NCBI RefSeq assembly: GCF_036898825.1
Contig: NZ_JARUND010000001.1
Span: 4,402,001 to 4,466,000, forward strand
Origin: Streptomyces sp. B21-083
GTDB taxonomy: Bacteria > Actinomycetota > Actinomycetes > Streptomycetales > Streptomycetaceae
Direction of reading: 5' to 3'
DNA length: 64,000 bases
A program made the position numbers and the translations under genes. Below are positions 1 through 64,000 of the stretch, in pieces. Every line of letters starts with the position of its first letter. Within the stretch, counting starts at the first letter, position 1. The notes under the pieces are model-generated. The model did no database searches. It was given only the letters and a program-made list of their open reading frames with translations, and was not told the DNA's origin.

Positions 1-636
1 GGCGGTATGGGAGCCACGACCGTCGCGTCCTCGCTGGTCGCGGCGGAACTCGCCGGGATCGCCTTCTTCTCGTCGGCGGGCATCGGCGGCGTCCATCGCG
101 GCGCCGAGACCACCATGGACGTCTCCTCGGACCTGATCCAGTTCACCCGGTCGAAGGTGGCCGTCGTCTGCGCCGGCGCGAAGAAGATCCTCGACCTCGG
201 CCTGACCATGGAGTTCCTGGAGACCCACTGCGTCCCCGTCATCTCGTACGGCTACGACGACTTCCCCGCCTTCTACTGCCGCTCCAGCGGACTGCGCGCG
301 CCGCAACGCCTCGACGACGAGGCCCTGATCGCCCGTGCCGTCGAGACCCACTGGGCCCTGGGCAACCCCGGCGGTGTCCTCGTCACCAGCCCCACCCGGG
401 AGGAGGACGCGATCGACGGGCAGGACATCGAGGCCGCCATCGCCGGGGCCCTGCGCGGCGCCGCCGACGACGGGGTCCGGGGCGGCGCCGTCACGAAGTA
501 CGTGATGCGTGCCGTGGACCGCGCCACCGAGGGACGGTCCGCGCTGGCCAACATGGCCGTACTCATCCACACCGCCGAGGTCGGCGGCCGGCTCGCCGCG
601 GCCCACGCCCGGCTCCGACGCGAGGAGAACCGGTGA
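1..636 (+). CDS. psuG: Pseudouridine-5'-phosphate glycosidase family protein (5' end cut by window edge)
   Basis: Only the C-terminal 211 residues are in the window. The family reversibly makes or breaks the C-glycosidic bond between uracil (or an analogue) and ribose 5-phosphate. Visible signatures are [17 protein letters not shown] and [12 protein letters not shown]; the latter carries the lysine that forms the ribose imine in E. coli PsuG. The next two genes encode a HAD phosphatase fused to DUF4243 and a uracil phosphoribosyltransferase, an order known from minimycin/indigoidine clusters (MinB/IndA, MinC/IndB, MinD). I therefore infer a C-glycosynthase role in such a cluster rather than housekeeping pseudouridine breakdown. 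The family call is firm; the pathway is inferred. Confidence 0.92.
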
Positions 637-710
637 CCCCGGCCCAGCCCCGCACGCAGACCCACCCCCGGACTCAGGCCCACCCCCGATCCCGACCCCA
701 GGAGACTGCT

Positions 711-2567
711 GTGACCCGCGTGGCGATGTTCGACCTGGACGGCACGCTCGTCGACTCGCCGCGGGCGATCGTGGAGGCGTTCGGCGTCGCCTTCGAGGCG
801 ATGGGTGCCGACCCCCGGGACCCGGCGGACGTCCGGGCGACCATCGGCCTGCCGCTTGAGCAGGCGTTCGGCAAACTGCTCGGGGTGCCGCAGGACGACC
901 CCCGGGTCGCCGAGGGCGTCGCCCAGTACCAGAAGGCGTTCCGTACGGTCATCCTGCCCCGCGCCAAGTCCCTGGTCTTCCCCGGCGTAGCCGAGGGCCT
1001 CGACGAACTGCGCCGCAGGGGAGTCGTCCTGACGGTGGCCACGAGCAAGTTCCACGCCAGCGCCGACGCCCTGCTGACCGCCGCAGGACTGCGCGACCAC
1101 ATCACGGTCCTGATCGGCGCTGACGACGTCACCTACCCCAAACCCCACCCCGAGTCCGGGCTGCTGATCCTCGAACGCCTGGACGCCCGCCCCGAGCACG
1201 CCGTCATGGTCGGCGACACCACCCACGACCTGCGGATGGCCGAGGCGGCCGGTATCGCCTCGGTCGCGGTCACCTACGGAGTGCACCAGCGGGCCGAACT
1301 GGACGCGGCCCGCCCGACGTACGTCGCCGAGACGTTCCCCGAGGTCGTGGCCCACATCATCGGCACCCTGCCCGACAGCGGCCCGTCCGGCGACACGTTG
1401 GTCGAGGACATGCTGAACGACCGTACGCATCACATCGAGTTCAACGGCCACCTCACCAACCACGTGAAGCACGCCGTCGTCGCCCTGGCCGGCCTGGGCA
1501 TCGCCCCGGAGCGGATCAAGGCCTACCACGACAACTACGTCACCCTCACCCCGTACGGCTGCCCCGTCGAGCCGGCCCGGGCGCCGCAGCAGACCGTCGA
1601 CGACGACAACTGGCTCCAACTCCTGGGCAAACGCCAGGACTTCGCCGCCCACTGTGAGTTCTTCGACCGCCGCGAGCAGGAACTCGGAATGACGGAGATG
1701 CTACGGCGCTATCTGCCCCGTCTGCTCTCCGGCTGGGTCGGCGCCCTCCAGCACGCGACCATCCATCTGGGCTGGGCACTGGACGCCGGTAACCGCCGGA
1801 TGGCCATCGAGGGCATCGCCTACCTGGCCTTCGCCCACGTCGACTGCCACCCCGAGCGCGCAGTCGTCTCGGAGGCGTACGGCGCGGAGCTGCCGAAGGA
1901 CTCGCTGCTGCGCATCGCCCGCTACTGGGAGGACAACCGGCAAGAACTGGGCGCCTGGGTGCAGCACCTGGTCGACGACACGACGGCCGACATCCACCCC
2001 GAGCTGCTCAGGTCCGGCCTGCAGCACCGGATCGCCCGGACGCTCGGCGAAGGCCACCCCCGGATCTACGAGACCCCCGCCTGGGTCAACGACCAGGACA
2101 CCGACGCCAGTTGGGACCAGCTCGGCTACCTGGTCACCCTTCTCTACCTGGCCGAACCGGGGGACTTCCTCCTGCTGCACCTCATGACCGCGCTGCACGC
2201 CATGCGGCACATCGCGGACACCCTCCCCGTCGAGCAGCGCCCCGAAGCGGTGAAGTGCTACTGGACCGGCATCCTCGGCGTCCTGTTCTCCCGCGGCCAC
2301 TTCGCCCGCCCCGGAAAGCTGACGGCGCTGGACGACCTCTTCGACACGGCCGTGGACGACGTCACCGACCCGCGCTGGGCCCGCGAGTGGAACTGGCTGA
2401 TCGCACGAGCCGCGGAGGAGGAGGAAGAGCACAACCCGAAGCTCGTCTACGTGATGCGCGAGATGTGGCACCGCACGGGCGGCCGGTCCGTCTACCGGGT
2501 CGCCGCCGGTCAGTTCACCGCGACACCCGAACTGCCCGCCACCTTCGAACAGCCGCCGGTCGACTGA
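711..2567 (+). CDS. HAD phosphatase - DUF4243 (questin oxidase-like) fusion, MinC/IndB-like
   Basis: A 618-residue two-domain protein. Residues 1-220 are a HAD phosphatase: nucleophile motif DLDGT at 8-12 and a C-terminal VGDTTHDLRMAEAAG. Residues about 230-610 are a DUF4243/questin oxidase-like domain (HLTNHVKHAVVALAGLG at its start, all-helical, His- and Trp-rich). I chose GTG at 711 because AGGAGA lies just upstream (700-705); the frame stays open back to 633, overlapping psuG, but that stretch is Pro/Thr/Gln-rich and unlike the family. In minimycin producers the HAD half of MinC dephosphorylates the nucleotide product as part of self-resistance. The DUF4243 half has no role I can assign. 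It lies 74 bp after psuG and 38 bp before upp, probably in one transcript. Confidence 0.88.
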   Translation: MTRVAMFDLDGTLVDSPRAIVEAFGVAFEAMGADPRDPADVRATIGLPLEQAFGKLLGVPQDDPRVAEGVAQYQKAFRTVILPRAKSLVFPGVAEGLDELRRRGVVLTVATSKFHASADALLTAAGLRDHITVLIGADDVTYPKPHPESGLLILERLDARPEHAVMVGDTTHDLRMAEAAGIASVAVTYGVHQRAELDAARPTYVAETFPEVVAHIIGTLPDSGPSGDTLVEDMLNDRTHHIEFNGHLTNHVKHAVVALAGLGIAPERIKAYHDNYVTLTPYGCPVEPARAPQQTVDDDNWLQLLGKRQDFAAHCEFFDRREQELGMTEMLRRYLPRLLSGWVGALQHATIHLGWALDAGNRRMAIEGIAYLAFAHVDCHPERAVVSEAYGAELPKDSLLRIARYWEDNRQELGAWVQHLVDDTTADIHPELLRSGLQHRIARTLGEGHPRIYETPAWVNDQDTDASWDQLGYLVTLLYLAEPGDFLLLHLMTALHAMRHIADTLPVEQRPEAVKCYWTGILGVLFSRGHFARPGKLTALDDLFDTAVDDVTDPRWAREWNWLIARAAEEEEEHNPKLVYVMREMWHRTGGRSVYRVAAGQFTATPELPATFEQPPVD

Positions 2568-2605
2568 CCATCGCCGTCCCCCAACCCGCGTACGAGGAGC
2601 CGAAC

Positions 2606-3310
2606 ATGACCACCGTGACAGCGACCATACCGACCTCCGTCACCGCGCCCACCCTTCAGACGTACCTGGACCGCAACGTCCACCTGCTCCCCCAGACCGA
2701 CCAACTGCGCGCCCTGCACACGGCCGTCCGCGACCGCGACGCCTCCCGCGAGGACTTCGTCTTCTACACCGGCCGCATCATCCGCATGCTGACCGAGGCA
2801 GCCCTTAACCTCCTGCCCTTCGAGCCGTACGACGTCACCACCCCCGTGGGCAGCACCTACCCGGGCCTGCGCTTCGCGGGCGGACTGTGCGGGATCCCGA
2901 TCATCCGCGCCGGCGAGAGCATGGAGGCCGAATTACGTGCGGTGGTCCCCGGGGTCAGGATCGGAAAGATCCTCATCCAGCGGGACCCGACGACCAAACA
3001 ACCGCACCTGTACTACACGAAGCTGCCCGAGGACATCGCCGACCGTCACGTCCTCCTGCTCGACCCGATGCTGGCGACCGGCGGCACGGCGATCGCCGCC
3101 ATCGAGGTCCTGCGCGGACTCGGCGTACCGGAGGAGCACATCGTCTTCGTCAACTTCATCACCGTGGCGGAGGGAATCACCGCCGTGTGCGAGCGCTACC
3201 CCGGCGTACGGATCGTCACGTCCGCCATCGAGGAGGGCCTGAGCGAGCACGCGTACATGCTGCCCGGCATAGGCGACTTCGGAGACCGCTACTTCGGCAC
3301 GGACCGATAG
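2606..3310 (+). CDS. upp: Uracil phosphoribosyltransferase (MinD-like)
   Basis: Makes UMP from uracil and PRPP. The 234-residue protein carries the PRPP-binding loop LLDPMLATGGTA and the C-terminal uracil-binding region PGIGDFGDRYFGTD, both diagnostic. ATG 2606 has GAGGAG at 2594-2599. The N-terminus is longer than housekeeping Upp by about 20 residues. As third gene after psuG and HAD-DUF4243 it matches MinD, which in minimycin producers protects the cell by raising the UMP pool. A chromosomal housekeeping copy probably exists elsewhere, but that cannot be seen here. A long perfect hairpin follows, so this is the last gene of the unit. Confidence 0.93.
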   Translation: MTTVTATIPTSVTAPTLQTYLDRNVHLLPQTDQLRALHTAVRDRDASREDFVFYTGRIIRMLTEAALNLLPFEPYDVTTPVGSTYPGLRFAGGLCGIPIIRAGESMEAELRAVVPGVRIGKILIQRDPTTKQPHLYYTKLPEDIADRHVLLLDPMLATGGTAIAAIEVLRGLGVPEEHIVFVNFITVAEGITAVCERYPGVRIVTSAIEEGLSEHAYMLPGIGDFGDRYFGTDR

Positions 3311-3346
3311 GGGCCCCGGAGGACATCGTTTCTGCGCGAGCCACGG

Positions 3347-3384
3347 CCGAGGGCCGCACCCCGAGCTCGGGGTGCGGCCCTCGG
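3347..3384 (+). terminator. Perfect 19-bp-arm palindrome after upp
   Basis: All 38 bases form one self-complementary palindrome centred between 3365 and 3366 (arm CCGAGGGCCGCACCCCGAG). There is no T-tract, as is usual in Streptomyces. It sits between convergent genes (upp ending 3310, VOC gene ending 3407), so it probably ends transcription from both sides. Confidence 0.8.
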
Positions 3385-3406
3385 CACATGTACCGCCTAC
3401 TACCGC

Positions 3407-3796
3407 CTACGAGGTCCAGCCGCCGTACGGCACGGTGATGAGTTCCATGGCGTGGCCCGCCGGGTCCATGAAGTACACGCCGCGACCACCGTCGTTGACG
3501 TTGATCGCGCCGGGCTGCTTGCGGTGGGGATCGGCGTAGTGCTCGACGCCACGCTGCCTGATCTGCGCGTACGCCGCGTCGAACTCCTCCTCGGAGACCA
3601 GGAAGGCGTAGTGCTGGGCGGTGATGCTGTCGGCGGGGATCGTGGCGAAGTCCAGTGTGACGCCGTTGCTCAGATCGACGGCGATGAACGGGCCCCACTC
3701 GGCGCTGATCTCAAGGCCGAGCAGGTTCGCGAAGAACTCCGCGGACTCCCGGTTGTCCCGGGCGTGGACGATCGTGTGGTTCAACTCGACTGACAA
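3407..3796 (-). CDS. VOC (glyoxalase/bleomycin-resistance) family protein
   Basis: A 129-residue protein with the paired beta-alpha-beta layout of the vicinal oxygen chelate fold: N-terminal ELNHTIVHARDNRESAEFFANLLGL and C-terminal GRGVYFMDPAGHAMELITVPYGG. Candidate metal ligands are the His in ELNHT and the Glu in HAMELIT. The family includes dioxygenases, lyases and drug-binding proteins; nothing here fixes the substrate. I set the start at TTG 3796 (protein begins LSVELNH) because GGAAGG stands at a good distance and the upstream in-frame residues do not match the family. Confidence 0.85.
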   Translation of the reverse strand: MSVELNHTIVHARDNRESAEFFANLLGLEISAEWGPFIAVDLSNGVTLDFATIPADSITAQHYAFLVSEEEFDAAYAQIRQRGVEHYADPHRKQPGAINVNDGGRGVYFMDPAGHAMELITVPYGGWTS

Positions 3797-3923
3797 GGAA
3801 GCCTTCCGAAGGCATGTCCCGACACCTCCATGCCTCACCCAGCCGGTGACCGGCACGCGATGTCGCCGTACATCCTAGGACAGGTCCTGGTCGCCGGTGT
3901 GTGCCGAGTGGCAGGTCGGCGGT

Positions 3924-3956
3924 GGAGGGGACCCGGCGGATCACCGGGCCCCCTCC
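3924..3956 (-). terminator. Hairpin downstream of the cellulase gene
   Basis: GGAGGGGACCCGG (3924-3936) pairs with CCGGGCCCCCTCC (3944-3956) with one G-T pair and a 7-base loop. It lies 6 bp past the stop of the minus-strand cellulase gene, so it is the likely end of that transcript. It also stands in the upstream region of the VOC gene. Confidence 0.65.
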
Positions 3957-3962
3957 CCTCAC

Positions 3963-5546
<1,584 letters not shown>

Positions 5547-5653
5547 TCACCGCGCATCTCCCAGGAAACTGACCTAACATGCCCACGTCAATACTCGCGG
5601 CATCCCGGGATGCGTACGGCGTTCAGCGACCGGCAGCCACGCAGCGGCTCAGC

Positions 5654-5674
5654 TCCCGGCAATGGCTGCCGGGA
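5654..5674 (-). terminator. Hairpin after the propeller protein gene
   Basis: TCCCGGCA (5654-5661) pairs with TGCCGGGA (5667-5674) around a 5-base loop, 17 bp beyond the stop of the minus-strand gene ending at 5691. It shields the cellulase promoter from read-through. Confidence 0.6.
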
Positions 5675-5690
5675 AGAGCTTCCGGCATTA

Positions 5691-6674
5691 TCACGACGGC
5701 CGCCGCCGAAGCCGCTTGAGCCCGAGATAGGCGAGGAGGATTACGCCGAGCGCGACAGCCCCGTTCCTGACGTTCCCGCCCGAGCCCCCGCCCCCGTCGT
5801 TACCCGAGGCCGAACTCCCGTTGCCACCACCCGAGTCGGAGTCACCGGACTTCCCGTACGACGGAGCGTCCTCGGCCTGGACACCGCTCTCGGCGCCCTC
5901 GCTCCCGTACATGAGCTTGGACCCGTCACGGCTGTACGTGACCGACTCCCCCTGCCCCTGCAAGGGCACGTCGAGCTGCCCCTGCCGCTTGAGCTTGCCG
6001 CCGTTCCAGGCGTAGGAGACACCGCCGAAGTACCCGCGTACGGCCAGCTGCCGCCCGTCGGGCGAGAAGGCGGCGTCGGTGGCCCACATGTCGACGGGGG
6101 CGACGGGCCGGAAGACGTTGGTGCCGGAGGAGGAGAGCTTGGCCGGCCCGGCGTACAGATGGCCGCCGTCCTCCTGCTTGTCGATGATGTAGACGCGCCC
6201 GGTCTTCGGATGCACGACCAGGGACTCGGCATCACGCGAACCGTCCGTGTACTTCACGACGTACTGCGTGGCGCGGATCGTCTGGTTCCTGAGCACCTTG
6301 GGCTCGGGAAGCCGGTAGACCCACACATAATCCCAGGTCACGCCATCGTTGTCGCCGATGTCGCCGACGTAGATCTGGTTGTCCGGGCCGATGGAGATGG
6401 CCTCGATGTCGCGGGGCCTGCCCACGCCGGACATGGTGACCGTGGCGACCGTCTTCCCGGTCGCGCTGTCGACCGCGTACAGGAAGGCACCGTCGTCACT
6501 GTCGTTGTGGGTCCAGTAGACGCCGGGGTGGAGACGGGAGGCGGCGAGACCGCTGGACTCGGTGATCCGCGGGTCCTTGATGGTGAAGTCCTGGTCACCG
6601 TCGGCAGCGGAGGCGGGCGCGGCGAGCACCCAGACGAGTAGGCCCCCGGCGAGGAGGGCGAGCGATCGGCGCAT
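5691..6674 (-). CDS. Secreted, C-terminally membrane-anchored beta-propeller protein
   Basis: A 327-residue protein. Residues 1-24 form a signal peptide (MRRSLALLAGGLLVWVLAAPASA). The middle has repeated propeller-like blades (GVYWTHNDSDDGAFLYAVD, GDIGDNDGVTWDYVWVYRL, DAESLVVHPKTGRVYIIDK, DAAFSPDGRQLAVRGYFGG) as in esterase-like or WD40-like lactonase propellers. A Ser/Gly/Asn-rich stalk precedes a C-terminal membrane helix and a basic tail (LKRLRRR), so the protein should be displayed outside the membrane. The ATG at 6674 is set by the signal peptide; 46 upstream in-frame residues look non-coding. Enzyme activity, if any, is unknown. Confidence 0.8.
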   Translation of the reverse strand: MRRSLALLAGGLLVWVLAAPASAADGDQDFTIKDPRITESSGLAASRLHPGVYWTHNDSDDGAFLYAVDSATGKTVATVTMSGVGRPRDIEAISIGPDNQIYVGDIGDNDGVTWDYVWVYRLPEPKVLRNQTIRATQYVVKYTDGSRDAESLVVHPKTGRVYIIDKQEDGGHLYAGPAKLSSSGTNVFRPVAPVDMWATDAAFSPDGRQLAVRGYFGGVSYAWNGGKLKRQGQLDVPLQGQGESVTYSRDGSKLMYGSEGAESGVQAEDAPSYGKSGDSDSGGGNGSSASGNDGGGGSGGNVRNGAVALGVILLAYLGLKRLRRRPS

Positions 6675-6941
6675 GCCCTCAAGCGTGCCATCCCGGCGCT
6701 CGATACGAGGGTCACGACCCTGACCGCCCCGCCGGATCAGCCACCGGACCGCCACTCCCTCACGCACCACCAGCCACACCAGCCACACCTGCCAACACGA
6801 CCGCCGGCACAACCACCGGCACGACTACCGACTGAACTACTGGCCAACTACCCGCAAGCCGACATACACCTGACGCCGGGTGGCCCGACTCACACACCCC
6901 ACCCGGCCCACGCCCCACCCCCGATCCCTCATCATGAGCGG

Positions 6942-7625
6942 ATGCTCAGGTTGATGCCCGTAGGCGACTCCATGACGATCGGCAGCGCCGGCGAACACAC
7001 CTGGCGCTACCGGCTGTGGCAGCACCTGCGGGAGACGTACGGCGCCCCGTTCCGGATCGTCGGCCCGCGCGAGGCGGTGTACGACAAGGCGACGGACACC
7101 CCCGACTCGTACGAGTACGCCGACCCGGACTTCCCCCGCGCCCATCTGGCCGGCTGGGGCGAGGGCTGGCACCACATGGCCCCGCTGATCGCGGACGCGG
7201 TACGCGCCCACAAGCCGGACGTCCTCCTGGTCTCCCTGGGCCTGATCGACCTGGGCTTCTACACGGACGCCGAACAGACGGCCGAGAACGTCCGCCTCTT
7301 CGTGGCCGAGGCCCGCCGCTCCAACCCGCGCATCGCCATAGCCCTGCTTCCGGTGATCCCCAACTCCCGCGCGGAGACCGACCCGCCCTTCGCCGCCCAG
7401 GTCACCCGCTTCAACGAACTCCTGGCGAAAACGGCAGCCGACCTGGACGAACCCCGCTCCCCTCTGCTCCTGACATCGCCCCCACCGTCGTACGACATCC
7501 ACCACGACACCTACGACGGCACGCATCCCAACGCGAACGGCGAGCACAAGATCGCGGGGGCGTTCGCGGACTCGCTGTACGAGGCCTGGGATCTGGGGGA
7601 GCGATACGGGGCTGAAACCGACTGA
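6942..7625 (+). CDS. SGNH/GDSL family hydrolase
   Basis: A 227-residue protein with SGNH hydrolase blocks: nucleophile Ser in MPVGDSMTIGS (block I), VSLGLIDLGF near the oxyanion region, and the catalytic Asp-His pair in YDGTHPNANGEHKIAGAF (block V). Such enzymes hydrolyse ester bonds in lipids or polysaccharide acetates. There is no signal peptide, so it probably acts inside the cell. ATG 6942 lacks a strong ribosome site and ATG 6954 is an alternative start. The substrate is unknown. Confidence 0.85.
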   Translation: MLRLMPVGDSMTIGSAGEHTWRYRLWQHLRETYGAPFRIVGPREAVYDKATDTPDSYEYADPDFPRAHLAGWGEGWHHMAPLIADAVRAHKPDVLLVSLGLIDLGFYTDAEQTAENVRLFVAEARRSNPRIAIALLPVIPNSRAETDPPFAAQVTRFNELLAKTAADLDEPRSPLLLTSPPPSYDIHHDTYDGTHPNANGEHKIAGAFADSLYEAWDLGERYGAETD

Positions 7626-7713
7626 CCGAAACCGGGCGTGCCATGGTCACCGTGCGTATCGTTGTACCGCACGGCCGCACTCGTCCGGGGCGCGGCCGGG
7701 GAGGAGTGCCACG

Positions 7714-8310
7714 GTGACCGTCCTTGAAGACAGGATCGAGATGGCCGAGATCGCCGACAACGGTGACGAGCTGACGCTCGACACGATGTTCGGGTGGCTT
7801 GAGAAGAGCCCCATCCCCGACGGATACAGGGTCGAGATCGTCGGAGGGAACATCTTCATGTCGCCGCAGCGGGACACCCACTGGGAGATCATCGCAGCCA
7901 TTTACGATCAGCTGCGCACCAAGTACCCGCGCAAGCGTGTGAAGTCCGACGTCCGCATCGACTACCCGGGCCACCTCAACGGCTTCTCCTCCGACGTCAC
8001 GCTCATGACCGAAGGTGCCGAGAAGAGCGACAAGGGCCTGTGGCGCTGTCAGGACGTCGAGTTCGTCGCCGAAGTGATCTCGAAGAAGACCGCGGCCAAT
8101 GACTACGGTCCGAAGAAGACCGCCTACGCCGAGGCCGAAGTCCCCGTCTACCTCATCGCCGATCCCTACCAGGGCAGGTGTTTCCTCTACACCCACCCCA
8201 AGAACGGCGAGTACGCGACCGAGACGAAGCTCGCTTTCGGAGACGATGTGAACCTGGGCGACACCACCGTCGGCCTCACCCTCTCCACGGACGAGTTCCC
8301 CCGCGACTAG
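7714..8310 (+). CDS. Uma2 family putative endonuclease (DUF820)
   Basis: A 198-residue Uma2/DUF820 protein with a restriction-endonuclease-like core: SSDVTLM supplies the Asp and VEFVAEVISKKT the Glu and Lys of a PD-(D/E)xK-type site, followed by YAEAEVPVYLIADP. GTG 7714 has GAGGAG at 7701-7706. These genes are often many per genome in Streptomyces and their role is unresolved (mobile element, defence and regulation have all been suggested). A second, more divergent member lies at 62772-63452. It is a single-gene unit with no partner visible. Confidence 0.88.
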   Translation: MTVLEDRIEMAEIADNGDELTLDTMFGWLEKSPIPDGYRVEIVGGNIFMSPQRDTHWEIIAAIYDQLRTKYPRKRVKSDVRIDYPGHLNGFSSDVTLMTEGAEKSDKGLWRCQDVEFVAEVISKKTAANDYGPKKTAYAEAEVPVYLIADPYQGRCFLYTHPKNGEYATETKLAFGDDVNLGDTTVGLTLSTDEFPRD

Positions 8311-8506
8311 GACCTGTCGGTCACGAAGCGGCAACCGACTCATTCGACATCCCGGCACCACAGGACACAGCGTCAGTCAGCCCTCACCCCCACGCGCCGG
8401 TGAGACCCACGTCACATTCGCTCAGCCCTGTCACATCTCAGCGCTCCGTCCCGTCGTGCATGTGTAACGCCCGATGAAGGCAGCACCCACGCCGGAGGAG
8501 CACATC

Positions 8507-8986
8507 ATGGAAGCCCGCTTGAACCTCTTCGCCGACCCGGTCGCGGCAAAGGCCACAAAGCACCTCGTCGCGGCGGGCCAGGCGGCCGTGGACTCGACCC
8601 TGCCGCTCGCGACGCAGGAACTGGTGAGGCTCCGCGCCAGCCAGATCAACGGCTGCGGATTCTGCACCGACATGCACACCAAGGACGCCGCCGCAGCGGG
8701 CGAGACCGCGCAGCGCCTTCACCTGGTCGCGGCCTGGCGGGAGGCCAAGGTCTTCACCGACGCCGAGCGCGCCGCGCTGGAGCTGACGGAGCAGGGCACC
8801 CGTATCGCGGACGCGGCCGGCGGGGTCACGGACGAGGCATGGGCGAACGCCGCCAAGTACTACGACGAGGAGCAGCTCGCCGCCCTGGTCCTCACGATCA
8901 CCCTGATCAACGCCTTCAACCGGATGAACGTCATCGTCCAGCAGCCCGCCGGCGACTACGAGCCCGGCATGTTCGCCCAGCTCTGA
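8507..8986 (+). CDS. Carboxymuconolactone decarboxylase/AhpD-like family protein
   Basis: A 159-residue all-helical protein with the CMD/AhpD core LVRLRASQINGCGFCTDMHT: the CxxC pair and following His match the peroxidase centre of AhpD-like alkylhydroperoxidases. It probably reduces peroxides or serves as a related thiol redox protein. The start was set at ATG 8507 because GGAGGAG lies 6 bases upstream; an in-frame ATG at 8474 has no ribosome site. It stands alone between a Uma2 gene and a convergent secreted protein gene. Confidence 0.88.
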   Translation: MEARLNLFADPVAAKATKHLVAAGQAAVDSTLPLATQELVRLRASQINGCGFCTDMHTKDAAAAGETAQRLHLVAAWREAKVFTDAERAALELTEQGTRIADAAGGVTDEAWANAAKYYDEEQLAALVLTITLINAFNRMNVIVQQPAGDYEPGMFAQL

Positions 8987-9125
8987 CGACAGCGAGGACG
9001 ACGGTCTTGGCCGGGCGGCCGAGACGGGGTGGGAGTGGGAGGGGGAGTGGGGCCGCCCGGCCCGGACACCGGGCGGTCCCACCGCTCGAGCGACCACGCT
9101 CTCGTCCCAGAACAGCTGGAACGTC

Positions 9126-10058
9126 TCAGAACATCGTGTTGTCGTTGGCCGAAGTCGCGGGAACGTCCTGCAGTACGTCCCAGTGCTCGACGATCTTCCC
9201 GCCCCGCACCCGGAACAGGTCCACGACGGCCTGGCCGCGCTCGCCCGGCGCGTTCACGTAGTGGCTGTGCACGGCGACCAGATCCCCTTCGGCCACCACC
9301 CGCTTCCGCGAGACGGCCAGCTCCGGGAACGCCCGGAAGTACCCGCCGAGCCCCTCACGCGCGCCGGCCACACCATCCGCGATGCCTGGATTGTGCTGGT
9401 GGTACTCGGTCCCCCAGTACGTGTCGAGCGCGGACAGGTCCTTGTCGACGATGAGCCGGTCGAACGCCCTGGTCACGAGCTTCTTGTTGTAGGCGGTGAG
9501 CCACCGCGACCCCGGCTGCTCATTCTGTGGCCGACTGACCGTCGAGAACATGTCGTTGCCGTTGGCGCTGGTGTCCGGCACGTTCTGCCCGGTGTCCCAG
9601 TGTTCGGCGATCTTCCCGCTCCGGAACCGGAAGATGTCGAACACGGCCGAGCCCCGAGTCCCCGGCGTCAGCACGACGTTGGAGTGCACGAGGACGAGGT
9701 CACCTTCCGAGATGACCCGCTTGACGTCGTACTTCGCCTCGGGGAACTGCTGATGCACGCCGGCGGCCAGGTTCTTCAGCGGGCCGGAGCCGTTGGCCGC
9801 GAGGGGGTTGTGCTGGATGTAGTCGGGCCGTACGAACTTGTCCACGACCGCGGTGTCACCGCGCTCGAAGACACCCTTGAGGACACGTACGGCGACGTCC
9901 TTCTGGTAGTCGAGCCGGGCACCGTCACCGACGCACCGGTCGGCATGGTGGCCACCGGTGGACGGCGAGGCGACGGCGGGCACGCTCGCCGCACCCAGCA
10001 GGGCGGACGCGGCGAGCACTGCGACGAGGATGCGGCGGGCGGGCATGTGGGGGGTCAC
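9126..10058 (-). CDS. Secreted protein with two tandem SnoaL-like (NTF2-fold) domains
   Basis: A 310-residue protein: signal peptide 1-31 (ILVAVLAASALLGAASVPAVAS), then two homologous SnoaL-like domains at about 45-165 and 185-305. Each has the family pattern RPDYIQHNP / GTEYHQHNP and ends in KIAEHWDTGQNVPDTSANGNDMF / KIVEHWDVLQDVPATSANDNTMF, so an internal duplication is plain. SnoaL-like folds bind or isomerise small ligands; export of a double version is unusual and the function is unknown. GTG 10058 has GAGAGGGA upstream; ATG 10046 is possible. A MerR-type promoter lies about 95 bp upstream. Confidence 0.85.
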   Translation of the reverse strand: MTPHMPARRILVAVLAASALLGAASVPAVASPSTGGHHADRCVGDGARLDYQKDVAVRVLKGVFERGDTAVVDKFVRPDYIQHNPLAANGSGPLKNLAAGVHQQFPEAKYDVKRVISEGDLVLVHSNVVLTPGTRGSAVFDIFRFRSGKIAEHWDTGQNVPDTSANGNDMFSTVSRPQNEQPGSRWLTAYNKKLVTRAFDRLIVDKDLSALDTYWGTEYHQHNPGIADGVAGAREGLGGYFRAFPELAVSRKRVVAEGDLVAVHSHYVNAPGERGQAVVDLFRVRGGKIVEHWDVLQDVPATSANDNTMF

Positions 10059-10153
10059 AGTGCTGGTCCCTCTCTCGGATTCGGGTCAGATCCCGTTGAC
10101 GACGAAACAGGAATCCTCAGACTCTTGAAACTTAAAGCGACTAGCGCTGCGCA

Positions 10154-10184
10154 TACGTAAGCACTAACCACAAGTTAGTGTCAA
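10154..10184 (-). promoter_or_regulatory. MerR-type promoter with 19-bp spacer and dyad
   Basis: On the minus strand TTGACA (10184-10179) and TACGTA (10159-10154) are separated by exactly 19 bp, and the spacer region holds the perfect inverted repeat CACTAAC-N5-GTTAGTG (10162-10180). A stretched spacer with a central dyad is the hallmark of MerR-family activated promoters. It reads toward the double-SnoaL gene; the aldo/keto reductase on the other strand starts 66 bp away and could share the operator. No MerR gene is in the window. Confidence 0.75.
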
Positions 10185-10249
10185 GGTCCGCCGCGCCCAC
10201 CCGGTCCGCCCTTGCTTAGAGCGCACTCCACGACGTTGGCTGAGGAGTC

Positions 10250-11242
10250 ATGAAGTACACGCAGCTCGGACGCACAGGACTCAAGGTCAGCCGACTCGTT
10301 CTCGGGACCATGAACTTCGGCCCCCAGACCGACGAAGCCGACAGCCACGCGATCATGGACGCGGCCCTGGACACAGGGATCAACTTCTTCGACACCGCCA
10401 ACGTCTACGGCTGGGCCGAGAACAAGGGCCGTACGGAATCGATCATCGGGAACTGGTTCGCCAAGGGCGGTGAGCGCCGCGACAAGGTGGTCCTCGCCAC
10501 CAAGGTGTACGGAAACATGGCCGTCGACGGCGAAGCGTGGCCCAACCACGACAAGCTCTCCGCGCTGAACATCCGCCGCGCGGTGGACGCGTCGCTGAAG
10601 CGGCTCCAGACCGACTACATCGACGTCTACCAGTTCCACCACATCGACCGCTCGACTCCCTTCGAGGAGATCTGGCAGGCGATCGACGTGCTCGTACAGC
10701 AGGGGAAGATCCTCTACGCGGGGTCGAGCAACTTCCCGGGATACAAGATCGCCCAGGCCAACGAGACCGCCGCCCGCCGCGGCAGAACCATCGGCCTCGT
10801 CAGCGAGCAGTGCCTCTACAACCTCGCCGAACGGCGCGCCGAGATGGAGGTCATCCCGGCCGCGCAGGAGTACGGCCTCGGGGTCATCCCCTGGTCGCCG
10901 CTGCACGGCGGCCTGCTCGGCGGCGTCATCAGGAAGGAGGTCCAGGGCGGCAGGCGCGCCAGTGGCCGCGCGGCCGACACCCTCGCCGACCCCGCATCAC
11001 GCGCGCAGATCCAGGCGTACGAGGACCTCCTTGACAAGCACGGCATCGAGCCCGGCGAGGCGGCTCTCGCCTGGCTGCTCACCCGCCCCGGCGTGACCGG
11101 CCCGATCGTCGGCCCGCGTACCGCCGAGCAGTTGGAGTCGGCGGTACGGGCGTCCGAGCTGGAGCTGAGCGACGAACTGCTGACCTCGCTCGACGAGATC
11201 TTCCCGGGCCCGGGCCCGTCGCCGGAGGCCTTCGCCTGGTGA
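10250..11242 (+). CDS. Aldo/keto reductase
   Basis: A 330-residue NADPH-dependent oxidoreductase of the AKR barrel fold. The catalytic tetrad is visible as Asp in NFFDTANVYG, Tyr five residues later, Lys in VLATKVYG and His in YQFHHIDRS. The C-terminal ITGPIVGPRTAEQLESAV-type segment binds NADP. ATG 10250 has GAGGAG 3 bases upstream. It is divergent from the double-SnoaL gene across a MerR-type promoter region; aldo/keto reductases and SnoaL genes are common MerR-regulated neighbours. The substrate is unknown. Confidence 0.93.
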   Translation: MKYTQLGRTGLKVSRLVLGTMNFGPQTDEADSHAIMDAALDTGINFFDTANVYGWAENKGRTESIIGNWFAKGGERRDKVVLATKVYGNMAVDGEAWPNHDKLSALNIRRAVDASLKRLQTDYIDVYQFHHIDRSTPFEEIWQAIDVLVQQGKILYAGSSNFPGYKIAQANETAARRGRTIGLVSEQCLYNLAERRAEMEVIPAAQEYGLGVIPWSPLHGGLLGGVIRKEVQGGRRASGRAADTLADPASRAQIQAYEDLLDKHGIEPGEAALAWLLTRPGVTGPIVGPRTAEQLESAVRASELELSDELLTSLDEIFPGPGPSPEAFAW

Positions 11243-11260
11243 GGCGTCGACACCGGCCGC

Positions 11261-11326
11261 CACACCAGCGGCGACAGGTGGGGCGGCGACCGTCACACCA
11301 GCGGTGACGGGTGGGGCGGTGGTCGG
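11261..11326. repeat. Two tandem 33-bp direct repeats after the reductase gene
   Basis: Positions 11261-11293 and 11294-11326 both begin CACACCAGCGG and share GGTGGGGCGG, differing at a few positions. The junction can fold (CGTCAC with GTGACG) and may act in termination. Confidence 0.6.
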
Positions 11327-11351
11327 GACGCGAGCCGGAATCAGGCTCGCG

Positions 11352-11441
11352 TCACCGCCCGACCGCCGCCGCCACCCCGACCACGACGAACATCAGCACG
11401 AGCGCACCGGCCATCACCCGGTTCCGGATTTTCGGATTCAC
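11352..11441 (-). CDS. 29-residue hydrophobic microprotein
   Basis: A 30-codon frame (GTG 11441 to TGA) reading VNPKIRNRVMAGALVLMF then VVVGVAAAVGR: a short basic N-terminus followed by one clean membrane-spanning segment. Codons are GC-rich at position three where possible. It starts 10 bp after the stop of thpR, consistent with translational coupling at the end of the marR-MFS-thpR unit. I believe similar microproteins occur beside thpR in other streptomycetes, but this is from memory. A role as a small membrane regulator is only a guess. Confidence 0.6.
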   Translation of the reverse strand: MNPKIRNRVMAGALVLMFVVVGVAAAVGR

Positions 11442-11451
11442 GCGGTCGAGC

Positions 11452-12033
11452 CTAACCGGCCGCGCCCAGGGACCAACGGGCGACCACCTCGTACCGGGGC
11501 TGTTCCCCCGGCACCCCCGACTTCGGCAGATCGCTGCGTACGAGCGCCAGGTCGTCCACCGTCCACGTGCGGCTCGTGAACGCGTCCAGGGTCTCGACGT
11601 ACGGCCGCACCTCGAAGGCCTCGCGGCTGCGTGCCACGGTGAGGTGGGCCTGGTAGCGCCGGTGCTCCCCCATGTCGACGCCCGCCTTCCGGCCTGCCGC
11701 CTCCGCCCGGTCGGCCAGCAGGCGCAGCACGTTCACCTCACCGGCGGCGCCCGCCCACAGCGCCCGCCCGTGCCCGAACTGCCCGCCGCCGCACACCGAC
11801 AGCGTGAACGCGTCCGTACGGTGGGCGGCCCGCTCCAGCCGTTCCGACAGCTCCGGTACGACGTCCTCGTCCACCTCGCCGTAGAAGGCGAGGGTGAAGT
11901 GCCAGCCGGGTGCGCCGGTCCAGCGCAGCCCGTCCGCACCCGGCAGGCCCCTCAACCCGGCCACCGCGACGGCGAGTTGCTCGGCGACATCCTCGGGCGG
12001 CAGTACGGCGGCGAACAGCCGGACCGTGTTCAT
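11452..12033 (-). CDS. thpR: RNA 2',3'-cyclic phosphodiesterase (2H/LigT family)
   Basis: A 193-residue 2H phosphoesterase: the two catalytic HxTx motifs are in GWHFTLAFYG and YQAHLTVAR. In bacteria ThpR opens 2',3'-cyclic phosphates at RNA ends and was first seen as a 2'-5' RNA ligase. The start at ATG 12033 gives MNTVRLFAAVLPP, matching the family; ATG 12057 would add 8 residues. It lies 38 bp after the MFS gene on the same strand and is probably co-transcribed with marR and the MFS gene. Confidence 0.9.
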   Translation of the reverse strand: MNTVRLFAAVLPPEDVAEQLAVAVAGLRGLPGADGLRWTGAPGWHFTLAFYGEVDEDVVPELSERLERAAHRTDAFTLSVCGGGQFGHGRALWAGAAGEVNVLRLLADRAEAAGRKAGVDMGEHRRYQAHLTVARSREAFEVRPYVETLDAFTSRTWTVDDLALVRSDLPKSGVPGEQPRYEVVARWSLGAAG

Positions 12034-12071
12034 GGCACTCGTGTCACTGGCGCTCATGGCGCTCACCGTAC

Positions 12072-13646
12072 TCACGCCACCGAGGTCACCGGCTCCCGCC
12101 GTTCCTCGTCCTGCTGCTGTGCCTGCTCCTCCCCCGGCCTCCGCTGTGCGTCTTCCTGCCGCTTGACGAGGCTGACGCGCGGATGTCCGGAGTTCCAGCC
12201 GGCGGAGACTCTCAGTCCGCCCACGCGGGCCAGGACCAGGCCGACCGTGAGGGCGGCTGCCGTCGCGACGATGCCGCCGAAGGCGAGGCCGACCCGGGGG
12301 CCGTACGCGTCCGTGATCCAGCCGACCAGCGGTGCGCCCAGCGGCGTACCGCCCATGAAGACCATCATGAACAGGGCCATGACCCGGCCGCGCATGGCGG
12401 GGTCGGTGGCCATCTGGACCGAGGTGTTCGCCGTGACGTTGACCGTGAGGCCGGCGATCCCGATCGGGATCATCAGCAGCGCGAACAGCCACAGGGACGG
12501 GGCCGCCGCGGCGACGATCTCCAGCGCGCCGAAGACCACGGCCGCCGCGACGAGGACGCGCAGCTTCGCCGTGCCGCGCCGGGCGGCGAGCAGGGCGCCC
12601 GCCAGGGAACCGACCGCCATCAGGGTGTTGAAGAAGCTGTACGCGCCGGCGCCGGCGTGGAAGACGTCGTCCGCGTACGCCGAGAGGACGACCGGGAAGT
12701 TGAAGCCGAAGGTGCCGATGAACCCGACGAGGATGATCGGCCAGACCAACTCGGGCCGCCCGGCGACATAGTGCAGACCCTCGCGCAGCTGCCCTTTGGC
12801 GCGCGGTGCCCGCTCCACGGCGATCAGTTCACGGCCGCGCATGAGCAGCAGGGCGGCCATGGGGGCGACGAAGGACAGGCCGTTGAAGAGGAAGGCCCAG
12901 CCCGTGCCGACGCCGGTGATCATCAGACCGGCGACGGCGGGTCCGACGAGGCGTGCGGACTGGAAGTTCGCGGAGTTGAGGCTGACGGCGTTCTGCAGCT
13001 GCCCGGGCTCGACCATCTCGGACACGAAGGACTGCCGGGCCGGGTTGTCGACGACCGTGGCGAGACCGACGGCGAAGGCGGCGAGGTAGACGTGCCATAC
13101 CTCGACGTCACCCGTGAGCGTCAGGGCGGCGAGCGCGAGGCCGGTGACGGCCATCATCGCCTGCGTGACGAGCAGGGTGGGGCGCTTGGGCAGCCGGTCG
13201 ACGAGGACTCCGCCGTACAGCCCGAAGAGCAGCATCGGCAGGAACTGCAGCGCGGTCGTGATGCCCACGGCGGCCGAGGACCCGGTGAGGCTGAGGACCA
13301 GCCAGTCCTGGGCGATGCGCTGCATCCAGGTGCCGGTGTTGGAGACGACCTGGCCGAGGAAGAAGAGGCGGTAGTTCCGCACCCGCAGCGAGCTGAACAT
13401 GGAGGAGCGGGTGGGCGGCGTGGCCGTGGCGACGGCAGCAGGGGTGCGGGAGCCGTGGCGGCCGGAATCCGGCTCGGAGACCGCAGGGGTCGGAGTCGGA
13501 GTGGAAGTGGGAGCGGTGGCGGGATCAGGGACGGGCTGGAGCTCGTGGGCGAGCTGAAGCTCGGGGACGGCCTGGGGATCGGGGACGGGCTGGGGGTCGT
13601 GGGCGGCTGGTGCGGGTGCGGAGTCTGCTCCGGTTCCCGAACTCAA
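12072..13646 (-). CDS. MFS transporter (DHA3/EntS-like) with long disordered N-terminus
   Basis: A 524-residue major facilitator protein with about 12 membrane helices beginning at NYRLFFLGQVVSNTGTWMQRIAQDW, the usual start of the EntS/DHA3-type exporter group. The MFS signature loop is LVDRLPKRPTLLVTQAMM. The first 80 residues are a Pro/Ala/Gln-rich cytoplasmic tail (QPVPDPQAVPELQ) and the C-terminus has a Glu/Gln-rich tail. The start is TTG 13646 with a strong GGAGG 8 bases upstream. It follows a MarR regulator by 28 bp, which suggests export of a toxic small molecule sensed by that regulator. Confidence 0.92.
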   Translation of the reverse strand: MSSGTGADSAPAPAAHDPQPVPDPQAVPELQLAHELQPVPDPATAPTSTPTPTPAVSEPDSGRHGSRTPAAVATATPPTRSSMFSSLRVRNYRLFFLGQVVSNTGTWMQRIAQDWLVLSLTGSSAAVGITTALQFLPMLLFGLYGGVLVDRLPKRPTLLVTQAMMAVTGLALAALTLTGDVEVWHVYLAAFAVGLATVVDNPARQSFVSEMVEPGQLQNAVSLNSANFQSARLVGPAVAGLMITGVGTGWAFLFNGLSFVAPMAALLLMRGRELIAVERAPRAKGQLREGLHYVAGRPELVWPIILVGFIGTFGFNFPVVLSAYADDVFHAGAGAYSFFNTLMAVGSLAGALLAARRGTAKLRVLVAAAVVFGALEIVAAAAPSLWLFALLMIPIGIAGLTVNVTANTSVQMATDPAMRGRVMALFMMVFMGGTPLGAPLVGWITDAYGPRVGLAFGGIVATAAALTVGLVLARVGGLRVSAGWNSGHPRVSLVKRQEDAQRRPGEEQAQQQDEERREPVTSVA

Positions 13647-13674
13647 AGAAATTCGCCTCCTTGCTGGGTCCTGA

Positions 13675-14112
13675 CTACAGATGCGCGAGCTTCTCCAGTA
13701 CGGGGGCGGCGGCGCGCAGTTTCGCCCACTCGTCCTCGTCGAGGCTGTCGACCAGGCCGGCCAGCCAGGCGTTCCGCTTACGACGGCTCTCTTCGAGCAT
13801 CGCTTCGGCCTGCTCTGTCTGGGTGACGACCTTCTGGCGCCGGTCCTCGGGATGCGGCTCCAGTCGGACCAGCCCCTTGCCCTCCAGCAACGCGACGATA
13901 CGGGTCATGGAGGGTGGCTGCACATGCTCCTTGCGGGCCAGCTCGCCCGGCGTTGCCGAGCCGCAGCGGGCAAGGGTGCCCAGCACCGACATCTCGGTGG
14001 GGCTCAGCGACTCGTCGACACGCTGGTGCTTGAGTCGGCGCGAGAGGCGCATCACGGCGGAGCGCAATGAGTTCACGGCGGCAGCGTCGTCGCCATGGGT
14101 TAGGTCCGGCAT
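13675..14112 (-). CDS. MarR family transcriptional regulator
   Basis: A 145-residue winged-helix protein: LSPTEMSVLGTLARCGSATPGELA is the recognition-helix region and LEGKGLVRLEPHPEDRR the wing with the family's conserved Asp-Arg. It is first gene of a minus-strand unit with the MFS transporter 28 bp downstream. An inverted repeat directly abuts its start codon, so autorepression with release by a drug-like ligand is likely. The ligand is unknown. Confidence 0.92.
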   Translation of the reverse strand: MPDLTHGDDAAAVNSLRSAVMRLSRRLKHQRVDESLSPTEMSVLGTLARCGSATPGELARKEHVQPPSMTRIVALLEGKGLVRLEPHPEDRRQKVVTQTEQAEAMLEESRRKRNAWLAGLVDSLDEDEWAKLRAAAPVLEKLAHL

Positions 14113-14146
14113 GTCCTTAGCCTAACTCATTACCCTGACTAAGGAC
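14113..14146 (-). promoter_or_regulatory. Probable MarR operator
   Basis: GTCCTTAG (14113-14120) and CTAAGGAC (14139-14146) form a perfect inverted repeat with an 18-bp spacer that itself carries CCTAACTCATTACCCTGA. It ends at the marR start codon, so binding would block the marR-MFS promoter. The leader is so short that the mRNA may be nearly leaderless. Confidence 0.6.
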
Positions 14147-14266
14147 CACTCTCGACGCGCCGAATCGCCCGTGACAAGGGCCACTGAACCCACACCGCAC
14201 CCGTACGAGTGAATCGACAGCAAAAAGCCCCCCGCCGCCCCGTATCGGCCCGCGACCCTCGTCTCC

Positions 14267-14449
14267 ATGGGGACCAACGTGCTCAGCCTGCGGATAGACG
14301 GGGAGCTGCTCGACCGGCTCCGGGACCATGCGGCGAAAAGGGGAATGAGCGTTCAGGACTACGTGGTCCAGACGCTCATCCGGAACGACTTCGACGAGCG
14401 GTTCCAGAGCGCGGTCGAGGAGACGGAGAGGTTCTACGGGGTGCCGTAA
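14267..14449 (+). CDS. Small ribbon-helix-helix protein
   Basis: A 60-residue protein, MGTNVLSLRIDGELLDRLRD..., with the beta strand (VLSLRID) and two helices (ELLDRLRDHAAKRGMS, VQDYVVQTLIRNDF) of a CopG/Arc-type RHH fold. Such proteins bind DNA as dimers and are often antitoxins, but no toxin gene is adjacent: the next gene on this strand is far away and convergent genes flank it. No clear ribosome site precedes ATG 14267. It is probably a stand-alone regulator; the targets are unknown. Confidence 0.75.
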   Translation: MGTNVLSLRIDGELLDRLRDHAAKRGMSVQDYVVQTLIRNDFDERFQSAVEETERFYGVP

Positions 14450-14487
14450 GACACCCGTGGACCAGATCGGGCGGGGGTGTCTTACGG
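14444..14487. terminator. Bidirectional terminator between RHH gene and purine permease
   Basis: CCGTAAGACACCC (14444-14456) pairs perfectly with GGGTGTCTTACGG (14475-14487). The left arm includes the stop codon of the RHH gene, and the right arm lies 30 bp beyond the stop of the convergent permease gene. Confidence 0.85.
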
Positions 14488-14516
14488 CAGGTCAGGACAG
14501 GTCACGGCAGGTCAGA

Positions 14517-15926
14517 TCAGATCAGGCCCAGCGCCGGCATCAGGTAGTAGAACCCGAAGACAGCGGCGACGACGTACATGGCGACCGGGATCTCGCGCCC
14601 GCGACCGGCCGCCAGCCGCAGCACCACGAAGGTGATGAAGCCCATGCCGATGCCGTTGGTGATCGAGTAGGTGAAGGGCATCATCACCATCGTCACGAAG
14701 GCCGGGACCGCGATGGTGTGGTCGGCCCAGTCGATCTCCCTGACCGAGCCGGCCAGGATCAGGAAACCGACGGCGAGCAGGGCCGGGGTCGCCGCCTGGG
14801 AGGGCACCATCGTGGCGACGGGGGTCAGGAACAGCGCGACGGCGAAGAGCGAGCCGGTGACCACGTTCGCGAAGCCGGTGCGCGCCCCCTCCCCCACCCC
14901 GGCGGTGGACTCGACGAAGCAGGTGGTGGCGGAGGACGAGCTGATGCCACCGGCGGCGACGGCGATGCCGTCCACGAACAGGACCTTGTTGATGCCGGGC
15001 ATGTTGCCCTGGGCGTCGGTGAGCCTGGCCTCGTCGCTGACGCCCATGATCGTGCCCATCGCGTCGAAGAAGCACGAGAGCAGGACGGTGAAGACGAAGA
15101 GGATGCCGGTCAGCACGCCGACCTTGTCGAACCCGCCGAAGAGACTGACCTTGCCGATGAGCCCGAAGTCGGGGCTGGCCACGGGGTTGCCGGGCCACTT
15201 GGGCGTGGTGAGTCCCCAGGAGGGCACGGTCGCGACCGCGTTGATGACGACGGCCAGCGCGGTCATGGCGACGATCGAGATCAGGATCGCGCCGGGCACC
15301 TTGCGGGTGATCAGCGCGAGGGTCAGCAGGGTGCCCAGCACGAAGACGAGCACCGGCCAGCCGCCCAGGTGACCGTCGCCGCCGAGCTGCAGCGGAACGG
15401 TCGTCTGCGCGACGTCGGGGATCCGGGTCACGAACCCGGAGTCGACGAGCCCGATCAGCATGATGAACAGCCCGATGCCGATCGCGATGCCCTTGCGCAG
15501 CCCGAGCGGCACGGCGTTCATGACACGCTCACGAAGCCCCGTGGCGACGAGCAGCATGACGATGAGCCCGGCGAGTACGACCATCCCCATGGCGTCCGGC
15601 CAGGACATCCGCGGCGCGAGCTGGAGCGCGACGACGGTGTTGACCCCGAGCCCGGCCGCCAGCGCGATGGGCACGTTGCCGACGACGCCCATGAGGAGCG
15701 TGGTGAAGGCGGCGGTCACGGCGGTGGCGGTGACCAGCTGACCGTTGTCGAGCTGGTGGCCGTACATGTCCTTGGCGCTGCCGAGGATGATCGGGTTCAG
15801 CACGATGATGTAGGCCATCGCGAAGAAGGTGGCGAACCCGCCGCGGACCTCCCGGGACAGCGTGCTGCCCCGCTCGGAGATCTTGAAATGGCGGTCGAGG
15901 GCCTTGGCGGGGGCCGAGGTGGACAT
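14517..15926 (-). CDS. NCS2/AzgA family purine permease
   Basis: A 469-residue membrane protein of the AzgA-like branch of nucleobase transporters (adenine, guanine, hypoxanthine uptake with protons). Diagnostic segments are GGFATFFAMAYIIVLNP, LAAGLGVNTVVA and FVESTAGVGEGARTG, the last being the substrate-binding signature. About 12-14 hydrophobic helices are visible. No strong ribosome site precedes ATG 15926, and the upstream 90 bp are AT-rich with no purine riboswitch that I can recognise. It is followed by a shared terminator. Confidence 0.92.
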   Translation of the reverse strand: MSTSAPAKALDRHFKISERGSTLSREVRGGFATFFAMAYIIVLNPIILGSAKDMYGHQLDNGQLVTATAVTAAFTTLLMGVVGNVPIALAAGLGVNTVVALQLAPRMSWPDAMGMVVLAGLIVMLLVATGLRERVMNAVPLGLRKGIAIGIGLFIMLIGLVDSGFVTRIPDVAQTTVPLQLGGDGHLGGWPVLVFVLGTLLTLALITRKVPGAILISIVAMTALAVVINAVATVPSWGLTTPKWPGNPVASPDFGLIGKVSLFGGFDKVGVLTGILFVFTVLLSCFFDAMGTIMGVSDEARLTDAQGNMPGINKVLFVDGIAVAAGGISSSSATTCFVESTAGVGEGARTGFANVVTGSLFAVALFLTPVATMVPSQAATPALLAVGFLILAGSVREIDWADHTIAVPAFVTMVMMPFTYSITNGIGMGFITFVVLRLAAGRGREIPVAMYVVAAVFGFYYLMPALGLI

Positions 15927-16116
15927 GCGTGTGCTCGTTTTTCTGTAGACGTGTTGGGGTTTCGTACGAAAGAAAAGAGACAGAGTCAGGTCGTTTCAGT
16001 ATGAATATATGACGATGAAATGACCATCTCCGCGCGTAGACCACTGGGGCGCAAGGGATGCAAGCGACGCCCGGGGTGTGCGGAGCGCCCGTCGACGGCC
16101 CTCGTAAGCTGTGCGC

Positions 16117-16404
16117 ATGGCGAAGTGGACACCGAAGCACGAGGCGCCGGAGCCCCTGGAGGGCCCCGTCGTCGCCACCATCACGGGCGGCACGATCCTC
16201 TGGTTCGTCCTCTTCCTGGTCCAGCTCCCCTTCTACGGCTGGCAGAAGGACCGCGGCCACGAGTGGTGGGTGTGGACGTGCCTCGCCGGCGCGGCGCTGG
16301 GACTGTACGGGACCTGGTACGTACGGAAACGGGATGCGGCGATCAAGTCGAGCACATCCGGCCCGTCCAGTCCGTCCAGTCCGTCCAGTCCGTCCGGCGA
16401 TTGA
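16117..16404 (+). CDS. DUF2530 family small membrane protein
   Basis: A 95-residue protein with two membrane helices (TGGTILWFVLFLVQLPFYGW and a second at about 50-68). The family is actinobacterial and commonly sits next to NCS2 permeases, as here (divergent), but its role is unknown. ATG 16117 fits the family; GTG 16111 is possible. The last 15 residues (SGPSSPSSPSSPSGD) are encoded by tandem TCCGTCCAG units plus the beginning of a dispersed intergenic repeat, so the C-terminus appears to be overprinted by repeat DNA. Confidence 0.82.
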   Translation: MAKWTPKHEAPEPLEGPVVATITGGTILWFVLFLVQLPFYGWQKDRGHEWWVWTCLAGAALGLYGTWYVRKRDAAIKSSTSGPSSPSSPSSPSGD

Positions 16405-16541
16405 GGAGGACAACCCCCCTACGGGGCCGGAAGCGGCACCTACAACCACGGCACCATTTCCCGCCGCGCCCCTCCTCCCCAGGTCGGATCTTTGGCGCAC
16501 TCGGCGTGTGAAGCCCTAAATCCGCACGTACCGTCGAACAC

Positions 16542-18974
16542 ATGACGCACATCGACGCCGGCGCCGAACTCGATCCTGTGCACCCCGTCCCCCTCCCCGG
16601 CGCCGCGCCGGGCAACGGGTCCCACGGGAACGCCCCCGGCCTCACCGCCGCCGAAGTCGCCGAACGCGTCGCCCGCGGCGAGGTCAACGACGTCCCCGTA
16701 CACAGCAGCCGCAGCGTCTCCGAGATCGTCCGCGCCAACGTCTTCACCCGGTTCAACGCGATCATCGGCGTGCTCTGGCTGATCACGATGTTCGTCGCCC
16801 CGTTCCAGGACACCCTGTTCGGGTACGTCATCCTCGCCAACACCGGTATCGGGATCATCCAGGAGTGGCGGGCGAAGAAGACCCTCGACTCCCTCGCCGT
16901 GATCGGCGAAGCCAGACCCACGGTCCGTCGCGACGGCGTCGCGGCCGAGGTGAGCACCTCCGAGATCGTCCTCGGGGACCTCATCGAGATCGGCCCCGGC
17001 GACAAGATCGTCGTGGACGGCGAGTGCGTCGAGGCCGACGGACTGGAGATCGACGAGTCGCTGCTCACCGGCGAGGCCGACCCTGTCGTCAAACAGCCCG
17101 GTGACCCGGTCATGTCGGGCAGTTTCGTCGTCGCGGGCGGCGGCGCCTTCACGGCGACGAAGGTCGGCCGCGAGGCGTACGCGGTCCAACTCGCCGAAGA
17201 GGCCTCCCGTTTCACTCTCGTCCACTCGGAACTCCGTACCGGGATCTCGACGATCCTCAAGTACGTGACCTGGATGATGGTGCCGGCCGCGATAGGCCTG
17301 TGCATCACCCAACTGGTCGTCAAGAACAATGACTTGAAGGACTCGATCGCCCGGACCGTCGGCGGCATCGTCCCCATGGTCCCGGAGGGCCTGGTCCTGC
17401 TCACCTCCGTCGCCTTCGCGATCGGTGTCATCCGGCTCGGCCGGAAGCAGGTCCTCGTACAGGAGTTGCCCGCGATCGAGGGCCTCGCCCGCGTCGACAC
17501 GGTCTGCCTCGACAAGACGGGCACGCTGACCGAGGGCGGCATGGACGTGACCGAGCTGCGCTCCCTCAACGACAGCGACGAGGCCTACGTACGACGCGTC
17601 CTGGGCGCGCTCGGCGAGTCCGACCCCCGCCCGAACGCCTCCCTCCAGGCCATCATCGACGCCTACCCGGACAGCGAGGACTGGCGCTGCACCGAGTCGC
17701 TGCCGTTTTCCTCGGTACGCAAGTACAGCGGCGCCTCGTTCAGCGAGGGCAACGGCGAGAGCAGCACCTGGCTGCTCGGCGCCCCGGACGTCCTGCTCTC
17801 CTCCGACAACCCGGCCGACACACCCGCCCTCAGCGAGACGGACCGCCTGAACCAGGCCGGACTGCGCGTCCTCCTCCTCACCCGCACCACACGTGAACTC
17901 GACCACCCGGAGGTCGTCACCGGCACCACCCCCACCGCCCTGGTCGTCCTGGAGCAGCGCCTGCGTCCCGACGCGGCGGACACCCTCCGCTACTTCGCCG
18001 AGCAGGACGTCGAGGCGAAGGTCATCTCGGGTGACAACGCGGTGTCGGTCGGCGCGGTGGCGACCAAGCTGGGCCTGACCGGCACAACGGTCGACGCCCG
18101 CCAACTCCCCGCCGAGCCCGACGACATGGCGAAGGCCCTTGACGAGGGCACGGTCTTCGGCCGGGTCACCCCGCAGCAGAAGCGGGACATGGTGGGCGCG
18201 TTGCAGTCACGCGGGCACACGGTGGCGATGACGGGCGACGGCGTGAACGACGTACTCGCCCTGAAGGACGCCGACATCGGCGTGGCCATGGGATCGGGCT
18301 CGGAGGCGACACGAGCCGTGGCCCAGATCGTCCTGCTCGACAACAGCTTCGCGACACTGCCCTCGGTGGTCGCGGAGGGCCGCAGGGTCATCGGCAACAT
18401 CACGCGGGTGGCGACTCTGTTCCTGGTGAAGACGGTCTACTCGGTTCTGCTGGCCGTCCTGGTGGTCTGCTGGCAGGTCGAATACCCCTTCCTGCCCCGC
18501 CACTTGACGCTGCTGTCCACCCTGACGATCGGCATCCCGGCGTTCTTCCTGGCCCTGGCCCCCAACGGGGAACGCGCGAAACCCCACTTCGTACGCAGGG
18601 TCATGCGCTACTCGATCCCGGGCGGCGTACTGGCAGCCGTCGCCACCTTCACCACCTACCTGATCGCCCGTCACCACTACACGGGCGAGGGCTCGTTGCA
18701 CGCGGAGACGAGCGCGGCGACCCTGACCCTGTTCCTGATCTCCATGTGGGTGCTGGCGATCATCGCCCGCCCCTACACCTGGTGGCGGCTCGCCCTGGTC
18801 GCGTCGATGGGCGCGGGCTTCCTGCTGGTGCTCGTCGTACCGTCGCTCCAGAAGTTCTTCGCGCTGAAGCTGGTGGGCGTGACGATGCCGTGGATCGCGG
18901 TGGGTGTCGCGGCGGTCGCGGCGGCCATCCTGGAACTCCTGTGGAGGTGGGTGGACCGCCGCTTCCCGGCGTAG
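16542..18974 (+). CDS. CtpE-like P-type cation ATPase
   Basis: An 810-residue P-type ATPase. The phosphorylated Asp is in DKTGTLT (Asp 324), the hinge motif is TGDGVND (about 564-570), the actuator motif is TGEADP, and the membrane motif MVPEGLVLLTS replaces the PEGL of Ca2+ pumps, as in mycobacterial CtpE. CtpE is reported to import Ca2+ and support cell-surface integrity, so calcium transport is the best inference. Heavy-metal-binding N-terminal domains are absent. ATG 16542 lacks a strong ribosome site. It stands alone and converges on a secreted protein gene. Confidence 0.92.
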   Translation: MTHIDAGAELDPVHPVPLPGAAPGNGSHGNAPGLTAAEVAERVARGEVNDVPVHSSRSVSEIVRANVFTRFNAIIGVLWLITMFVAPFQDTLFGYVILANTGIGIIQEWRAKKTLDSLAVIGEARPTVRRDGVAAEVSTSEIVLGDLIEIGPGDKIVVDGECVEADGLEIDESLLTGEADPVVKQPGDPVMSGSFVVAGGGAFTATKVGREAYAVQLAEEASRFTLVHSELRTGISTILKYVTWMMVPAAIGLCITQLVVKNNDLKDSIARTVGGIVPMVPEGLVLLTSVAFAIGVIRLGRKQVLVQELPAIEGLARVDTVCLDKTGTLTEGGMDVTELRSLNDSDEAYVRRVLGALGESDPRPNASLQAIIDAYPDSEDWRCTESLPFSSVRKYSGASFSEGNGESSTWLLGAPDVLLSSDNPADTPALSETDRLNQAGLRVLLLTRTTRELDHPEVVTGTTPTALVVLEQRLRPDAADTLRYFAEQDVEAKVISGDNAVSVGAVATKLGLTGTTVDARQLPAEPDDMAKALDEGTVFGRVTPQQKRDMVGALQSRGHTVAMTGDGVNDVLALKDADIGVAMGSGSEATRAVAQIVLLDNSFATLPSVVAEGRRVIGNITRVATLFLVKTVYSVLLAVLVVCWQVEYPFLPRHLTLLSTLTIGIPAFFLALAPNGERAKPHFVRRVMRYSIPGGVLAAVATFTTYLIARHHYTGEGSLHAETSAATLTLFLISMWVLAIIARPYTWWRLALVASMGAGFLLVLVVPSLQKFFALKLVGVTMPWIAVGVAAVAAAILELLWRWVDRRFPA

Positions 18975-19004
18975 TGCTTACAGCCGTACAAGCTATGGGG
19001 AGCT

Positions 19005-19943
19005 CTACTTCACGTCGATGAAGTCCGCGGCGGCACTCGAACCCACGGTGGTCGCGGTGCCCGCGAAGACGTAGCGGAAGAACCCGTCGACGGTCGCCTT
19101 GACGGTGGTCTTCAGGTCGCCCGAGGCCGTCGTCTTGATGGTCTTGACGACGGTGTAGGCACTGGCCCCGTTCTTACGGAACTGGAGCTGCACCGGCTGG
19201 GTCGCGTACCCGGTGTAGTTGGGCCCGTCCCAGTTGGCGCGGGTCAGCTTGCCGGTGACCGTGATGGTCGCGTTCTTCCTGACCGGCTCCGGCGTGGCGT
19301 TGACCGTCAGCTTGGAGAGACGGCGCACGGTCGTGGTGCCGAGGTCACGCTGGGACTTGATGCCGATCTTGGACGGGTCGATGGTGTCACCCGAGAGATC
19401 CTGGCCGTTGAGGGCGATGGCGAATGCGCCGGCCGTCCAGACGGCCCCGGCGTTGGCGTTGGTCAGGTCACCCTCGGCCGGATAGATGTCGATGTTTGCC
19501 TTGCAGTTCGCGACCGTCGTCGACGCGGCGGTGCAGGTGGCGGGCTTCTCGCCTTGGAGCGCGTTGAGCGATTCGAGATCTTCGTCGTCAGCACCCGTGT
19601 AGAGGATGGGGCCGCTCATGAAGTCGGAGGCCTTGATGTTGACCTCGGTGCCGTGAGTCAGCGTGTAGGTGACCGGGACGACGACGTGCCCGCCGGCACC
19701 AACGTTGATCGACTTGGCGACCTTGAAGTTGGAGAAGGAGACGTTCAGCTCGTACGGCAGGTCACCATCGACAGGCGACGTGACGAACGCGCTCTTGCCT
19801 CCGTTCCCCAGAAACTTCGCGACGGCCGCGCGGTAGGTGGAGTCTCCGCCGGAAGCGTGGACATCGGCCTGCGCGGCCGGCACAGCGAGAGCGGAGAGGG
19901 CCAGGGCGCCGGAGACGGCAGCCACAGTGGCACGTATACGCAT
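19005..19943 (-). CDS. Secreted Ig-like protein, paralog 1 of 3
   Basis: A 312-residue exported protein. The signal peptide MRIRATVAAVSGALALSALA is nearly identical in the three paralogs (here, 20193 and 28599). The C-terminal 100 residues are a conserved beta-rich domain beginning KLTVNATPEPVRKNATITV and ending in a terminal DFIDVK. The middle is variable, with one Cys pair (CTAASTTVANC). Start ATG 19943 has GGGGAA. No cell-wall sorting signal is present, so it is probably released or loosely wall-bound. The function is unknown. A 36-bp box shared by the paralogs lies about 100 bp upstream. Confidence 0.85.
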   Translation of the reverse strand: MRIRATVAAVSGALALSALAVPAAQADVHASGGDSTYRAAVAKFLGNGGKSAFVTSPVDGDLPYELNVSFSNFKVAKSINVGAGGHVVVPVTYTLTHGTEVNIKASDFMSGPILYTGADDEDLESLNALQGEKPATCTAASTTVANCKANIDIYPAEGDLTNANAGAVWTAGAFAIALNGQDLSGDTIDPSKIGIKSQRDLGTTTVRRLSKLTVNATPEPVRKNATITVTGKLTRANWDGPNYTGYATQPVQLQFRKNGASAYTVVKTIKTTASGDLKTTVKATVDGFFRYVFAGTATTVGSSAAADFIDVK

Positions 19944-20044
19944 GCGTGTTCCCCACATGGAGAAGGGACCCGGCGGCGATCGTCCGCATGGCGGCGCGTA
20001 CTCACCCCGGGACCCAGGTGATCGTGGAGCCTGATGGCCCCCGT

Positions 20045-20080
20045 GATCAGATCCACTACGGGAGTGGTTGGTTGTGCGGA
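20045..20080 (-). promoter_or_regulatory. Shared upstream box of secreted paralogs, copy 1
   Basis: A 36-bp block also found at 21226-21261 and 29513-29548, beginning GATCAGATCC here and containing TGGTTGTGCGGA. It lies the same distance upstream of each paralog and is better conserved than the DNA around it, which suggests a common promoter or operator. Confidence 0.6.
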
Positions 20081-20117
20081 GGGGACGTAATTTTGCACAC
20101 CTCTTGCACACAGACCC

Positions 20118-20154
20118 GCCGCCGACCCGTAGAAAACGGAGGGTCGACGGCGGC
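20118..20154 (-). terminator. Imperfect hairpin after paralog 2
   Basis: GCCGCCG and ACCC (20118-20128) pair with GGGT and CGGCGGC (20141-20154) with a 3-base bulge. It lies about 40 bp beyond the stop of the minus-strand gene ending at 20193. Confidence 0.45.
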
Positions 20155-20192
20155 TGCGTACGTTTCCCAACTAGCAACACATATGCCGGCGG

Positions 20193-21125
20193 CTACTTCA
20201 CATCGACGAAGTCGGGCGTGGCACCGATGGCGCCGGTGGTCGCCGTACCCGTGAAGACGTACCGGAAGTACCCGTCGGAGGCGGCCTTGACGGTGGTCTT
20301 CAGGTCGCCCTTGGTGGTCGCCTTGATGGTCTTGACGACGGTGTAGGCGCTCGTCCCGTTCTTACGGAACTGCAGCTGCACCGGCTGGGTCGCGTACCCG
20401 GTGTAGTTGGCGCCGTCCCAGTTGGCGCGGGTCAGCTTGCCGGTGACCGTGATGGTCGCGTTCTTCCTGACCGGCTCCGGGGTGGCGTTGACCGTCAGCT
20501 TCGCGGCACGCAGGAGGCTGGGACCGGCGAGGCGGTCCTTCTCGACGACGCCGACCTTCGAGGCGTCGAAGTCGTCGCTGCCGAGGTCCTGGCCGTTCCA
20601 TGCCTCCGCGTAGGCGAACGCCTTCCATTTCCCGGCGCTCTCGTTGAACAGGTCTCGGGTCGGGTGGATGACGATCGACTGGGTGCAGTTGGCGACGGTC
20701 GTCGACGCGGCAGTGCAGTGGGCCCAGTCGTCGCCGAACAGCCCGAAGTCGGAATCCATGTACGAGGCGCCGTAGTACAGCTCGACGTCGGTGAAGAAGT
20801 CCTCGGCGGTGATGTCGACGTCGGCGCCGTGGGTCAGCGTGTAGGTGATCGGCACGGTCACCGTGCCGGTGACGCCCGCGACGATCGACTTACCGTTGTT
20901 GATCTTGATGTTGGAGAAGGAGGCGTTCAGGGCGTACGGCGTGCCGGCGTCGTCAGCGACGGCCGAGCTACTGAACGCGGACTTGCCGGGGGCACCCTGG
21001 CCGGCCGCGAGCATCTTGACCGCGTCCACGCGGGACACGGAACCGTCGGCCTGCGCGGCAGGCACGGCAAAGGCGGAGAGGGCCAGGGCGCCGGAGACGG
21101 CGGCCACGGTGGCACGTATGCGCAT
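20193..21125 (-). CDS. Secreted Ig-like protein, paralog 2 of 3
   Basis: A 310-residue exported protein closely related to the gene at 19005: the same signal peptide (MRIRATVAAVSGALALSAFA), a similar layout with a middle Cys pair (CTAASTTVANC), and a C-terminal domain almost identical at DNA level (KLTVNATPEPVRKNATITV, TGYATQPVQLQFRKNG). The two lie in tandem, so recent duplication is clear. ATG 21125 has GGGGAA upstream. Variable N-terminal half with constant signal and C-terminal parts suggests either diversifying selection or domain shuffling. The function is unknown. Confidence 0.85.
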   Translation of the reverse strand: MRIRATVAAVSGALALSAFAVPAAQADGSVSRVDAVKMLAAGQGAPGKSAFSSSAVADDAGTPYALNASFSNIKINNGKSIVAGVTGTVTVPITYTLTHGADVDITAEDFFTDVELYYGASYMDSDFGLFGDDWAHCTAASTTVANCTQSIVIHPTRDLFNESAGKWKAFAYAEAWNGQDLGSDDFDASKVGVVEKDRLAGPSLLRAAKLTVNATPEPVRKNATITVTGKLTRANWDGANYTGYATQPVQLQFRKNGTSAYTVVKTIKATTKGDLKTTVKAASDGYFRYVFTGTATTGAIGATPDFVDVK

Positions 21126-21225
21126 GCGTTTCCCCAAGTGGAGAAAGGGGGCCCGACGGCGGTCGTCCGCACGGCTTGTCGTCACACCGGGGGCCCAAGT
21201 GATCGTTGAGTCAGTTGACCCGCAT

Positions 21226-21261
21226 GCTCAGATCCGTGACGGGCGGGGATGGTTGTACGGA
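21226..21261 (-). promoter_or_regulatory. Shared upstream box of secreted paralogs, copy 2
   Basis: Begins GCTCAGATCCGTGACGG and ends TGGTTGTACGGA, matching copies at 20045 and 29513 at most positions. It sits about 100 bp upstream of paralog 2. Confidence 0.6.
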
Positions 21262-21388
21262 CGGCACGAATTTCGGTTCCGCCTCCTACGTGACGTCCGT
21301 CACTTCCAGCACTCCGTCCGTGGTTTGTCCCGTAAGGGAGAGCGTTCCCTGCGCGACAAACCACGAGACGAGCTCTGTGACCGGTGAC

Positions 21389-22975
21389 CTACACGGCCGG
21401 CCACATGGTGCGGCTAGCGGCCAGTCCACCCTTGCCGTCACCGGGATAGAACCGCAGATCTCCAGCGGTACGCATAGCGGCGATGTCGGCCTTACCGTCA
21501 CCATTGAAGTCGCCGCCCAGGACAGGACGTTCACTCGTCCACGTCTTGTCGGGCCACATGGAGCGAGGCTGGTCGAAGGAACCGTCGGCCTTGCCCAGGT
21601 AGAGATGCAGGGCGCCATCGGCGGCGACAGCTGCGATGTCATCCCTGCCGTCCCCATTGAAGTCAGCTGTGGCGATGTGCTTCTTCTTCCACGTCTTGTC
21701 GGGCCACATCACCTTCTTCTGGTTGACGAGATTGCCGTCGGCGTCCCTCTTGTACGTGTACAGCGAGCCATCAGGCCACTGGAAGAGAACGGTGTCGCGG
21801 CCGGTGGCACCTGTCCGCATCCGGGCGGCGGGCAGCGCGTTCTTCCATGTGGCGTCCGCCCACAGCGTGCTGGCCCCGTAGCCGAGGAGAACGTTGGGGT
21901 TTCCCCACAGCTCACGTCGCTTCACCAGGTGCAAGGTGCCGTCGTCCCTCGCACCAACCATCTCGATGCCTTTGCCCTCGTCGAAGTCACCGGCGACGAA
22001 CTGCCGGCCAACGAGCGAACCGGCGTTGCTCTGCAACTGGCCGAATTCGAGGGTGCCGTCCGGTCGCCCGTAGAAGACCTCCACTTCTCCACTCGTCATG
22101 AGGGAAGCAACGTCCGTACGACCGTCGCCGTTGAAGTCGGCCGCCGACATCGCATCGGTGACGTGCGCTTTCCGGGACGTGAGGCGAACCTGCTGCACCC
22201 AACTCACGACGTCGTCGACGCGTGTGGCGAGAGCACCGGTGCGTGTCTCGTCGGAGTTGAAGCAGCCGCCGCCCCATGAGGCAGTAACCACCCCGACCAC
22301 TTTGTCGTCGCGAAGCACCGGGGCGCCCGCGTCGCCCCGGCAGAGGGCGGCCCCTCCAGCCGCCGTGGGCGAGATGGCAAGGGTGGACGGGTTCACGGTG
22401 TCCACACCGAAGGCACCGGTATGCGCGCGGCCTGGGACCCATTCGTCCTTCGTGCGCCCGAAACCAACCGCCCTCAACTGCTCGCCCTGGGCTGTCTCAC
22501 CGTTCCCGACACCTACCGGCAATTCGTCCGGGAAGGGTCCGTCGAGCGGATTCTGAGTCGTGGTCGCGTTGTCGATTCGGGCCATGACCAGGTCACGATC
22601 CGGATGCGGGACCAGTTGCAGGACTTTCTGCTTGGCTGTCTGCGCGGCCGTGGGGTGATCGGCTCCGAGGGTCACGACGGTGGTGTCCGCCGGCGCTCCC
22701 GCCGCGATCTTGAAGCCCTGTTGAGGATCGGCCGCGAAGCAACTGGCAGCAGTGAGCACCCACTGCTGGTCGACCAGCGTGCCGGAGCAACTCCGCTCCC
22801 TGTCGGTACCGGTCCCGATGTGAAGCTTGACGGCGAACTGGTCCTCGGTGTCGCCGACTTGGCCGCCTGTGACCGACTGCGCCGCCGGTGCGACCAACAG
22901 GCTGGTCGTGAGGCCGGCCGCCAGGAATCCAGTAGTCCACACCGTGCGCGTCCTGCGCGGGCGGGCGTTCATCAT
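21389..22975 (-). CDS. Secreted trypsin-fold pseudoprotease with FG-GAP repeats
   Basis: A 528-residue exported protein: signal peptide to about residue 34, an S1 trypsin-like domain at 35-275, then FG-GAP/VCBS repeats with Ca2+-binding loops (DFNGDGRTDV, DFNGDGRDDI, DFNGDGKADI). Two triad positions are changed. The His of LTAAHC is Ser 78 (WVLTAASCF), and the nucleophile of GDSGGP is Ala 216 (CRGDAGAP); only Asp 128 (HPDRDLV) remains. Peptidase activity is therefore unlikely, and a binding role is more probable. Paired Cys around both motifs are kept, so the fold should be intact. It is followed on the same strand by paralog 2 and preceded by the small secreted gene at 23121. Confidence 0.9.
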   Translation of the reverse strand: MMNARPRRTRTVWTTGFLAAGLTTSLLVAPAAQSVTGGQVGDTEDQFAVKLHIGTGTDRERSCSGTLVDQQWVLTAASCFAADPQQGFKIAAGAPADTTVVTLGADHPTAAQTAKQKVLQLVPHPDRDLVMARIDNATTTQNPLDGPFPDELPVGVGNGETAQGEQLRAVGFGRTKDEWVPGRAHTGAFGVDTVNPSTLAISPTAAGGAALCRGDAGAPVLRDDKVVGVVTASWGGGCFNSDETRTGALATRVDDVVSWVQQVRLTSRKAHVTDAMSAADFNGDGRTDVASLMTSGEVEVFYGRPDGTLEFGQLQSNAGSLVGRQFVAGDFDEGKGIEMVGARDDGTLHLVKRRELWGNPNVLLGYGASTLWADATWKNALPAARMRTGATGRDTVLFQWPDGSLYTYKRDADGNLVNQKKVMWPDKTWKKKHIATADFNGDGRDDIAAVAADGALHLYLGKADGSFDQPRSMWPDKTWTSERPVLGGDFNGDGKADIAAMRTAGDLRFYPGDGKGGLAASRTMWPAV

Positions 22976-23120
22976 GTTCCCCTCGAATCACAAAGTTTGT
23001 TCTGCGTGTGCAGAAGAGCCTGTCGATCACGTGCGTTGTTTCGCACACGGCCGTGGGCAGTCATCGGTAGGCCTTCTGTCACCCGTACTCCCCGCCCCCC
23101 TGCCCGAGTCGGGCAGCGGA

Positions 23121-23627
23121 TCAGCCAGTCACTCGAAGCTCGACGAGCACCGACCTGGCACCCCCTGGGGCGGCTTCTCCGACCGACTCGGTCTGGTCCT
23201 TGGCTACGTCGACCGTCGTGGTCCGGCCGTTGGCGGTGAGGTCAGCGCTGATCGGGTGATCCGCGGCCTGCATCGCGAAGACCCTGGGAAGTTCCAGGGT
23301 GAGGCGGCCTGTCTTACCAAGAGCCTTGAAGCAGTAGGTTCCCTCGCGACCGACGGAATCGTCCGCGACAGCCAGAACCCGGATTTGCTGGGCGGCCGAA
23401 TCGCACTCGGCCAGCAGGATGCGGCCGTCACCCTTCTTCAACTTGATGCCTTTTTCCGTCAGGATTCGGCTGGCACCCGGGTAGTCGAAGTTCTCGATGG
23501 CCACAGGCGGAGCCTCAGAAGTCGGAGGCTGAGTTGGATCGTCAGCAGAAGCAATGGTGACGCCAGCCAGGATCGCAAGGAATCCCAGGATTCCAGAAAC
23601 GGCGAGACTTCGAGCACGGAAAGGCAA
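23121..23627 (-). CDS. Small secreted protein of unknown function
   Basis: A 168-residue protein with a signal peptide (residues 1-28, SLAVSGILGFLAILAGVTIASA) and a compact beta-rich body containing two Cys (LLAECDSAAQ and GTYCFKALGKTG) likely to form a disulphide. It contains FDYPGASRILTEKGIKLKKG, a pattern I recall from streptomycete secreted proteins encoded beside trypsin-like/FG-GAP genes, but no function is known. It lies 145 bp upstream of the pseudoprotease gene on the same strand and is divergent from the polymorphic toxin gene. A co-secreted partner of one of these is a reasonable guess. Confidence 0.75.
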   Translation of the reverse strand: MPFRARSLAVSGILGFLAILAGVTIASADDPTQPPTSEAPPVAIENFDYPGASRILTEKGIKLKKGDGRILLAECDSAAQQIRVLAVADDSVGREGTYCFKALGKTGRLTLELPRVFAMQAADHPISADLTANGRTTTVDVAKDQTESVGEAAPGGARSVLVELRVTG

Positions 23628-24057
23628 CGCAAAACCCCCTCAGGCAAAGGGAATCCCGAGCAGGGCCCTCGCCAAGACGCAAACGAAACAGTGAATTCCC
23701 CACACGAGCACAGGGGGCATGAGCCATGACCTTTGCTGCTACCACGACGATCCGGGGGAAGAAGGGCCAGGTCAGCGGAACCCTCTTCGTGAGCGCCCCA
23801 CCCGGATGGGCAAAGCAAACGCAAAGGCAGAACACACCATAACCGCAACTTTAGAGACCGTCAACACCTTTCCTTCACGACGCCGCGCACGCAACACAAA
23901 AACACCCAGAACGGCTTTTTACGGCTAAATTACTCACTCGTTCATTCGTCAGCCAACTATCTGACTCGATCGCCGAGATTGCGGAAGCTATGCTCGCCAC
24001 TCCCATATTCGGCGACACACACTCGGGGGCGTCGCCGATGACTTAGACAGGTACTCA
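23628..24057. other. Gene-free divergent promoter region, AT-richer than surroundings
   Basis: 430 bp between the small secreted gene (minus) and the polymorphic toxin gene (plus). It has clearly more A and T than neighbouring DNA, especially from 23820 to 24010. A short open frame inside it shows no codon bias. It probably holds the promoters of both transcripts; I see no convincing operator. Confidence 0.6.
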
Positions 24058-27000
24058 GTGAATCGAAGAACTGACCAGTTCGATACTGCCGGTAAAGCGG
24101 CACATCTGATACGCAGAACGGCGTTGAGTCTGCTGCCTTTGGCCTTGGGTGCCAGCCTGCTCAGCTCCCCTCCTTCTTCTGCTGCTGAACTGCCCGAGGG
24201 AGCAGCAAGTTCCGTCACCGCGTCGGAAGTGGCCTCGGCCGACCGCAGCATGGTCGTCGACTATTGGCGAGGCGGTGGGCCCATCGTCAAGGAGGCGGCG
24301 CAGGCCGCACTGACCGGAAGCAACGCCGACGTGGCAGCCTTCCTCGTGGTAGCGGACGACCTAACCTTCCAGGACCAGCGGGTCACCGTCGCTCGGATCG
24401 CTTCGGTGGGCGGTCCTGAGCTGTTGACCGCAGCTCGCACAGCTCTGTTCGGTACCCCTGAGGCACTGTGGGACTTCCTACACGAGGGCTCGGAGGCACG
24501 GTCAGAGCAGGATAATCGAGTGCGGGTCGCCCAAATCATGGGCACAAGCGGGCCGAACGTCCAGGACGCTGGCAACGCCGCACTCGACGGCACGCCCGAC
24601 GACGTCCTGAAATTCCTCCGCGAGGGCCAGTACAAGCAACGCGAGCAGGACGAGCGTGTCCAGGTGGCCCAGATCATGGGTACGGGCGGCACCAACGTGC
24701 AACTCGCTGCACGCCTCGCGCTGAACGGCAGCGCCGCCGACATCCGGGAGTTCCTGGATGTCGGCCAGTACGTCGCGCTCGCTAAGGACCAGGAACACGC
24801 TACCGTCGCGCAACTCGCCCAACAGGCGAAGGAAGCCGGCAAGCTCGCCGCCAAAGAAACGGCGGCGGCGAAGGCTGAGTCCGCCAAGGCCGTGCAGGCC
24901 TCGCAGCTCGCCAAGGAAGCCGCGCTGAAGGCCGCCACTGAAGCCGAGGCAGCCAAGGGCGACACTGCCAAGGCCGCGAGCGCCGCAGGTCGGGCAGCCT
25001 CCGCAGCGACCCAGGCTGCCGCCTCCGCACAGACTGCGATCGAGGCCTCCCGCGCCGCGAACAGCTCGGCACGTGTCGCCGCGAACGCCGCCTCCCAGGC
25101 GGCCGCGGCTGCAGCCGGCGCCTCCCAGGCCGCATCCAAGGCACGTAACGCCGCCGCCGACGCGGCGGTGGACGCAAACAGCGCTCAGGCTGCAAGGCAA
25201 GCCGCTGAGACCGCCCGTACGGCAGCCAAGGGTGCCGACCTCGCCGCCGACGCCGCCGACCAGGCGGCCATTGCGGCCGACGAGGCAGGCAAGGCCGCCC
25301 ACTCTGCCGCGAGTGCGGGCGCCAACGCACAACTCGCCGCCGACGCCGCAGTCGAGGCCAGTGGCTACGCCGGCCAGTCCAGCGCCGCTGCCGCAGAGGC
25401 ACGCGCCGCAGCCGCCACCGCCCGGCGCCATGCCGCCGAGGCAAACCGTGCCGCTGCCGCCGCCGAGGCTCTGGCAGCAAAGGCCGCCAAGGCGGCCCGC
25501 GAGGCGGGAGTAGCCGCCAGGTCGGCGGCCACGCACGCGAACAACGCGGCCACCTTCGCTGAGGAAGCGGCTGCGGACGCGGGCAACGCCGCGAAGGCCG
25601 CAGGCCGTTCCACGAACCACGCCAAAGCGGCCACCGATGCCGCAAACGTGGCCAGCGCCGCCGTGGCCACGGCCCAGGACATCTACAAGATCGCCCGCGA
25701 GGTGGAGGCCGAGGAACTGCTCGGCCGTACCAACGCCGGCATCGAGCGCGCCCGGGACGACCAGGCGGCAGCCAGCGCCCGTACGACCGGACAGGCCGCG
25801 CTGGAGCAGGCGGTCAAGGACCGGGAAACCGAGCGGAACCGGCTGGTCGCCGAGGCAGCGAAGCCCGAAGCAGCCCTGTCCACCATCGCCGCCCAGGGTC
25901 GCAAGTTGGCCGTCCTGGTGATGCAGAACGGCACGGCCTGGGGGCGGGCCGCCGCCGAGTACGCCCTCACCGGCACCGACGACGTTGTCATCGACTACCT
26001 CCGCAACGGCTGGACGACCGCCAAGGAGGGTGACGACCGCTCCTATGTCGAGCGCTTGGCGGAGGAGAGTGAGACCGAGGAGGTACGGAACGCCGCCGAG
26101 GTCGCCCTCGACGGCAACGCCGCCACCGTCACGGAGTTCATCGACAACGGGCAGTACAAGGTCGCCGCGCAGAGCATGCGAGTCGCCATCGCTCGAGTGA
26201 TCGGCGATGCAGGCCCCGTCCTCAAGGAGTCCGGCCTCGCTGCTCTCAACTCGGACGACACCAAGAAGTTCAGCAAGTTCCTGACCAGAACTCAGTTCAC
26301 CGCGCGGACGCAGGACGAGCGGGTCCGTGCGGCACAGTTGTTCGACACCGGCAGTCCGGAGGTGAAATCGGCAGCCCGGATCGCCCTGGAGGCCTCACCC
26401 CAGTCACTGCACACCTTCATCGTCTCCGGCCAGTACAAGGCCCAGCGCAAGGACTACTTGGCCGCCACCCACGTGGCCCAGATCCAGAAGATGATCTCGG
26501 ACGCGGCGAAGGTCGCGGCAACCGCGCAGCAGAACGCCGCCACCGCCCAGAAAGTAGCCGCAACCGCGCGCAAGGCAGCCGCCGAGGCCACCGAGTGGGC
26601 GAAGAAAGCAAGCGACTCCTCGGCCAAGGCCAAGACGTACGCCGACGAAGCTGCTCAGCACGCCAAAGCCGCCGAGGCCTCCGCAGCAAGTGCCGCCGCA
26701 TCCGCGAAGACGGCTCGGAACGCGGCCGATAGTTCGGACGCAGCGGCTTCCGACGCCGCCAGGTCGGCGGCCGACGCCACGCTCTCCTCGGAGATAGCTC
26801 AGGCCAGCGCCTCCACGGCATGGCACTACGCCGACGAGGCGAAGCAATCAGCCGTCGACGCGGGCAAAGACGCGGAAGCCGCGCTGAAGGCGTCCACCGA
26901 GGCGTTCACCATCGCGGTCCAGAAGGAGCGGGAGGAAGCCGAAGCTCGGCGCAAGGCCGCCGTCGCGGCCAAGGAAAAGGCGAAGAACGACGCGGGCGCC

Positions 27001-28089
27001 CAAGCTCGCCAGCTCTACCACTGCCAGCAGGGCTTCGTCCCGTGCGACCCCGAGGGCTTCGCCCGCTGGTGCCAGCAGAGCGAGATTTACTGCGACATCC
27101 TGGCCTACGGCGAGGAACTCGGCGCCGCGGCAGAGCAACTCTGGAATATCGAGAAGGAAATCCTCGGCCTGGGACAGTTCGAAGCCTGCATACAGGAAAA
27201 GGATTTCGAAAACTGCGGCAGCCTCGCGGCGGACGCGCTCGGCGGCGCCAAATTCAGAGCCCTGGAAAAGGCCTACGACAAACTGAAGTTGCTGAAGCGC
27301 GTCTGCCGCACTAAATGCTTCCCGGCCGGCACCAAGGTCCTCATGGGAGACGGCTCCAGGAAGAGCATCGAGGATATCCATCCAGGTGATCGCGTACTGG
27401 CCACGGAGCCGGTCTCCGGACGGACAGCCGTCAGCGAGGTGACCCGCCAGATCGTCACCGGGGACGACAAGTACTTCAACGAGCTGACGATCACCACCCG
27501 CACCGGCGCCGAGAAGCTCACCGCGACCTACGAACACCCGTTCTGGAGCCCGTCGCGGCAGGGCTGGATAGAGGCAGGCGCACTGACGTCGGGCACGACA
27601 CTCCTGACCAGCGACAAGTCAACGGTCCAGGTACAGAAGAACCGCTCCTTTATCCACCGGCAGACCACCTACAACCTCACCATCGCGGACATCCACACGT
27701 ACTATGTGCTCGCCGGGTCCACTCCGATTCTCGTTCACAACAGCGGAGGCCACACTCCAGCCGAGGGGATGGTCACTGTTGGCCGCTGGATGTCGTCGGC
27801 AGAGCATCAGGCGATGACGGAGACGGGAAAGGTGCAGCGCGGTGGAGGTGGCTTCACTTACGTCGTGTATCCGGCAAGTCGAGACGCGTACATATCTGCG
27901 CGCCCCGGATCCGTGTACGTAGAATTCGACGTCCCAAAGTCGACACTTATTCCCGGCGGCAGGCCAGGGGACTTCAAGATGTCAGACTCCGATACAATCT
28001 TCGCTCGACTGGCAGCAAAAAAGGGGAACCCTGTCCCTCAACTCCCCGAGGCGAAGAACGTCCAGATGGGAGGCTGGGGATGTCCCTAG
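24058..28089 (+). CDS. Secreted polymorphic toxin: ALF repeats, Ala-rich coils, Hint domain, TreTu-like tip
   Basis: 1343 residues. A signal peptide (about 18-45, RRTALSLLPLALGASLLSS) is followed by ALF-type helical repeats of roughly 40 residues (VRVAQIMGTSGPNVQDAGNA) at 65-245 and again at 610-790. Long Ala/Lys/Glu-rich coiled stretches lie at 250-560 and 800-970. A Hint autoprocessing domain runs from Cys 1087 (CFPAGTKVLMGDG) to His-Asn 1227-1228 (PILVHN), followed by Ser. The 115-residue tip starts near VGRWMSSAEHQAMTETGKVQ and contains GSVYVEFDVP, resembling TreTu ADP-ribosyltransferase toxins that modify EF-Tu; this is recognition from memory. The Hint domain should release the tip after export. 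GTG 24058 is the likely start. The immunity gene overlaps the 3' end by 10 bp. Confidence 0.9.
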   Translation: MNRRTDQFDTAGKAAHLIRRTALSLLPLALGASLLSSPPSSAAELPEGAASSVTASEVASADRSMVVDYWRGGGPIVKEAAQAALTGSNADVAAFLVVADDLTFQDQRVTVARIASVGGPELLTAARTALFGTPEALWDFLHEGSEARSEQDNRVRVAQIMGTSGPNVQDAGNAALDGTPDDVLKFLREGQYKQREQDERVQVAQIMGTGGTNVQLAARLALNGSAADIREFLDVGQYVALAKDQEHATVAQLAQQAKEAGKLAAKETAAAKAESAKAVQASQLAKEAALKAATEAEAAKGDTAKAASAAGRAASAATQAAASAQTAIEASRAANSSARVAANAASQAAAAAAGASQAASKARNAAADAAVDANSAQAARQAAETARTAAKGADLAADAADQAAIAADEAGKAAHSAASAGANAQLAADAAVEASGYAGQSSAAAAEARAAAATARRHAAEANRAAAAAEALAAKAAKAAREAGVAARSAATHANNAATFAEEAAADAGNAAKAAGRSTNHAKAATDAANVASAAVATAQDIYKIAREVEAEELLGRTNAGIERARDDQAAASARTTGQAALEQAVKDRETERNRLVAEAAKPEAALSTIAAQGRKLAVLVMQNGTAWGRAAAEYALTGTDDVVIDYLRNGWTTAKEGDDRSYVERLAEESETEEVRNAAEVALDGNAATVTEFIDNGQYKVAAQSMRVAIARVIGDAGPVLKESGLAALNSDDTKKFSKFLTRTQFTARTQDERVRAAQLFDTGSPEVKSAARIALEASPQSLHTFIVSGQYKAQRKDYLAATHVAQIQKMISDAAKVAATAQQNAATAQKVAATARKAAAEATEWAKKASDSSAKAKTYADEAAQHAKAAEASAASAAASAKTARNAADSSDAAASDAARSAADATLSSEIAQASASTAWHYADEAKQSAVDAGKDAEAALKASTEAFTIAVQKEREEAEARRKAAVAAKEKAKNDAGAQARQLYHCQQGFVPCDPEGFARWCQQSEIYCDILAYGEELGAAAEQLWNIEKEILGLGQFEACIQEKDFENCGSLAADALGGAKFRALEKAYDKLKLLKRVCRTKCFPAGTKVLMGDGSRKSIEDIHPGDRVLATEPVSGRTAVSEVTRQIVTGDDKYFNELTITTRTGAEKLTATYEHPFWSPSRQGWIEAGALTSGTTLLTSDKSTVQVQKNRSFIHRQTTYNLTIADIHTYYVLAGSTPILVHNSGGHTPAEGMVTVGRWMSSAEHQAMTETGKVQRGGGGFTYVVYPASRDAYISARPGSVYVEFDVPKSTLIPGGRPGDFKMSDSDTIFARLAAKKGNPVPQLPEAKNVQMGGWGCP

Positions 28090-28394
28090 GCCGCGCGCTA
28101 CTGGAGCGCACCCAAGAGTGGATTGGTCGGGAAATTCACAGAAACAACACTCTGCGGGAGATTTCACAGATAGAGATATTCCCTAGCGAGGGAGAACCAA
28201 GATCTGTGAGTTGGACCCTCGATGGCGCCAATTTCATGGCCCAAGTAGTCGTGTGGAATAGCGGAGAATTCGAGGAAGATCTCGCGAATGTTAAAACCGG
28301 CCAGGTTCAGACACGAAGCGGCCACCTGGCGTCCATCGATGATCTTGAATCCCGCCTAATGGTCGCTCGCGATTGGGCTATCCAGGATATTTAA
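28080..28394 (+). CDS. Probable immunity protein (TriTu-like)
   Basis: A 104-residue cytoplasmic protein starting inside the last codons of the toxin gene (ATG 28080, toxin stop 28087-28089), the arrangement expected for an immunity gene. It is acidic, with a beta-rich middle (SVSWTLDGANFMAQVVVWNSG) and a helical C-terminus (DDLESRLMVARDWAIQDI). The DNA is markedly lower in GC than its surroundings, as is common for swapped toxin tips and their immunity genes. Assignment to the TriTu family is from recall and position; binding to the tip is inferred. Confidence 0.75.
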   Translation: MSLGRALLERTQEWIGREIHRNNTLREISQIEIFPSEGEPRSVSWTLDGANFMAQVVVWNSGEFEEDLANVKTGQVQTRSGHLASIDDLESRLMVARDWAIQDI

Positions 28395-28519
28395 CGCTCC
28401 AGCAATAGGCAGGCGTCCGCAGATCTGAAGATTTCCAATAAATCTCGGAACTGCGTTCAGGCGGTCGCGGCCAAACTGCCGCCGCCAGTTGAGTCGAGGC
28501 TGGTGACCAAGGCGCAAAC

Positions 28520-28561
28520 ACGAAGGCCGGTGCACCCTGGATGGGTCACACCGGCCTTCGT
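28520..28561 (-). terminator. Strong hairpin after paralog 3
   Basis: ACGAAGGCCGGTG (28520-28532) pairs perfectly with CACCGGCCTTCGT (28549-28561) around a 16-base loop, 37 bp beyond the stop of the minus-strand gene at 28599. It also faces the immunity gene and so may stop both transcripts. The 125 bp before it (28395-28519) hold no gene. Confidence 0.85.
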
Positions 28562-28598
28562 TCGTCATACGGAGCACGAGCCCTGCGACCCGCACGGC

Positions 28599-29399
28599 CT
28601 ACTTCACGTCGATGACGTCCCCGACCGCGTTGATCGGCGCCGTCGTCGACGAGCCCGCGAAGGCGTAGCGGAAGGTGCCGTCGACCGTGGCCTTCACCGT
28701 GGTCTTCAGGGCGCCGCCGGCACCCGCCTTGACCGTCTTGACGGTGGTGAAGGTGGTGGCGCCCTTCTTCTTGAACTGGAGGGTCACCGGGGCGTTGACG
28801 TAGCCCGTGTACTTGCCGGTGTTCCAGTTGGCGCGGGTCAGGGTGCCCTTAACCGTGATGGTCGCGTTCTTCCTGACCGGCTCCGGGGTGGCGTCGGTGG
28901 TCAGCTTCGAGTGGAACTTGATTTGGGAGGTGCCGAGGTTGCCCTGAGCTTTGTAGTCGCCCTCGTCCGTCATGGCGACAGCCACAGCGCCCACGTTCCA
29001 GGAGCGCGCATCAGTGTTGCGGAGCCTGGCGTCCTCACCGCTGGTGTGCAGGTCGAAGGAGGACTTGCAGCTGGCGGTGGTCGACGACGTGGCCGTGCAG
29101 GAAGCGGGGTCTTCACCCCCGAGGCGAACCTTCGTCACGTCTATGGTCGTACCGGCGTAGAGGAACGGAAGGACGAGGAGCTTGTCCGAGCTGATGTCCA
29201 GTCCGGCCGCGTGCTTGAACGTGTACGTCACCGGCACCGAGGTGGTCCCCGTGGCGCGGGCGACGATCGGCTTGCCGTTGTTGATGGTCACCTTGGTGAA
29301 GGTGACGTCGGGCGCCGTGGCGGCCTGCGCGGCGGGCACGACGAAGGCGGAGAGGGCCAGGGCGCCGGAGACGGCGACCACAGTGGCACGAATGCGCAT
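28599..29399 (-). CDS. Secreted Ig-like protein, paralog 3 of 3
   Basis: A 266-residue exported protein of the same family as the genes at 19005 and 20193: signal peptide MRIRATVVAVSGALALSAFV, a middle Cys pair, a conserved KLTTDATPEPVRKNATITV segment and a terminal GDVIDVK. It is shorter in its variable half and more diverged in the C-terminal domain, so it is an older copy. ATG 29399 has GGGGAA. It lies across the polymorphic toxin genes from the other two copies, with which it shares a 36-bp upstream box. The function is unknown. Confidence 0.85.
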   Translation of the reverse strand: MRIRATVVAVSGALALSAFVVPAAQAATAPDVTFTKVTINNGKPIVARATGTTSVPVTYTFKHAAGLDISSDKLLVLPFLYAGTTIDVTKVRLGGEDPASCTATSSTTASCKSSFDLHTSGEDARLRNTDARSWNVGAVAVAMTDEGDYKAQGNLGTSQIKFHSKLTTDATPEPVRKNATITVKGTLTRANWNTGKYTGYVNAPVTLQFKKKGATTFTTVKTVKAGAGGALKTTVKATVDGTFRYAFAGSSTTAPINAVGDVIDVK

Positions 29400-29512
29400 G
29401 CGTTTCCCCAAGTGGAGAAAGGGGGCCCGGTGGTGCTCGTCCGTACGGATCCCTCCGTACCGCGTGCAGTCGCACCCGGGCCCAAATCATCTGGGAGTCT
29501 CTTGACTCGCTC

Positions 29513-29548
29513 GCTCAGATGCGTGACGGATGGGAATGGTTGTACGGA
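29513..29548 (-). promoter_or_regulatory. Shared upstream box of secreted paralogs, copy 3
   Basis: Begins GCTCAGATGCGTGACGG and ends TGGTTGTACGGA, matching copies at 20045 and 21226. It stands about 115 bp upstream of paralog 3 in otherwise diverged DNA. Confidence 0.6.
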
Positions 29549-29680
29549 AGTTGCGGAATGTTTCGCCGGACGCGGAGATTTTGTGTCCGCGTTACCGTCT
29601 TTGCCCGGGGTCTACGAGCCGATGGCCCGGCGCGGACGCTTCCCGGGCGCCCGCGCCGCCCTGTCACCCTCCGTCTCGCC

Positions 29681-32600
29681 TCAGTCGAACCAGCGGTCCC
29701 GCGCCAGTTCGGTCGTCCTCGACGGGTCCTCGATCAGGGCCGCCACCTCGAACCGCCGGGGCCACTGTCCGGCCGCCCAGGCGAGCCCGGCCGCGACGCC
29801 CTCCAGGGTGGCGGCGTGGACCACACCGTCCCGCGTCCTGCGCCAGTCCAGCTCCACGCCGTCGACGACGAGGTCCTCGTGCTCGACGTAGGTGGCCGGG
29901 GTCGCCGGACCGAGCAGGACCCGTACCGACTCCGGTACGTCGTGCTCCGCACCCTCCGACGTCACCTCGCCCGTGACCGACTCGCTCAGCCGCCGTACCT
30001 GGAACAGCTCGGCCAGCTCGGCCGCCTTCGCCGGGCGTACGGGGAGCAGCGGCACCCCCGCTGTGAACGGCAGCAGGTCGGGTGAGTCGACCACCACGGC
30101 GTCCGCCGCGTCCACGACCTCCACGTGGCCGTCGACCACCGCCCGCAAGTCGTCGGGCAGCGTGACCTGTTCCGGGTCGAGGTCGGCCAACGCGCCGTAG
30201 AGGGCGTGCAGTTGGGCGCCGGTGACCTCCCGGTCGGGGTCGGCGAGACGGTCCAGCAGTTCGGCCGCGCCGCCCGGCTCGTCGAGGAGGGCGGCGACCG
30301 TCGTGCGTACGCCCAGGGCCCGCAGCACCTGCTCGTCGTCGAACCCGGTGGCGTCGGCCTCCTCGTACAGGCAGCGCAGCAGCGGGTCGCCGCCCGCCGC
30401 CAGGAGACCGGCCGGACGCCGGCCGTCCAGCACCGGGTTTCCGCGCAACCACCAGGCGGTGTACGGCCGTACGAGTTCATGCGTGCCGTCGGGCAGCAGG
30501 ACACGCACCGGCTGGACGATCGCGTCCCGCAGGGGCGGCTGGGCGAGCAGGGCGAGGGCCTGGGGCCAGCGATCGTCGTCCACGAGGTCGAGGTCGCGTA
30601 CGGCAACCAGTTCCGTGGCGACGGGAGGTACGGGCGAGTCGGGGAAGCGGTCGAGGATGTCCTCGCTCCACACATCCACGGCGTCGAGCAGGCCCGCGTC
30701 GTCGGGTTCGGCGAAGTCGCTGTCCCGGGGGTCCAGTTCGTCCGGGTCGAGGACAACATCGGTGGCGCGTACGAGGGCGAAGGTCGCGAGGACTCCGCAG
30801 GCGGCGAGCGGCTGCTCGCCCCACCTGTCCGCCAACTCTCCGTCCACCAAGGCAAGTTCGCCTTCTCGGATCACCTGGGCGAACGAGCTGCCGGGGAGGA
30901 CGAGTTCACCGGCGGGGGCCAACTCCCCTTCCTCGTCGGGGAGGGCGAGGGCGCCGAGCCACGGTTCGTCACCGGGTTCGAGGCCCGCGTCGCGTACGAG
31001 GGCGAGGACCGTGTCGGCCAACTCCTCGGCGTCGGGAGTGTCTTCGTCGTCCCACGACAGGCTGCGGGCGTCCTCGTCGAGCGAGGCGGCGACGGCGGCC
31101 CGTACCTGCGGGGTGGTGAGGACGGCGCGCGGGGTGGCCGGGAGGGCGCCGAGCTTCTCCAGGAGCGGGTGGGCGGCGTCCGGGTGGGCGACCTTGAGGC
31201 CGAGGCGGGCCAGGGTCTCCGGGGCGGCGGCCCCCACCTGACCGCCGGTGGGCAGCAGCACCTGCCGGGGCCCGATGGTCGTACGCCCGTCGGCGAGCGG
31301 TACGGGCAGCCCGGACAGCCGGTCGGGGTCGACGCCGGCCAGGCTGTCGTACAGCCGGTGCCACCACTCGGGTGCCTTTTCCAGGCCGGCGAGCCGGTCG
31401 ACAGCGTCGGTGAGGGGGACGCGGGCGACCCCCAACGTCCGTAGCTCCACCCGGCGTTCGAGCCCGGCGGGCAGCAGCGTGGGCAGTACCTCGGCGAGGA
31501 CAAGGACGGTGTCGGCCCCGGCGCCCTCGACCACCTCGGCGTCCCGGGGGCGCAGGGCGGAGGGCAGTTCCTCGTCGTCCCCCGGGTCGAGCGCGGGCGG
31601 GAGGAAGGCGGTGCGCGGCAACCGTTCGAGGATCGCGTGCCGCAACTGACCGTCCAGCTCGCCCTTGCCCAGCGGGCCGGGCACGAGCGCGATGATGCCC
31701 TCCCCCACCGGGCTCCAGTCGGCGAGGAGTTCGGTGTAGGCGTCGGCGGCGCGCTGCACGAGGAAGTCGGTGAGCGGGCCCGGCGCGGCATGCCGGCGGG
31801 CGGTGTCCAGCGGGAGCGAGGCGATGAGCAGCGCCGGTACGCCCAGCGGCTCGTCGCTCGGTGTGGGCGCGTGCACGACGGGGCTGGTCCGGGGCGGTAC
31901 GGGAGTGCCGTCGGCGTCGACGGGCACGGCCCAGGTGACCGACCAGTGCGGACGCAGCCTCTCCTCGATCGGCCGCCCGACCAGCAGGGCGGCGTCCAGG
32001 GGCCCGTGCGCGGAGACGGTACGCCAACGGCTCGTACCGTCGCGGGAGTCCTCCACGAGGGTCAGCGAGGCGTCGGTACGGCGGCTGAGGGTGCGCGTCT
32101 GCTCCCCCACCTCGATGACGACCTCTTCCAGACCGGGCAGCGTCAGAAGAAGCGCGTCGTCGACGCCGTTCAGCAGCCGTTCCGCGAGATCCTCGGCGGC
32201 GGTGTCGCGCAGGGGGAGGATGACGGCCGTGTCGTACGGGGCCGGGGCGGTGCCCTCGGCGGCGAACGGCAGCCGGAGAAGGGGCACATGGCCGTCGCGA
32301 CGGCGGACCTCGTCACCGAGTCCGGGGCTGTGCCGGGCGGTCTCGGCCGCCAGCTCGCGCGCCTCGGCGAGCGCCCACCGCACACCACCGTGCCGCCCGA
32401 CGACGGCGGGCTCGTCACTGACGGCGAGAACGGCGGCGAAGCCGACACCGAACCGTCCGACGGCGCCCGTCCCCTTGCCGTCCTTGCCGCCGTCCTGGAC
32501 GTCCCGCTTCGCGGAGGCGCGCAGCGTGGACAGGGACTCGACTCCGGTGGCGTCCAGCGGGGCACCGGTGTTGGCGGCGACGAGGACGCCCTCGCGCAGG

Positions 32601-32833
32601 GTGAGCCGGAACCTGCCGGGCACCCCGGCCCGAGCGGCGGCGTCGGCGGCGTTCTGGGCGAGCTCGACGACGAGCCGGTCCCGGTACCCACCGAGGACGA
32701 GATCCTCCTCGGCGTTGGCGTCCTCACGGAACCGGGCGGGACTGGTCGCCCAGGCATCCAGAACACCCCGGCGCAGACGGGCCGTACCGAAAGGATCCGC
32801 GCCCTCAGCTGCAGGTCGCACGAACTTGCTCAC
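29681..32833 (-). CDS. Sacsin N-terminal-like GHKL ATPase, 1050 residues
   Basis: The N-terminal 240 residues have a Bergerat ATP-binding fold: N-box VVELAQNAADAA (Glu and Asn for Mg-ATP), G1 box LVAANTGAPLD and G2 box GRFGVGFAAVL, the arrangement of sacsin/Hsp90-like ATPases. The remaining 800 residues are acidic, leucine-rich and without motifs I know. The protein is cytoplasmic. GTG 32833 has GGAGA upstream. It lies in a core-looking region rather than the accessory island. Sacsin-like proteins act in protein quality control in eukaryotes and some bacterial GHKL giants act in defence; neither role can be shown here. Confidence 0.85.
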   Translation of the reverse strand: MSKFVRPAAEGADPFGTARLRRGVLDAWATSPARFREDANAEEDLVLGGYRDRLVVELAQNAADAAARAGVPGRFRLTLREGVLVAANTGAPLDATGVESLSTLRASAKRDVQDGGKDGKGTGAVGRFGVGFAAVLAVSDEPAVVGRHGGVRWALAEARELAAETARHSPGLGDEVRRRDGHVPLLRLPFAAEGTAPAPYDTAVILPLRDTAAEDLAERLLNGVDDALLLTLPGLEEVVIEVGEQTRTLSRRTDASLTLVEDSRDGTSRWRTVSAHGPLDAALLVGRPIEERLRPHWSVTWAVPVDADGTPVPPRTSPVVHAPTPSDEPLGVPALLIASLPLDTARRHAAPGPLTDFLVQRAADAYTELLADWSPVGEGIIALVPGPLGKGELDGQLRHAILERLPRTAFLPPALDPGDDEELPSALRPRDAEVVEGAGADTVLVLAEVLPTLLPAGLERRVELRTLGVARVPLTDAVDRLAGLEKAPEWWHRLYDSLAGVDPDRLSGLPVPLADGRTTIGPRQVLLPTGGQVGAAAPETLARLGLKVAHPDAAHPLLEKLGALPATPRAVLTTPQVRAAVAASLDEDARSLSWDDEDTPDAEELADTVLALVRDAGLEPGDEPWLGALALPDEEGELAPAGELVLPGSSFAQVIREGELALVDGELADRWGEQPLAACGVLATFALVRATDVVLDPDELDPRDSDFAEPDDAGLLDAVDVWSEDILDRFPDSPVPPVATELVAVRDLDLVDDDRWPQALALLAQPPLRDAIVQPVRVLLPDGTHELVRPYTAWWLRGNPVLDGRRPAGLLAAGGDPLLRCLYEEADATGFDDEQVLRALGVRTTVAALLDEPGGAAELLDRLADPDREVTGAQLHALYGALADLDPEQVTLPDDLRAVVDGHVEVVDAADAVVVDSPDLLPFTAGVPLLPVRPAKAAELAELFQVRRLSESVTGEVTSEGAEHDVPESVRVLLGPATPATYVEHEDLVVDGVELDWRRTRDGVVHAATLEGVAAGLAWAAGQWPRRFEVAALIEDPSRTTELARDRWFD

Positions 32834-32839
32834 GTACGT

Positions 32840-33013
32840 TCACTCTCCATCATCGGCGTGAGCAAGAAGGTACCGCGCGCCGGACAGCGCCCCCGCCCAC
32901 CGGGCCTGTTCGCCTGCGGAGGCGCCCCTTACCATTCCCTCCGGATCACGCCCGAGGCGGCGCCGGTCCGTGAACCAGGTAGCAAGTACCTGTTCCTCAG
33001 GGGGGATTTCCAT
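32840..33013 (-). CDS. Possible small acidic protein upstream of the sacsin-like gene
   Basis: A 57-residue frame (MEIPPEEQVLATWFTDRRR... to LLAHADDGE) ends 6 bp before the sacsin-like gene, as expected for translational coupling. Its ATG pairs base-to-base with the ATG of the divergent SPFH gene (CATG at 33011-33014). Third-position GC is only moderate, so coding status is uncertain. Confidence 0.35.
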   Translation of the reverse strand: MEIPPEEQVLATWFTDRRRLGRDPEGMVRGASAGEQARWAGALSGARYLLAHADDGE

Positions 33014-33899
33014 GTTCGTGCTGTCCATACTGCTGCTCATATCGGCGGTCGTGCTCTTTTTCGTAGGCCGGGGCCGAGACGTCGGCGGCTGGAAGATCGG
33101 GGCGGCGCTCAGTGCCGTGGCCGCCGTGCTTGCCGGTGTCTTCGCGTGTGTCCATGTCGTGAGCGCCTACGAGGTCGGGGTGCCGGTGACCTTCGGCAAG
33201 GTCGGGAAACCGATGACCTCCGGCGTCCAGTTCAAGTCGCCGTTCACCGATGTCACCTCCTTCTCCACCCGCCCGGTGGACCTGGACCTCTACGACAAGA
33301 GCGTGGTCGAGGTCCGCTCCTCGCAGGGCGGGGTGCTGTACGCGGACGTCACCATCAAGTGGGCCGTCATCCCGGCCAAGGCGGTCGAGCTGTACCGGCT
33401 GGCGGGCAGTGAGGAAGCCGTCGAGGAACGGCTGGTGCTGCCGGACAGCCGCGAGATCATCCGTAACGTCTTCGCGAAGCACACCAGCGAGGAAGGCTAC
33501 GCCTCCGCCCGTGAGCAGATCGGCTCGCAGATCGCCGCCCTCATCAAGGAGCGTCTGGCCCCGCGCGGGATCGACGTCACCAACGTCAATCTGCGCAACG
33601 TGAGGCCGTCGGACAAGCTGCAGGACCAGATCGACAAGAAGATCCAGCAGGAGCAGGCCACCGAGCGGGCCGTCGAGGGGGCGCGTACGGCCAAGGCGGA
33701 GGCCGAGCGCAAGCGCATCGAGGCGGAGGGCACCGCCCGCGCCAACGAGATCCTCGCGAAGTCGCTGAGCGACAAGGTGCTGTACAACCAGTGCCTGGAG
33801 GCCTACAAGGAAGCCGCCAGGGCCAACCCGGTGTACGCGGTGCCCTGCGGCACGAACGCGAACGGGACGCCCGTCATCGTGAACAGCGGCAAGAACTAG
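33012..33899 (+). CDS. SPFH/band 7 (prohibitin-like) membrane protein
   Basis: A 295-residue protein with two N-terminal membrane helices (MFVLSILLLISAVVLFFVG and a second at about 28-50), an SPFH domain (GVPVTFGKVGKPMTSGVQF, YADVTIKWAVI), then a charged coiled coil (EQATERAVEGARTAKAEAER). SPFH proteins form oligomeric cages that organise membrane microdomains and often protect membrane proteins. ATG 33012 has GGGGGGA 6 bases upstream, which rules out the in-frame start at 32970. It is monocistronic, with a strong terminator 18 bp downstream. The partner is unknown. Confidence 0.9.
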   Translation: MFVLSILLLISAVVLFFVGRGRDVGGWKIGAALSAVAAVLAGVFACVHVVSAYEVGVPVTFGKVGKPMTSGVQFKSPFTDVTSFSTRPVDLDLYDKSVVEVRSSQGGVLYADVTIKWAVIPAKAVELYRLAGSEEAVEERLVLPDSREIIRNVFAKHTSEEGYASAREQIGSQIAALIKERLAPRGIDVTNVNLRNVRPSDKLQDQIDKKIQQEQATERAVEGARTAKAEAERKRIEAEGTARANEILAKSLSDKVLYNQCLEAYKEAARANPVYAVPCGTNANGTPVIVNSGKN

Positions 33900-33917
33900 C
33901 CGCCGCACCCGTACGCG

Positions 33918-33953
33918 GCGACCCCGCCGAGCAACAAGCCTCGGCGGGGTCGC
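33918..33953. terminator. Terminator between SPFH and DUF3027 genes
   Basis: GCGACCCCGCCGAG (33918-33931) pairs perfectly with CTCGGCGGGGTCGC (33940-33953) around an 8-base loop, between two convergent genes. Confidence 0.88.
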
Positions 33954-33974
33954 TCGCCTTCTACGAACCCTGAA

Positions 33975-34928
33975 CTACGAGTGTCCGAGTTCCGCCGCGT
34001 CCGTGTCGTCCGCGCCCACCGGCACCGAGCCCGAGTCCGCCGCGGGCCGCAGCGGGAACGGGTCCACGATCGTCTCGTCGATCACGTGCGGCGGCGGAAC
34101 CGGCGGCTTCGGCATGACCGCTGCCTCCGAGTGCCCCCCGCAGCCGTACGCCAGAGACACCACACGCCCGTCCGCCGGAGCGAACTCGTTCGTACACACA
34201 CCGAACGCCTGCCCGAGTGACCCTCCGATCGCCACCAGGAACCCGCAGCTCACGCAGGTCGCCGGCGCGGCTTGGGCCATGGGTGTCGTGGGACCGTAGG
34301 CGTCCTCCCAGCGGTCGGCGGCGGTGTGGAGGCCGTACCGGGACAGGACACGCGCCCGGCGCATACCCAGTTCCTCGGCCACCGCCGCGATCGACCCGCG
34401 GGCCGGCACCACCGTGAAGCCCGCCGGCGAGCCCGGAGTGACGTCCGCGTCCTCGGCGTCCGCCAGATCCGCGGCCAGTGCCACCGAGGCCGAAGCCGAG
34501 GCCGCTGCCAGCACGGAGTTCGGCAGGGGCTCGTCCTCGCCCGAGTAACCCGGCTCGAGACGCAGGTCCTCCGCGTCCGTGGGGAGCAGATCCCCGGGAC
34601 CCATGTCCCCGGGGCGCAGACGCTCGCTCCAGGGCACCCATTCCGGGGCCTGGAGGGCGTCGGGGCCGGGGAGGAGCACCACCTCGTCCAGGGTGACCAG
34701 TTTGGCCCGGGACGCCCGGGCGACCGTCACCGCCCAGCGCCAGCCCCGGTAGCCGAACTCCTTGCACTCGAAGAAGTGCGTGACGACACGGTCTCCTTCT
34801 GACACGAGGCCCGAGTGTTCACCCACCACGCCTGGCGCCGCCGCCTCCTCCGCCGCGGAAAGGGCGAGGTCGACGGCCTCGGCGCACAGGCGGTCAGGGG
34901 TGCGGCTTCGCGTTGTCGCTGCGCTCAC
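33975..34928 (-). CDS. DUF3027 family protein
   Basis: A 317-residue actinobacterial protein. The first 120 residues form the conserved core (HFFECKEFGYRGWRWAVTVARA, LLPGPDALQAPEWVPWSERLRPGDMGPGDLLP) and the C-terminal half has ARVLSRYGLHTAADRW and a likely zinc ribbon (ATCVSCGFL then FGVCTNEFAP). The function is unknown. GTG 34928 was chosen because GGAGAG lies upstream and the 10 preceding in-frame residues are unlike the family. The order DUF3027-MFS-DUF2771-mqnB-mqnD fits the conserved Streptomyces core as I recall it. Confidence 0.85.
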   Translation of the reverse strand: MSAATTRSRTPDRLCAEAVDLALSAAEEAAAPGVVGEHSGLVSEGDRVVTHFFECKEFGYRGWRWAVTVARASRAKLVTLDEVVLLPGPDALQAPEWVPWSERLRPGDMGPGDLLPTDAEDLRLEPGYSGEDEPLPNSVLAAASASASVALAADLADAEDADVTPGSPAGFTVVPARGSIAAVAEELGMRRARVLSRYGLHTAADRWEDAYGPTTPMAQAAPATCVSCGFLVAIGGSLGQAFGVCTNEFAPADGRVVSLAYGCGGHSEAAVMPKPPVPPPHVIDETIVDPFPLRPAADSGSVPVGADDTDAAELGHS

Positions 34929-35399
34929 AGGTATCGCTTCTCTCCTACGCCGTCTCACGAGTGCGCCCGTCCCGACGGGGTGCGAACGGTTGCGAACGGA
35001 GCGGACCAGAGGGCCGCGTCAACGTTCGCGCCCGATCACGCTCGGGCGCACCTACGTCATCCATTCTGCGGGATGACCGAGAGGCGCGCGGCCGAGAACA
35101 ACCGCCACTGCGCGCTACGCACGCTACCTTCTCCAGCGCTCGGGGCCCACACCGACGGGACGGTTCGTGGCGACCGACATCCAACCGTGGCAACTCCGGC
35201 CCCCCTTTTCCTCGCCTCTCACCCCACTCTTCCCACCCCGGGATGGCCGGAAAACACCCCACCGAAACCGTCCGAGAGACTCCTCGGGCCCCTGAAAAGA
35301 TCCCTGAAGGACCCTCACTCACATCCCACTCGCATCCCACTCGGACCCATACGCGCGGTAACCGCACTAGTTACGCCCTTCTCGGGGCACTATGGCGGA
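34929..35399. other. Gene-free region between divergent DUF3027 and MFS genes
   Basis: 471 bp. A hairpin GCGCCCGA/TCGGGCGC (35028-35049, 6-base loop) and a duplicated TTGCGAACGG motif at 34980-35000 are visible. Open frames here are GC-driven and show no protein-like composition. No clear operator was found. Confidence 0.5.
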
Positions 35400-36854
35400 G
35401 TGGCAACCGAGAGGTCACCCCACGGCGCCACCGGGATCGGCGGGGCCGAGGGGAACAACCGGAGCGGCACCGGCACCAAGAGCGGCCGGCACGGCGTACG
35501 GGACCGGATGAGCGGGTCCGTACGTGCGGTCGGCCGTGCCCTGCACTTCCCGGTGACCGGTACGGCCCGGGGCATCCGCAGGGCCACCCACGCGCACGGG
35601 GCCGGGGAATCCGGGCTCGGCAAACTCATCGAGCTGCACGCGGTGAACGGCGCCGGTGACGTCATGATCACCATCGCCCTCGCCTCCACCGTCTTCTTCT
35701 CCGTCCCCACCGACGAGGCACGCGGGCGCGTGGCCATCTACCTCGGCATCACCATGGCGCCCTTCACCCTCCTCGCCCCCGTGATCGGCCCCCTCCTCGA
35801 CCGCCTGCCGCACGGCCGCCGTGCCGCGATGGCCGGCTCGATGCTCGCCCGCGCCCTCCTCGCCCTGCTGCTCGCCGGCGCGGTCGCCACCGGCAGCATC
35901 GAGCTGTACCCGGCCGCGCTGGGCGTCCTGGTCGCCTCGAAGGCGTACGGCGTGGTCCGCAGCGCCGTCGTACCCCGTCTCCTCCCACCCGGCTTCTCCC
36001 TGGTGAAGGCCAATTCACGGGTCACGCTGAGCGGGCTGCTCGCCACCGGTGTGGCCGCGCCCATCGGCGGCGGCCTCCAGGCCCTCGGACCACGCTGGCC
36101 GCTCTACGGCGCCTTCGTGATCTTCATCGCGGGTATGTTCCTGTCCTTCTCCCTGCCGCCCAAGGTGGACTCCGCCAAGGGCGAGGACACCGCCCTGCTG
36201 GCTGCGGACGCCGAGCACCTGCACGGCCCGCACCGCACCGAGACCCTCCGCCGCCCGGGCCTGCGCACGGTCGGTACGGCGGTCACCCACGCCCTGGGCG
36301 CCAACGCCGCCCTGCGCTGTCTGTCGGGCTTCCTGACCTTCTTCCTCGCCTTCCTGCTCCGCGAGCATCCGCTGACCGGCCAGAGCGCCGCGTGGTCGCT
36401 GGGCATGGTCGCCGTCGCGGCGGGCGCCGGCAACGCGCTCGGTACGGCGGTCGGGGCGGCCGTGAAGCAACGCGCGCCGGAGCTGATCGTCGTGACGGTC
36501 GTCGCCGTGGTCCTCGGCGCGTCGGTCGTCGCCGCGGTGTTCTTCAGCGCGGCCCTGGTCGCGTGCCTCGCGGCGGTCGCCGGGTTCTGCCAGGCGCTCG
36601 CCAAGCTGTCCCTGGACGCGCTGATCCAGCGGGACGTCCCCGAACTCGTCCGCTCCTCCGCGTTCGCCCGCTCGGAGACGCTGCTCCAGATGGCGTGGGT
36701 GCTCGGCGGCGCCGTCGGTATCGCGCTTCCCCTGGTCGGCGAGCTGGGCCTCGGTGTGGCCGCCGCGATCGTCGCCGTGGGCTGGCTGACCACGGTCAAG
36801 GGCCTGATCGGCTCGGCCCGCCACGGTGGCCGCGCCCATCCCCGCGTCGCCTGA
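35400..36854 (+). CDS. MFS transporter
   Basis: A 484-residue membrane protein with about 11-12 hydrophobic helices and the MFS loop PLLDRLPHGRRAAMAGSMLARA. The first 75 residues are a hydrophilic Gly/Ser/Thr-rich tail (VATERSPHGATGIGG). GTG 35400 is the best start: it gives the tail I recall for streptomycete homologs and the frame before it has no protein character. No substrate can be assigned; there is no adjacent regulator. Confidence 0.85.
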   Translation: MATERSPHGATGIGGAEGNNRSGTGTKSGRHGVRDRMSGSVRAVGRALHFPVTGTARGIRRATHAHGAGESGLGKLIELHAVNGAGDVMITIALASTVFFSVPTDEARGRVAIYLGITMAPFTLLAPVIGPLLDRLPHGRRAAMAGSMLARALLALLLAGAVATGSIELYPAALGVLVASKAYGVVRSAVVPRLLPPGFSLVKANSRVTLSGLLATGVAAPIGGGLQALGPRWPLYGAFVIFIAGMFLSFSLPPKVDSAKGEDTALLAADAEHLHGPHRTETLRRPGLRTVGTAVTHALGANAALRCLSGFLTFFLAFLLREHPLTGQSAAWSLGMVAVAAGAGNALGTAVGAAVKQRAPELIVVTVVAVVLGASVVAAVFFSAALVACLAAVAGFCQALAKLSLDALIQRDVPELVRSSAFARSETLLQMAWVLGGAVGIALPLVGELGLGVAAAIVAVGWLTTVKGLIGSARHGGRAHPRVA

Positions 36855-36935
36855 GAGCCGCCATCAGGCCCTACGGGACCCGGCACGCCGTACCCACGTG
36901 ACAACCCTGCTGCGGGTGCCCGATAGCCTTCGGCC

Positions 36936-37415
36936 ATGACCTCGTTGCGTTCCGCTTCCACTGCGCGCCGCCGCCGCGCTGTTGCCGCCGTCGGCGCCGT
37001 TGGTGCCGGACTGCTCGTCCTGTCCGCCTGCGACAAGCCGACGCCGATCTCCACGATCACCGTCGGCCGTGCCTCGGTGAACTCGGAGGCCTCCTGCTAC
37101 GACGACGGCAAGGAGCTGAAGACCGCCGACGTGGCCAAGTGCCTCAAGGACACGGACATCAAGAGCATCACGGTCGACCCGGACGAGACCGTGCGCTTCG
37201 GCGTCGACCCGAAGATCGCCGACAAGGGCTGGACGATCCTGATGAACGGCCAGCCGCTGACGGACTCCAGCAGCAAGACGTACCGCACGATCCCGGGCAG
37301 CGTGTTCTTCAACGCCCAGTACGGCGCCCAGGGCAACTCGACCCTCGTCTCCATCAAGGAGGGCGAGAAAGAGGTCAACGGCCTGTGGTCGTTCAAGCTG
37401 AAGAAGGACTCCTGA
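36936..37415 (+). CDS. DUF2771 lipoprotein
   Basis: A 159-residue exported lipoprotein: signal peptide with lipobox LVLSAC at about 27-32, so Cys 32 should be lipidated. The body has two further Cys (EASCYDDG and DVAKCLKD) and a beta-rich DUF2771 domain. It lies directly upstream of, and overlapping, the futalosine hydrolase gene, a recurrent actinobacterial arrangement; a link to menaquinone metabolism is not established. Confidence 0.87.
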   Translation: MTSLRSASTARRRRAVAAVGAVGAGLLVLSACDKPTPISTITVGRASVNSEASCYDDGKELKTADVAKCLKDTDIKSITVDPDETVRFGVDPKIADKGWTILMNGQPLTDSSSKTYRTIPGSVFFNAQYGAQGNSTLVSIKEGEKEVNGLWSFKLKKDS

Positions 37416-38125
37416 CGATTCCGACGACGTCAGGGGTACGAGTCCTCGTAGCCACCGCGGTCCCCGTCGAACGGGACGCGGTGGCACAGGCTTTCCCGTC
37501 CGGTGACGGGCCGGTGGACATCATCGCCGTGGGAGTCGGTCCCGCCGCCTCCGCCGCGTCCGTCGCCTCGGCGCTCACCGCCGCCGCCCTCCGCGGCACC
37601 CCGTACGGCCTGGTCGTCTCGGCGGGCATCGGCGGCGGATTCCAGCCCCAGGCACCGGTCGGCTCGCTGGTCGTCGCCGACGAGATCACCGTCGCGGACC
37701 TGGGCGCCGAGACCGCGGACGGGTTCGTTCCGGTCACCGCCCTGGGCTTCGGCGCCGTCACCCACCGTCCGCCGGAAGCACTCGTACGAGATGTCACGGC
37801 CGTGACAGGCGCCCGCGCCGGCGCCGTCCTGACCGTCTCCACCGTCACCGGCAGCGCGGAGCGCGCCGCCGAACTGCGCGCCCGGCACCCCGGCGCGCTG
37901 GCCGAGGCGATGGAGGGCTTCGGGGTCGCCGAGGCCGCCGCCGCGCACGGTGTGCCGGTGCTGGAGATCCGGGCCGTGTCCAACCCCGTCGGGCCCCGCG
38001 ACCGCACCGCCTGGCGCATCGCCGACGCCCTCACGGCCCTGACGGATGCCTTCGGGAAGCTCGCGCCGGTACTGGAGAGTTGGAGCGAACATGAGCACCC
38101 ACACGAACACCCGCATGAGCGCTGA
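37385..38125 (+). CDS. mqnB: Futalosine hydrolase
   Basis: Removes hypoxanthine from futalosine to give dehypoxanthine futalosine in the menaquinone pathway. Features of the nucleoside phosphorylase fold are GVRVLVATAVPVERDAVAQ, SAGIGGGFQP, EAMEGFGVAEAA (catalytic Glu region) and EIRAVSNPVGPRDR. The natural start is unclear: homologs begin at MRVLV, where this sequence has GTA. The only canonical upstream codon is GTG 37385, inside the DUF2771 gene; CTG 37412, overlapping the upstream stop as CTGA behind AAGGA, or ATT 37418 are alternatives. mqnD overlaps the 3' end by 35 bp. Confidence 0.9.
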   Translation: MVVQAEEGLLTIPTTSGVRVLVATAVPVERDAVAQAFPSGDGPVDIIAVGVGPAASAASVASALTAAALRGTPYGLVVSAGIGGGFQPQAPVGSLVVADEITVADLGAETADGFVPVTALGFGAVTHRPPEALVRDVTAVTGARAGAVLTVSTVTGSAERAAELRARHPGALAEAMEGFGVAEAAAAHGVPVLEIRAVSNPVGPRDRTAWRIADALTALTDAFGKLAPVLESWSEHEHPHEHPHER

Positions 38126-38972
38126 GAAGCCCGGGAATGTGCGGATCGCGTACTCGCCCTGCCCGAACGACACCTTCGTCTTCGACGCCTGGGCCCATGG
38201 CCGGGTGCCGGGCGCGCCCGCGCTCGACGTGACCTTCGCGGACATCGACATCACCAACGGTATGGCCGAGCGCGGCGAGTTCGACGTACTGAAGGTGTCG
38301 TACGCCGTCCTGCCGTACGTCCTCGACGAGTACACGCTGCTGCCCTGCGGGGGTGCGCTGGGCCGGGGCTGCGGGCCGCTGGTGCTCACGAGGGAGGCGG
38401 GGGCCGACCTGACGGGACGTACGGTCGCGGTGCCGAGCGAGCGGTCGACGGCGTATCTGCTGTTCCGCCTCTGGGCCGCGGACACCGTCCCCGGCGGGGT
38501 CGGGAAGGTCGTCGTGATGCCGTTCCACGAGATCATGCCCGCCGTACGGGACGGGAGGGTCGACGCCGGGCTGGTCATCCACGAGGCGCGCTTCACCTAC
38601 CAGAACTACGGGCTGCACAAGCTCGCGGACATGGGCGAGCACTGGGAGGCGACGACCGGGCTGCCCATCCCGCTCGGCGCGATCATCGCCAAGCGGTCGC
38701 TGGGGCCGGAGACGCTGCGGCTCCTCGCCCAGGCCGCCCGGACGTCCGTACGGGCCGCCTGGGACGAGCCGGAGGCCTCCAGGGCCTATGTCCTGGAGCA
38801 CGCGCAGGAGATGGACCCGAAAGTCGCCGACCAGCACATCGGGCTGTACGTCAACGAGTTCACCGCGGACCTCGGCGAGGACGGCTATGCGGCGGTCAGA
38901 GGCCTGCTGACCCGCGCGGCGGCCGAGGGGCTGGTGCCACCCCTCGGCCCGAACGCACTCGATTTCCCCTAG
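38091..38972 (+). CDS. mqnD: 1,4-dihydroxy-6-naphthoate synthase
   Basis: Converts cyclic dehypoxanthine futalosine to 1,4-dihydroxy-6-naphthoate. The 293-residue protein has a periplasmic-binding-protein-like fold with the family signature RIAYSPCPNDTFVFDAWAHG near the N-terminus and VIHEARFTYQNYGL in the middle, which holds the active-site His. ATG 38091 has GGAGCG upstream; ATG 38115 is an alternative. It is translationally coupled to mqnB by overlap. mqnA and mqnC are not in the window. Confidence 0.94.
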   Translation: MSTHTNTRMSAEKPGNVRIAYSPCPNDTFVFDAWAHGRVPGAPALDVTFADIDITNGMAERGEFDVLKVSYAVLPYVLDEYTLLPCGGALGRGCGPLVLTREAGADLTGRTVAVPSERSTAYLLFRLWAADTVPGGVGKVVVMPFHEIMPAVRDGRVDAGLVIHEARFTYQNYGLHKLADMGEHWEATTGLPIPLGAIIAKRSLGPETLRLLAQAARTSVRAAWDEPEASRAYVLEHAQEMDPKVADQHIGLYVNEFTADLGEDGYAAVRGLLTRAAAEGLVPPLGPNALDFP

Positions 38973-39020
38973 AAATCCACGGAAATACCCGAAAATCCAC
39001 GGAAATCCCCCAGCGGCGTC

Positions 39021-39404
39021 CTACACGTCGAGCTGGTCTGCGACCGCCCGCAGCAGGCCCGCGATCTTCGCGCCCGAGGTCTTCTCGGGGTAACGGCCCC
39101 TTTCCAGCATCGGGGTGATGTTCTCCAGGACGGTCGTCAAGTCCTGGACGATGGAGGCCAGTTCGTCGGGCTTCTTGCGCTGCGCCGCCGCGACGGACGG
39201 GGTCGGGTCCAGGATCACGACGGAAAGCGCCTGGTCACCGCGTTGCCCTGCGACAACTCCGAACTCCACGCGCTGGCCCGGCTTGAGGGAATCGACTCCG
39301 GCGGGCAGGACCGAGGAATGGACGAAGACGTCACCGCCGTCGTCGCGGGAGAGAAAGCCGAAGCCCTTCTCGCTGTTGAACCACTTGACCTTGCCAGTCG
39401 GCAA
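39021..39404 (-). CDS. Cold-shock domain protein with C-terminal helical extension
   Basis: A 127-residue protein. Residues 1-65 are a cold-shock OB-fold with both RNA-binding motifs ([16 protein letters not shown] and DVFVHSSVL). Residues 75-127 form a helical extension ([19 protein letters not shown]... [11 protein letters not shown]) found in an actinobacterial subgroup. The start is TTG 39404 (LPTGKVKW) with GGGAG 8 bases upstream. It probably binds single-stranded nucleic acid as an RNA chaperone. Confidence 0.92.
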
Positions 39405-39754
39405 AGCACACGCTCCCTCGTTCGGTCCCCGGATCACCGCTGAACCACTGTCGACCTGCCGTCGAAACACCTTACCGGGGGTCTCTCCAGCCCAACACGC
39501 CTTAAAACGAGGTTCAGCCTTTGCCTGTATCGGCAGAGGCTGAAAGTAGTGGGGGAGTGCAAGGGGCGTTCAGCTCTGACTCTCATCGCCGACAAGCCTG
39601 GAGAGCCTGAACTGAGAGACAGCCCCGACGGACGGGTTACGGATCTCTCCGCACTGTCAGTGAGTCATGCAGGTCTTGGGCCGGTCGTCGGACCAGCCGG
39701 TATCAAGGCTCGCACTTGGTGGTGTCGTGTGTGAGTGCTACATGCGTCCGGTTG
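39405..39754. other. Gene-free region between the cold-shock gene and the Tn7-like element
   Basis: 350 bp. The first 150 bp should hold the cold-shock gene promoter and leader. The rest, up to the left target duplication GGTTG at 39750-39754, has several CTGTCAG/TGAGTCA-like words but no gene I can support. Confidence 0.5.
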
Positions 39755-39865
39755 TGTGACTCTCAGAGCTAACTGTCACCGGGCGGGGGTGCCCTGTCGC
39801 TGTGGTGTCCGGACAGTCTCGGAGATCTCCAAACAAGCGAGCTGAGTCGTCGCTGGTCGGTCAGC

Positions 39866-40552
39866 TTGAACCTGGGAGGGAGTGAGCTGACCGTCCCGGT
39901 CCGTGACCTCGCCCAGGTCCAGCTCTCCGGGGCCGGGCCGGTCCGCTGGTTCTCGTGGCATCGGCGGCAGCGCCACAGGCCCGAGCTTCAGTACATGGTG
40001 AGCACCGGGCGGCATCACGGCTTCGAGAGCCTGGAGGAGGCCCGGGTACTGCTCGCTCTCGATTTCGCCAGCCGGGTGAGGGATGTGGTTCCACAGCCGT
40101 TGAAGCTGGAATTCCGTACAGGCGACGGGCGGCGTGTTCACGTTCCGGACTTCCTGGTCCTGGCTCGCACCGGGGTCTGTCTTGTCGACGTACGTCCGCT
40201 CGACCGGGTCCGGACGAAAGACGCCGAGTCGTTCGCCGCCGCGTTCGAGGCGGCGCTCGCCTGCGGCTGGGACTACGTGCTGGCCGCGCGGTGGAGGCCG
40301 CACGTCCTTGCCGGTCTGGACGTGTTGTCCTCCCAGCGTCGTCCGCTGCCGGATCCTCTCGGCCTGCGGGCCGGTCTTCTGGACGCGGCTCGGAGCCGAG
40401 TGACATTCGGTGAGCTCGCGGAGGGTTCCGCGGTTCCCGCACTGGCCCGGGCCGAGCTGCTGCATCTGTTCTGGCACCGCTCGATCGGCATCGACTTGAC
40501 CGTCCCGCTGACCGACCGCTCGCTGGTCGAACCGGCAGTGGGGGCGCCGTGA
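39866..40552 (+). CDS. TnsA-like transposase endonuclease subunit
   Basis: A 228-residue protein with a TnsA N-terminal restriction-endonuclease fold: Glu in FESLEEARVLLALDF, Asp in VHVPDFLVLARTG and VCLVDVRPLDRV in place of the usual E/Q-x-K strand, so the catalytic Lys position is Arg. The C-terminal half is helical (AELLHLFWHR). TnsA cuts the 5' ends of Tn7-like elements together with TnsB. The start is TTG 39866, 86 bp inside the left terminal repeat. It overlaps the TnsB fragment by GTGA. Confidence 0.75.
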   Translation: MNLGGSELTVPVRDLAQVQLSGAGPVRWFSWHRRQRHRPELQYMVSTGRHHGFESLEEARVLLALDFASRVRDVVPQPLKLEFRTGDGRRVHVPDFLVLARTGVCLVDVRPLDRVRTKDAESFAAAFEAALACGWDYVLAARWRPHVLAGLDVLSSQRRPLPDPLGLRAGLLDAARSRVTFGELAEGSAVPALARAELLHLFWHRSIGIDLTVPLTDRSLVEPAVGAP

Positions 40553-40959
40553 TTCCTCCGACGGCACTTGATCTGGCTCCGGGGTCCGGGCTCGTCCTGG
40601 ACGGGGTCGAGTGGACCGTTGAACGCCATGAGCCCCACCTGGGGCGGGTTGTGCTGAGGGATCCGGCGGGAGCCCGGCAGCAGCTGACGTTCCGGCAAGC
40701 AACCGACCGGCAGGCCCTGAGACTCCTCGCCGCGGTGCAGGCACAACTGCGTGAACCACCCGGACCCGACCGTGCCATCGGCGACGTGGTGCGCAACTCC
40801 TCCAGGAACTCGCCGCCTCTGAGAGTCGTCCTCGCCCGCAAGGAGCCAGTGACGCAGAAGGCGATTCTCGGCTACCGGGACGCCCGCCACCGCGAATGGC
40901 GCCCTGCCGCAGCCAACAACGACTGGGTCCAGCGGGTGACAGACACCTCTGCCAAGTGA
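40549..40959 (+). pseudogene. TnsB-like transposase N-terminal fragment
   Basis: A 136-residue frame starting with GTG that overlaps the tnsA-like stop (GTGA). The first 60 residues (ALDLAPGSGLVLDGVEWTVERHEPHLGRV) look like the N-terminal domain of streptomycete TnsB-like Mu-type transposases as I recall them. Full-length relatives are several hundred residues with a DDE core; here nothing of the core remains, and the frame ends inside the right terminal repeat (stop 40957-40959). The junction probably lies after about residue 80. It is a deletion remnant, although the short protein could still be made. Confidence 0.55.
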
Positions 40960-41062
40960 CAGTTATCGCTGCGAGTCACAGGTTGTTCCTTCGGGCAGGG
41001 GTGACAACTGCTACAGATTTTCTATTCATCTATAGTCACTTCTAGTCGTATATCGTGGGCGT

Positions 41063-41641
41063 GTGAAGCTTTCGGAGTGGGCGCGTCAGCAGGGCGTGAG
41101 CTACCAGACCGCTTGGCGGTGGGTGAAGGACGGCAAGATGCCCGTCCCGGTCCGTCAGGCGCCGTCTGGGACGTGGCTGGTCGACGAGCCCGCTGTCCAG
41201 CCGTCCGGTCGTGTGGTGGGGTACTGCCGTGTGTCGTCCGCCGACCAGAAGGCCGACTTGGACCGGCAGGCGGTCCGGGTCGTGGCCGGTGCGAACCGGC
41301 AGGGCCTGGCCGTGGCCGAGGTCGTGACCGAGGTTGGCTCGGGGCTGAACGGGCGGCGGCGCAGGTTGCACCGGCTCCTGTCCGATCCGGACGTGGCCGT
41401 TATCGTGGTCGAACATCGTGACCGGCTTGCCCGGTTCGGTGTCGAGCACCTGGAGGCCGCCCTGTCCGCGTCCGGGCGGCGGCTGGTCGTCCTCGACCCG
41501 CAGGAGACCGCCGACGACCTCGTACGGGACATCACCGAGGTGCTGACGTCGATGTGTGCGCGCCTGTACGGGATGCGGGCGGCGAAGAATCGCGCCGCCC
41601 GCGCGATCGCCGCCGCGACCGGCGAGGACGGCGCGGCGTGA
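41063..41641 (+). CDS. tnpA: IS607-family serine recombinase transposase
   Basis: A 192-residue IS607 TnpA: an N-terminal MerR-like helix-turn-helix (VSYQTAWRWVKDGKMPVPV, residues 12-30) precedes the serine recombinase domain, the reverse of classic resolvases. The catalytic Ser is in YCRVSSADQ (Ser 58), and the HRDRLARFGVEHLEAAL segment follows as expected. The C-terminal helix KNRAARAIAAATG is basic. It cuts and joins the element through a phosphoserine link. It looks complete and intact. Confidence 0.93.
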   Translation: MKLSEWARQQGVSYQTAWRWVKDGKMPVPVRQAPSGTWLVDEPAVQPSGRVVGYCRVSSADQKADLDRQAVRVVAGANRQGLAVAEVVTEVGSGLNGRRRRLHRLLSDPDVAVIVVEHRDRLARFGVEHLEAALSASGRRLVVLDPQETADDLVRDITEVLTSMCARLYGMRAAKNRAARAIAAATGEDGAA

Positions 41642-43089
41642 AGAAGTTCCAGCAGCGCCCCGGCTTCCGGCTCGTCGCGCACAAGCTGGCCCTGGACCCG
41701 GGCGCCGAGGCGTCCCGCCGTCTGATGTCGCACACCGGGGCTTCCCGCGCCGCGTACAACTGGGCTGTCGGCTGGGTCACCGCAACGTGGTGGCAGCGCA
41801 GGGCCGAGCAGTCCTACGGCATCGGCGAGGACGGACTGACACCGTGGCGGGACTTCTCCCTGTACGCGCTGCGGAAGGCGTTCAACGAGGTCAAGCACAC
41901 CGACCCCAGGTTCTCCTCCTGGTGGGAGGAGAACTCCAAGGAGGCGTACAACACCGGACTCGCCAACGCCTCGGCCGCTTTCACCAACTACGCGAAGTCG
42001 AAGTCCGGGAAACGCAAGGGCCGCAAGATGGGTATCCCCCGTTTCAAGACGCTGCGCCGTGCCCGCCGCACCTGCCGTTTCACCACCGGCGTGATCCGTA
42101 TCGAGGCCGGCGGCCGACACATCACCCTGCCCCGCCTCGGCACGATCCGCCTGCACGAACACCGCCTCGACCTGGTCGCGCTCATCGAGGCGGGCGAACT
42201 GCGGATCCTGTCCGCGACCGTCCGACTGGAGCACGAGCGCTGGTTCGTCTCCTTCCAGGTCGAACAGCTCCTTCCGGTCGAGTCTGCCCGCCGCCCGGAC
42301 ACGGCAGTCGGCATCGACCTGGGCATCAAGACCCTCGCCGTGTACGCGGACAGCGACGGCACCACCGCCGAGGAGCCCAACCCGCGCCACCTCGACACCG
42401 CGCTCAGGCAGCTCCGCCGGACCAGCCGGACCGTATCCCGCCGCCAGGGCCCCGACCGCCGGACCGGACAGAAGGCGTCGAAGCGGTGGGAGAAAGCCAA
42501 CACCGCCCGCAACAAAGTCCACCACCGGGTTGCCAACCTCCGCGCGGACACCATCCACAAGCTGACGACCCGCCTCGCCGCCGAGTACGGCACCGTCGTC
42601 GTCGAAGACCTCAACGTCGCCGGGATGGGCCGCAACCGCCGCCTGTCCCGCCGGATCGCCGATGCCGCTTTCGGAGAGATCCGCCGCCAGCTCACCTACA
42701 AGACCGCCCAGCGCGGAAGCCGCCTCGTGGTGGCCGACCGCTGGTACCCGTCGTCGAAGACATGCTCCGGCTGTGGAGTGGCGAAAGCCAAGCTGCCCCT
42801 CAGCGTCCGCGTCTTCGCATGCGACCACTGCGGCCTCGTCCTTGACCGGGACGACAACGCCGCACTCAACCTGGCCGCACTCGCGGCCCGCAACACAGGT
42901 ACCGGAGTGGCCGGAGACCTGAGCCCCGCCAACGCGGAGCCGAAACCTCGTGGAGCCGACCAGAAGACCCGCACCACCCGCCCCCGCCGCAAGACGGGGA
43001 CGGGGCGGGCAGGTGGCACAACCCTGCCGCACCAGCGGCAGACAGAAACGAGAGACCGTACTCAAACCGAAGCCCTCAAGCTCTGGTGA
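41638..43089 (+). CDS. tnpB: TnpB RNA-guided nuclease of the IS607 element
   Basis: 483 residues, starting at GTG 41638 in a GTGA overlap with tnpA. All RuvC residues are present: Asp 227 (GIDLGIK), Glu 323 (VVEDLNVAGM) and Asp 405/406 (DRDDNAALNLA). The zinc-binding CSGCG and CDHCG pairs are intact, so the nuclease should be active. TnpB cuts DNA matching a guide carried by an omega RNA from the element's right end, which favours retention of the element. The C-terminal 70 residues are basic and low in complexity (KTRTTRPRRKTGTGRAG), where the RNA gene overlaps the coding region. Confidence 0.93.
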   Translation: MKKFQQRPGFRLVAHKLALDPGAEASRRLMSHTGASRAAYNWAVGWVTATWWQRRAEQSYGIGEDGLTPWRDFSLYALRKAFNEVKHTDPRFSSWWEENSKEAYNTGLANASAAFTNYAKSKSGKRKGRKMGIPRFKTLRRARRTCRFTTGVIRIEAGGRHITLPRLGTIRLHEHRLDLVALIEAGELRILSATVRLEHERWFVSFQVEQLLPVESARRPDTAVGIDLGIKTLAVYADSDGTTAEEPNPRHLDTALRQLRRTSRTVSRRQGPDRRTGQKASKRWEKANTARNKVHHRVANLRADTIHKLTTRLAAEYGTVVVEDLNVAGMGRNRRLSRRIADAAFGEIRRQLTYKTAQRGSRLVVADRWYPSSKTCSGCGVAKAKLPLSVRVFACDHCGLVLDRDDNAALNLAALAARNTGTGVAGDLSPANAEPKPRGADQKTRTTRPRRKTGTGRAGGTTLPHQRQTETRDRTQTEALKLW

Positions 43090-43134
43090 CGAGACGGACC
43101 TTCCGGGCCAAAATGCCCGGACTGCTGAAAGCTG

Positions 43135-43162
43135 TTGAGGCTCCCGGCAACGGAACTACCCT
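43135..43162 (+). promoter_or_regulatory. Predicted vegetative promoter, leaderless transcript
   Basis: TTGAGG (43135-43140) and TACCCT (43157-43162) are 16 bp apart, and the GTG start of the next gene lies 7 bp after the -10 box, so transcription should begin at or next to the start codon. Confidence 0.5.
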
Positions 43163-43168
43163 GGTCGA

Positions 43169-43423
43169 GTGCGTGACAAAACCCAAACGAATTCCGCCGC
43201 GGCCGGAGATCGGCTGATCCGTGTCGGTGCCATCGTCTTTTTCGTCGGTGCGGTGGCCACTTTGGTCACCGTGGCCCCATTCCTCCTCGGTACGACGCCA
43301 TTCCCGACGTTCATGTTCGGCTTGAGCATGCTCATGGGCGTCGGCTTCCTCGTCGCGGGCGCCGGGGTGCTCCGGTCGGTGGCCGAAGGCCGACGTCAGG
43401 CGCGGGCGGCCACGGCCGAGTAG
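43169..43423 (+). CDS. Small two-helix membrane protein
   Basis: An 84-residue protein with two hydrophobic helices (VGAIVFFVGAVATLVTVAPFLL and FGLSMLMGVGFLVAGAGVL) joined by a short Gly-Thr-Thr-Pro loop, with a charged C-terminal tail (RSVAEGRRQARAATAE). No family name is known to me. GTG 43169 is probably leaderless. The 3' end overlaps the convergent HAD gene by 28 bp. Confidence 0.75.
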   Translation: MRDKTQTNSAAAGDRLIRVGAIVFFVGAVATLVTVAPFLLGTTPFPTFMFGLSMLMGVGFLVAGAGVLRSVAEGRRQARAATAE

Positions 43424-44016
43424 CCGGCCAGCCAGGCCGGGAAGTGGGTGAGGTCGTCGAGGACGACGTCCGCGCCCGCCGCGCGCAGCTCAGCGGCGTC
43501 GCAGGGCCCCGTGGGCACGGCCACCGACAGGGCACCGGCGGTCCGGGCACCGCGGACGTCTCCGACGTGGTCGCCGACGTACACGCTCGCGCCCTGCTCG
43601 CGCAGCGCCACCGCCTTCTGCTCGGCCCACAGGTTGCCGATGACCGCGTCGGGCTCGATGCCGAGGTGTTCGAGGTGCAGCTTGGCGTTGGGCTCGTACT
43701 TGGCGGTGACGACGATCGCCCGCCCGCCCAGCTCCCGTACGGCCGCGATGGCCTCGGGGGCGCCGGTCATCGCGGGGGTCGCGGTGATGGCGATGGCCGG
43801 ATACATCGACCGGTAGAGGTCGCTCATGGCATCGACGCGATCGGCCGGAAACCACTGCACGAGCTCGTCCGCGAGGGGCGGCCCAAGCCGGGTGACGGCC
43901 AGATCGGCGTCGATGAACGTGCCGGTCCGCTCGGCGAGCGCCAGGTAGCAGGCGTGGATCCCGGGGCGGGAGTCGATGAGGGTCATGTCGAGGTCGAAGC
44001 CGACGGTCAGTGTCAT
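43396..44016 (-). CDS. HAD family hydrolase
   Basis: A 206-residue HAD phosphatase: nucleophile motif DLDMTLIDS at residues 7-15, Thr/Lys-containing middle (AIVVTAKYEPNAKLHLEHLG) and acid motif VYVGDHVGDVRGARTAG. A helical cap of about 70 residues marks it as subclass I, like phosphoglycolate phosphatases. ATG 44016 starts the family-typical MTLTVGFDLD; a GTG 9 bp upstream is possible. The substrate is unknown. Confidence 0.9.
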   Translation of the reverse strand: MTLTVGFDLDMTLIDSRPGIHACYLALAERTGTFIDADLAVTRLGPPLADELVQWFPADRVDAMSDLYRSMYPAIAITATPAMTGAPEAIAAVRELGGRAIVVTAKYEPNAKLHLEHLGIEPDAVIGNLWAEQKAVALREQGASVYVGDHVGDVRGARTAGALSVAVPTGPCDAAELRAAGADVVLDDLTHFPAWLAGYSAVAARA

Positions 44017-44043
44017 ATGCACCATTGTGCGGGAGGGGAGTTG

Positions 44044-44138
44044 GTGCGGGGAGTTGGTGCGGGCGTCGCTGGGGGCTGCGCCCCCAGGCCCCCCTCCGGC
44101 CCTGAAGGGGCCTTGTCCTCAATCGCCGGACGGGCTGG
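44044..44138 (-). repeat. Dispersed intergenic repeat, copy A (95 bp)
   Basis: Identical at 94 of 95 positions to the reverse complement of 45593-45687; a shorter third copy is at 52775-52850. It contains GTCCGGCGATTGAGGACAAG and two hairpins (GGCCCCTTCAGGGCC; GGGGGC-GC-GCCCCC). Copies of this kind are scattered between genes in many streptomycetes and probably act as terminators. Confidence 0.9.
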
Positions 44139-44149
44139 GGGTGCGGGCC

Positions 44150-44470
<321 letters not shown>

Positions 44471-44498
44471 GGGGCGGGGAGTGGGTGGGTGGTGGGGG

Positions 44499-45539
44499 TC
44501 AGCGTGGGCGCTGGGAGCGCCAGACCAGGAACAGGGCGGAGATGATCGCGGCGCCCTTCACCACCCACGGCCAGGTCTGGGAGAGGGCCTCGTTCATGTG
44601 GCCCTCGGCGATGGGGGCGCCCCAGCGGCCCTGCGTACGGCCCCACAGCCACCCGGCGCCTGCCGCGACCGCCGCTCCGGGCAGGTACACGACCGCCCAC
44701 TTCGTCTCGGCCTGGGAGAGCCGGCGCGAGGCGTAGGCGATGGCCCAGCCGACGAGGAGGGCGTAGACGTTGCCCAGGACCGCTCCCGCGACCAGTAGGC
44801 CGGCGGCGAGGAGGAGCAGCGGGTTGCTCCAGCTGCCGGAGGGGAGCGGGAGGCGTACCCGACGGCGCCGGCGGGGTGCCTCCGCGATCTCGTCCTCGAC
44901 ACCCGCCACTGATTCGGGCGCCTCGGCCTCGTCCGCCGGTTTCGGCTTCTGCGGCCTGGGCGGCGGCTTGAGCAGGTCGGGGATCTCCACACCGCCGACG
45001 AACCCGGCCGGGAGGCTGTCCGCGTCCGTGAACGGGCCTCTCCGGCCCGCCAGCCACCAGTCCGCGTCCCCGAGTTCGTCCGTACCCGCGAGGTGGGGCG
45101 GGGCGGGATCGCCGCCGGAGGGAAAGGGAGCGAACGCCTCCGCGACGTCCGCACCTTTACCGGTCTCCGCCGGACGCGGGCGCGGTACGAGGCGCCCCAG
45201 CCCCTTGCCCTTTCCCTGCGGCTTTTCTCGGTCACGGTCGCGCTGCACGGGCACGGAGGCACGCGGCGCCTCAGGAGCAGCGGGGGTGCCGGTGCCCGCG
45301 TCGGTCACCACCTCGTCGGGAGTGCCGATGCGGTCGAGGATGCGGCGTACGGCGGCCGGGCTGTCGACCGGGGCCTTGGCGCGGCGGCGGTCGATCTCCT
45401 CGCGCAGCCCCGAGACGAGCCGCATCCGTTCGCCGGACGGCAACTGCCGCTGCTGGGCCAGATCTCCGACCCTGCTCAGATACTCGTAGACGACCTGATC
45501 GCTCTCGATACCCACGAAGTCAGACGTTACCGGCATCAC
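44499..45539 (-). CDS. Membrane protein with N-terminal HAAS-like domain
   Basis: A 346-residue protein. Residues 10-75 (YEYLSRVGDLAQQRQLPSGE, RLVSGLREEIDRR, VRRILDRIGTPDEVV) resemble the HAAS/DUF1700 helical domain found near PadR-regulated membrane proteins. A disordered charged linker (80-215) follows, then four to five membrane helices (PLLLLAAGLLVAGAVLGNVY, WVVKGAAIISALFLVW). The start is GTG 45539 or ATG 45536. The gene is bracketed by 95-bp inverted copies of a dispersed repeat. The function is unknown. Confidence 0.8.
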   Translation of the reverse strand: MMPVTSDFVGIESDQVVYEYLSRVGDLAQQRQLPSGERMRLVSGLREEIDRRRAKAPVDSPAAVRRILDRIGTPDEVVTDAGTGTPAAPEAPRASVPVQRDRDREKPQGKGKGLGRLVPRPRPAETGKGADVAEAFAPFPSGGDPAPPHLAGTDELGDADWWLAGRRGPFTDADSLPAGFVGGVEIPDLLKPPPRPQKPKPADEAEAPESVAGVEDEIAEAPRRRRRVRLPLPSGSWSNPLLLLAAGLLVAGAVLGNVYALLVGWAIAYASRRLSQAETKWAVVYLPGAAVAAGAGWLWGRTQGRWGAPIAEGHMNEALSQTWPWVVKGAAIISALFLVWRSQRPR

Positions 45540-45592
45540 CGCGCTTGTTCAGGCTCCCTGTACCTCGTACTTCGCGGCACCGGCCCACCTAT

Positions 45593-45687
45593 CCAGCCCG
45601 TCCGGCGATTGAGGACAAGGCCCCTTCAGGGCCGGAGGGGGGCCTGGGGGCACAGCCCCCAGCGACGCCCGCACCAACTCCCCGCAC
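45593..45687 (+). repeat. Dispersed intergenic repeat, copy B (95 bp)
   Basis: The reverse complement of copy A (44044-44138) with a single base difference. The two copies flank the membrane-protein gene as long inverted repeats 1.45 kb apart. Confidence 0.9.
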
Positions 45688-45731
45688 CGACGAAAGACAC
45701 CTCACCGCACCCACCCGCTACCGTGGGCGGG

Positions 45732-48317
45732 ATGAGCACCGAGGAGACACCGGCGCCGCGTTCTCTCGCGGAAGCGCTTCGCGCGCGGGACGACGCGTCA
45801 CTCGCCGCGCTGCTGCGCAGCCGTCCGGACCTCATCACCCCCGTCCCCACCGACCTCACCCAGCTGGCCACCCGCGCCGGCACCCGCGCGTCGGTCGTGC
45901 GCGCCCTGGAACGCCTGGACCGGTTCACGCTCCAGACGGCACAGGCGCTGGCCGTGGCCCCGGACCCGGCGTCGTACGACGATCTGCTGGCCCTTCTCGC
46001 GGGCGACGCCGCCGACCCCGGCGTCGCCGCCGCCGTGCCCCGTGCCCTCGCCGTGCTGCGCGAGCAGGCGCTGGTGTGGGGCGGCCCGGACCAGCTGCGC
46101 CTGGTGCGTACCGCCCGTGAGCTGCTGGCGCCCTCGCCGCAGCATCCGTCCCCGACCGGGCTCGGGCCGACGGTCGCGGAGGCGACGGCGGGGATGTCGC
46201 CGGGCCGGGTCCAGGAGATCGTGGCGGCGGCGGGGCTCACGTCGACGCACGACGCGGTGAGCGCGGTGGCGTCGCTGACCGCCCTGTTCACCGACCGCAA
46301 GCGGATGGCCGCGCTGCTCGACACCGCGCCCCCGGACTCCGTCGACGTACTGCGGCGGCTCGTCTGGGGCCCGCCGTACGGGCAGGTCACCGCCGATCCG
46401 GCCACGCACCTGCGCTGGCTGCTGGACCGGGGCCTGCTCCTCCCCACCGCGCCCGGCACTGTCGTACTGCCGCGCGAGGTGGCCCTGCATCTGCGCGGCG
46501 GGCGGGCGCACCGGACGACCGAGCCGTTGCCGCCCGGGGTCGAGCCGGCCGCCGTTCATCGTCCACAGGTTGTGGACAGTGCGGCGGCGGGGCAGGCGTA
46601 CACGACGCTGGCGACCGTCGAGGAGCTGCTGAAGGACTGGGACGAGGGCGGCCCGGCGGTGCTGCGGGCCGGCGGGCTGAGCGTCCGTGACCTCAAGCGG
46701 ACCGCCATCGCCCTGGACGTGTCCGAGCCGGTCGCCGCCTTCTGGGTCGAACTCGCCTACGCGGCAGGCCTGTTGGCGTCCGACGGTGAGGCCGACGAGC
46801 GGTACGCGGCGACCCCCGCATACGACGAGTGGCTCCAGTGGCCCGCCGCCCGGCGCTGGGCGCGGCTCGCGGAGGCGTGGCTGTCGGCGACCCGGACGCC
46901 CGGAGTGATCGGCGGCCGGGACGCGAAGGACCGTACGCTGTCCGCCCTCGGCCCGGGTCTGGACCGGTCGGCCGCGCCGGAGGTACGGCACCGGGTGCTG
47001 GCCCTGCTGGCCGCGCTCCCGGAGGGCACGTCCCCGACCGTCGAGTCCGTGCTGGCCCGCCTGCACTGGGAGCGTCCGACGCGTGGCCCGCAGCAGGACC
47101 GGGGCGGTGACGAGGACCTGCGCACCAGGCTCGCCCGCTGGACCCTGGCCGAGGCCGAGTCGCTGGGCGTCACTGGCCGGGGCGCCCTGTCGTCCCAGGG
47201 CCGGGCCCTGCTCGGCGCCCCCGCCGCACCGCCGAAGCCGGCCGAACCGACAGGCCCGGGCGACAAACTCCCGGTCCACCACCACGAGCGCCACGATCAC
47301 CCCCACTCCTCACCCGCCCAATCCCACCCCCACACCCACACCCTCGAACCCCTCTCACCCGCCGAACAGGCGACCGCGTCCGCCACCGCGGCCCGGCTGC
47401 TCACCCCGCTGCTGCCCGAGCCGCTCGACCACGTCCTCCTCCAGGCGGACCTGACGGCGGTGGCCCCGGGTCCCCTCAAGCGCCCCCTGGCCGATGTGCT
47501 CGGCGTGCTCGCGGACATCGAGTCGAAGGGCGGCGCGACGGTCTACCGCTTCACCCCGGGTTCCGTACGCCGTGCCCTGGACGCGGGCCGCTCCGCCTCC
47601 GACCTGCACGACTTCCTGACCGCCCACTCCCGTACGCCGGTTCCGCAGCCCCTCGCCTACCTCATCGACGACGTGGCGCGCAGACACGGCCATCTGCGGA
47701 TCGGCGCGGCCTCGGCGTACGTGCGCTGCGACGACGACGCGGTGCTCAGCGAGATCCTCGCCGACAAGCGGTCCGAGAGCCTGCGTCTGCGGCGCCTGGC
47801 GCCCACGGTGCTGGCCGCCCAGGCCGACCCGGCGACCCTTCTCGACGGTCTGCGGGCGATGGGCTTCGCGCCGGCCGCCGAGTCCGCCGAGGGCGACGTC
47901 CTGATCACCCGCGCCCACGCCCACCGCACCCCGCCCCGAGCCGCCCCGGACCCGGTGCCGGACGGCCCGCCGGCCCCCGACACCACGCTTCTGTCGGCGG
48001 CGATCCGCGCGATCAGGGCCGGCGACCTGGCCGCGACGGCTCCCCGCAAACCTACGGAGACCCCGGCCACGACCGGCGACCTCCCCCGCACCAGCCCCGC
48101 CGAGACCCTCGCCACCATGCAGGCCGCCGTGATGACCGGCGAGGCCGTCTGGATCGGATACGTCAACGCCGAGGGCGCCGCCAGCCAGCGCGTCATCGCC
48201 CCCGTCCGCGTCGAGGGCGGCTTCGTCACGGCGTACGACCACACGGCGGACGAGGTACGGACGTATCCGCTGCACCGGGTCACAGGCGTGGCGGAACTGG
48301 CGGACGACCAGCCGTAG
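45732..48317 (+). CDS. Helicase-associated (XPB N-terminal-like) protein with C-terminal WYL domain
   Basis: An 861-residue protein. The N-terminal half contains winged-helix and XPB/Ssl2 N-terminal-like segments (SLAEALRARDDASLAALLRSR, ATRAGTRASVVRALERLDRF). The helicase C-like block (LLTPLLPEPLDHVLLQADLTAVAPGP) lies at about 550-740. The last 60 residues are a WYL-type domain (EAVWIGYVNAEGAASQRVIA). A His-rich linker (HHHERHDHPHSS) sits near 515-530. No Walker motifs are seen, so it is not itself a helicase. It lies 122 bp upstream of the XPB helicase gene, so a partner or regulator of that helicase is likely. ATG 45732 follows a short GGGCGGG site. Confidence 0.85.
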   Translation: MSTEETPAPRSLAEALRARDDASLAALLRSRPDLITPVPTDLTQLATRAGTRASVVRALERLDRFTLQTAQALAVAPDPASYDDLLALLAGDAADPGVAAAVPRALAVLREQALVWGGPDQLRLVRTARELLAPSPQHPSPTGLGPTVAEATAGMSPGRVQEIVAAAGLTSTHDAVSAVASLTALFTDRKRMAALLDTAPPDSVDVLRRLVWGPPYGQVTADPATHLRWLLDRGLLLPTAPGTVVLPREVALHLRGGRAHRTTEPLPPGVEPAAVHRPQVVDSAAAGQAYTTLATVEELLKDWDEGGPAVLRAGGLSVRDLKRTAIALDVSEPVAAFWVELAYAAGLLASDGEADERYAATPAYDEWLQWPAARRWARLAEAWLSATRTPGVIGGRDAKDRTLSALGPGLDRSAAPEVRHRVLALLAALPEGTSPTVESVLARLHWERPTRGPQQDRGGDEDLRTRLARWTLAEAESLGVTGRGALSSQGRALLGAPAAPPKPAEPTGPGDKLPVHHHERHDHPHSSPAQSHPHTHTLEPLSPAEQATASATAARLLTPLLPEPLDHVLLQADLTAVAPGPLKRPLADVLGVLADIESKGGATVYRFTPGSVRRALDAGRSASDLHDFLTAHSRTPVPQPLAYLIDDVARRHGHLRIGAASAYVRCDDDAVLSEILADKRSESLRLRRLAPTVLAAQADPATLLDGLRAMGFAPAAESAEGDVLITRAHAHRTPPRAAPDPVPDGPPAPDTTLLSAAIRAIRAGDLAATAPRKPTETPATTGDLPRTSPAETLATMQAAVMTGEAVWIGYVNAEGAASQRVIAPVRVEGGFVTAYDHTADEVRTYPLHRVTGVAELADDQP

Positions 48318-48439
48318 GCACCGTGGACACCGTAGGCACCGTGGGCTGTGATGTGCGCCCCGCCGTGACCGTCCGCCGGTAGGGCACACTGGAGGTTTGG
48401 CCGTAGGCCGTCGGCCGTGCGGAAGGGATGTGTACGTAC

Positions 48440-50092
48440 GTGAATGGTCCACTCATCGTCCAGTCGGACAAGACCCTGCTCCTTGAGGTCGATCACGAGC
48501 AGGCGGGCGAGTGTCGTCGGGCCATCGCGCCGTTCGCCGAGCTGGAGCGGGCGCCGGAGCACATCCACACCTACCGGGTGACCCCGCTGGGCCTGTGGAA
48601 CGCGCGGGCCGCCGGGCACGACGCCGAGCAGGTCGTCGACGCGCTCGTGCAGTACAGCCGCTACCCCGTGCCGCACGCGCTGCTCGTCGACATCGCCGAG
48701 ACGATGGACCGCTACGGCCGGCTGACGCTGAGCAAGCACCCGGTGCACGGGCTGGTCCTCACGAGCACCGACCGTCCCGTGCTTGAGGAGATCCTGCGTT
48801 CCAAGCGGATCACCCCTCTCGTCGGCGTCCGGCTCGACCCGGACACCGTGGCCGTGCACCCCTCCGAGCGCGGGCAGATCAAGCAGGTGCTGCTGAAGCT
48901 GGGCTGGCCGGCCGAGGACCTCGCCGGGTACGTCGACGGCGAGGCGCACCCGATCGAGCTGGCCGAGGACGGGTGGTCGCTGCGCCCGTACCAGCAGCAG
49001 GCCGTGGAGAACTTCTGGCACGGCGGCAGCGGAGTGGTCGTCCTGCCTTGTGGGGCGGGAAAAACGCTGGTCGGGGCCGGGTCGATGGCCGAGGCGAAGG
49101 CCACCACCCTCATCCTCGTCACGAACACCGTCTCGGCCCGGCAGTGGAAGCACGAGCTGGTGAAGCGGACGTCGCTGACCGAGGAGGAGATCGGCGAGTA
49201 CAGCGGTACGCGCAAGGAGATCCGGCCGGTCACCATCGCGACGTACCAGGTGCTCACGACCCGGCGTAAGGGTGTCTATCCGCACCTGGAGCTGTTCGAC
49301 TCCCGCGACTGGGGGCTGATCATCTACGACGAGGTGCATCTGCTGCCCGCGCCCGTCTTCAAGTTCACCGCCGATCTGCAGGCCCGGCGGCGGCTCGGTC
49401 TCACGGCGACCCTCGTACGGGAGGACGGGCGGGAGTCGGACGTCTTCTCGCTCATCGGCCCGAAGCGGTTCGACGCGCCCTGGAAGGAGATCGAGGCGCA
49501 GGGCTACATCGCGCCCGCCGACTGTGTCGAGGTGCGGGTCAACCTGACCGAGTCGGAGCGGATCTCCTACGCCACCGCCGAGACCGAGGAGAAGTACCGC
49601 TTCTGCGCGACCACCGCCACCAAGCGGAAGGTCACGGAGGCGATCGTGCGGCGCTTCGCCGGTCAGCAGATCCTCGTCATCGGCCAGTACATCGACCAGC
49701 TCGACGAACTGGGCGAGCATCTGAACGCGCCCGTCATCAAGGGCGAGACGCCGAACTCGCAGCGCGAGAAGCTCTTCGACGCGTTCCGGGAGGGCGAGAT
49801 CAGCGTGCTGGTCGTGTCCAAGGTCGCGAACTTCTCGATCGACCTGCCGGAGGCGACCGTCGCCATCCAGGTCTCGGGCACCTTCGGGTCACGGCAGGAG
49901 GAGGCTCAGCGGCTGGGGCGCGTACTGCGGCCGAAGGCCGACGGCCACAAGGCCCACTTCTACTCGGTGGTCGCCCGGGACACCATCGACCAGGACTTCG
50001 CCGCCCACCGCCAACGGTTCCTGGCGGAACAGGGATACGCGTACCGGATCATGGACGCGGACGAGATTCTGACAGAGGACGCCGGGGGCTGA
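48440..50092 (+). CDS. XPB-family DNA helicase
   Basis: A 550-residue superfamily 2 helicase: Walker A LPCGAGKTLV, DEVH box (IIYDEVHLLPAP), the XPB-type RED motif (TLVREDGRES), motif VI QRLGRVLRPK, and an N-terminal domain (HIHTYRVTPLGLWNARAAG) shared with archaeal and mycobacterial XPB. Bacterial XPB unwinds DNA 3' to 5' and anneals strands in vitro; its repair role is unclear. The start at GTG 48440 gives VNGPLIVQSDKTLLLE as in homologs I recall; ATG 48428 is the alternative. It is co-oriented with the helicase-associated gene. Confidence 0.93.
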   Translation: MNGPLIVQSDKTLLLEVDHEQAGECRRAIAPFAELERAPEHIHTYRVTPLGLWNARAAGHDAEQVVDALVQYSRYPVPHALLVDIAETMDRYGRLTLSKHPVHGLVLTSTDRPVLEEILRSKRITPLVGVRLDPDTVAVHPSERGQIKQVLLKLGWPAEDLAGYVDGEAHPIELAEDGWSLRPYQQQAVENFWHGGSGVVVLPCGAGKTLVGAGSMAEAKATTLILVTNTVSARQWKHELVKRTSLTEEEIGEYSGTRKEIRPVTIATYQVLTTRRKGVYPHLELFDSRDWGLIIYDEVHLLPAPVFKFTADLQARRRLGLTATLVREDGRESDVFSLIGPKRFDAPWKEIEAQGYIAPADCVEVRVNLTESERISYATAETEEKYRFCATTATKRKVTEAIVRRFAGQQILVIGQYIDQLDELGEHLNAPVIKGETPNSQREKLFDAFREGEISVLVVSKVANFSIDLPEATVAIQVSGTFGSRQEEAQRLGRVLRPKADGHKAHFYSVVARDTIDQDFAAHRQRFLAEQGYAYRIMDADEILTEDAGG

Positions 50093-50117
50093 GCCGCGAA
50101 CGGCCGACACCGGTCGT

Positions 50118-50312
50118 TCACCTGCTTCGGACGCCCGCTTCCTCTCCGTACTCGCCGAGGAGTACGACGCTCAGGGCCGCGCCCGCGAACACCTTGACGG
50201 CGCGCAGGGCGTCGCCGACGGGGTGGCGGTGGCCGCCCCGCACGGGGGTGGCGCCGGAGCGGGCGGAAGCCACGGAGGCTACGGACGCGGGGGTGAAGGA
50301 TGCTGCGCTCAT
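50118..50312 (-). CDS. Small protein of unknown function
   Basis: A 64-residue frame with strong third-position GC: MSAASFTPASVASVASARSG, then RGGHRHPVGDALRAVKVFAG and a hydrophobic stretch (AALSVVLLGEY) ending GEEAGVRSR. It lies convergent to the XPB gene, 25 bp from its stop. The conserved-looking middle and codon use support coding; the function is unknown. Confidence 0.65.
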   Translation of the reverse strand: MSAASFTPASVASVASARSGATPVRGGHRHPVGDALRAVKVFAGAALSVVLLGEYGEEAGVRSR

Positions 50313-50640
50313 GTATCCATGGTCGCTCCCGGCGCAGCCGATGCCATCGGCCTGCGGGTCGAACCTCCGTCATCTCCCTCTACGCCTCCGGGTGGACGTC
50401 TCCCCCACAGGAAGGTGGAGTCCGTCCCCTAGGGGACGCCGGCTGCCGTACGCGCCGGCCCACTCACCGGCGTACGCCGAAATTGATTGGCCTCCGCCTG
50501 CTCCCGTCCCCTAGGATCTCCGCTCTTGCCCGCCTCCCGTCGTGGAGCGCCGCCGCCCGGACGGAAACCGGTCGGCTCTCGACGTCCCACCCAGCAGCGC
50601 GTACCCAGCCGGTACGCGGCAGGTAGCCGGAGGCACCCCA
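50313..50640. other. Upstream region of the HelR/HelD-like gene, with a 14-bp palindrome
   Basis: 328 bp without a gene. GTCCCCTAGGGGAC (50424-50437) is a perfect palindrome, and GTCCCCTAGGAT recurs at 50506-50517 where TAGGAT could serve as a -10 box. CGGCGTACGCCG (50468-50479) is another short palindrome. One of these may be the operator of the downstream gene. Confidence 0.5.
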
Positions 50641-52707
50641 TTGTCCAGCCCCGTTCCCGCCCCCGTTTCCGCCCCCATGGCCGACGACCCCCTCGGCCGC
50701 GAACGCTCCCATCTGGCCGCCTCCCGGGGAGCCCTCCGTGCGATGCGTGAGGACGCGGAGTCCCTCGACATCAAGGACGTCACCGCGAACTGGGTCAACG
50801 CGGCGGTCCTCTCTCGCCAGATCGAGGAGCGGATCAAGGCCCTCGCCGACCTCAGTCACACCCCGCTGTTCTTCGGCCGCCTCGACTATCTGCACGCTCC
50901 CGGCGCCGAGCAGGCCGAGGGCGCGGAGGGGGAGCAGTTCTACATCGGGCGCCGGCACGTCCACGACGCCGGCGGCGACCCCATGGTCATCGACTGGCGC
51001 GCGCCGGTGTCCCAGCCGTTCTACCGGGCCTCGAAGACGGACCCGATGGACGTCGGCCTGCGCCGCCGCTTCGGGTACACCGGCGGAGACCTCACGGCGT
51101 ACGAGGACGAGCACCTCTCCGACCCCAGCGAGTCGGCGGCCACCAGCAAGCTGCTCCAGCAGGAGATCGAGCGCCCGCGCGTGGGCCCGATGCGCGACAT
51201 CGTGGCCACCATCCAGCCCGAGCAGGACGAGATCGTACGCAGCGGGCTGGGCGGCTCGGTGTGCGTGCAGGGGGGTCCCGGCACCGGGAAGACGGCCGTC
51301 GGTCTGCACCGGGTCGCGTATCTCCTCTACGCCCACCGCGACCGGCTGGCCCGGACCGGCACCCTCGTCATCGGGCCGAACAAGTCCTTCCTCCACTACA
51401 TCGAGCAAGTGCTGCCCGCCCTGGGCGAGTTGGAGGTCAAGCAGGCCACCGTCGACGACCTGGTGGCCCATGTCGAGGTGCACGGCACTGACGACTCGAC
51501 GGCGGCGGTCATCAAGGGCGACGCACGGATGGCGAAGGTGCTGCGAAACGCCGTCTACTCCCATGTCACCCTGCCCACCGAGCCCGTCATGGTCGTCCGC
51601 GGGTCACGGCGCTGGCGCGTCCCGGCGTACGAACTGGAGTCGATGGTCCGCGAGTTGCTGGACCGGGACATCCGTTACGGCGCCGCCCGCGAGGCCCTGC
51701 CGCAGCGCATCGCGCACACGGTGCTGGTGCAGATGGAACGGTCCGGTGAGGCCCCGGACGACCGTGTGCAGGACTCCGTCGCCCGCAACGCGGCGGTGAA
51801 GGCGGCGGTGAAGGCGATCTGGCCGCCCGTCGACCCGGCCAGACTCGTCCTGCGCCTCCTCACCGACGCGGACTTCCTCGCCGTGCACGCGGCCGGAATC
51901 CTCGACGAGGACGAGCAGAAGGAGATCCTCTGGGCGAAACCCGTACGGTCGGTGAAGTCGGCCAAGTGGTCGCCCGCGGACGCCGTGTTGATCGACGAGA
52001 CGACCGACCTGGTCCAGCGCACGCACTCGCTCGGGCATGTCGTCCTGGACGAGGCGCAGGATCTCTCGCCGATGCAGTACCGGGCGGTGGGCCGACGCTG
52101 CACGACGGGCTCGGCGACCGTCCTCGGCGACCTCGCGCAGGGCACGACGCCCTGGGCGACACGGAGTTGGGACGAGGCCCTGACCCACCTGGGCAAGTCC
52201 GACGCGGTGGTGGAGGAACTGACGGCCGGTTTCCGCGTCCCGACCGACGTCATCACGTACGCGTCCCGGCTGCTCCCGCACATCGCCCCGGGTCTGACGC
52301 CGGTGGCGTCGGTCCGCGAGAACCCGGGTTTCTTCGACGTACGGCCGATCAGCGAGACGCGTCAAGTGGTCGACGCCTGCGAGGAGTTGCTGCGCAACGA
52401 GGGCTCGACGGGCCTGATCGCGGCGGACAACCGCATCCCCGCCCTCACGGAGGCCCTGACGGCGGCGGGCCTCACCCACCTCTCCCCCGGCGAGGAGACG
52501 ACGCACGAAACCCGCCTGACCCTGGTCCCGGCGTCCCTCGCGAAGGGCCTGGAGTACGACTACGTGGTCCTGGACGAACCCCAGGCCGTCGTCGACGCCG
52601 AACCCGACGAACGCACCGGCCTACGACGCCTGTACGTATCCCTGACCCGAGCGGTCTCGGGCCTCATCGTGACCCATGCGACGCCGCTGCCGCGGCAACT
52701 GGACTGA
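50641..52707 (+). CDS. HelR/HelD-like RNA polymerase-associated helicase-like ATPase
   Basis: A 688-residue UvrD/Rep-type ATPase: an N-terminal coiled arm (RERSHLAASRGALRAMREDAESLD), Walker A QGGPGTGKTAVGLHR, Walker B VVLDEAQDLSPMQ and the C-terminal motif ETRLTLVPASLAKGLEYDYVVLDEP. This layout is that of HelD, which strips stalled RNA polymerase off DNA, and of HelR, which in Streptomyces protects polymerase from rifamycins. I cannot separate the two by eye. The start is TTG 50641, because GGAGG lies 7 bases upstream; ATG 50677 is the alternative. It is a single-gene unit. Confidence 0.85.
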   Translation: MSSPVPAPVSAPMADDPLGRERSHLAASRGALRAMREDAESLDIKDVTANWVNAAVLSRQIEERIKALADLSHTPLFFGRLDYLHAPGAEQAEGAEGEQFYIGRRHVHDAGGDPMVIDWRAPVSQPFYRASKTDPMDVGLRRRFGYTGGDLTAYEDEHLSDPSESAATSKLLQQEIERPRVGPMRDIVATIQPEQDEIVRSGLGGSVCVQGGPGTGKTAVGLHRVAYLLYAHRDRLARTGTLVIGPNKSFLHYIEQVLPALGELEVKQATVDDLVAHVEVHGTDDSTAAVIKGDARMAKVLRNAVYSHVTLPTEPVMVVRGSRRWRVPAYELESMVRELLDRDIRYGAAREALPQRIAHTVLVQMERSGEAPDDRVQDSVARNAAVKAAVKAIWPPVDPARLVLRLLTDADFLAVHAAGILDEDEQKEILWAKPVRSVKSAKWSPADAVLIDETTDLVQRTHSLGHVVLDEAQDLSPMQYRAVGRRCTTGSATVLGDLAQGTTPWATRSWDEALTHLGKSDAVVEELTAGFRVPTDVITYASRLLPHIAPGLTPVASVRENPGFFDVRPISETRQVVDACEELLRNEGSTGLIAADNRIPALTEALTAAGLTHLSPGEETTHETRLTLVPASLAKGLEYDYVVLDEPQAVVDAEPDERTGLRRLYVSLTRAVSGLIVTHATPLPRQLD

Positions 52708-52774
52708 CGGGTTTATTTCCCACCCACCCACCCGCGCACCGCATCTGACCAGCCCAGGCCGACACCCGCATCTT

Positions 52775-52850
52775 CAGCCCGTCCGGCGTTTGAGGACAAG
52801 GCCCCTTCAGGGCCGAAGCGGGGGTCTGGGGGCGCAGCCCCCAGGAACGG
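52775..52850 (+). repeat. Dispersed intergenic repeat, copy C
   Basis: Shares CAGCCCGTCCGGCG, TTGAGGACAAGGCCCCTTC and the GGGGGCGCAGCCCCC hairpin with copies A and B, but differs in between and lacks their last 20 bp. It sits between the HelR/HelD-like gene and cutC, convergent genes. Confidence 0.85.
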
Positions 52851-52891
52851 GATGGGACGGGTAAGGGCGGCGGGGGCGAAAAAAACGAACA

Positions 52892-53584
52892 TCACCCCGC
52901 GTCCAACACCCTCCGCCACTCCTCGACCGCCGCAACCGAAACCCCCCTCCCCCACCCCTCCGGCCGAGCCGCGCCCCCGATATGGAAACCGTCCACCCCC
53001 GCCGCCCGCAGCCGCGGCACATGCTCCAGCCGCAGCCCACCCCCCACCAGAAGCCGCTGCTCGTACCCGGGCTCGCCATGCCGCGCCGCCTCGGCGAGCA
53101 GCGTGGGGAGTCCGGTGTCGACGCCGGTCGCCGAGCCGGCGGTGAGGTAGGTGTCGAGGCCGGGGAGTCCGTCGAGCTGCTTGCGCAGGTCGTCCCGGTC
53201 GACGGCGTGGTCGATCGCGCGATGGAACGTCCAACGGCAGCCGCCGAGCTCACCCACGACCCGCTCGACCGCGCCGAGATCGACGCCACCGTCCGCCCCC
53301 AGGAACCCGAGCACGAACTCGTCCGCGCCCGCCCCCCGCAACTCGCCGGCGACCCGGACCAGCCGCTCGATGTCACCGGCGCCGAACCCGTCCGCCAGCC
53401 GGAGCATCACCCGCAGCGGGATGTCGACGGCCGCACGGATCCCGGCGAAGGCGGCCACCGTCGGCGTGAGCCCGTCGGCGGCCATGTCGGTGACCAGCTC
53501 CAGCCGGTCCGCACCTCCGGCCCGGGCGGCGACGGCGTCCTCGACACCGAGGGCGATCACCTCCAGGACTGCGCGCTCACTCAT
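52892..53584 (-). CDS. cutC: CutC family protein
   Basis: A 230-residue TIM-barrel protein: N-terminal LEVIALGVEDAVAARAGGADRLEL, GLTPTVAAFAGIRAAVDIPL and TFHRAIDHAVD are all CutC signatures. CutC was named for copper homeostasis in E. coli, but direct copper handling is doubtful and the enzyme activity remains uncertain. ATG 53584 is the family start; a longer frame upstream has no family resemblance. Confidence 0.92.
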   Translation of the reverse strand: MSERAVLEVIALGVEDAVAARAGGADRLELVTDMAADGLTPTVAAFAGIRAAVDIPLRVMLRLADGFGAGDIERLVRVAGELRGAGADEFVLGFLGADGGVDLGAVERVVGELGGCRWTFHRAIDHAVDRDDLRKQLDGLPGLDTYLTAGSATGVDTGLPTLLAEAARHGEPGYEQRLLVGGGLRLEHVPRLRAAGVDGFHIGGAARPEGWGRGVSVAAVEEWRRVLDAG

Positions 53585-53702
53585 GGGTCCCCATTCATCG
53601 ACGCCGACACCATCGGCTACAGGTCTAGTCCAATCCAGAGTACGCCCGAGCCGCCGAGTCCCCCACCCCGCCACCGACCCGGCCGGACGGGAGAATGCCC
53701 CC

Positions 53703-54446
53703 ATGCCCGATCAGTCCGACCCCGAGTCCCGCGCCACCCCCGCCGCACTGGCCGCCCTCCGCGCCCGCTGGACCCAGGCCCTGGAAGCAGCCCGCGCCAC
53801 CACAACCACAACGGCTCCCTCCCCCGCGCCTCCCGACCCCACCCCCTACGCCGACAACCTCCTCGCCCGCTATCAGGAACCCCAGCGCCGCTACCACACC
53901 CTCACCCACCTCACCGCGGTCCTCGACCACATCGACGTACTGGAAGCGGAGGAGGCCAGGACGCCCGCCCCTGGCCTCGCCCCCGACCTCGCCCTGGTGC
54001 GCCTGGCCGCCTGGTTCCACGACGCCGTGTACGCCCCCGACCGCTCCGAGAACGAGGAACGCTCCGCCCGTCTCGCCGAACGCGCGCTCACCGAAGCCGG
54101 CGTCTCCCCGGCGGGCACCGCGGAGGTGGCCCGTCTGGTCCGCCTCACGCTCACCCATGACCCGGCGCCGGACGACCGAAACGGCCAGGTCCTGTGCGAC
54201 GCGGACCTCGCGATCCTGGCCGCGCCCGAGGACACGTACGCCGCCTACACCGCAGCCGTCCGCGAGGAGTACGCCTTCGTCCCCGACGACGCCTTCAGGG
54301 CAGGCCGGGCCGCGGTACTGCGCCAACTCCTCGCCCTGCCAAGGCTGTTCCGGACGCCGTACGGGACGGAGCGCTGGGAGGAGCCGTCGCGCGCCAACAT
54401 CGCGGCGGAGCTGCGGCGGCTCGAAGGTGACTCGGGCCCGATTTAA
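53703..54446 (+). CDS. HD-domain metal-dependent phosphohydrolase
   Basis: A 247-residue HD-superfamily protein of the 'predicted metal-dependent HD phosphohydrolase' group: ligands in RRYHTLTHL, the HD pair in AAWFHDAVYAPD, a helical middle (ENEERSARLAERAL) and Asp in VLCDADLAILAA. About 45 N-terminal residues are Thr/Ala/Pro-rich and probably disordered. ATG 53703 was chosen by family match. The substrate is unknown. It is divergent from cutC. Confidence 0.87.
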   Translation: MPDQSDPESRATPAALAALRARWTQALEAARATTTTTAPSPAPPDPTPYADNLLARYQEPQRRYHTLTHLTAVLDHIDVLEAEEARTPAPGLAPDLALVRLAAWFHDAVYAPDRSENEERSARLAERALTEAGVSPAGTAEVARLVRLTLTHDPAPDDRNGQVLCDADLAILAAPEDTYAAYTAAVREEYAFVPDDAFRAGRAAVLRQLLALPRLFRTPYGTERWEEPSRANIAAELRRLEGDSGPI

Positions 54447-54486
54447 TCCGTGTCCGCACGGGCACCCCAGCCCCTATCCTCGCCGC

Positions 54487-55581
54487 ATGCTGAGCATGGG
54501 CGCGAACGAAGTGGACGAGGCTGTCGCGAGCGCGGTGGCGCTGTTGAGGCAGGCGTTGGACCGGGACTGGGCGGAGGTCAACGCGGGGCGGCTGGAGTGG
54601 AGTTGCCGGCGGACGGCCGAGCACGTCGCCAGTGACCTGGTCGCGTACGCGGGCCAGTTGGCAGGGCGCGCGCAGCACGCGTACACCCCCTTCCAGATCA
54701 GCATCGACGGCCGCGAGGGCGGTCTGGACCCCGCCGACAACGCGGGCATCCTCGACGTCATCACGACCACCGGCGCCCTGCTCACCGCGGCAATCCGGAC
54801 CGCGCCCCGCGACGCGCGCGGCTTCCACCCGTTCCCCTTCCGCAGCGCGAACCGCGAGGGCTTCGCGGCGATGGGTGTCGCCGAAGTACTGCTGCACGCC
54901 GACGACATGGCCGAGGGCCTGGGGCTGTCGTACGAACCGCCCGCGCATCTCGCCGAGTTCGTCCTCACCCGGATCTTCCCGCACGTCCAGCCCGGCCCGG
55001 ACCACTGGCAGACCCTGCTCTGGGCGACCGGCCGCGCCACCCTCCCCGGCCGCGCCCAACTCACCGAGTGGCGCTGGACCAACAACCTGGTCCTCGACAC
55101 CGAACGACTCCGCCTGGAGGGTGTCACCCCGGCCGCCGCCGCCGACCTGCGCGCGGGCGGCACGGGCGGCTTCGACTGGATCGAGGGTGGCCCCTTCGAG
55201 GGCACCCGGGAGGCCGCCGGGATGACGCTGAAGGCGTACGAAGCGGGCGTGCACCGCCCGGAGTTCGGCCTGTTCGTCCTCGTACGGCGGGAGGACGACC
55301 GCGCGGTGGGCGGCATGGGCTTCCACGGCGCCCCCGACGAGGAGGGCAAGGCCGAGGTCGGCTACGACCTCGCGGAAGCCGCCCGCGGCAACGGCTACGC
55401 GACCGAGGCGCTGCGCACGTTGGCCGAGTGGGCGCTGGCCCGGGACGACGTACGGTCCCTGTTCGCGACCGTCGAGCCGGGCAACGTCCCGTCGCAGGGC
55501 GTGATCGCCCGCGTCGGCTTCGTACCGGTGAGCGCGGAACTCGACGAAGAGGGCCTGCGGGCCTACGAGTTGCGCGGCTGA
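54487..55581 (+). CDS. Fusion of DinB-like/mycothiol-dependent domain with GNAT acetyltransferase
   Basis: 364 residues in two domains. Residues 1-190 are helical and resemble the mycothiol-dependent maleylpyruvate isomerase/DinB-like fold (WSCRRTAEHVASDLVAYAGQLAG, VAEVLLHADDMAEGL, with likely metal-binding His 46 and His 145). Residues about 195-364 are a RimJ/RimL-type GNAT domain: TERLRLEGVTP, acetyl-CoA loop EAARGNGYATEAL and EPGNVPSQGVIARVGF. The fusion suggests acetylation linked to a thiol- or metal-binding domain, but no substrate is evident. The start is ATG 54487, 41 bp after the HD gene. Confidence 0.83.
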   Translation: MLSMGANEVDEAVASAVALLRQALDRDWAEVNAGRLEWSCRRTAEHVASDLVAYAGQLAGRAQHAYTPFQISIDGREGGLDPADNAGILDVITTTGALLTAAIRTAPRDARGFHPFPFRSANREGFAAMGVAEVLLHADDMAEGLGLSYEPPAHLAEFVLTRIFPHVQPGPDHWQTLLWATGRATLPGRAQLTEWRWTNNLVLDTERLRLEGVTPAAAADLRAGGTGGFDWIEGGPFEGTREAAGMTLKAYEAGVHRPEFGLFVLVRREDDRAVGGMGFHGAPDEEGKAEVGYDLAEAARGNGYATEALRTLAEWALARDDVRSLFATVEPGNVPSQGVIARVGFVPVSAELDEEGLRAYELRG

Positions 55582-55585
55582 CGTC

Positions 55586-55888
55586 CTACCGGTCCGCCTC
55601 GTCCACCCTGCCCACCCCGCCCACCCCGCGCGCTGCCTTACGCCTGCGCAGTCCCGCCCCGTGCAGCAGCCGTACCACCTCGCGGCTGCTGACCTCCACC
55701 GCCCCGGCGGCCATCACTTCCCCGTACCGATGCGACGGAATGTCGTAGTGGTCGCGCTCGAAGGCCCGGCGGGGCACCCCCAACCGGTCGGCGAACGCCT
55801 GCAGTTCGTCGTACGAGACATCGCTCACCAGGTGCGACCACAGGCGGCCGTGGCCGGGCCAGGTCGGGGGGTCTATGTAGAGGGTCAC
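55586..55888 (-). CDS. DUF4031 family protein
   Basis: A 100-residue protein with the DUF4031 core VTLYIDPPTWPGHGRLWSHL, FADRLGVPRRAFERDHYDIP and RYGEVMAAGAVEVSSREVVR. The function is unknown; the conserved Asp, His and Arg residues would suit a small hydrolase or nucleotide-binding protein. GTG 55888 overlaps the stop of the upstream gene (GTGA), so the two are translationally coupled. It converges on the GNAT fusion gene with a 4-bp gap. Confidence 0.85.
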   Translation of the reverse strand: MTLYIDPPTWPGHGRLWSHLVSDVSYDELQAFADRLGVPRRAFERDHYDIPSHRYGEVMAAGAVEVSSREVVRLLHGAGLRRRKAARGVGGVGRVDEADR

Positions 55889-56289
55889 GACGACGCCGGT
55901 CCGCCGGAGGCCGACGCCAGCCCGCCGATCGCCGAGACCCGCACCCCCGCCTTGTGGCACACCCACTGCGGGTCGGGACCCAACTCCGGCTCCACCTCCA
56001 GGGCGTGCGGATCACCGGCGCCGCAGACCGGGCACAGCGGCCAGCGGCCGTACGTCTCCAGCAGCGCGTCCTGTACGTCCTGGGCGACCAGCCCGGCCAC
56101 GAAGTCCGCACCGTCCGGCCACTGCTCCACCCACCAGCGTCGCTGTACGACCGACTCCTCGACCATCGAGACGACGTCCGCCTCGGCGACCTCGCGCGCG
56201 GCCAGGTCGGCGAGCACCAGGGCGCGTGCCGCGTGCAACGCCTGCTCCAGTGGGGTGACGGGGTCAGTGGGGTCGCCGGTGGGGGTCAT
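55885..56289 (-). CDS. Small helical protein with C-terminal zinc-ribbon-like motif
   Basis: 134 residues: a helical N-terminal half (LEQALHAARALVLADLAAREVAEADVV, cut here by no stop) and a C-terminal CPVCGAGDPHALE followed by WVCHKAGVRV, possible zinc ligands C-x2-C...C-H. No family name is known to me. It is coupled by GTGA overlap to DUF4031 downstream, and the two genes probably act together. ATG 56289 faces the MurR-type regulator across a 56-bp divergent promoter. Confidence 0.72.
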   Translation of the reverse strand: MTPTGDPTDPVTPLEQALHAARALVLADLAAREVAEADVVSMVEESVVQRRWWVEQWPDGADFVAGLVAQDVQDALLETYGRWPLCPVCGAGDPHALEVEPELGPDPQWVCHKAGVRVSAIGGLASASGGPASS

Positions 56290-56308
56290 GCACCCATTGT
56301 GCGCACTC

Positions 56309-56338
56309 TTGACCTGACGTCCGAATGGAAAATATCTT
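56309..56338 (+). promoter_or_regulatory. Promoter of the MurR-type regulator, leaderless
   Basis: TTGACC (56309-56314) and TATCTT (56333-56338) are 18 bp apart. Transcription should begin about 56345, so the GTG at 56346 would be the first codon of a leaderless mRNA. Confidence 0.55.
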
Positions 56339-56372
56339 TCATGACGTGACCCGAGACGTGAAGGAAACTTTC
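56328..56372. promoter_or_regulatory. Two GAAR-N5-TTTC operator-like sites
   Basis: GAAAATATCTTTC (56328-56340) overlaps the -10 box, and GAAGGAAACTTTC (56360-56372) lies 32 bp further, about three helical turns, inside the first codons. The match suggests autoregulation by the MurR/RpiR protein encoded here. Confidence 0.5.
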
Positions 56373-57314
56373 GGAGCAGTGGGCACTTCCGGCACGCCCG
56401 GCGGCCTCCCGGGTGTCACCCCGCCCGCGCCCGCCGCCCTCGCCGCCAAGGTGCGGACGCTGGCGCCCTCGATGACCCGCTCCATGCAGCGCGTCGCCGA
56501 GGCGGTCGCCGCGGACCCGGCAGGCTGCGCGGCCCTCACGGTCACCGGCCTCGCCGAGCTCACCGGCACCAGCGAGGCGACGGTCGTCCGCACGTCCCGG
56601 CTGCTCGGCTACCCCGGCTACCGCGACCTGCGCCTCGCGCTCGCCGGCCTCGCCGCCCAGCAGCAGTCGGGGCGCTCCCCCGCCGTGACCGCCGACATCG
56701 CGGTGGACGACCCGATAGCGGAGGTCGTGGCGAAACTGGCGTACGACGAGCAGCAGACCCTCGCCGACACGGCAGCCGGGCTGGACATGGCCCAGCTGTC
56801 CGCCGCCGTCAGCGCGCTGGCCGCCGCCCGTCGCATCGACATCTACGGCGTCGGCGCCTCCGGCCTGGTCGCCCAGGACCTCACCCAGAAGCTGCTGCGC
56901 ATAGGGCTGGTGGCGCACGCCCACAGCGACCCCCACCTCGCCGTCACCAACGCCGTGCAGCTGCGCGCGAAGGACGTCGCCGTCGCGATCACGCACTCCG
57001 GGTCGACCGGGGACGTCATCGAGCCGCTGCGCGTCGCCTTCGAACGCGGGGCCACGACGGTCGCGATCACGGGGCGGCCGGACGGACCCGTCGCGCAGTA
57101 CGCCGACCACATCCTCACCACCTCCACGGCCCGCGAGAGCGAGCTGCGCCCGGCGGCCATGTCGTCCCGCACCAGCCAACTCCTGGTCGTCGACTGCCTG
57201 TTCATAGGCGTGGCACAGCAGACGTACGAAACGGCCGCCCCGGCCCTGTCCGCCTCCTACGAGGCCCTGGCCCACCGCCACACCCCGCGCGGCGGCGCGA
57301 CATCGCGCCGCTAG
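56346..57314 (+). CDS. MurR/RpiR family transcriptional regulator
   Basis: A 322-residue regulator: an N-terminal HTH_6 domain (LTVTGLAELTGTSEATVVRTS) and a C-terminal SIS sugar-phosphate domain (RIDIYGVGASGLVAQDL, VAITHSGSTGDVIEPLRVA). It is followed 100 bp downstream by murQ, so the likely effector is N-acetylmuramic acid 6-phosphate and the likely target the murQ unit. I place the start at GTG 56346 because the promoter's predicted start point is there; ATG 56325 lies within the promoter. Confidence 0.9.
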   Translation: MTRDVKETFGAVGTSGTPGGLPGVTPPAPAALAAKVRTLAPSMTRSMQRVAEAVAADPAGCAALTVTGLAELTGTSEATVVRTSRLLGYPGYRDLRLALAGLAAQQQSGRSPAVTADIAVDDPIAEVVAKLAYDEQQTLADTAAGLDMAQLSAAVSALAAARRIDIYGVGASGLVAQDLTQKLLRIGLVAHAHSDPHLAVTNAVQLRAKDVAVAITHSGSTGDVIEPLRVAFERGATTVAITGRPDGPVAQYADHILTTSTARESELRPAAMSSRTSQLLVVDCLFIGVAQQTYETAAPALSASYEALAHRHTPRGGATSRR

Positions 57315-57414
57315 GACGCACGCCCCACCGGTACAGCAGGTACGGCCGTGACCGCCCCGACAGCCGTAACTGGCCGTAACTGCCGTACCGGGAGATCGAA
57401 AAGAGCAGCACGCC

Positions 57415-58362
57415 ATGACCTCAACCGCTGACGCCTCCTCCAACCACCGTGCTCTGAAAGAGGAGTTGGAGTCGCTGACGACCGAGGCGTTCCGCCCGGA
57501 GCTGGCCGACATCGACCGGCTTCCCACCCTCGACATCGCCAGGCTGATGAACGCCGAGGACACGACCGTCCCGGCCGCCGTCGCCGCGCGGCTGCCGGAG
57601 ATCGCCGCGGCGATCGACGCCCTGGCGGCCCGGATGGCCCGCGGTGGCCGGCTGGTCTACGCGGGCGCGGGCACGCCCGGCCGGCTCGGCGTGCTGGACG
57701 CGTCCGAGTGCCCGCCCACCTTCAACACCGACCCCGCGCAGGTCATGGGCGTGATCGCGGGCGGCCCCGAGGCCATGGTCACCTCCGTCGAGGGCGCCGA
57801 GGACTCCAGGGAGCTGGCGGCCGGTGACCTCGACGCGCTCGGCGTCACCGCCCTGGACACGGTGGTCGGCGTCTCGGCGTCCGGCCGTACGCCGTACGCG
57901 ATCGGCGCCGTCGAACACGCCCGCGCGCTGGGCGCGTTGACGATCGGCCTGTCCTGCAACGAGCGAAGCGCGCTGGCGGCGGCGGCCGAGCACGGCATCG
58001 AGGTCGTCGTCGGGCCCGAGCTGCTGACCGGCTCGACGCGACTCAAGGCGGGCACGGCCCAGAAGCTGGTCCTCAACATGCTGTCGACGATCACGATGAT
58101 CCGGCTCGGCAAGACGTACGGGAACCTGATGGTCGACGTACGGGCGTCGAACGAGAAGCTCCGGGCCCGGTCCCGCCGGATCGTGGCCCTGGCGACCGGT
58201 GCGGGCGACGAGGAGATCGAGGCGGCGCTCGCGGCGACGGACGGGGAGACGAAGAACGCGATCCTCGTCGTCCTCGGCTCGGTCGACGGCCCGACGGCCG
58301 CCCGCCTCCTCGCGGAGAACGACGGCCATCTGCGGGCGGCACTGACGGCAGCACCCCACTGA
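57415..58362 (+). CDS. murQ: N-acetylmuramic acid 6-phosphate etherase
   Basis: Cleaves the lactyl ether of MurNAc 6-phosphate to give GlcNAc 6-phosphate during recycling of cell-wall sugar. The 315-residue protein shows RLVYAGAGTPGRLGVLDASE (phosphate-binding SIS loop, with Pro where E. coli has Ser), SVEGAEDS (catalytic Glu) and GVSASGRTPYAIGA, all family signatures. ATG 57415 follows a weak site. It lies 100 bp after the MurR-type regulator, with GCCGTAACTG repeated in the gap, so control by that regulator is likely. Confidence 0.95.
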   Translation: MTSTADASSNHRALKEELESLTTEAFRPELADIDRLPTLDIARLMNAEDTTVPAAVAARLPEIAAAIDALAARMARGGRLVYAGAGTPGRLGVLDASECPPTFNTDPAQVMGVIAGGPEAMVTSVEGAEDSRELAAGDLDALGVTALDTVVGVSASGRTPYAIGAVEHARALGALTIGLSCNERSALAAAAEHGIEVVVGPELLTGSTRLKAGTAQKLVLNMLSTITMIRLGKTYGNLMVDVRASNEKLRARSRRIVALATGAGDEEIEAALAATDGETKNAILVVLGSVDGPTAARLLAENDGHLRAALTAAPH

Positions 58363-58400
58363 TGTGTCCGGGCGTTCGGCCGTCGGGCAGGATGGGCGCC

Positions 58401-58934
58401 ATGACCGAGATCCACACCCCCCGCCTCCTCCTCCGCCGCTGGACCGACGACGACCTCGCGCCGCTGTCGGAGATTTTCGCGGACTCCCAGGTCATGCGCT
58501 GGATCGACGACAGCGAGGTACGTGACCTGGAGTACACGGCGGAGGCCATCGAGCGGTGGGAGGAGGAGTGGGACGAGGAGGGCTTCGGCCTCTTCGCCGT
58601 CGAACTGCTCGCCTCGGGCGAACTGATCGGCGCTGTCGGCCTGTCCGTGCCCGACTTCCTGCCGGAGGTCGCGCACGACGTGGCGATCAGCTGGCTGCTC
58701 GGCTCCCAGTTCTGGGGCCAGGGATACGCCTCCGAGGCCGCCCACGCCACCCTGGAGTTCGCCCTCCAGGACCGCGGCCTCGACCGTGTGATCAGCGTCA
58801 GCAGGGCGGGAGACGACGCCTCCGAGAACATCATCCGCAAGCTGGGCCTGACGGAGGAGCGGGTGGCGACACACCCCGTGTACGGCCACCAGCTGCTCGT
58901 CCACGCGATCGACCTGACGGAGTTCGAGGCGTAG
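58401..58934 (+). CDS. GNAT family N-acetyltransferase
   Basis: A 177-residue RimJ/RimL-type acetyltransferase: ETHTPRLLLRRW-like start (EIHTPRLLLRRW), the acetyl-CoA loop SQFWGQGYASEAAHATLEFAL and DASENIIRKLGLTEE near the end. ATG 58401 is the family start. It lies 38 bp after murQ and may be co-transcribed. The substrate is unknown. Confidence 0.88.
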   Translation: MTEIHTPRLLLRRWTDDDLAPLSEIFADSQVMRWIDDSEVRDLEYTAEAIERWEEEWDEEGFGLFAVELLASGELIGAVGLSVPDFLPEVAHDVAISWLLGSQFWGQGYASEAAHATLEFALQDRGLDRVISVSRAGDDASENIIRKLGLTEERVATHPVYGHQLLVHAIDLTEFEA

Positions 58935-59079
58935 GCGCAGCCATAGCCACAGGCCCAGGCATACGCGTACTCCCGCCCGTGTTGTCAGTGGCGTGTGCGA
59001 CGGTGGAGGCCACTGAGAGCTCAGCGCACCGCACGCACATTCGCATGTACGTACGCCCGCACGCCGAAGGGACGACACC

Positions 59080-59670
59080 GTGAACCACGCCCAGCTGACC
59101 GCCCTCGGGCGAGCCCTGCGCGTCCTCGGCGAGCACGGGGACGCGCTCAGCGGCGACACCGCCGACACGAAGCTGCACGAGATCAAGGCCGACCTGAAGC
59201 GGGCGCTGGCCATCCTGGACGACACGGTGGCCGGCGCGGCGCCCACGACACGCTGCGCCGAGCATCCGAACGGCCCGGTGGACGAGAGCGCGAACGACCT
59301 CTGTCTCCTCTGTGAGACCCGCCGCCGCAGCGCCCGCCGCTCCCAGCAGAACGGCACCTACCCGCAGGCCCGCCCCACCGACCCCGAATCGGCACCCCCC
59401 GAGCGCACGATGTCCCGCTACGGCATCCGCGCGGACCGCCCCCAGCCCCAGCAGCGCTGGCTCCCCGAGGTCTGGACCGGCCAGAACTGGCAACTCTGCG
59501 GCACCCCGCGCCGCGACCGCGTCGAGGCCGAGCACTACCTCTCCGCCGAACGCCGCGCCCCCCGCCCAGGCATCGCCTACCGCCTGGTCCACGAGTTCAC
59601 CGACTACGAGGTCCTGCGGATCTGGGGCACACCGGTGAAGGTGGACATCGAGCCGATGGGCAACCTGTAG
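59080..59670 (+). CDS. Conserved hypothetical protein with CxxC motif
   Basis: 196 residues. The N-terminal 50 residues are helical (LTALGRALRVLGEHGDAL, LHEIKADLKRALAILDD), followed by a Cys-rich stretch (TTRCAEHPNG, LCLLCETRR) that may bind zinc, a disordered Arg/Pro linker, and a C-terminal beta-rich domain (RWLPEVWTGQNWQLCG, GIAYRLVHEFTDYEVL). GTG 59080 has AAGGGA 7 bases upstream. No known family was recognised; no partner is adjacent. Confidence 0.7.
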   Translation: MNHAQLTALGRALRVLGEHGDALSGDTADTKLHEIKADLKRALAILDDTVAGAAPTTRCAEHPNGPVDESANDLCLLCETRRRSARRSQQNGTYPQARPTDPESAPPERTMSRYGIRADRPQPQQRWLPEVWTGQNWQLCGTPRRDRVEAEHYLSAERRAPRPGIAYRLVHEFTDYEVLRIWGTPVKVDIEPMGNL

Positions 59671-59825
59671 CGCGCCTGGCAATCCGACCAGCCCAAACCT
59701 TGATCCACACGACCGGGTGAACCAGGTCCCTCGTCCGAGGCAAATCGGCGGATCGGTGGCCGGTGATCGTCGAAGCTGCTGGTGTCCGATTCGTTCCTTT
59801 GCCAGCCTTTGCCAGGAGACCTTCC

Positions 59826-60116
59826 TTGAGCGTCCGCCACTTCCTGTCCACCGCCCTCGCCGTCGTCGGCCCCCTGACCAGCGCCCTGGTGCTCGCCGTC
59901 GCGACCCCGGCGGCCACGGCCGCAGCCAACCCCTGCGGGTACTACGCGACAAGCAGCGACGCGTACTACAACCACTGCACGAGCGACGGCTCACACATCG
60001 TGATCGAGGTGGAGGTGTGGGGCCCGAACTACGAGAAGTGCGTGGTCCCGGGCGTCACATGGCTCGGCAGCAGCAGCAAGATCGACGGCGCGTGGTACGT
60101 CGGCCGGACCTGCTGA
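59826..60116 (+). CDS. Small secreted DUF6355-like protein
   Basis: A 96-residue exported protein: signal peptide to about residue 36 (LAVVGPLTSALVLAVATPAA), then a 60-residue Cys-containing domain (NPCGYYATSSDAYYNHCTSD, KCVVPGVTWLGSSSKI, YVGRTC) with four Cys that could form two disulphides. It resembles the DUF6355 'natural product biosynthesis' domain as I recall it. The start is TTG 59826 with GGAG 7 bases upstream. The function is unknown. Confidence 0.8.
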   Translation: MSVRHFLSTALAVVGPLTSALVLAVATPAATAAANPCGYYATSSDAYYNHCTSDGSHIVIEVEVWGPNYEKCVVPGVTWLGSSSKIDGAWYVGRTC

Positions 60117-60144
60117 CCTGACGACAGCTGACGCGCCCCGATCC

Positions 60145-60174
60145 GATCCGGCCCGGCCCAGTCCGGGCCGGATC
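60145..60174. terminator. Terminator after the DUF6355-like gene
   Basis: GATCCGGCCCGG (60145-60156) pairs perfectly with CCGGGCCGGATC (60163-60174) around a 6-base loop, between convergent genes ending at 60116 and 60199. Confidence 0.88.
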
Positions 60175-60198
60175 ACCCCGCCCGTCCGCGCGCCCGCC

Positions 60199-60402
60199 TC
60201 AAGGCAGCCGCCCCTCCCGGTTCACCCGCCGCACCCGCTCCCGCAGCACCTCCCCCGGCGGTACGTCCCCCAGCGCATCCGGCGGACAGTCCCACTCACG
60301 TCCGCCCCCTACGGGCCGCAGCTGCACGTATCCGCCCTCGCGCCCCATGACCTCGCCGATGCGCCCGTCGCGCACATCGAGGGCGTACGCCGCCTCACGC
60401 AC
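60199..60402 (-). CDS. Small conserved protein next to XRE/DUF397 locus, gene 2
   Basis: A 67-residue protein: VREAAYALDVRDGRIGEVMG, GYVQLRPVGGGREWDCPPDA, ending RVNREGRLP. This strand-rich pattern recurs in streptomycetes beside XRE/DUF397 loci as I recall. GTG 60402 overlaps the end of the upstream small gene by 8 bp (GTGCGTGA), so the two are coupled. It has no recognised function; an SH3-like fold is possible. Confidence 0.72.
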   Translation of the reverse strand: MREAAYALDVRDGRIGEVMGREGGYVQLRPVGGGREWDCPPDALGDVPPGEVLRERVRRVNREGRLP

Positions 60403-60628
60403 CTTCGCCGTCCCCGGCCGCCACGCCCTCCAGCACGGCGGCCAGCCGCGTCGCCGTACGGACGTTGCAGCGCCCGAGGACCACCAGCGCGAAGGGTTCG
60501 TCGCTCGCACCGGTCACGGGGTCGACGCCCAGGGACGGCAGGGCAACTCCGACCTCTCTCAGCGCCGCCCGCAGCCGCGCCACGATTTCCTCGGTCGTCT
60601 GCAGCCGCCCGTCCGACATCAGCTCCAT
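60395..60628 (-). CDS. Small conserved protein next to XRE/DUF397 locus, gene 1
   Basis: A 77-residue protein: helical N-terminus (TTEEIVARLRAALREVGVAL), PSLGVDPVTG, then FALVVLGRCNVRTATRLAAV. ATG 60628 has GGAGAGG upstream. It is divergent from the XRE gene and coupled to the 67-residue gene at 60199. The constant position beside XRE/DUF397 genes suggests joint control or interaction, but no role is known. Confidence 0.72.
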   Translation of the reverse strand: MELMSDGRLQTTEEIVARLRAALREVGVALPSLGVDPVTGASDEPFALVVLGRCNVRTATRLAAVLEGVAAGDGEGA

Positions 60629-60743
60629 CGCCTTCGCCTCTCCACTCTGAGTGTTGATGTTCTCCACACAGCGTGGCGAATAGGTGTCTAACCTGACCAG
60701 AGGGGACATCCCAACAAAGCCATGTGTGCGGCAGGGAGTTGCG

Positions 60744-61586
60744 ATGGCAGCACCGAAGGACCTCGACCCGTCCTCCTCGCCCCGGGCCTTCCTGGGCGCC
60801 GAGTTGCGCCACGCCCGCGAGGCGGCGGGCCTGAGCCAGGAGGAACTCGGCCGACCGCTCTTCGTCAGCGGTTCGTTCATCGGACAGTTGGAGGCCGGTA
60901 CGCGGCGGATGTTGCGTGAGTACGCCGTGCAGATAGACCAGATCCTGGGCACGAAGGACTTCTTCGAGCGCAACTGCGCCGCGCTCGCCAAGTCGAAGTA
61001 CCCCGAGCACTTCGAGGAAGCAGCGGAAGCGGAGGCGATCGCAACGACGATCAGGCACTACCTCCCACAGCTCATCCCGGGCTTGCTGCAGACACCGGCG
61101 TACGCGGCGGCGCTGTTCCGCACCTATCGGCCGACAGTCCCGGAGGCCGAGATCGAGGAGCTGGTGGCGACCCGTATGGAACGCACCCGCATCCTGGACA
61201 GTCCAACAACCCCCTTGTTTTGGTCGATCCTGGACGAGGCTGCGCTCCGTCGGCCAGTTGGCGGACCGGCCACAATGGCGGAGGCGCTCCGTCATGTACT
61301 GGACCTGGCACGTCACCACCGGATCATCGCGCAGGTGTTGCCATTCAGCGCCGGAGCGCATGCCGCGATGGGCGGCTCGCTGAAGCTCATGGAGTTCACA
61401 GACGCGCCACCGCTCTGCTTCGTCGAGGGATTGGACACGGGGAGACTGCTGGACGACCCGGCCAAGGTTGCCCGGCACTCCCTTACGTTCAACCTCCTCC
61501 AGGCGGCGGCTCTTTCGCCCCAGGACTCGCTGGCCCTCATCGAGGCCGTGGCGCAGGATTACGAGCATGAAGAACCTCGCCCGTGA
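60744..61586 (+). CDS. XRE family regulator with DUF5753 domain
   Basis: A 280-residue WhiJ-type protein: a helix-turn-helix (REAAGLSQEELGRPLFVSGS, residues 21-45) and a C-terminal DUF5753/Scr1-type domain (HYLPQLIPGLLQTPAYAAAL, LVATRMERTRIL, VLPFSAGAHAAMGGS). Such proteins pair with DUF397 proteins and affect development or antibiotic production in Streptomyces. ATG 60744 has GGGAG 5 bases upstream. The DUF397 gene overlaps its 3' end by 20 bp. Confidence 0.92.
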   Translation: MAAPKDLDPSSSPRAFLGAELRHAREAAGLSQEELGRPLFVSGSFIGQLEAGTRRMLREYAVQIDQILGTKDFFERNCAALAKSKYPEHFEEAAEAEAIATTIRHYLPQLIPGLLQTPAYAAALFRTYRPTVPEAEIEELVATRMERTRILDSPTTPLFWSILDEAALRRPVGGPATMAEALRHVLDLARHHRIIAQVLPFSAGAHAAMGGSLKLMEFTDAPPLCFVEGLDTGRLLDDPAKVARHSLTFNLLQAAALSPQDSLALIEAVAQDYEHEEPRP

Positions 61587-61770
61587 GTACGACACAAGCT
61601 CGGCCACCTGGTACAAGTCCAGCCATAGCGCCGGCGATGGCGGCGACTGCCTCGAAGTAGCTCCCGGACACACCCTCGTCCCCGTCCGTGACTCCAAGAA
61701 CCCCCTCGGCCCGAAGCTCGTGTTCCGGGCGGGGGCATGGTCGGTGTTCGTCGGGAATCTCAAGCCCTGA
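61567..61770 (+). CDS. DUF397 family protein
   Basis: A 67-residue DUF397 protein: TWYKSSHSAGDGGDCLEVAPG, then VRDSKNPLGPKLVF and a C-terminal WSVFVGNLK. It overlaps the XRE gene by 20 bp, the usual arrangement in which the small protein modulates its cognate DUF5753 regulator, as antitoxin-like or adaptor partner. A hairpin follows at 61830. Confidence 0.92.
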   Translation: MKNLAREYDTSSATWYKSSHSAGDGGDCLEVAPGHTLVPVRDSKNPLGPKLVFRAGAWSVFVGNLKP

Positions 61771-61829
61771 GGCACCGCACACACGCCTGAGCTTCGGGCA
61801 GCGAGCCCCGAGCCCTCTTTCTTAGGAAT

Positions 61830-61856
61830 GGGAGGCGGGCCTCAACCCGCCCTCCC
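61830..61856 (+). terminator. Hairpin after the DUF397 gene
   Basis: GGGAGGCGGG (61830-61839) pairs with CCCGCCCTCCC (61846-61856) with one bulged C and a 6-base loop, 60 bp after the DUF397 stop. Confidence 0.7.
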
Positions 61857-62016
61857 ACCCCGCGTGTTGTCTTGACGTGTTCGACTTGCCACGCAAAGTC
61901 ACGACGACTCCCCGGACCAACGCCCCCGTACGAACCACGACTTCGCGCATCTTCCGCCGCGCGAGGCAGCCGTCGCCGCGTACATCGACCGGCTGCCCGG
62001 CGGAGCCGACATCGCC

Positions 62017-62712
62017 GTGAAGACGCTGGCCATGCATCTCCCGTACGGCCAGTGCGACCTCCGCACCGCCCTCAACAACCTCCAGCAGGCGGGCCCTCTG
62101 CGCCGGGGCCGCGAACATGTGACCGGCACCGGCGCTGCCTCCGGCAGCCAACTCTGGATCACCCGGACGTGGTTCACCCGCACCGCACGGGGCGACGACT
62201 GGTGGGCGGCGTTCACACGGGGCGACGTACCGACCGACTCCCCGGAGGGGCAACGCCGTCAGCCGACCCGCTCACGCGCGTTCATCCTGCTCGCCGCGCT
62301 CGGCCGTACCGCGCCCGCCCTGTCCCTCTCCCAGGCGGACTGCGCGGCGCTGGCCCCGCTGGCCGGGGAGTGGTTCGAGCGAGGGGCGAACGAGGAGTCC
62401 GTACGGCACGCCCTGACCGCCGGCCTGCCGACCCCGGTCCATCACCCGGCCGCCCTGATCCGCAGGCGCCTGACCAGCAAGCTCCCGCCGGAGCCCGCCG
62501 CCGTACGGCCGCCACTGCGAATGCTGGAGTGCGCGAAGTGCGGGGTGCCGGGGCGGGCGGAGGCGCTGGCCGGGGGCGTGTGCGGGGAGTGCCGGGGCGA
62601 GTACGCCCCCGCTCACCGCGATGCGCCCCCACTCGCACCGACAATCCATGCCCGCGCAGCAGAGATTCGCGCTGCGATGGCCCATAAGCGCCAGGAAAGG
62701 ACACTCGTATGA
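62017..62712 (+). CDS. Helix-turn-helix protein with C-terminal zinc-ribbon motif; natural start apparently missing
   Basis: At least 231 residues: a winged-helix N-terminal domain (LPYGQCDLRTALNNLQQAG, LRRGREHV), a helical middle and a C-terminal CAKCGVPGRAEALAGGVCGECRGEY zinc-ribbon pattern given here by its Cys pairs only (CAKC, CGEC). GTG 62017 is the first usable start, yet the frame continues upstream to about 61900 with family-like sequence (NHDFAHLPPREAAVAAYIDR) and no start codon before an in-frame stop. The domain would be clipped by the GTG start. It overlaps the following frame by ATGA. Confidence 0.7.
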   Translation: MKTLAMHLPYGQCDLRTALNNLQQAGPLRRGREHVTGTGAASGSQLWITRTWFTRTARGDDWWAAFTRGDVPTDSPEGQRRQPTRSRAFILLAALGRTAPALSLSQADCAALAPLAGEWFERGANEESVRHALTAGLPTPVHHPAALIRRRLTSKLPPEPAAVRPPLRMLECAKCGVPGRAEALAGGVCGECRGEYAPAHRDAPPLAPTIHARAAEIRAAMAHKRQERTLV

Positions 62713-62771
62713 CGGCCCCAACGGTCCGCCAAGGTCACTCCAGGGCACGATGTGAGGAAGGAGGCAACGCC

Positions 62772-63452
62772 ATGACCCCTGACACCGCTGACCGCCCGCA
62801 GATGTCCGTCGCGGACTTCGAGGAACTCGTCCGCAGGGCTCCGCGAGAGCTGCGGAACCGGCTGGAGTTCCTCGGCGGGAGGCTGTGCATCCGCCACGGC
62901 CCACTTGATGTGGACGAATTCGAGGAACTTGCCGCCGTGGCTCCCGAAACCGTGCGGCTGGAGTACATCAACGGAAAAGTAAGGGTCAAGGCCATGCCTG
63001 ACGGCAACCACACGTCGATCTTCATGTGGCTGCTCCGCCAGTGCATGCAACAGCGCCCCGACCTCGACCTCGCGCCCGAACGGGGCGTCAAGGCCGAGGC
63101 CTACCGCAAGGGCCGCGCCCGCACAGACGGCTTCCTGGCGCCCGTGGACCACTTCACGGGCCACCGCGAGTGGTCCGAGGCCGACGGCGCACTCATGGCC
63201 GTGGAGATCACCTCTCACGACCGGGACACCGACCAGCGCGACCGCGTCGACAAACCCATCGGCTACGCGGCGGCCGACATCCCCGTATACCTTCTCGTCG
63301 ACCGCGACAACAACACCGTCACCGTGTTCAGCGAGCCGAAGGACGGCCGGTACCGGCAGACCTCGTCCTCCCCCTGGGGGACGACCGTCGACATCCCCGC
63401 CCCCGTGGGCATCACCCTCGACACCGAGAAGCTCAAGGACTATGCCGACTGA
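62772..63452 (+). CDS. Uma2 family putative endonuclease with duplicated N-terminal motif
   Basis: 226 residues. The PD-(D/E)xK-type core is visible as RTDGFLAP (Asp) and LMAVEITSHD (Glu), then GYAAADIPVYLLVDRD. The N-terminus holds the same motif twice: ADFEELVRRAPRELRNRLEF then GGRLCIR, and DEFEELAAVAPETVRLEY then NGKVRVK. Most Uma2 proteins have it once. ATG 62772 has a near-perfect AAGGAGG; ATG 62709, overlapping the upstream stop, is less likely. A small gene overlaps the 3' end by 11 bp. Confidence 0.87.
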   Translation: MTPDTADRPQMSVADFEELVRRAPRELRNRLEFLGGRLCIRHGPLDVDEFEELAAVAPETVRLEYINGKVRVKAMPDGNHTSIFMWLLRQCMQQRPDLDLAPERGVKAEAYRKGRARTDGFLAPVDHFTGHREWSEADGALMAVEITSHDRDTDQRDRVDKPIGYAAADIPVYLLVDRDNNTVTVFSEPKDGRYRQTSSSPWGTTVDIPAPVGITLDTEKLKDYAD

Positions 63453-63732
63453 CCCGTTGGAAGAAGCCGACGGCCCGAGTGCGGGCAGAAGGCCGCCGTC
63501 GGCCGCGCCGGAGAGCGGTGTCCTCGACCGTCTGGCCGCTCTGCAACGCGGCGCGGGAAACGCCGCTGTCGTACGTCTTCTGAGTCCCCCGAAAGCGGAA
63601 GAGGCGGGGCTGGACCGGGCCGGGCCGTGGACCGGCGCGGCGGCTGATGCTCCGCTTCCGGCCCCCGGCCCACTCAACTCAGCCCAAGTCGACTTGACTC
63701 AGCTCAACGACCCCAGCGCAGACGCGTCGTAG
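63442..63732 (+). CDS. Small protein with LQRGAGNAAV-type motif
   Basis: 96 residues, starting within the last codons of the Uma2 gene (ATG 63442). An otherwise disordered Pro/Ala/Ser-rich sequence contains LDRLAALQRGAGNAAVVRLL, the motif (LQ..AGNAAV..LL) that I recall at the N-termini of DUF4157 proteins and putative cargo of extracellular contractile injection systems. Here it has no toxin or metallopeptidase domain after it. The 3' end overlaps the convergent oxidoreductase gene by 34 bp. The function is unknown. Confidence 0.65.
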   Translation: MPTDPLEEADGPSAGRRPPSAAPESGVLDRLAALQRGAGNAAVVRLLSPPKAEEAGLDRAGPWTGAAADAPLPAPGPLNSAQVDLTQLNDPSADAS

Positions 63733-64000
63733 GCCGTCAGCTCGGCCGTCCTGTCCTCCAGGACCTTCGCCGCCCACTCCGGGTCCTGGAGCAGCGCGCG
63801 GCCCACGGCCACGAGGTCGAACTCCTCGTTCTCCAGGCGGTCCAGGAGGTCGTCGATGCTCTTCAGCGGTGCGCCCTCGCCCGAGAAGCCCCGGATGAAG
63901 TCGCCGTCCAGGCCCACCGAGCCGACCGTGATGGTGGGCTTGCCGGTGAGCTTCTTCGTCCAGCCGGCCAGGTTGAGGTCCGAGCCGTCGAACTCCGGGA
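63699..64000 (-). CDS. NADH:flavin oxidoreductase, C-terminal part (cut by window edge)
   Basis: The last 100 residues of an Old Yellow Enzyme-type protein: FDGSDLNLAGWTKKLTGKP, ITVGSVGLDGDF and DLVAVGRALLQDPEWAAKV, the last being the conserved FMN-phosphate-binding end of the barrel. The N-terminal part lies beyond position 64000. The family reduces activated alkenes with NAD(P)H. The substrate is unknown. Confidence 0.88.
   Translation of the reverse strand, partial: PEFDGSDLNLAGWTKKLTGKPTITVGSVGLDGDFIRGFSGEGAPLKSIDDLLDRLENEEFDLVAVGRALLQDPEWAAKVLEDRTAELTAYDASALGSLS

Follow-up and report, generated by a model that had tools for sequence, protein, structure and literature searches.

A probable umbrella toxin locus with a TreTu-type ADP-ribosyltransferase tip in Streptomyces sp. 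B21-083

A long gene for a secreted-looking toxin in Streptomyces sp. B21-083 raises the question of what delivers its product and what its C-terminal tip attacks. The gene lies in a 64,000-nucleotide stretch of genomic DNA, referred to here as the window, where a GTG-initiated frame of 1343 aa (umbC; 24058-28089, + strand) overlaps by 10 nt an ATG-initiated frame of 104 aa (28080-28394, + strand). A sequence-only reading placed both frames and their parts correctly but took the large protein for a lone secreted toxin, missing the genes for UmbB and UmbA just upstream; we instead identify it as UmbC, the core protein of an umbrella particle. Because all three Umb subunits match a solved particle, it is very probable, judging from the encoded proteins, that the locus specifies an umbrella (Umb) toxin with a TreTu-type ADP-ribosyltransferase as its killing tip.

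The predicted umbrella particle and its genes

UmbC was recognized by phmmer and Pfam. Among solved structures, phmmer matched it at 672 bits to UmbC1 of S. coelicolor (PDB 8w20_A) over residues 36-1234, Hint domain included. Pfam found eight ALF stretches (220.6 bits), in agreement with the earlier proposal of a polymorphic toxin with two ALF blocks, and PT-HINT at residues 1101-1229 (70.1 bits, cut-off 27.7); these scores are far above chance. The protein begins with an export signal read from the sequence (about residues 1-45; 24058-24192, + strand like all parts of UmbC), in which Arg-Arg at residues 19-20 precedes a hydrophobic stretch, by eye compatible with either Tat or Sec; a Tat signal belongs to the definition of UmbC, and a Tat motif script, which was too strict, matched 16 of the 48 UmbC proteins described below, the window's not among them. 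The Pfam ALF matches delimit ring half 1 (ALF1-4, about residues 46-250; 24193-24807) and, together with the position-4 residue, ring half 2 (ALF5-8, about residues 601-790; 25858-26427), and alignment with 8w20_A places the two Ala-rich stalk coils, coil 1 at about residues 251-600 (24808-25857) and coil 2 at about residues 791-995 (26428-27042). A Cys-bearing segment defined by segment comparison (about residues 996-1084; 27043-27309) leads from the stalk to the Hint domain (residues 1085-1228; 27310-27741), and the tip follows (residues 1229-1343; 27742-28086). Promoter and terminator scans around umbC returned nothing of use.

For comparison we assembled 48 UmbC proteins from the window and 58 fetched regions, picked from listed ALF rows (frames of at least 1048 aa), from ALF rows of the same genome and from a TreTu search; 49 frames passed a filter on size and score, which excluded UmbC frames that were broken or short (L055 and L075, for example), and one duplicate was dropped. 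Two of the set (L071 and L079) have identical tips. In the umbrella particle, residue 4 of each ALF repeat is reported to decide UmbB binding, with ALF6 as the non-binding repeat (PMC11062931). The window UmbC has Val at this position in repeats 2, 3, 4, 7 and 8 and Ser in ALF6, from which five spokes are predicted, with UmbB on ALF2, 3, 4, 7 and 8. Position 4 is hydrophobic (V, I, L, M, F or A) in ALF2 of 39/48 UmbC proteins, in ALF3 and ALF4 of 48/48 each, in ALF7 and ALF8 of 47/48 each, and in ALF6 of 18/48, 13 of them with Ala.

Both partners are encoded on the opposite strand. The adaptor gene umbB (168 aa; 23121-23627, - strand; phmmer to 8w20_B, E 1.9e-19) adjoins umbC, and umbrella loci are recognized by an UmbB encoded at most 10 genes from UmbC (PMC11062931). 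Next to it, umbA (528 aa; 21389-22975, - strand; phmmer to 8w20_C, E 1.6e-128) encodes a dead trypsin domain joined to an FG-GAP propeller lectin (Pfam Trypsin, 65.5 bits, and FG-GAP). In the trypsin triad His is replaced by S78 and Ser by A216, with D128 kept. UmbA R174 aligns with Arg156 of UmbA1, and E45 of UmbB, in the motif AIEN, with E48 of UmbB1; roles for this Arg and Glu in UmbA-UmbB binding are described in PMC11062931. In 49 UmbA rows, where the window is counted twice and overlapping regions may recur, the catalytic His occurs in none, the Ser in 1, the Asp in 48 and the R174 equivalent in all 49. A regular expression for the UmbB motif matched 13 of 36 UmbB-like frames and is unsuitable as a count. 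Both umbB and umbA were present within the fetched piece at 41 of the 47 loci with a full UmbC.

The 10.5-Mb genome (five contigs) contains three umbA-umbB-umbC loci, in each of which umbB is divergent from umbC, as well as two smaller or weak ALF traces. The other two UmbC proteins lack a Hint domain; one (L034; C2 4321413-4324958) has a weakly 4TM-like tip (34.6 bits), and the tip of the other (L033; C2 3831598-3835383) matched no Pfam family. The kind of system is already known: umbrella loci occur in nearly 1,000 species with 77 tip families listed (PMC11062931), 8131 UmbC proteins are annotated in PMC13274773, and a 2012 paper had drawn attention to ALF repeats combined with HINT and toxin tips (PMC3482391). 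The Umb1 particle of S. coelicolor (UmbA1-UmbB1-UmbC1; PDB 8w20/8w22) shares with ours eight ALF repeats, two coils and a Hint domain in UmbC, an UmbB, an UmbA joining a dead trypsin domain to a propeller lectin, and three umb loci per genome. The Umb1 tip, however, is a cytosine deaminase (PMC11062931), whereas the system described here is predicted to have an ADP-ribosyltransferase tip of the EF-Tu type.

The tip, its probable immunity protein and a putative target

Pfam TreTu_C covers UmbC residues 1238-1336 (119.1-124.4 bits, E 1.4e-34, cut-off 27), fold comparison gives the tip the ADP-ribosyltransferase fold of TreTu, and its sequence is 46% identical to Salmonella TreTu. Since Pfam, sequence and fold agree, the tip is of the TreTu type, and the resemblance first noticed in two short segments is borne out. 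Weaker structural matches were to tRNA 2'-phosphotransferases and other Rhs toxin domains. R1243 and E1289 are invariant in a 25-row tip alignment and, by analogy with enzymes of the R-S-E type (PMC13324451), are the probable catalytic residues.

The 104-residue protein is assigned to the TriTu type by its fold (Foldseek E 3.3e-3; no match at 0.001), in support of the downstream immunity gene proposed earlier, although its Pfam TriTu score (25.1-25.5 bits) falls just below the cut-off of 27. It is 12-15% identical to solved TriTu in structural alignments, and among seven database proteins the precomputed PF24689.2 assignment is present on P0142 (the identical entry), P0144 and P0145 and absent from the other four. 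TriTu was found once in the genome, at 25.1 bits. No export signal was apparent by eye on this antidote, which fits a cytosolic target. Such a target may be EF-Tu, carried over by analogy from Salmonella TreTu. Two host genes exceed the EF-Tu family cut-off, and both P-loops read G-x-x-D-H-G-K-T; host EF-Tu thus carries the target P-loop, and the producer would need an antidote.

The tip and immunity folds are those of TreTu/TriTu from Rhs1 of Salmonella enterica (PDB 7zhl, 7zhm), where the carrier is a type VI secretion Rhs protein; in the window that role falls to a Hint-bearing umbrella UmbC. The umbrella particle and TreTu/TriTu, both of them solved by experiment, come together in this one locus. 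The terms 'EF-Tu', 'TreTu' and 'ADP-ribos' are absent from the main text of PMC11062931 and, except for one reference title, from that of PMC13274773. A literature search found no paper joining EF-Tu, ADP-ribosyl, umbrella and Streptomyces; 'umbrella toxin' and 'HINT' do occur together in published literature. If the tip acts on EF-Tu, its target in the cytosol would be defined and its action easily read out as ADP-ribosylated EF-Tu, which would make this particle a good probe of how umbrella tips cross membranes.

The tip on umbrella and Rhs carriers

In the five closest carriers (P0001-P0005), the rings and coils are 80-93% identical to the window UmbC (coil 1, 89-93%), the linker 63-78%, the Hint domain 79-84% and the signal region 0-80%, with a tip that is only 18-19% identical. 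The reverse is found in P0009 of S. halobius, where identity is 40-63% from the ring through the Hint domain and rises to 89% in the tip, and L041 from genome G018 has 22-58% identity in the carrier and 54% in the tip; both are umbrella carriers with Hint and TreTu tip, as in the window. Within the searched length range, a tip search returned 22 proteins, of which 21 had PT-HINT, 20 had PF05593 or PF25023, which we take to be Rhs/YD-repeat domains, and one (P0009) had ALF. In Streptomyces and other actinomycetes, Rhs-type Hint-TreTu proteins (P0121-P0140) likewise carry the tip after Hint, at 66-91% identity (85-91% in P0121-P0129), but unlike the window UmbC they have no ALF among their listed Pfam domains, and no umbA or umbB match was found at the two such loci fetched (L039, L040). 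Nearly identical tips thus occur on two unrelated carriers. The GC content of tip plus immunity gene is 56.9%, against 69.6% for the window, and 0.6% of same-size windows are as low. Together, the segment identities and this low GC suggest that tip and immunity gene form a cassette and that its exchange took place at the Hint junction.

TreTu_C was detected in 10 of 295 Streptomyces genomes, over cut-off in 8. Among the loci fetched, it sits on UmbC in the window, in L037 (most likely the same S. halobius gene as P0009) and in L041, and on long Hint proteins without UmbC match in L039 and L040; L038 lacks Hint, L042 and L043 are fragments, and L044 and L045 are weak. The fragment in L043 (G019; 8310-8686) looks like a displaced, decayed cassette: what is left of a TreTu tip, along with a small part of Hint, is split over two frames and interrupted by a stop, and an 856-aa frame with Hint (9897-12464) lies 1.2 kb away on the same strand. 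In L041, the TreTu UmbC (5186-9442) is closely preceded by the tail of another UmbC with Hint (3-2024), making a tandem of umbC genes.

The Hint domain and a proposed mechanism

PT-HINT domains are characterized by an N-terminal nucleophile, a TxxH motif and a C-terminal His-Asn. The window Hint has C1087 as its first residue, T1157/H1160, and H1227-N1228 followed by S1229, the HN-S ending described earlier. Hint is present in 30 of the 48 UmbC proteins and absent from 18, which shows that umbrella toxins can do without it. T1157, H1160, H1227 and N1228 are invariant in all 30, of which 9 begin the domain with Cys and 21 with Ser. Directly behind HN stands Ser in 11, Ala in 8, Thr in 4, Cys in 3 and Asp, Ile, Leu or Gly in one each. 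Protein splicing needs a nucleophile at that position, and was rejected as a general role for Hint, with Ala, Gly, Asp, Ile or Leu there in 12/30. The conserved residues fit C-terminal cleavage rather than splicing, and their invariance beside a varying +1 residue suggests selection for cutting.

The occurrence of Hint was compared with the kind of tip carried. Among 4TM-tip frames, 30 were examined of 70 matches listed, and none has Hint; 29 are UmbC-like, the remaining frame (L120) being too short to show UmbC. In the 48-protein set, membrane tips occur in 0/30 UmbC with Hint and 3/18 without (Fisher p 0.047, with relatives that are not independent), one of the three (L034) resting on the weak 34.6-bit match that the locus script missed. 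A hydropathy script flagged no tip among the 30 UmbC proteins with Hint, and 6 C-terminal ends among the 18 without it; it missed L034, and four of the six flags (L053, L064, L074, L081) are by eye a Gly-rich segment before the tip. The Pfam toxin families over cut-off on Hint-bearing tips are TreTu, an RNase A type, a ribonuclease, two deaminase families and colicin D. The scan covered all Hint-bearing UmbC proteins except L077 and L079: three have TreTu (window, L037, L041), and of 25 further tips six are over cut-off (L054, L056, L057, L067, L071, L082), three below (L060, L076, L089) and 16 without toxin family. Among the 18 Hint-less UmbC proteins, 15 tips were scanned (all but L074, L086 and L090) and one was named, a TNT tip in L070.

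A strict rule in which a cytosolic target always goes with Hint was rejected, both on this TNT tip, which is presumably NAD-cleaving and lacks Hint, and on a papain-like tip (label by eye) found with Hint in L052 and without it in L048, at 39% identity. DddA (PF14428), used as a control, had an UmbC-like frame in 1 of 14 loci (L123, with Hint), which says little on umbrella toxins.

We tentatively propose, as a minority possibility, that Hint is a release latch, kept when the tip works free in the cytosol and dropped for membrane tips, and that tip and antidote jump between Rhs and umbrella carriers. A cassette boundary at the Hint junction would let the same pair move between these unrelated delivery machines. 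If the latch reading is true, polymorphic toxins of actinobacteria would share Hint cleavage as an adaptor, and it would provide a way to study the cell entry of umbrella tips; the survey itself yields a testable rule.

In the mechanism suggested for the window locus, UmbC would be exported and its eight ALF repeats would form a ring, with UmbB bound to ALF2, 3, 4, 7 and 8 and each UmbB holding one UmbA. The UmbA propeller would bind a surface glycan of a rival actinomycete, lectin targeting having been demonstrated for the umbrella toxins of S. coelicolor (PMC13274773). The stalk would present Hint and tip, and at the target the tip would reach the cytosol. Hint would most likely cleave behind N1228 through cyclisation of the asparagine, setting free the 115-residue tip. 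The freed tip would ADP-ribosylate the EF-Tu P-loop and stop translation, and TriTu in the producer cytosol would protect the producer's own EF-Tu. The sequence-only reading called the entry of such a tip undescribed. This is outdated as regards the delivery vehicle, which is in print (PMC11062931, PMC13274773), and holds for membrane crossing, which the passages of the 2024 paper dealing with umbrella tips for cytoplasmic targets leave open (PMC11062931).

Three other explanations were weighed. The export signal seen by eye on UmbC and the placement of umbA and umbB on the opposite strand would suit a free-standing secreted toxin with unrelated neighbours, but those adjacent genes match both partner proteins of the solved particle, and among the 41 umbB-bearing loci umbB lies on the strand opposite umbC in 33 (same strand in 7, both strands in 1), as in both other loci of this genome; this explanation is very improbable and was rejected. 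There is a lesser but appreciable chance that the locus does encode an umbrella toxin in which Hint has no activity, or cleaves within the producer or outside, and the tip works attached or after other proteolysis. The 18 Hint-less UmbC proteins speak for it, as does the instability near the C-terminal tag reported for the Hint-bearing UmbC1 (PMC11062931), which fits cleavage before or after entry and could reflect Hint cleavage or other causes. Against it stand the cleavage residues invariant in 30/30 Hint-bearing proteins beside a varying +1 residue, and the absence of Hint from all 30 membrane-tip frames examined among the 70 matches listed. It is unlikely, finally, that the tip combines the TreTu fold with a different target, be it another protein, RNA or NAD itself, a reading favoured by the many targets that this one fold serves and by the weaker matches to tRNA 2'-phosphotransferases and Rhs toxin domains. 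The umbrella particle with a TreTu-type tip is the preferred reading.

Across the 48 UmbC proteins, the stretch that links the stalk to Hint or tip falls by eye into several types (Cys-bearing, Gly-rich hydrophobic and others), some of which look common to proteins with and without Hint and may be an entry module. A common translocation segment before Hint was considered and dropped, given these several types; the segments of four Rhs-type TreTu proteins (of nine tried, those that yielded a motif-bearing segment) also look unrelated.

Three paralogous secreted-looking genes lie on either side of the umb locus (19005-20180, 20193-21185 and 28599-29411, - strand), with DNA repeats of 277 nt that are 91% and 76% identical. 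They have at most weak DUF7422/DUF5707 matches in Pfam, and none of the other fetched regions held relatives of them; the umb locus may have inserted into a row of such genes. Farther downstream, the open reading frame list includes a 1050-aa frame that by eye has the look of an HSP90-type ATPase (29681-32833, - strand), adjoined by a band-7/SPFH-like frame, likewise assigned by eye (32970-33899, + strand).
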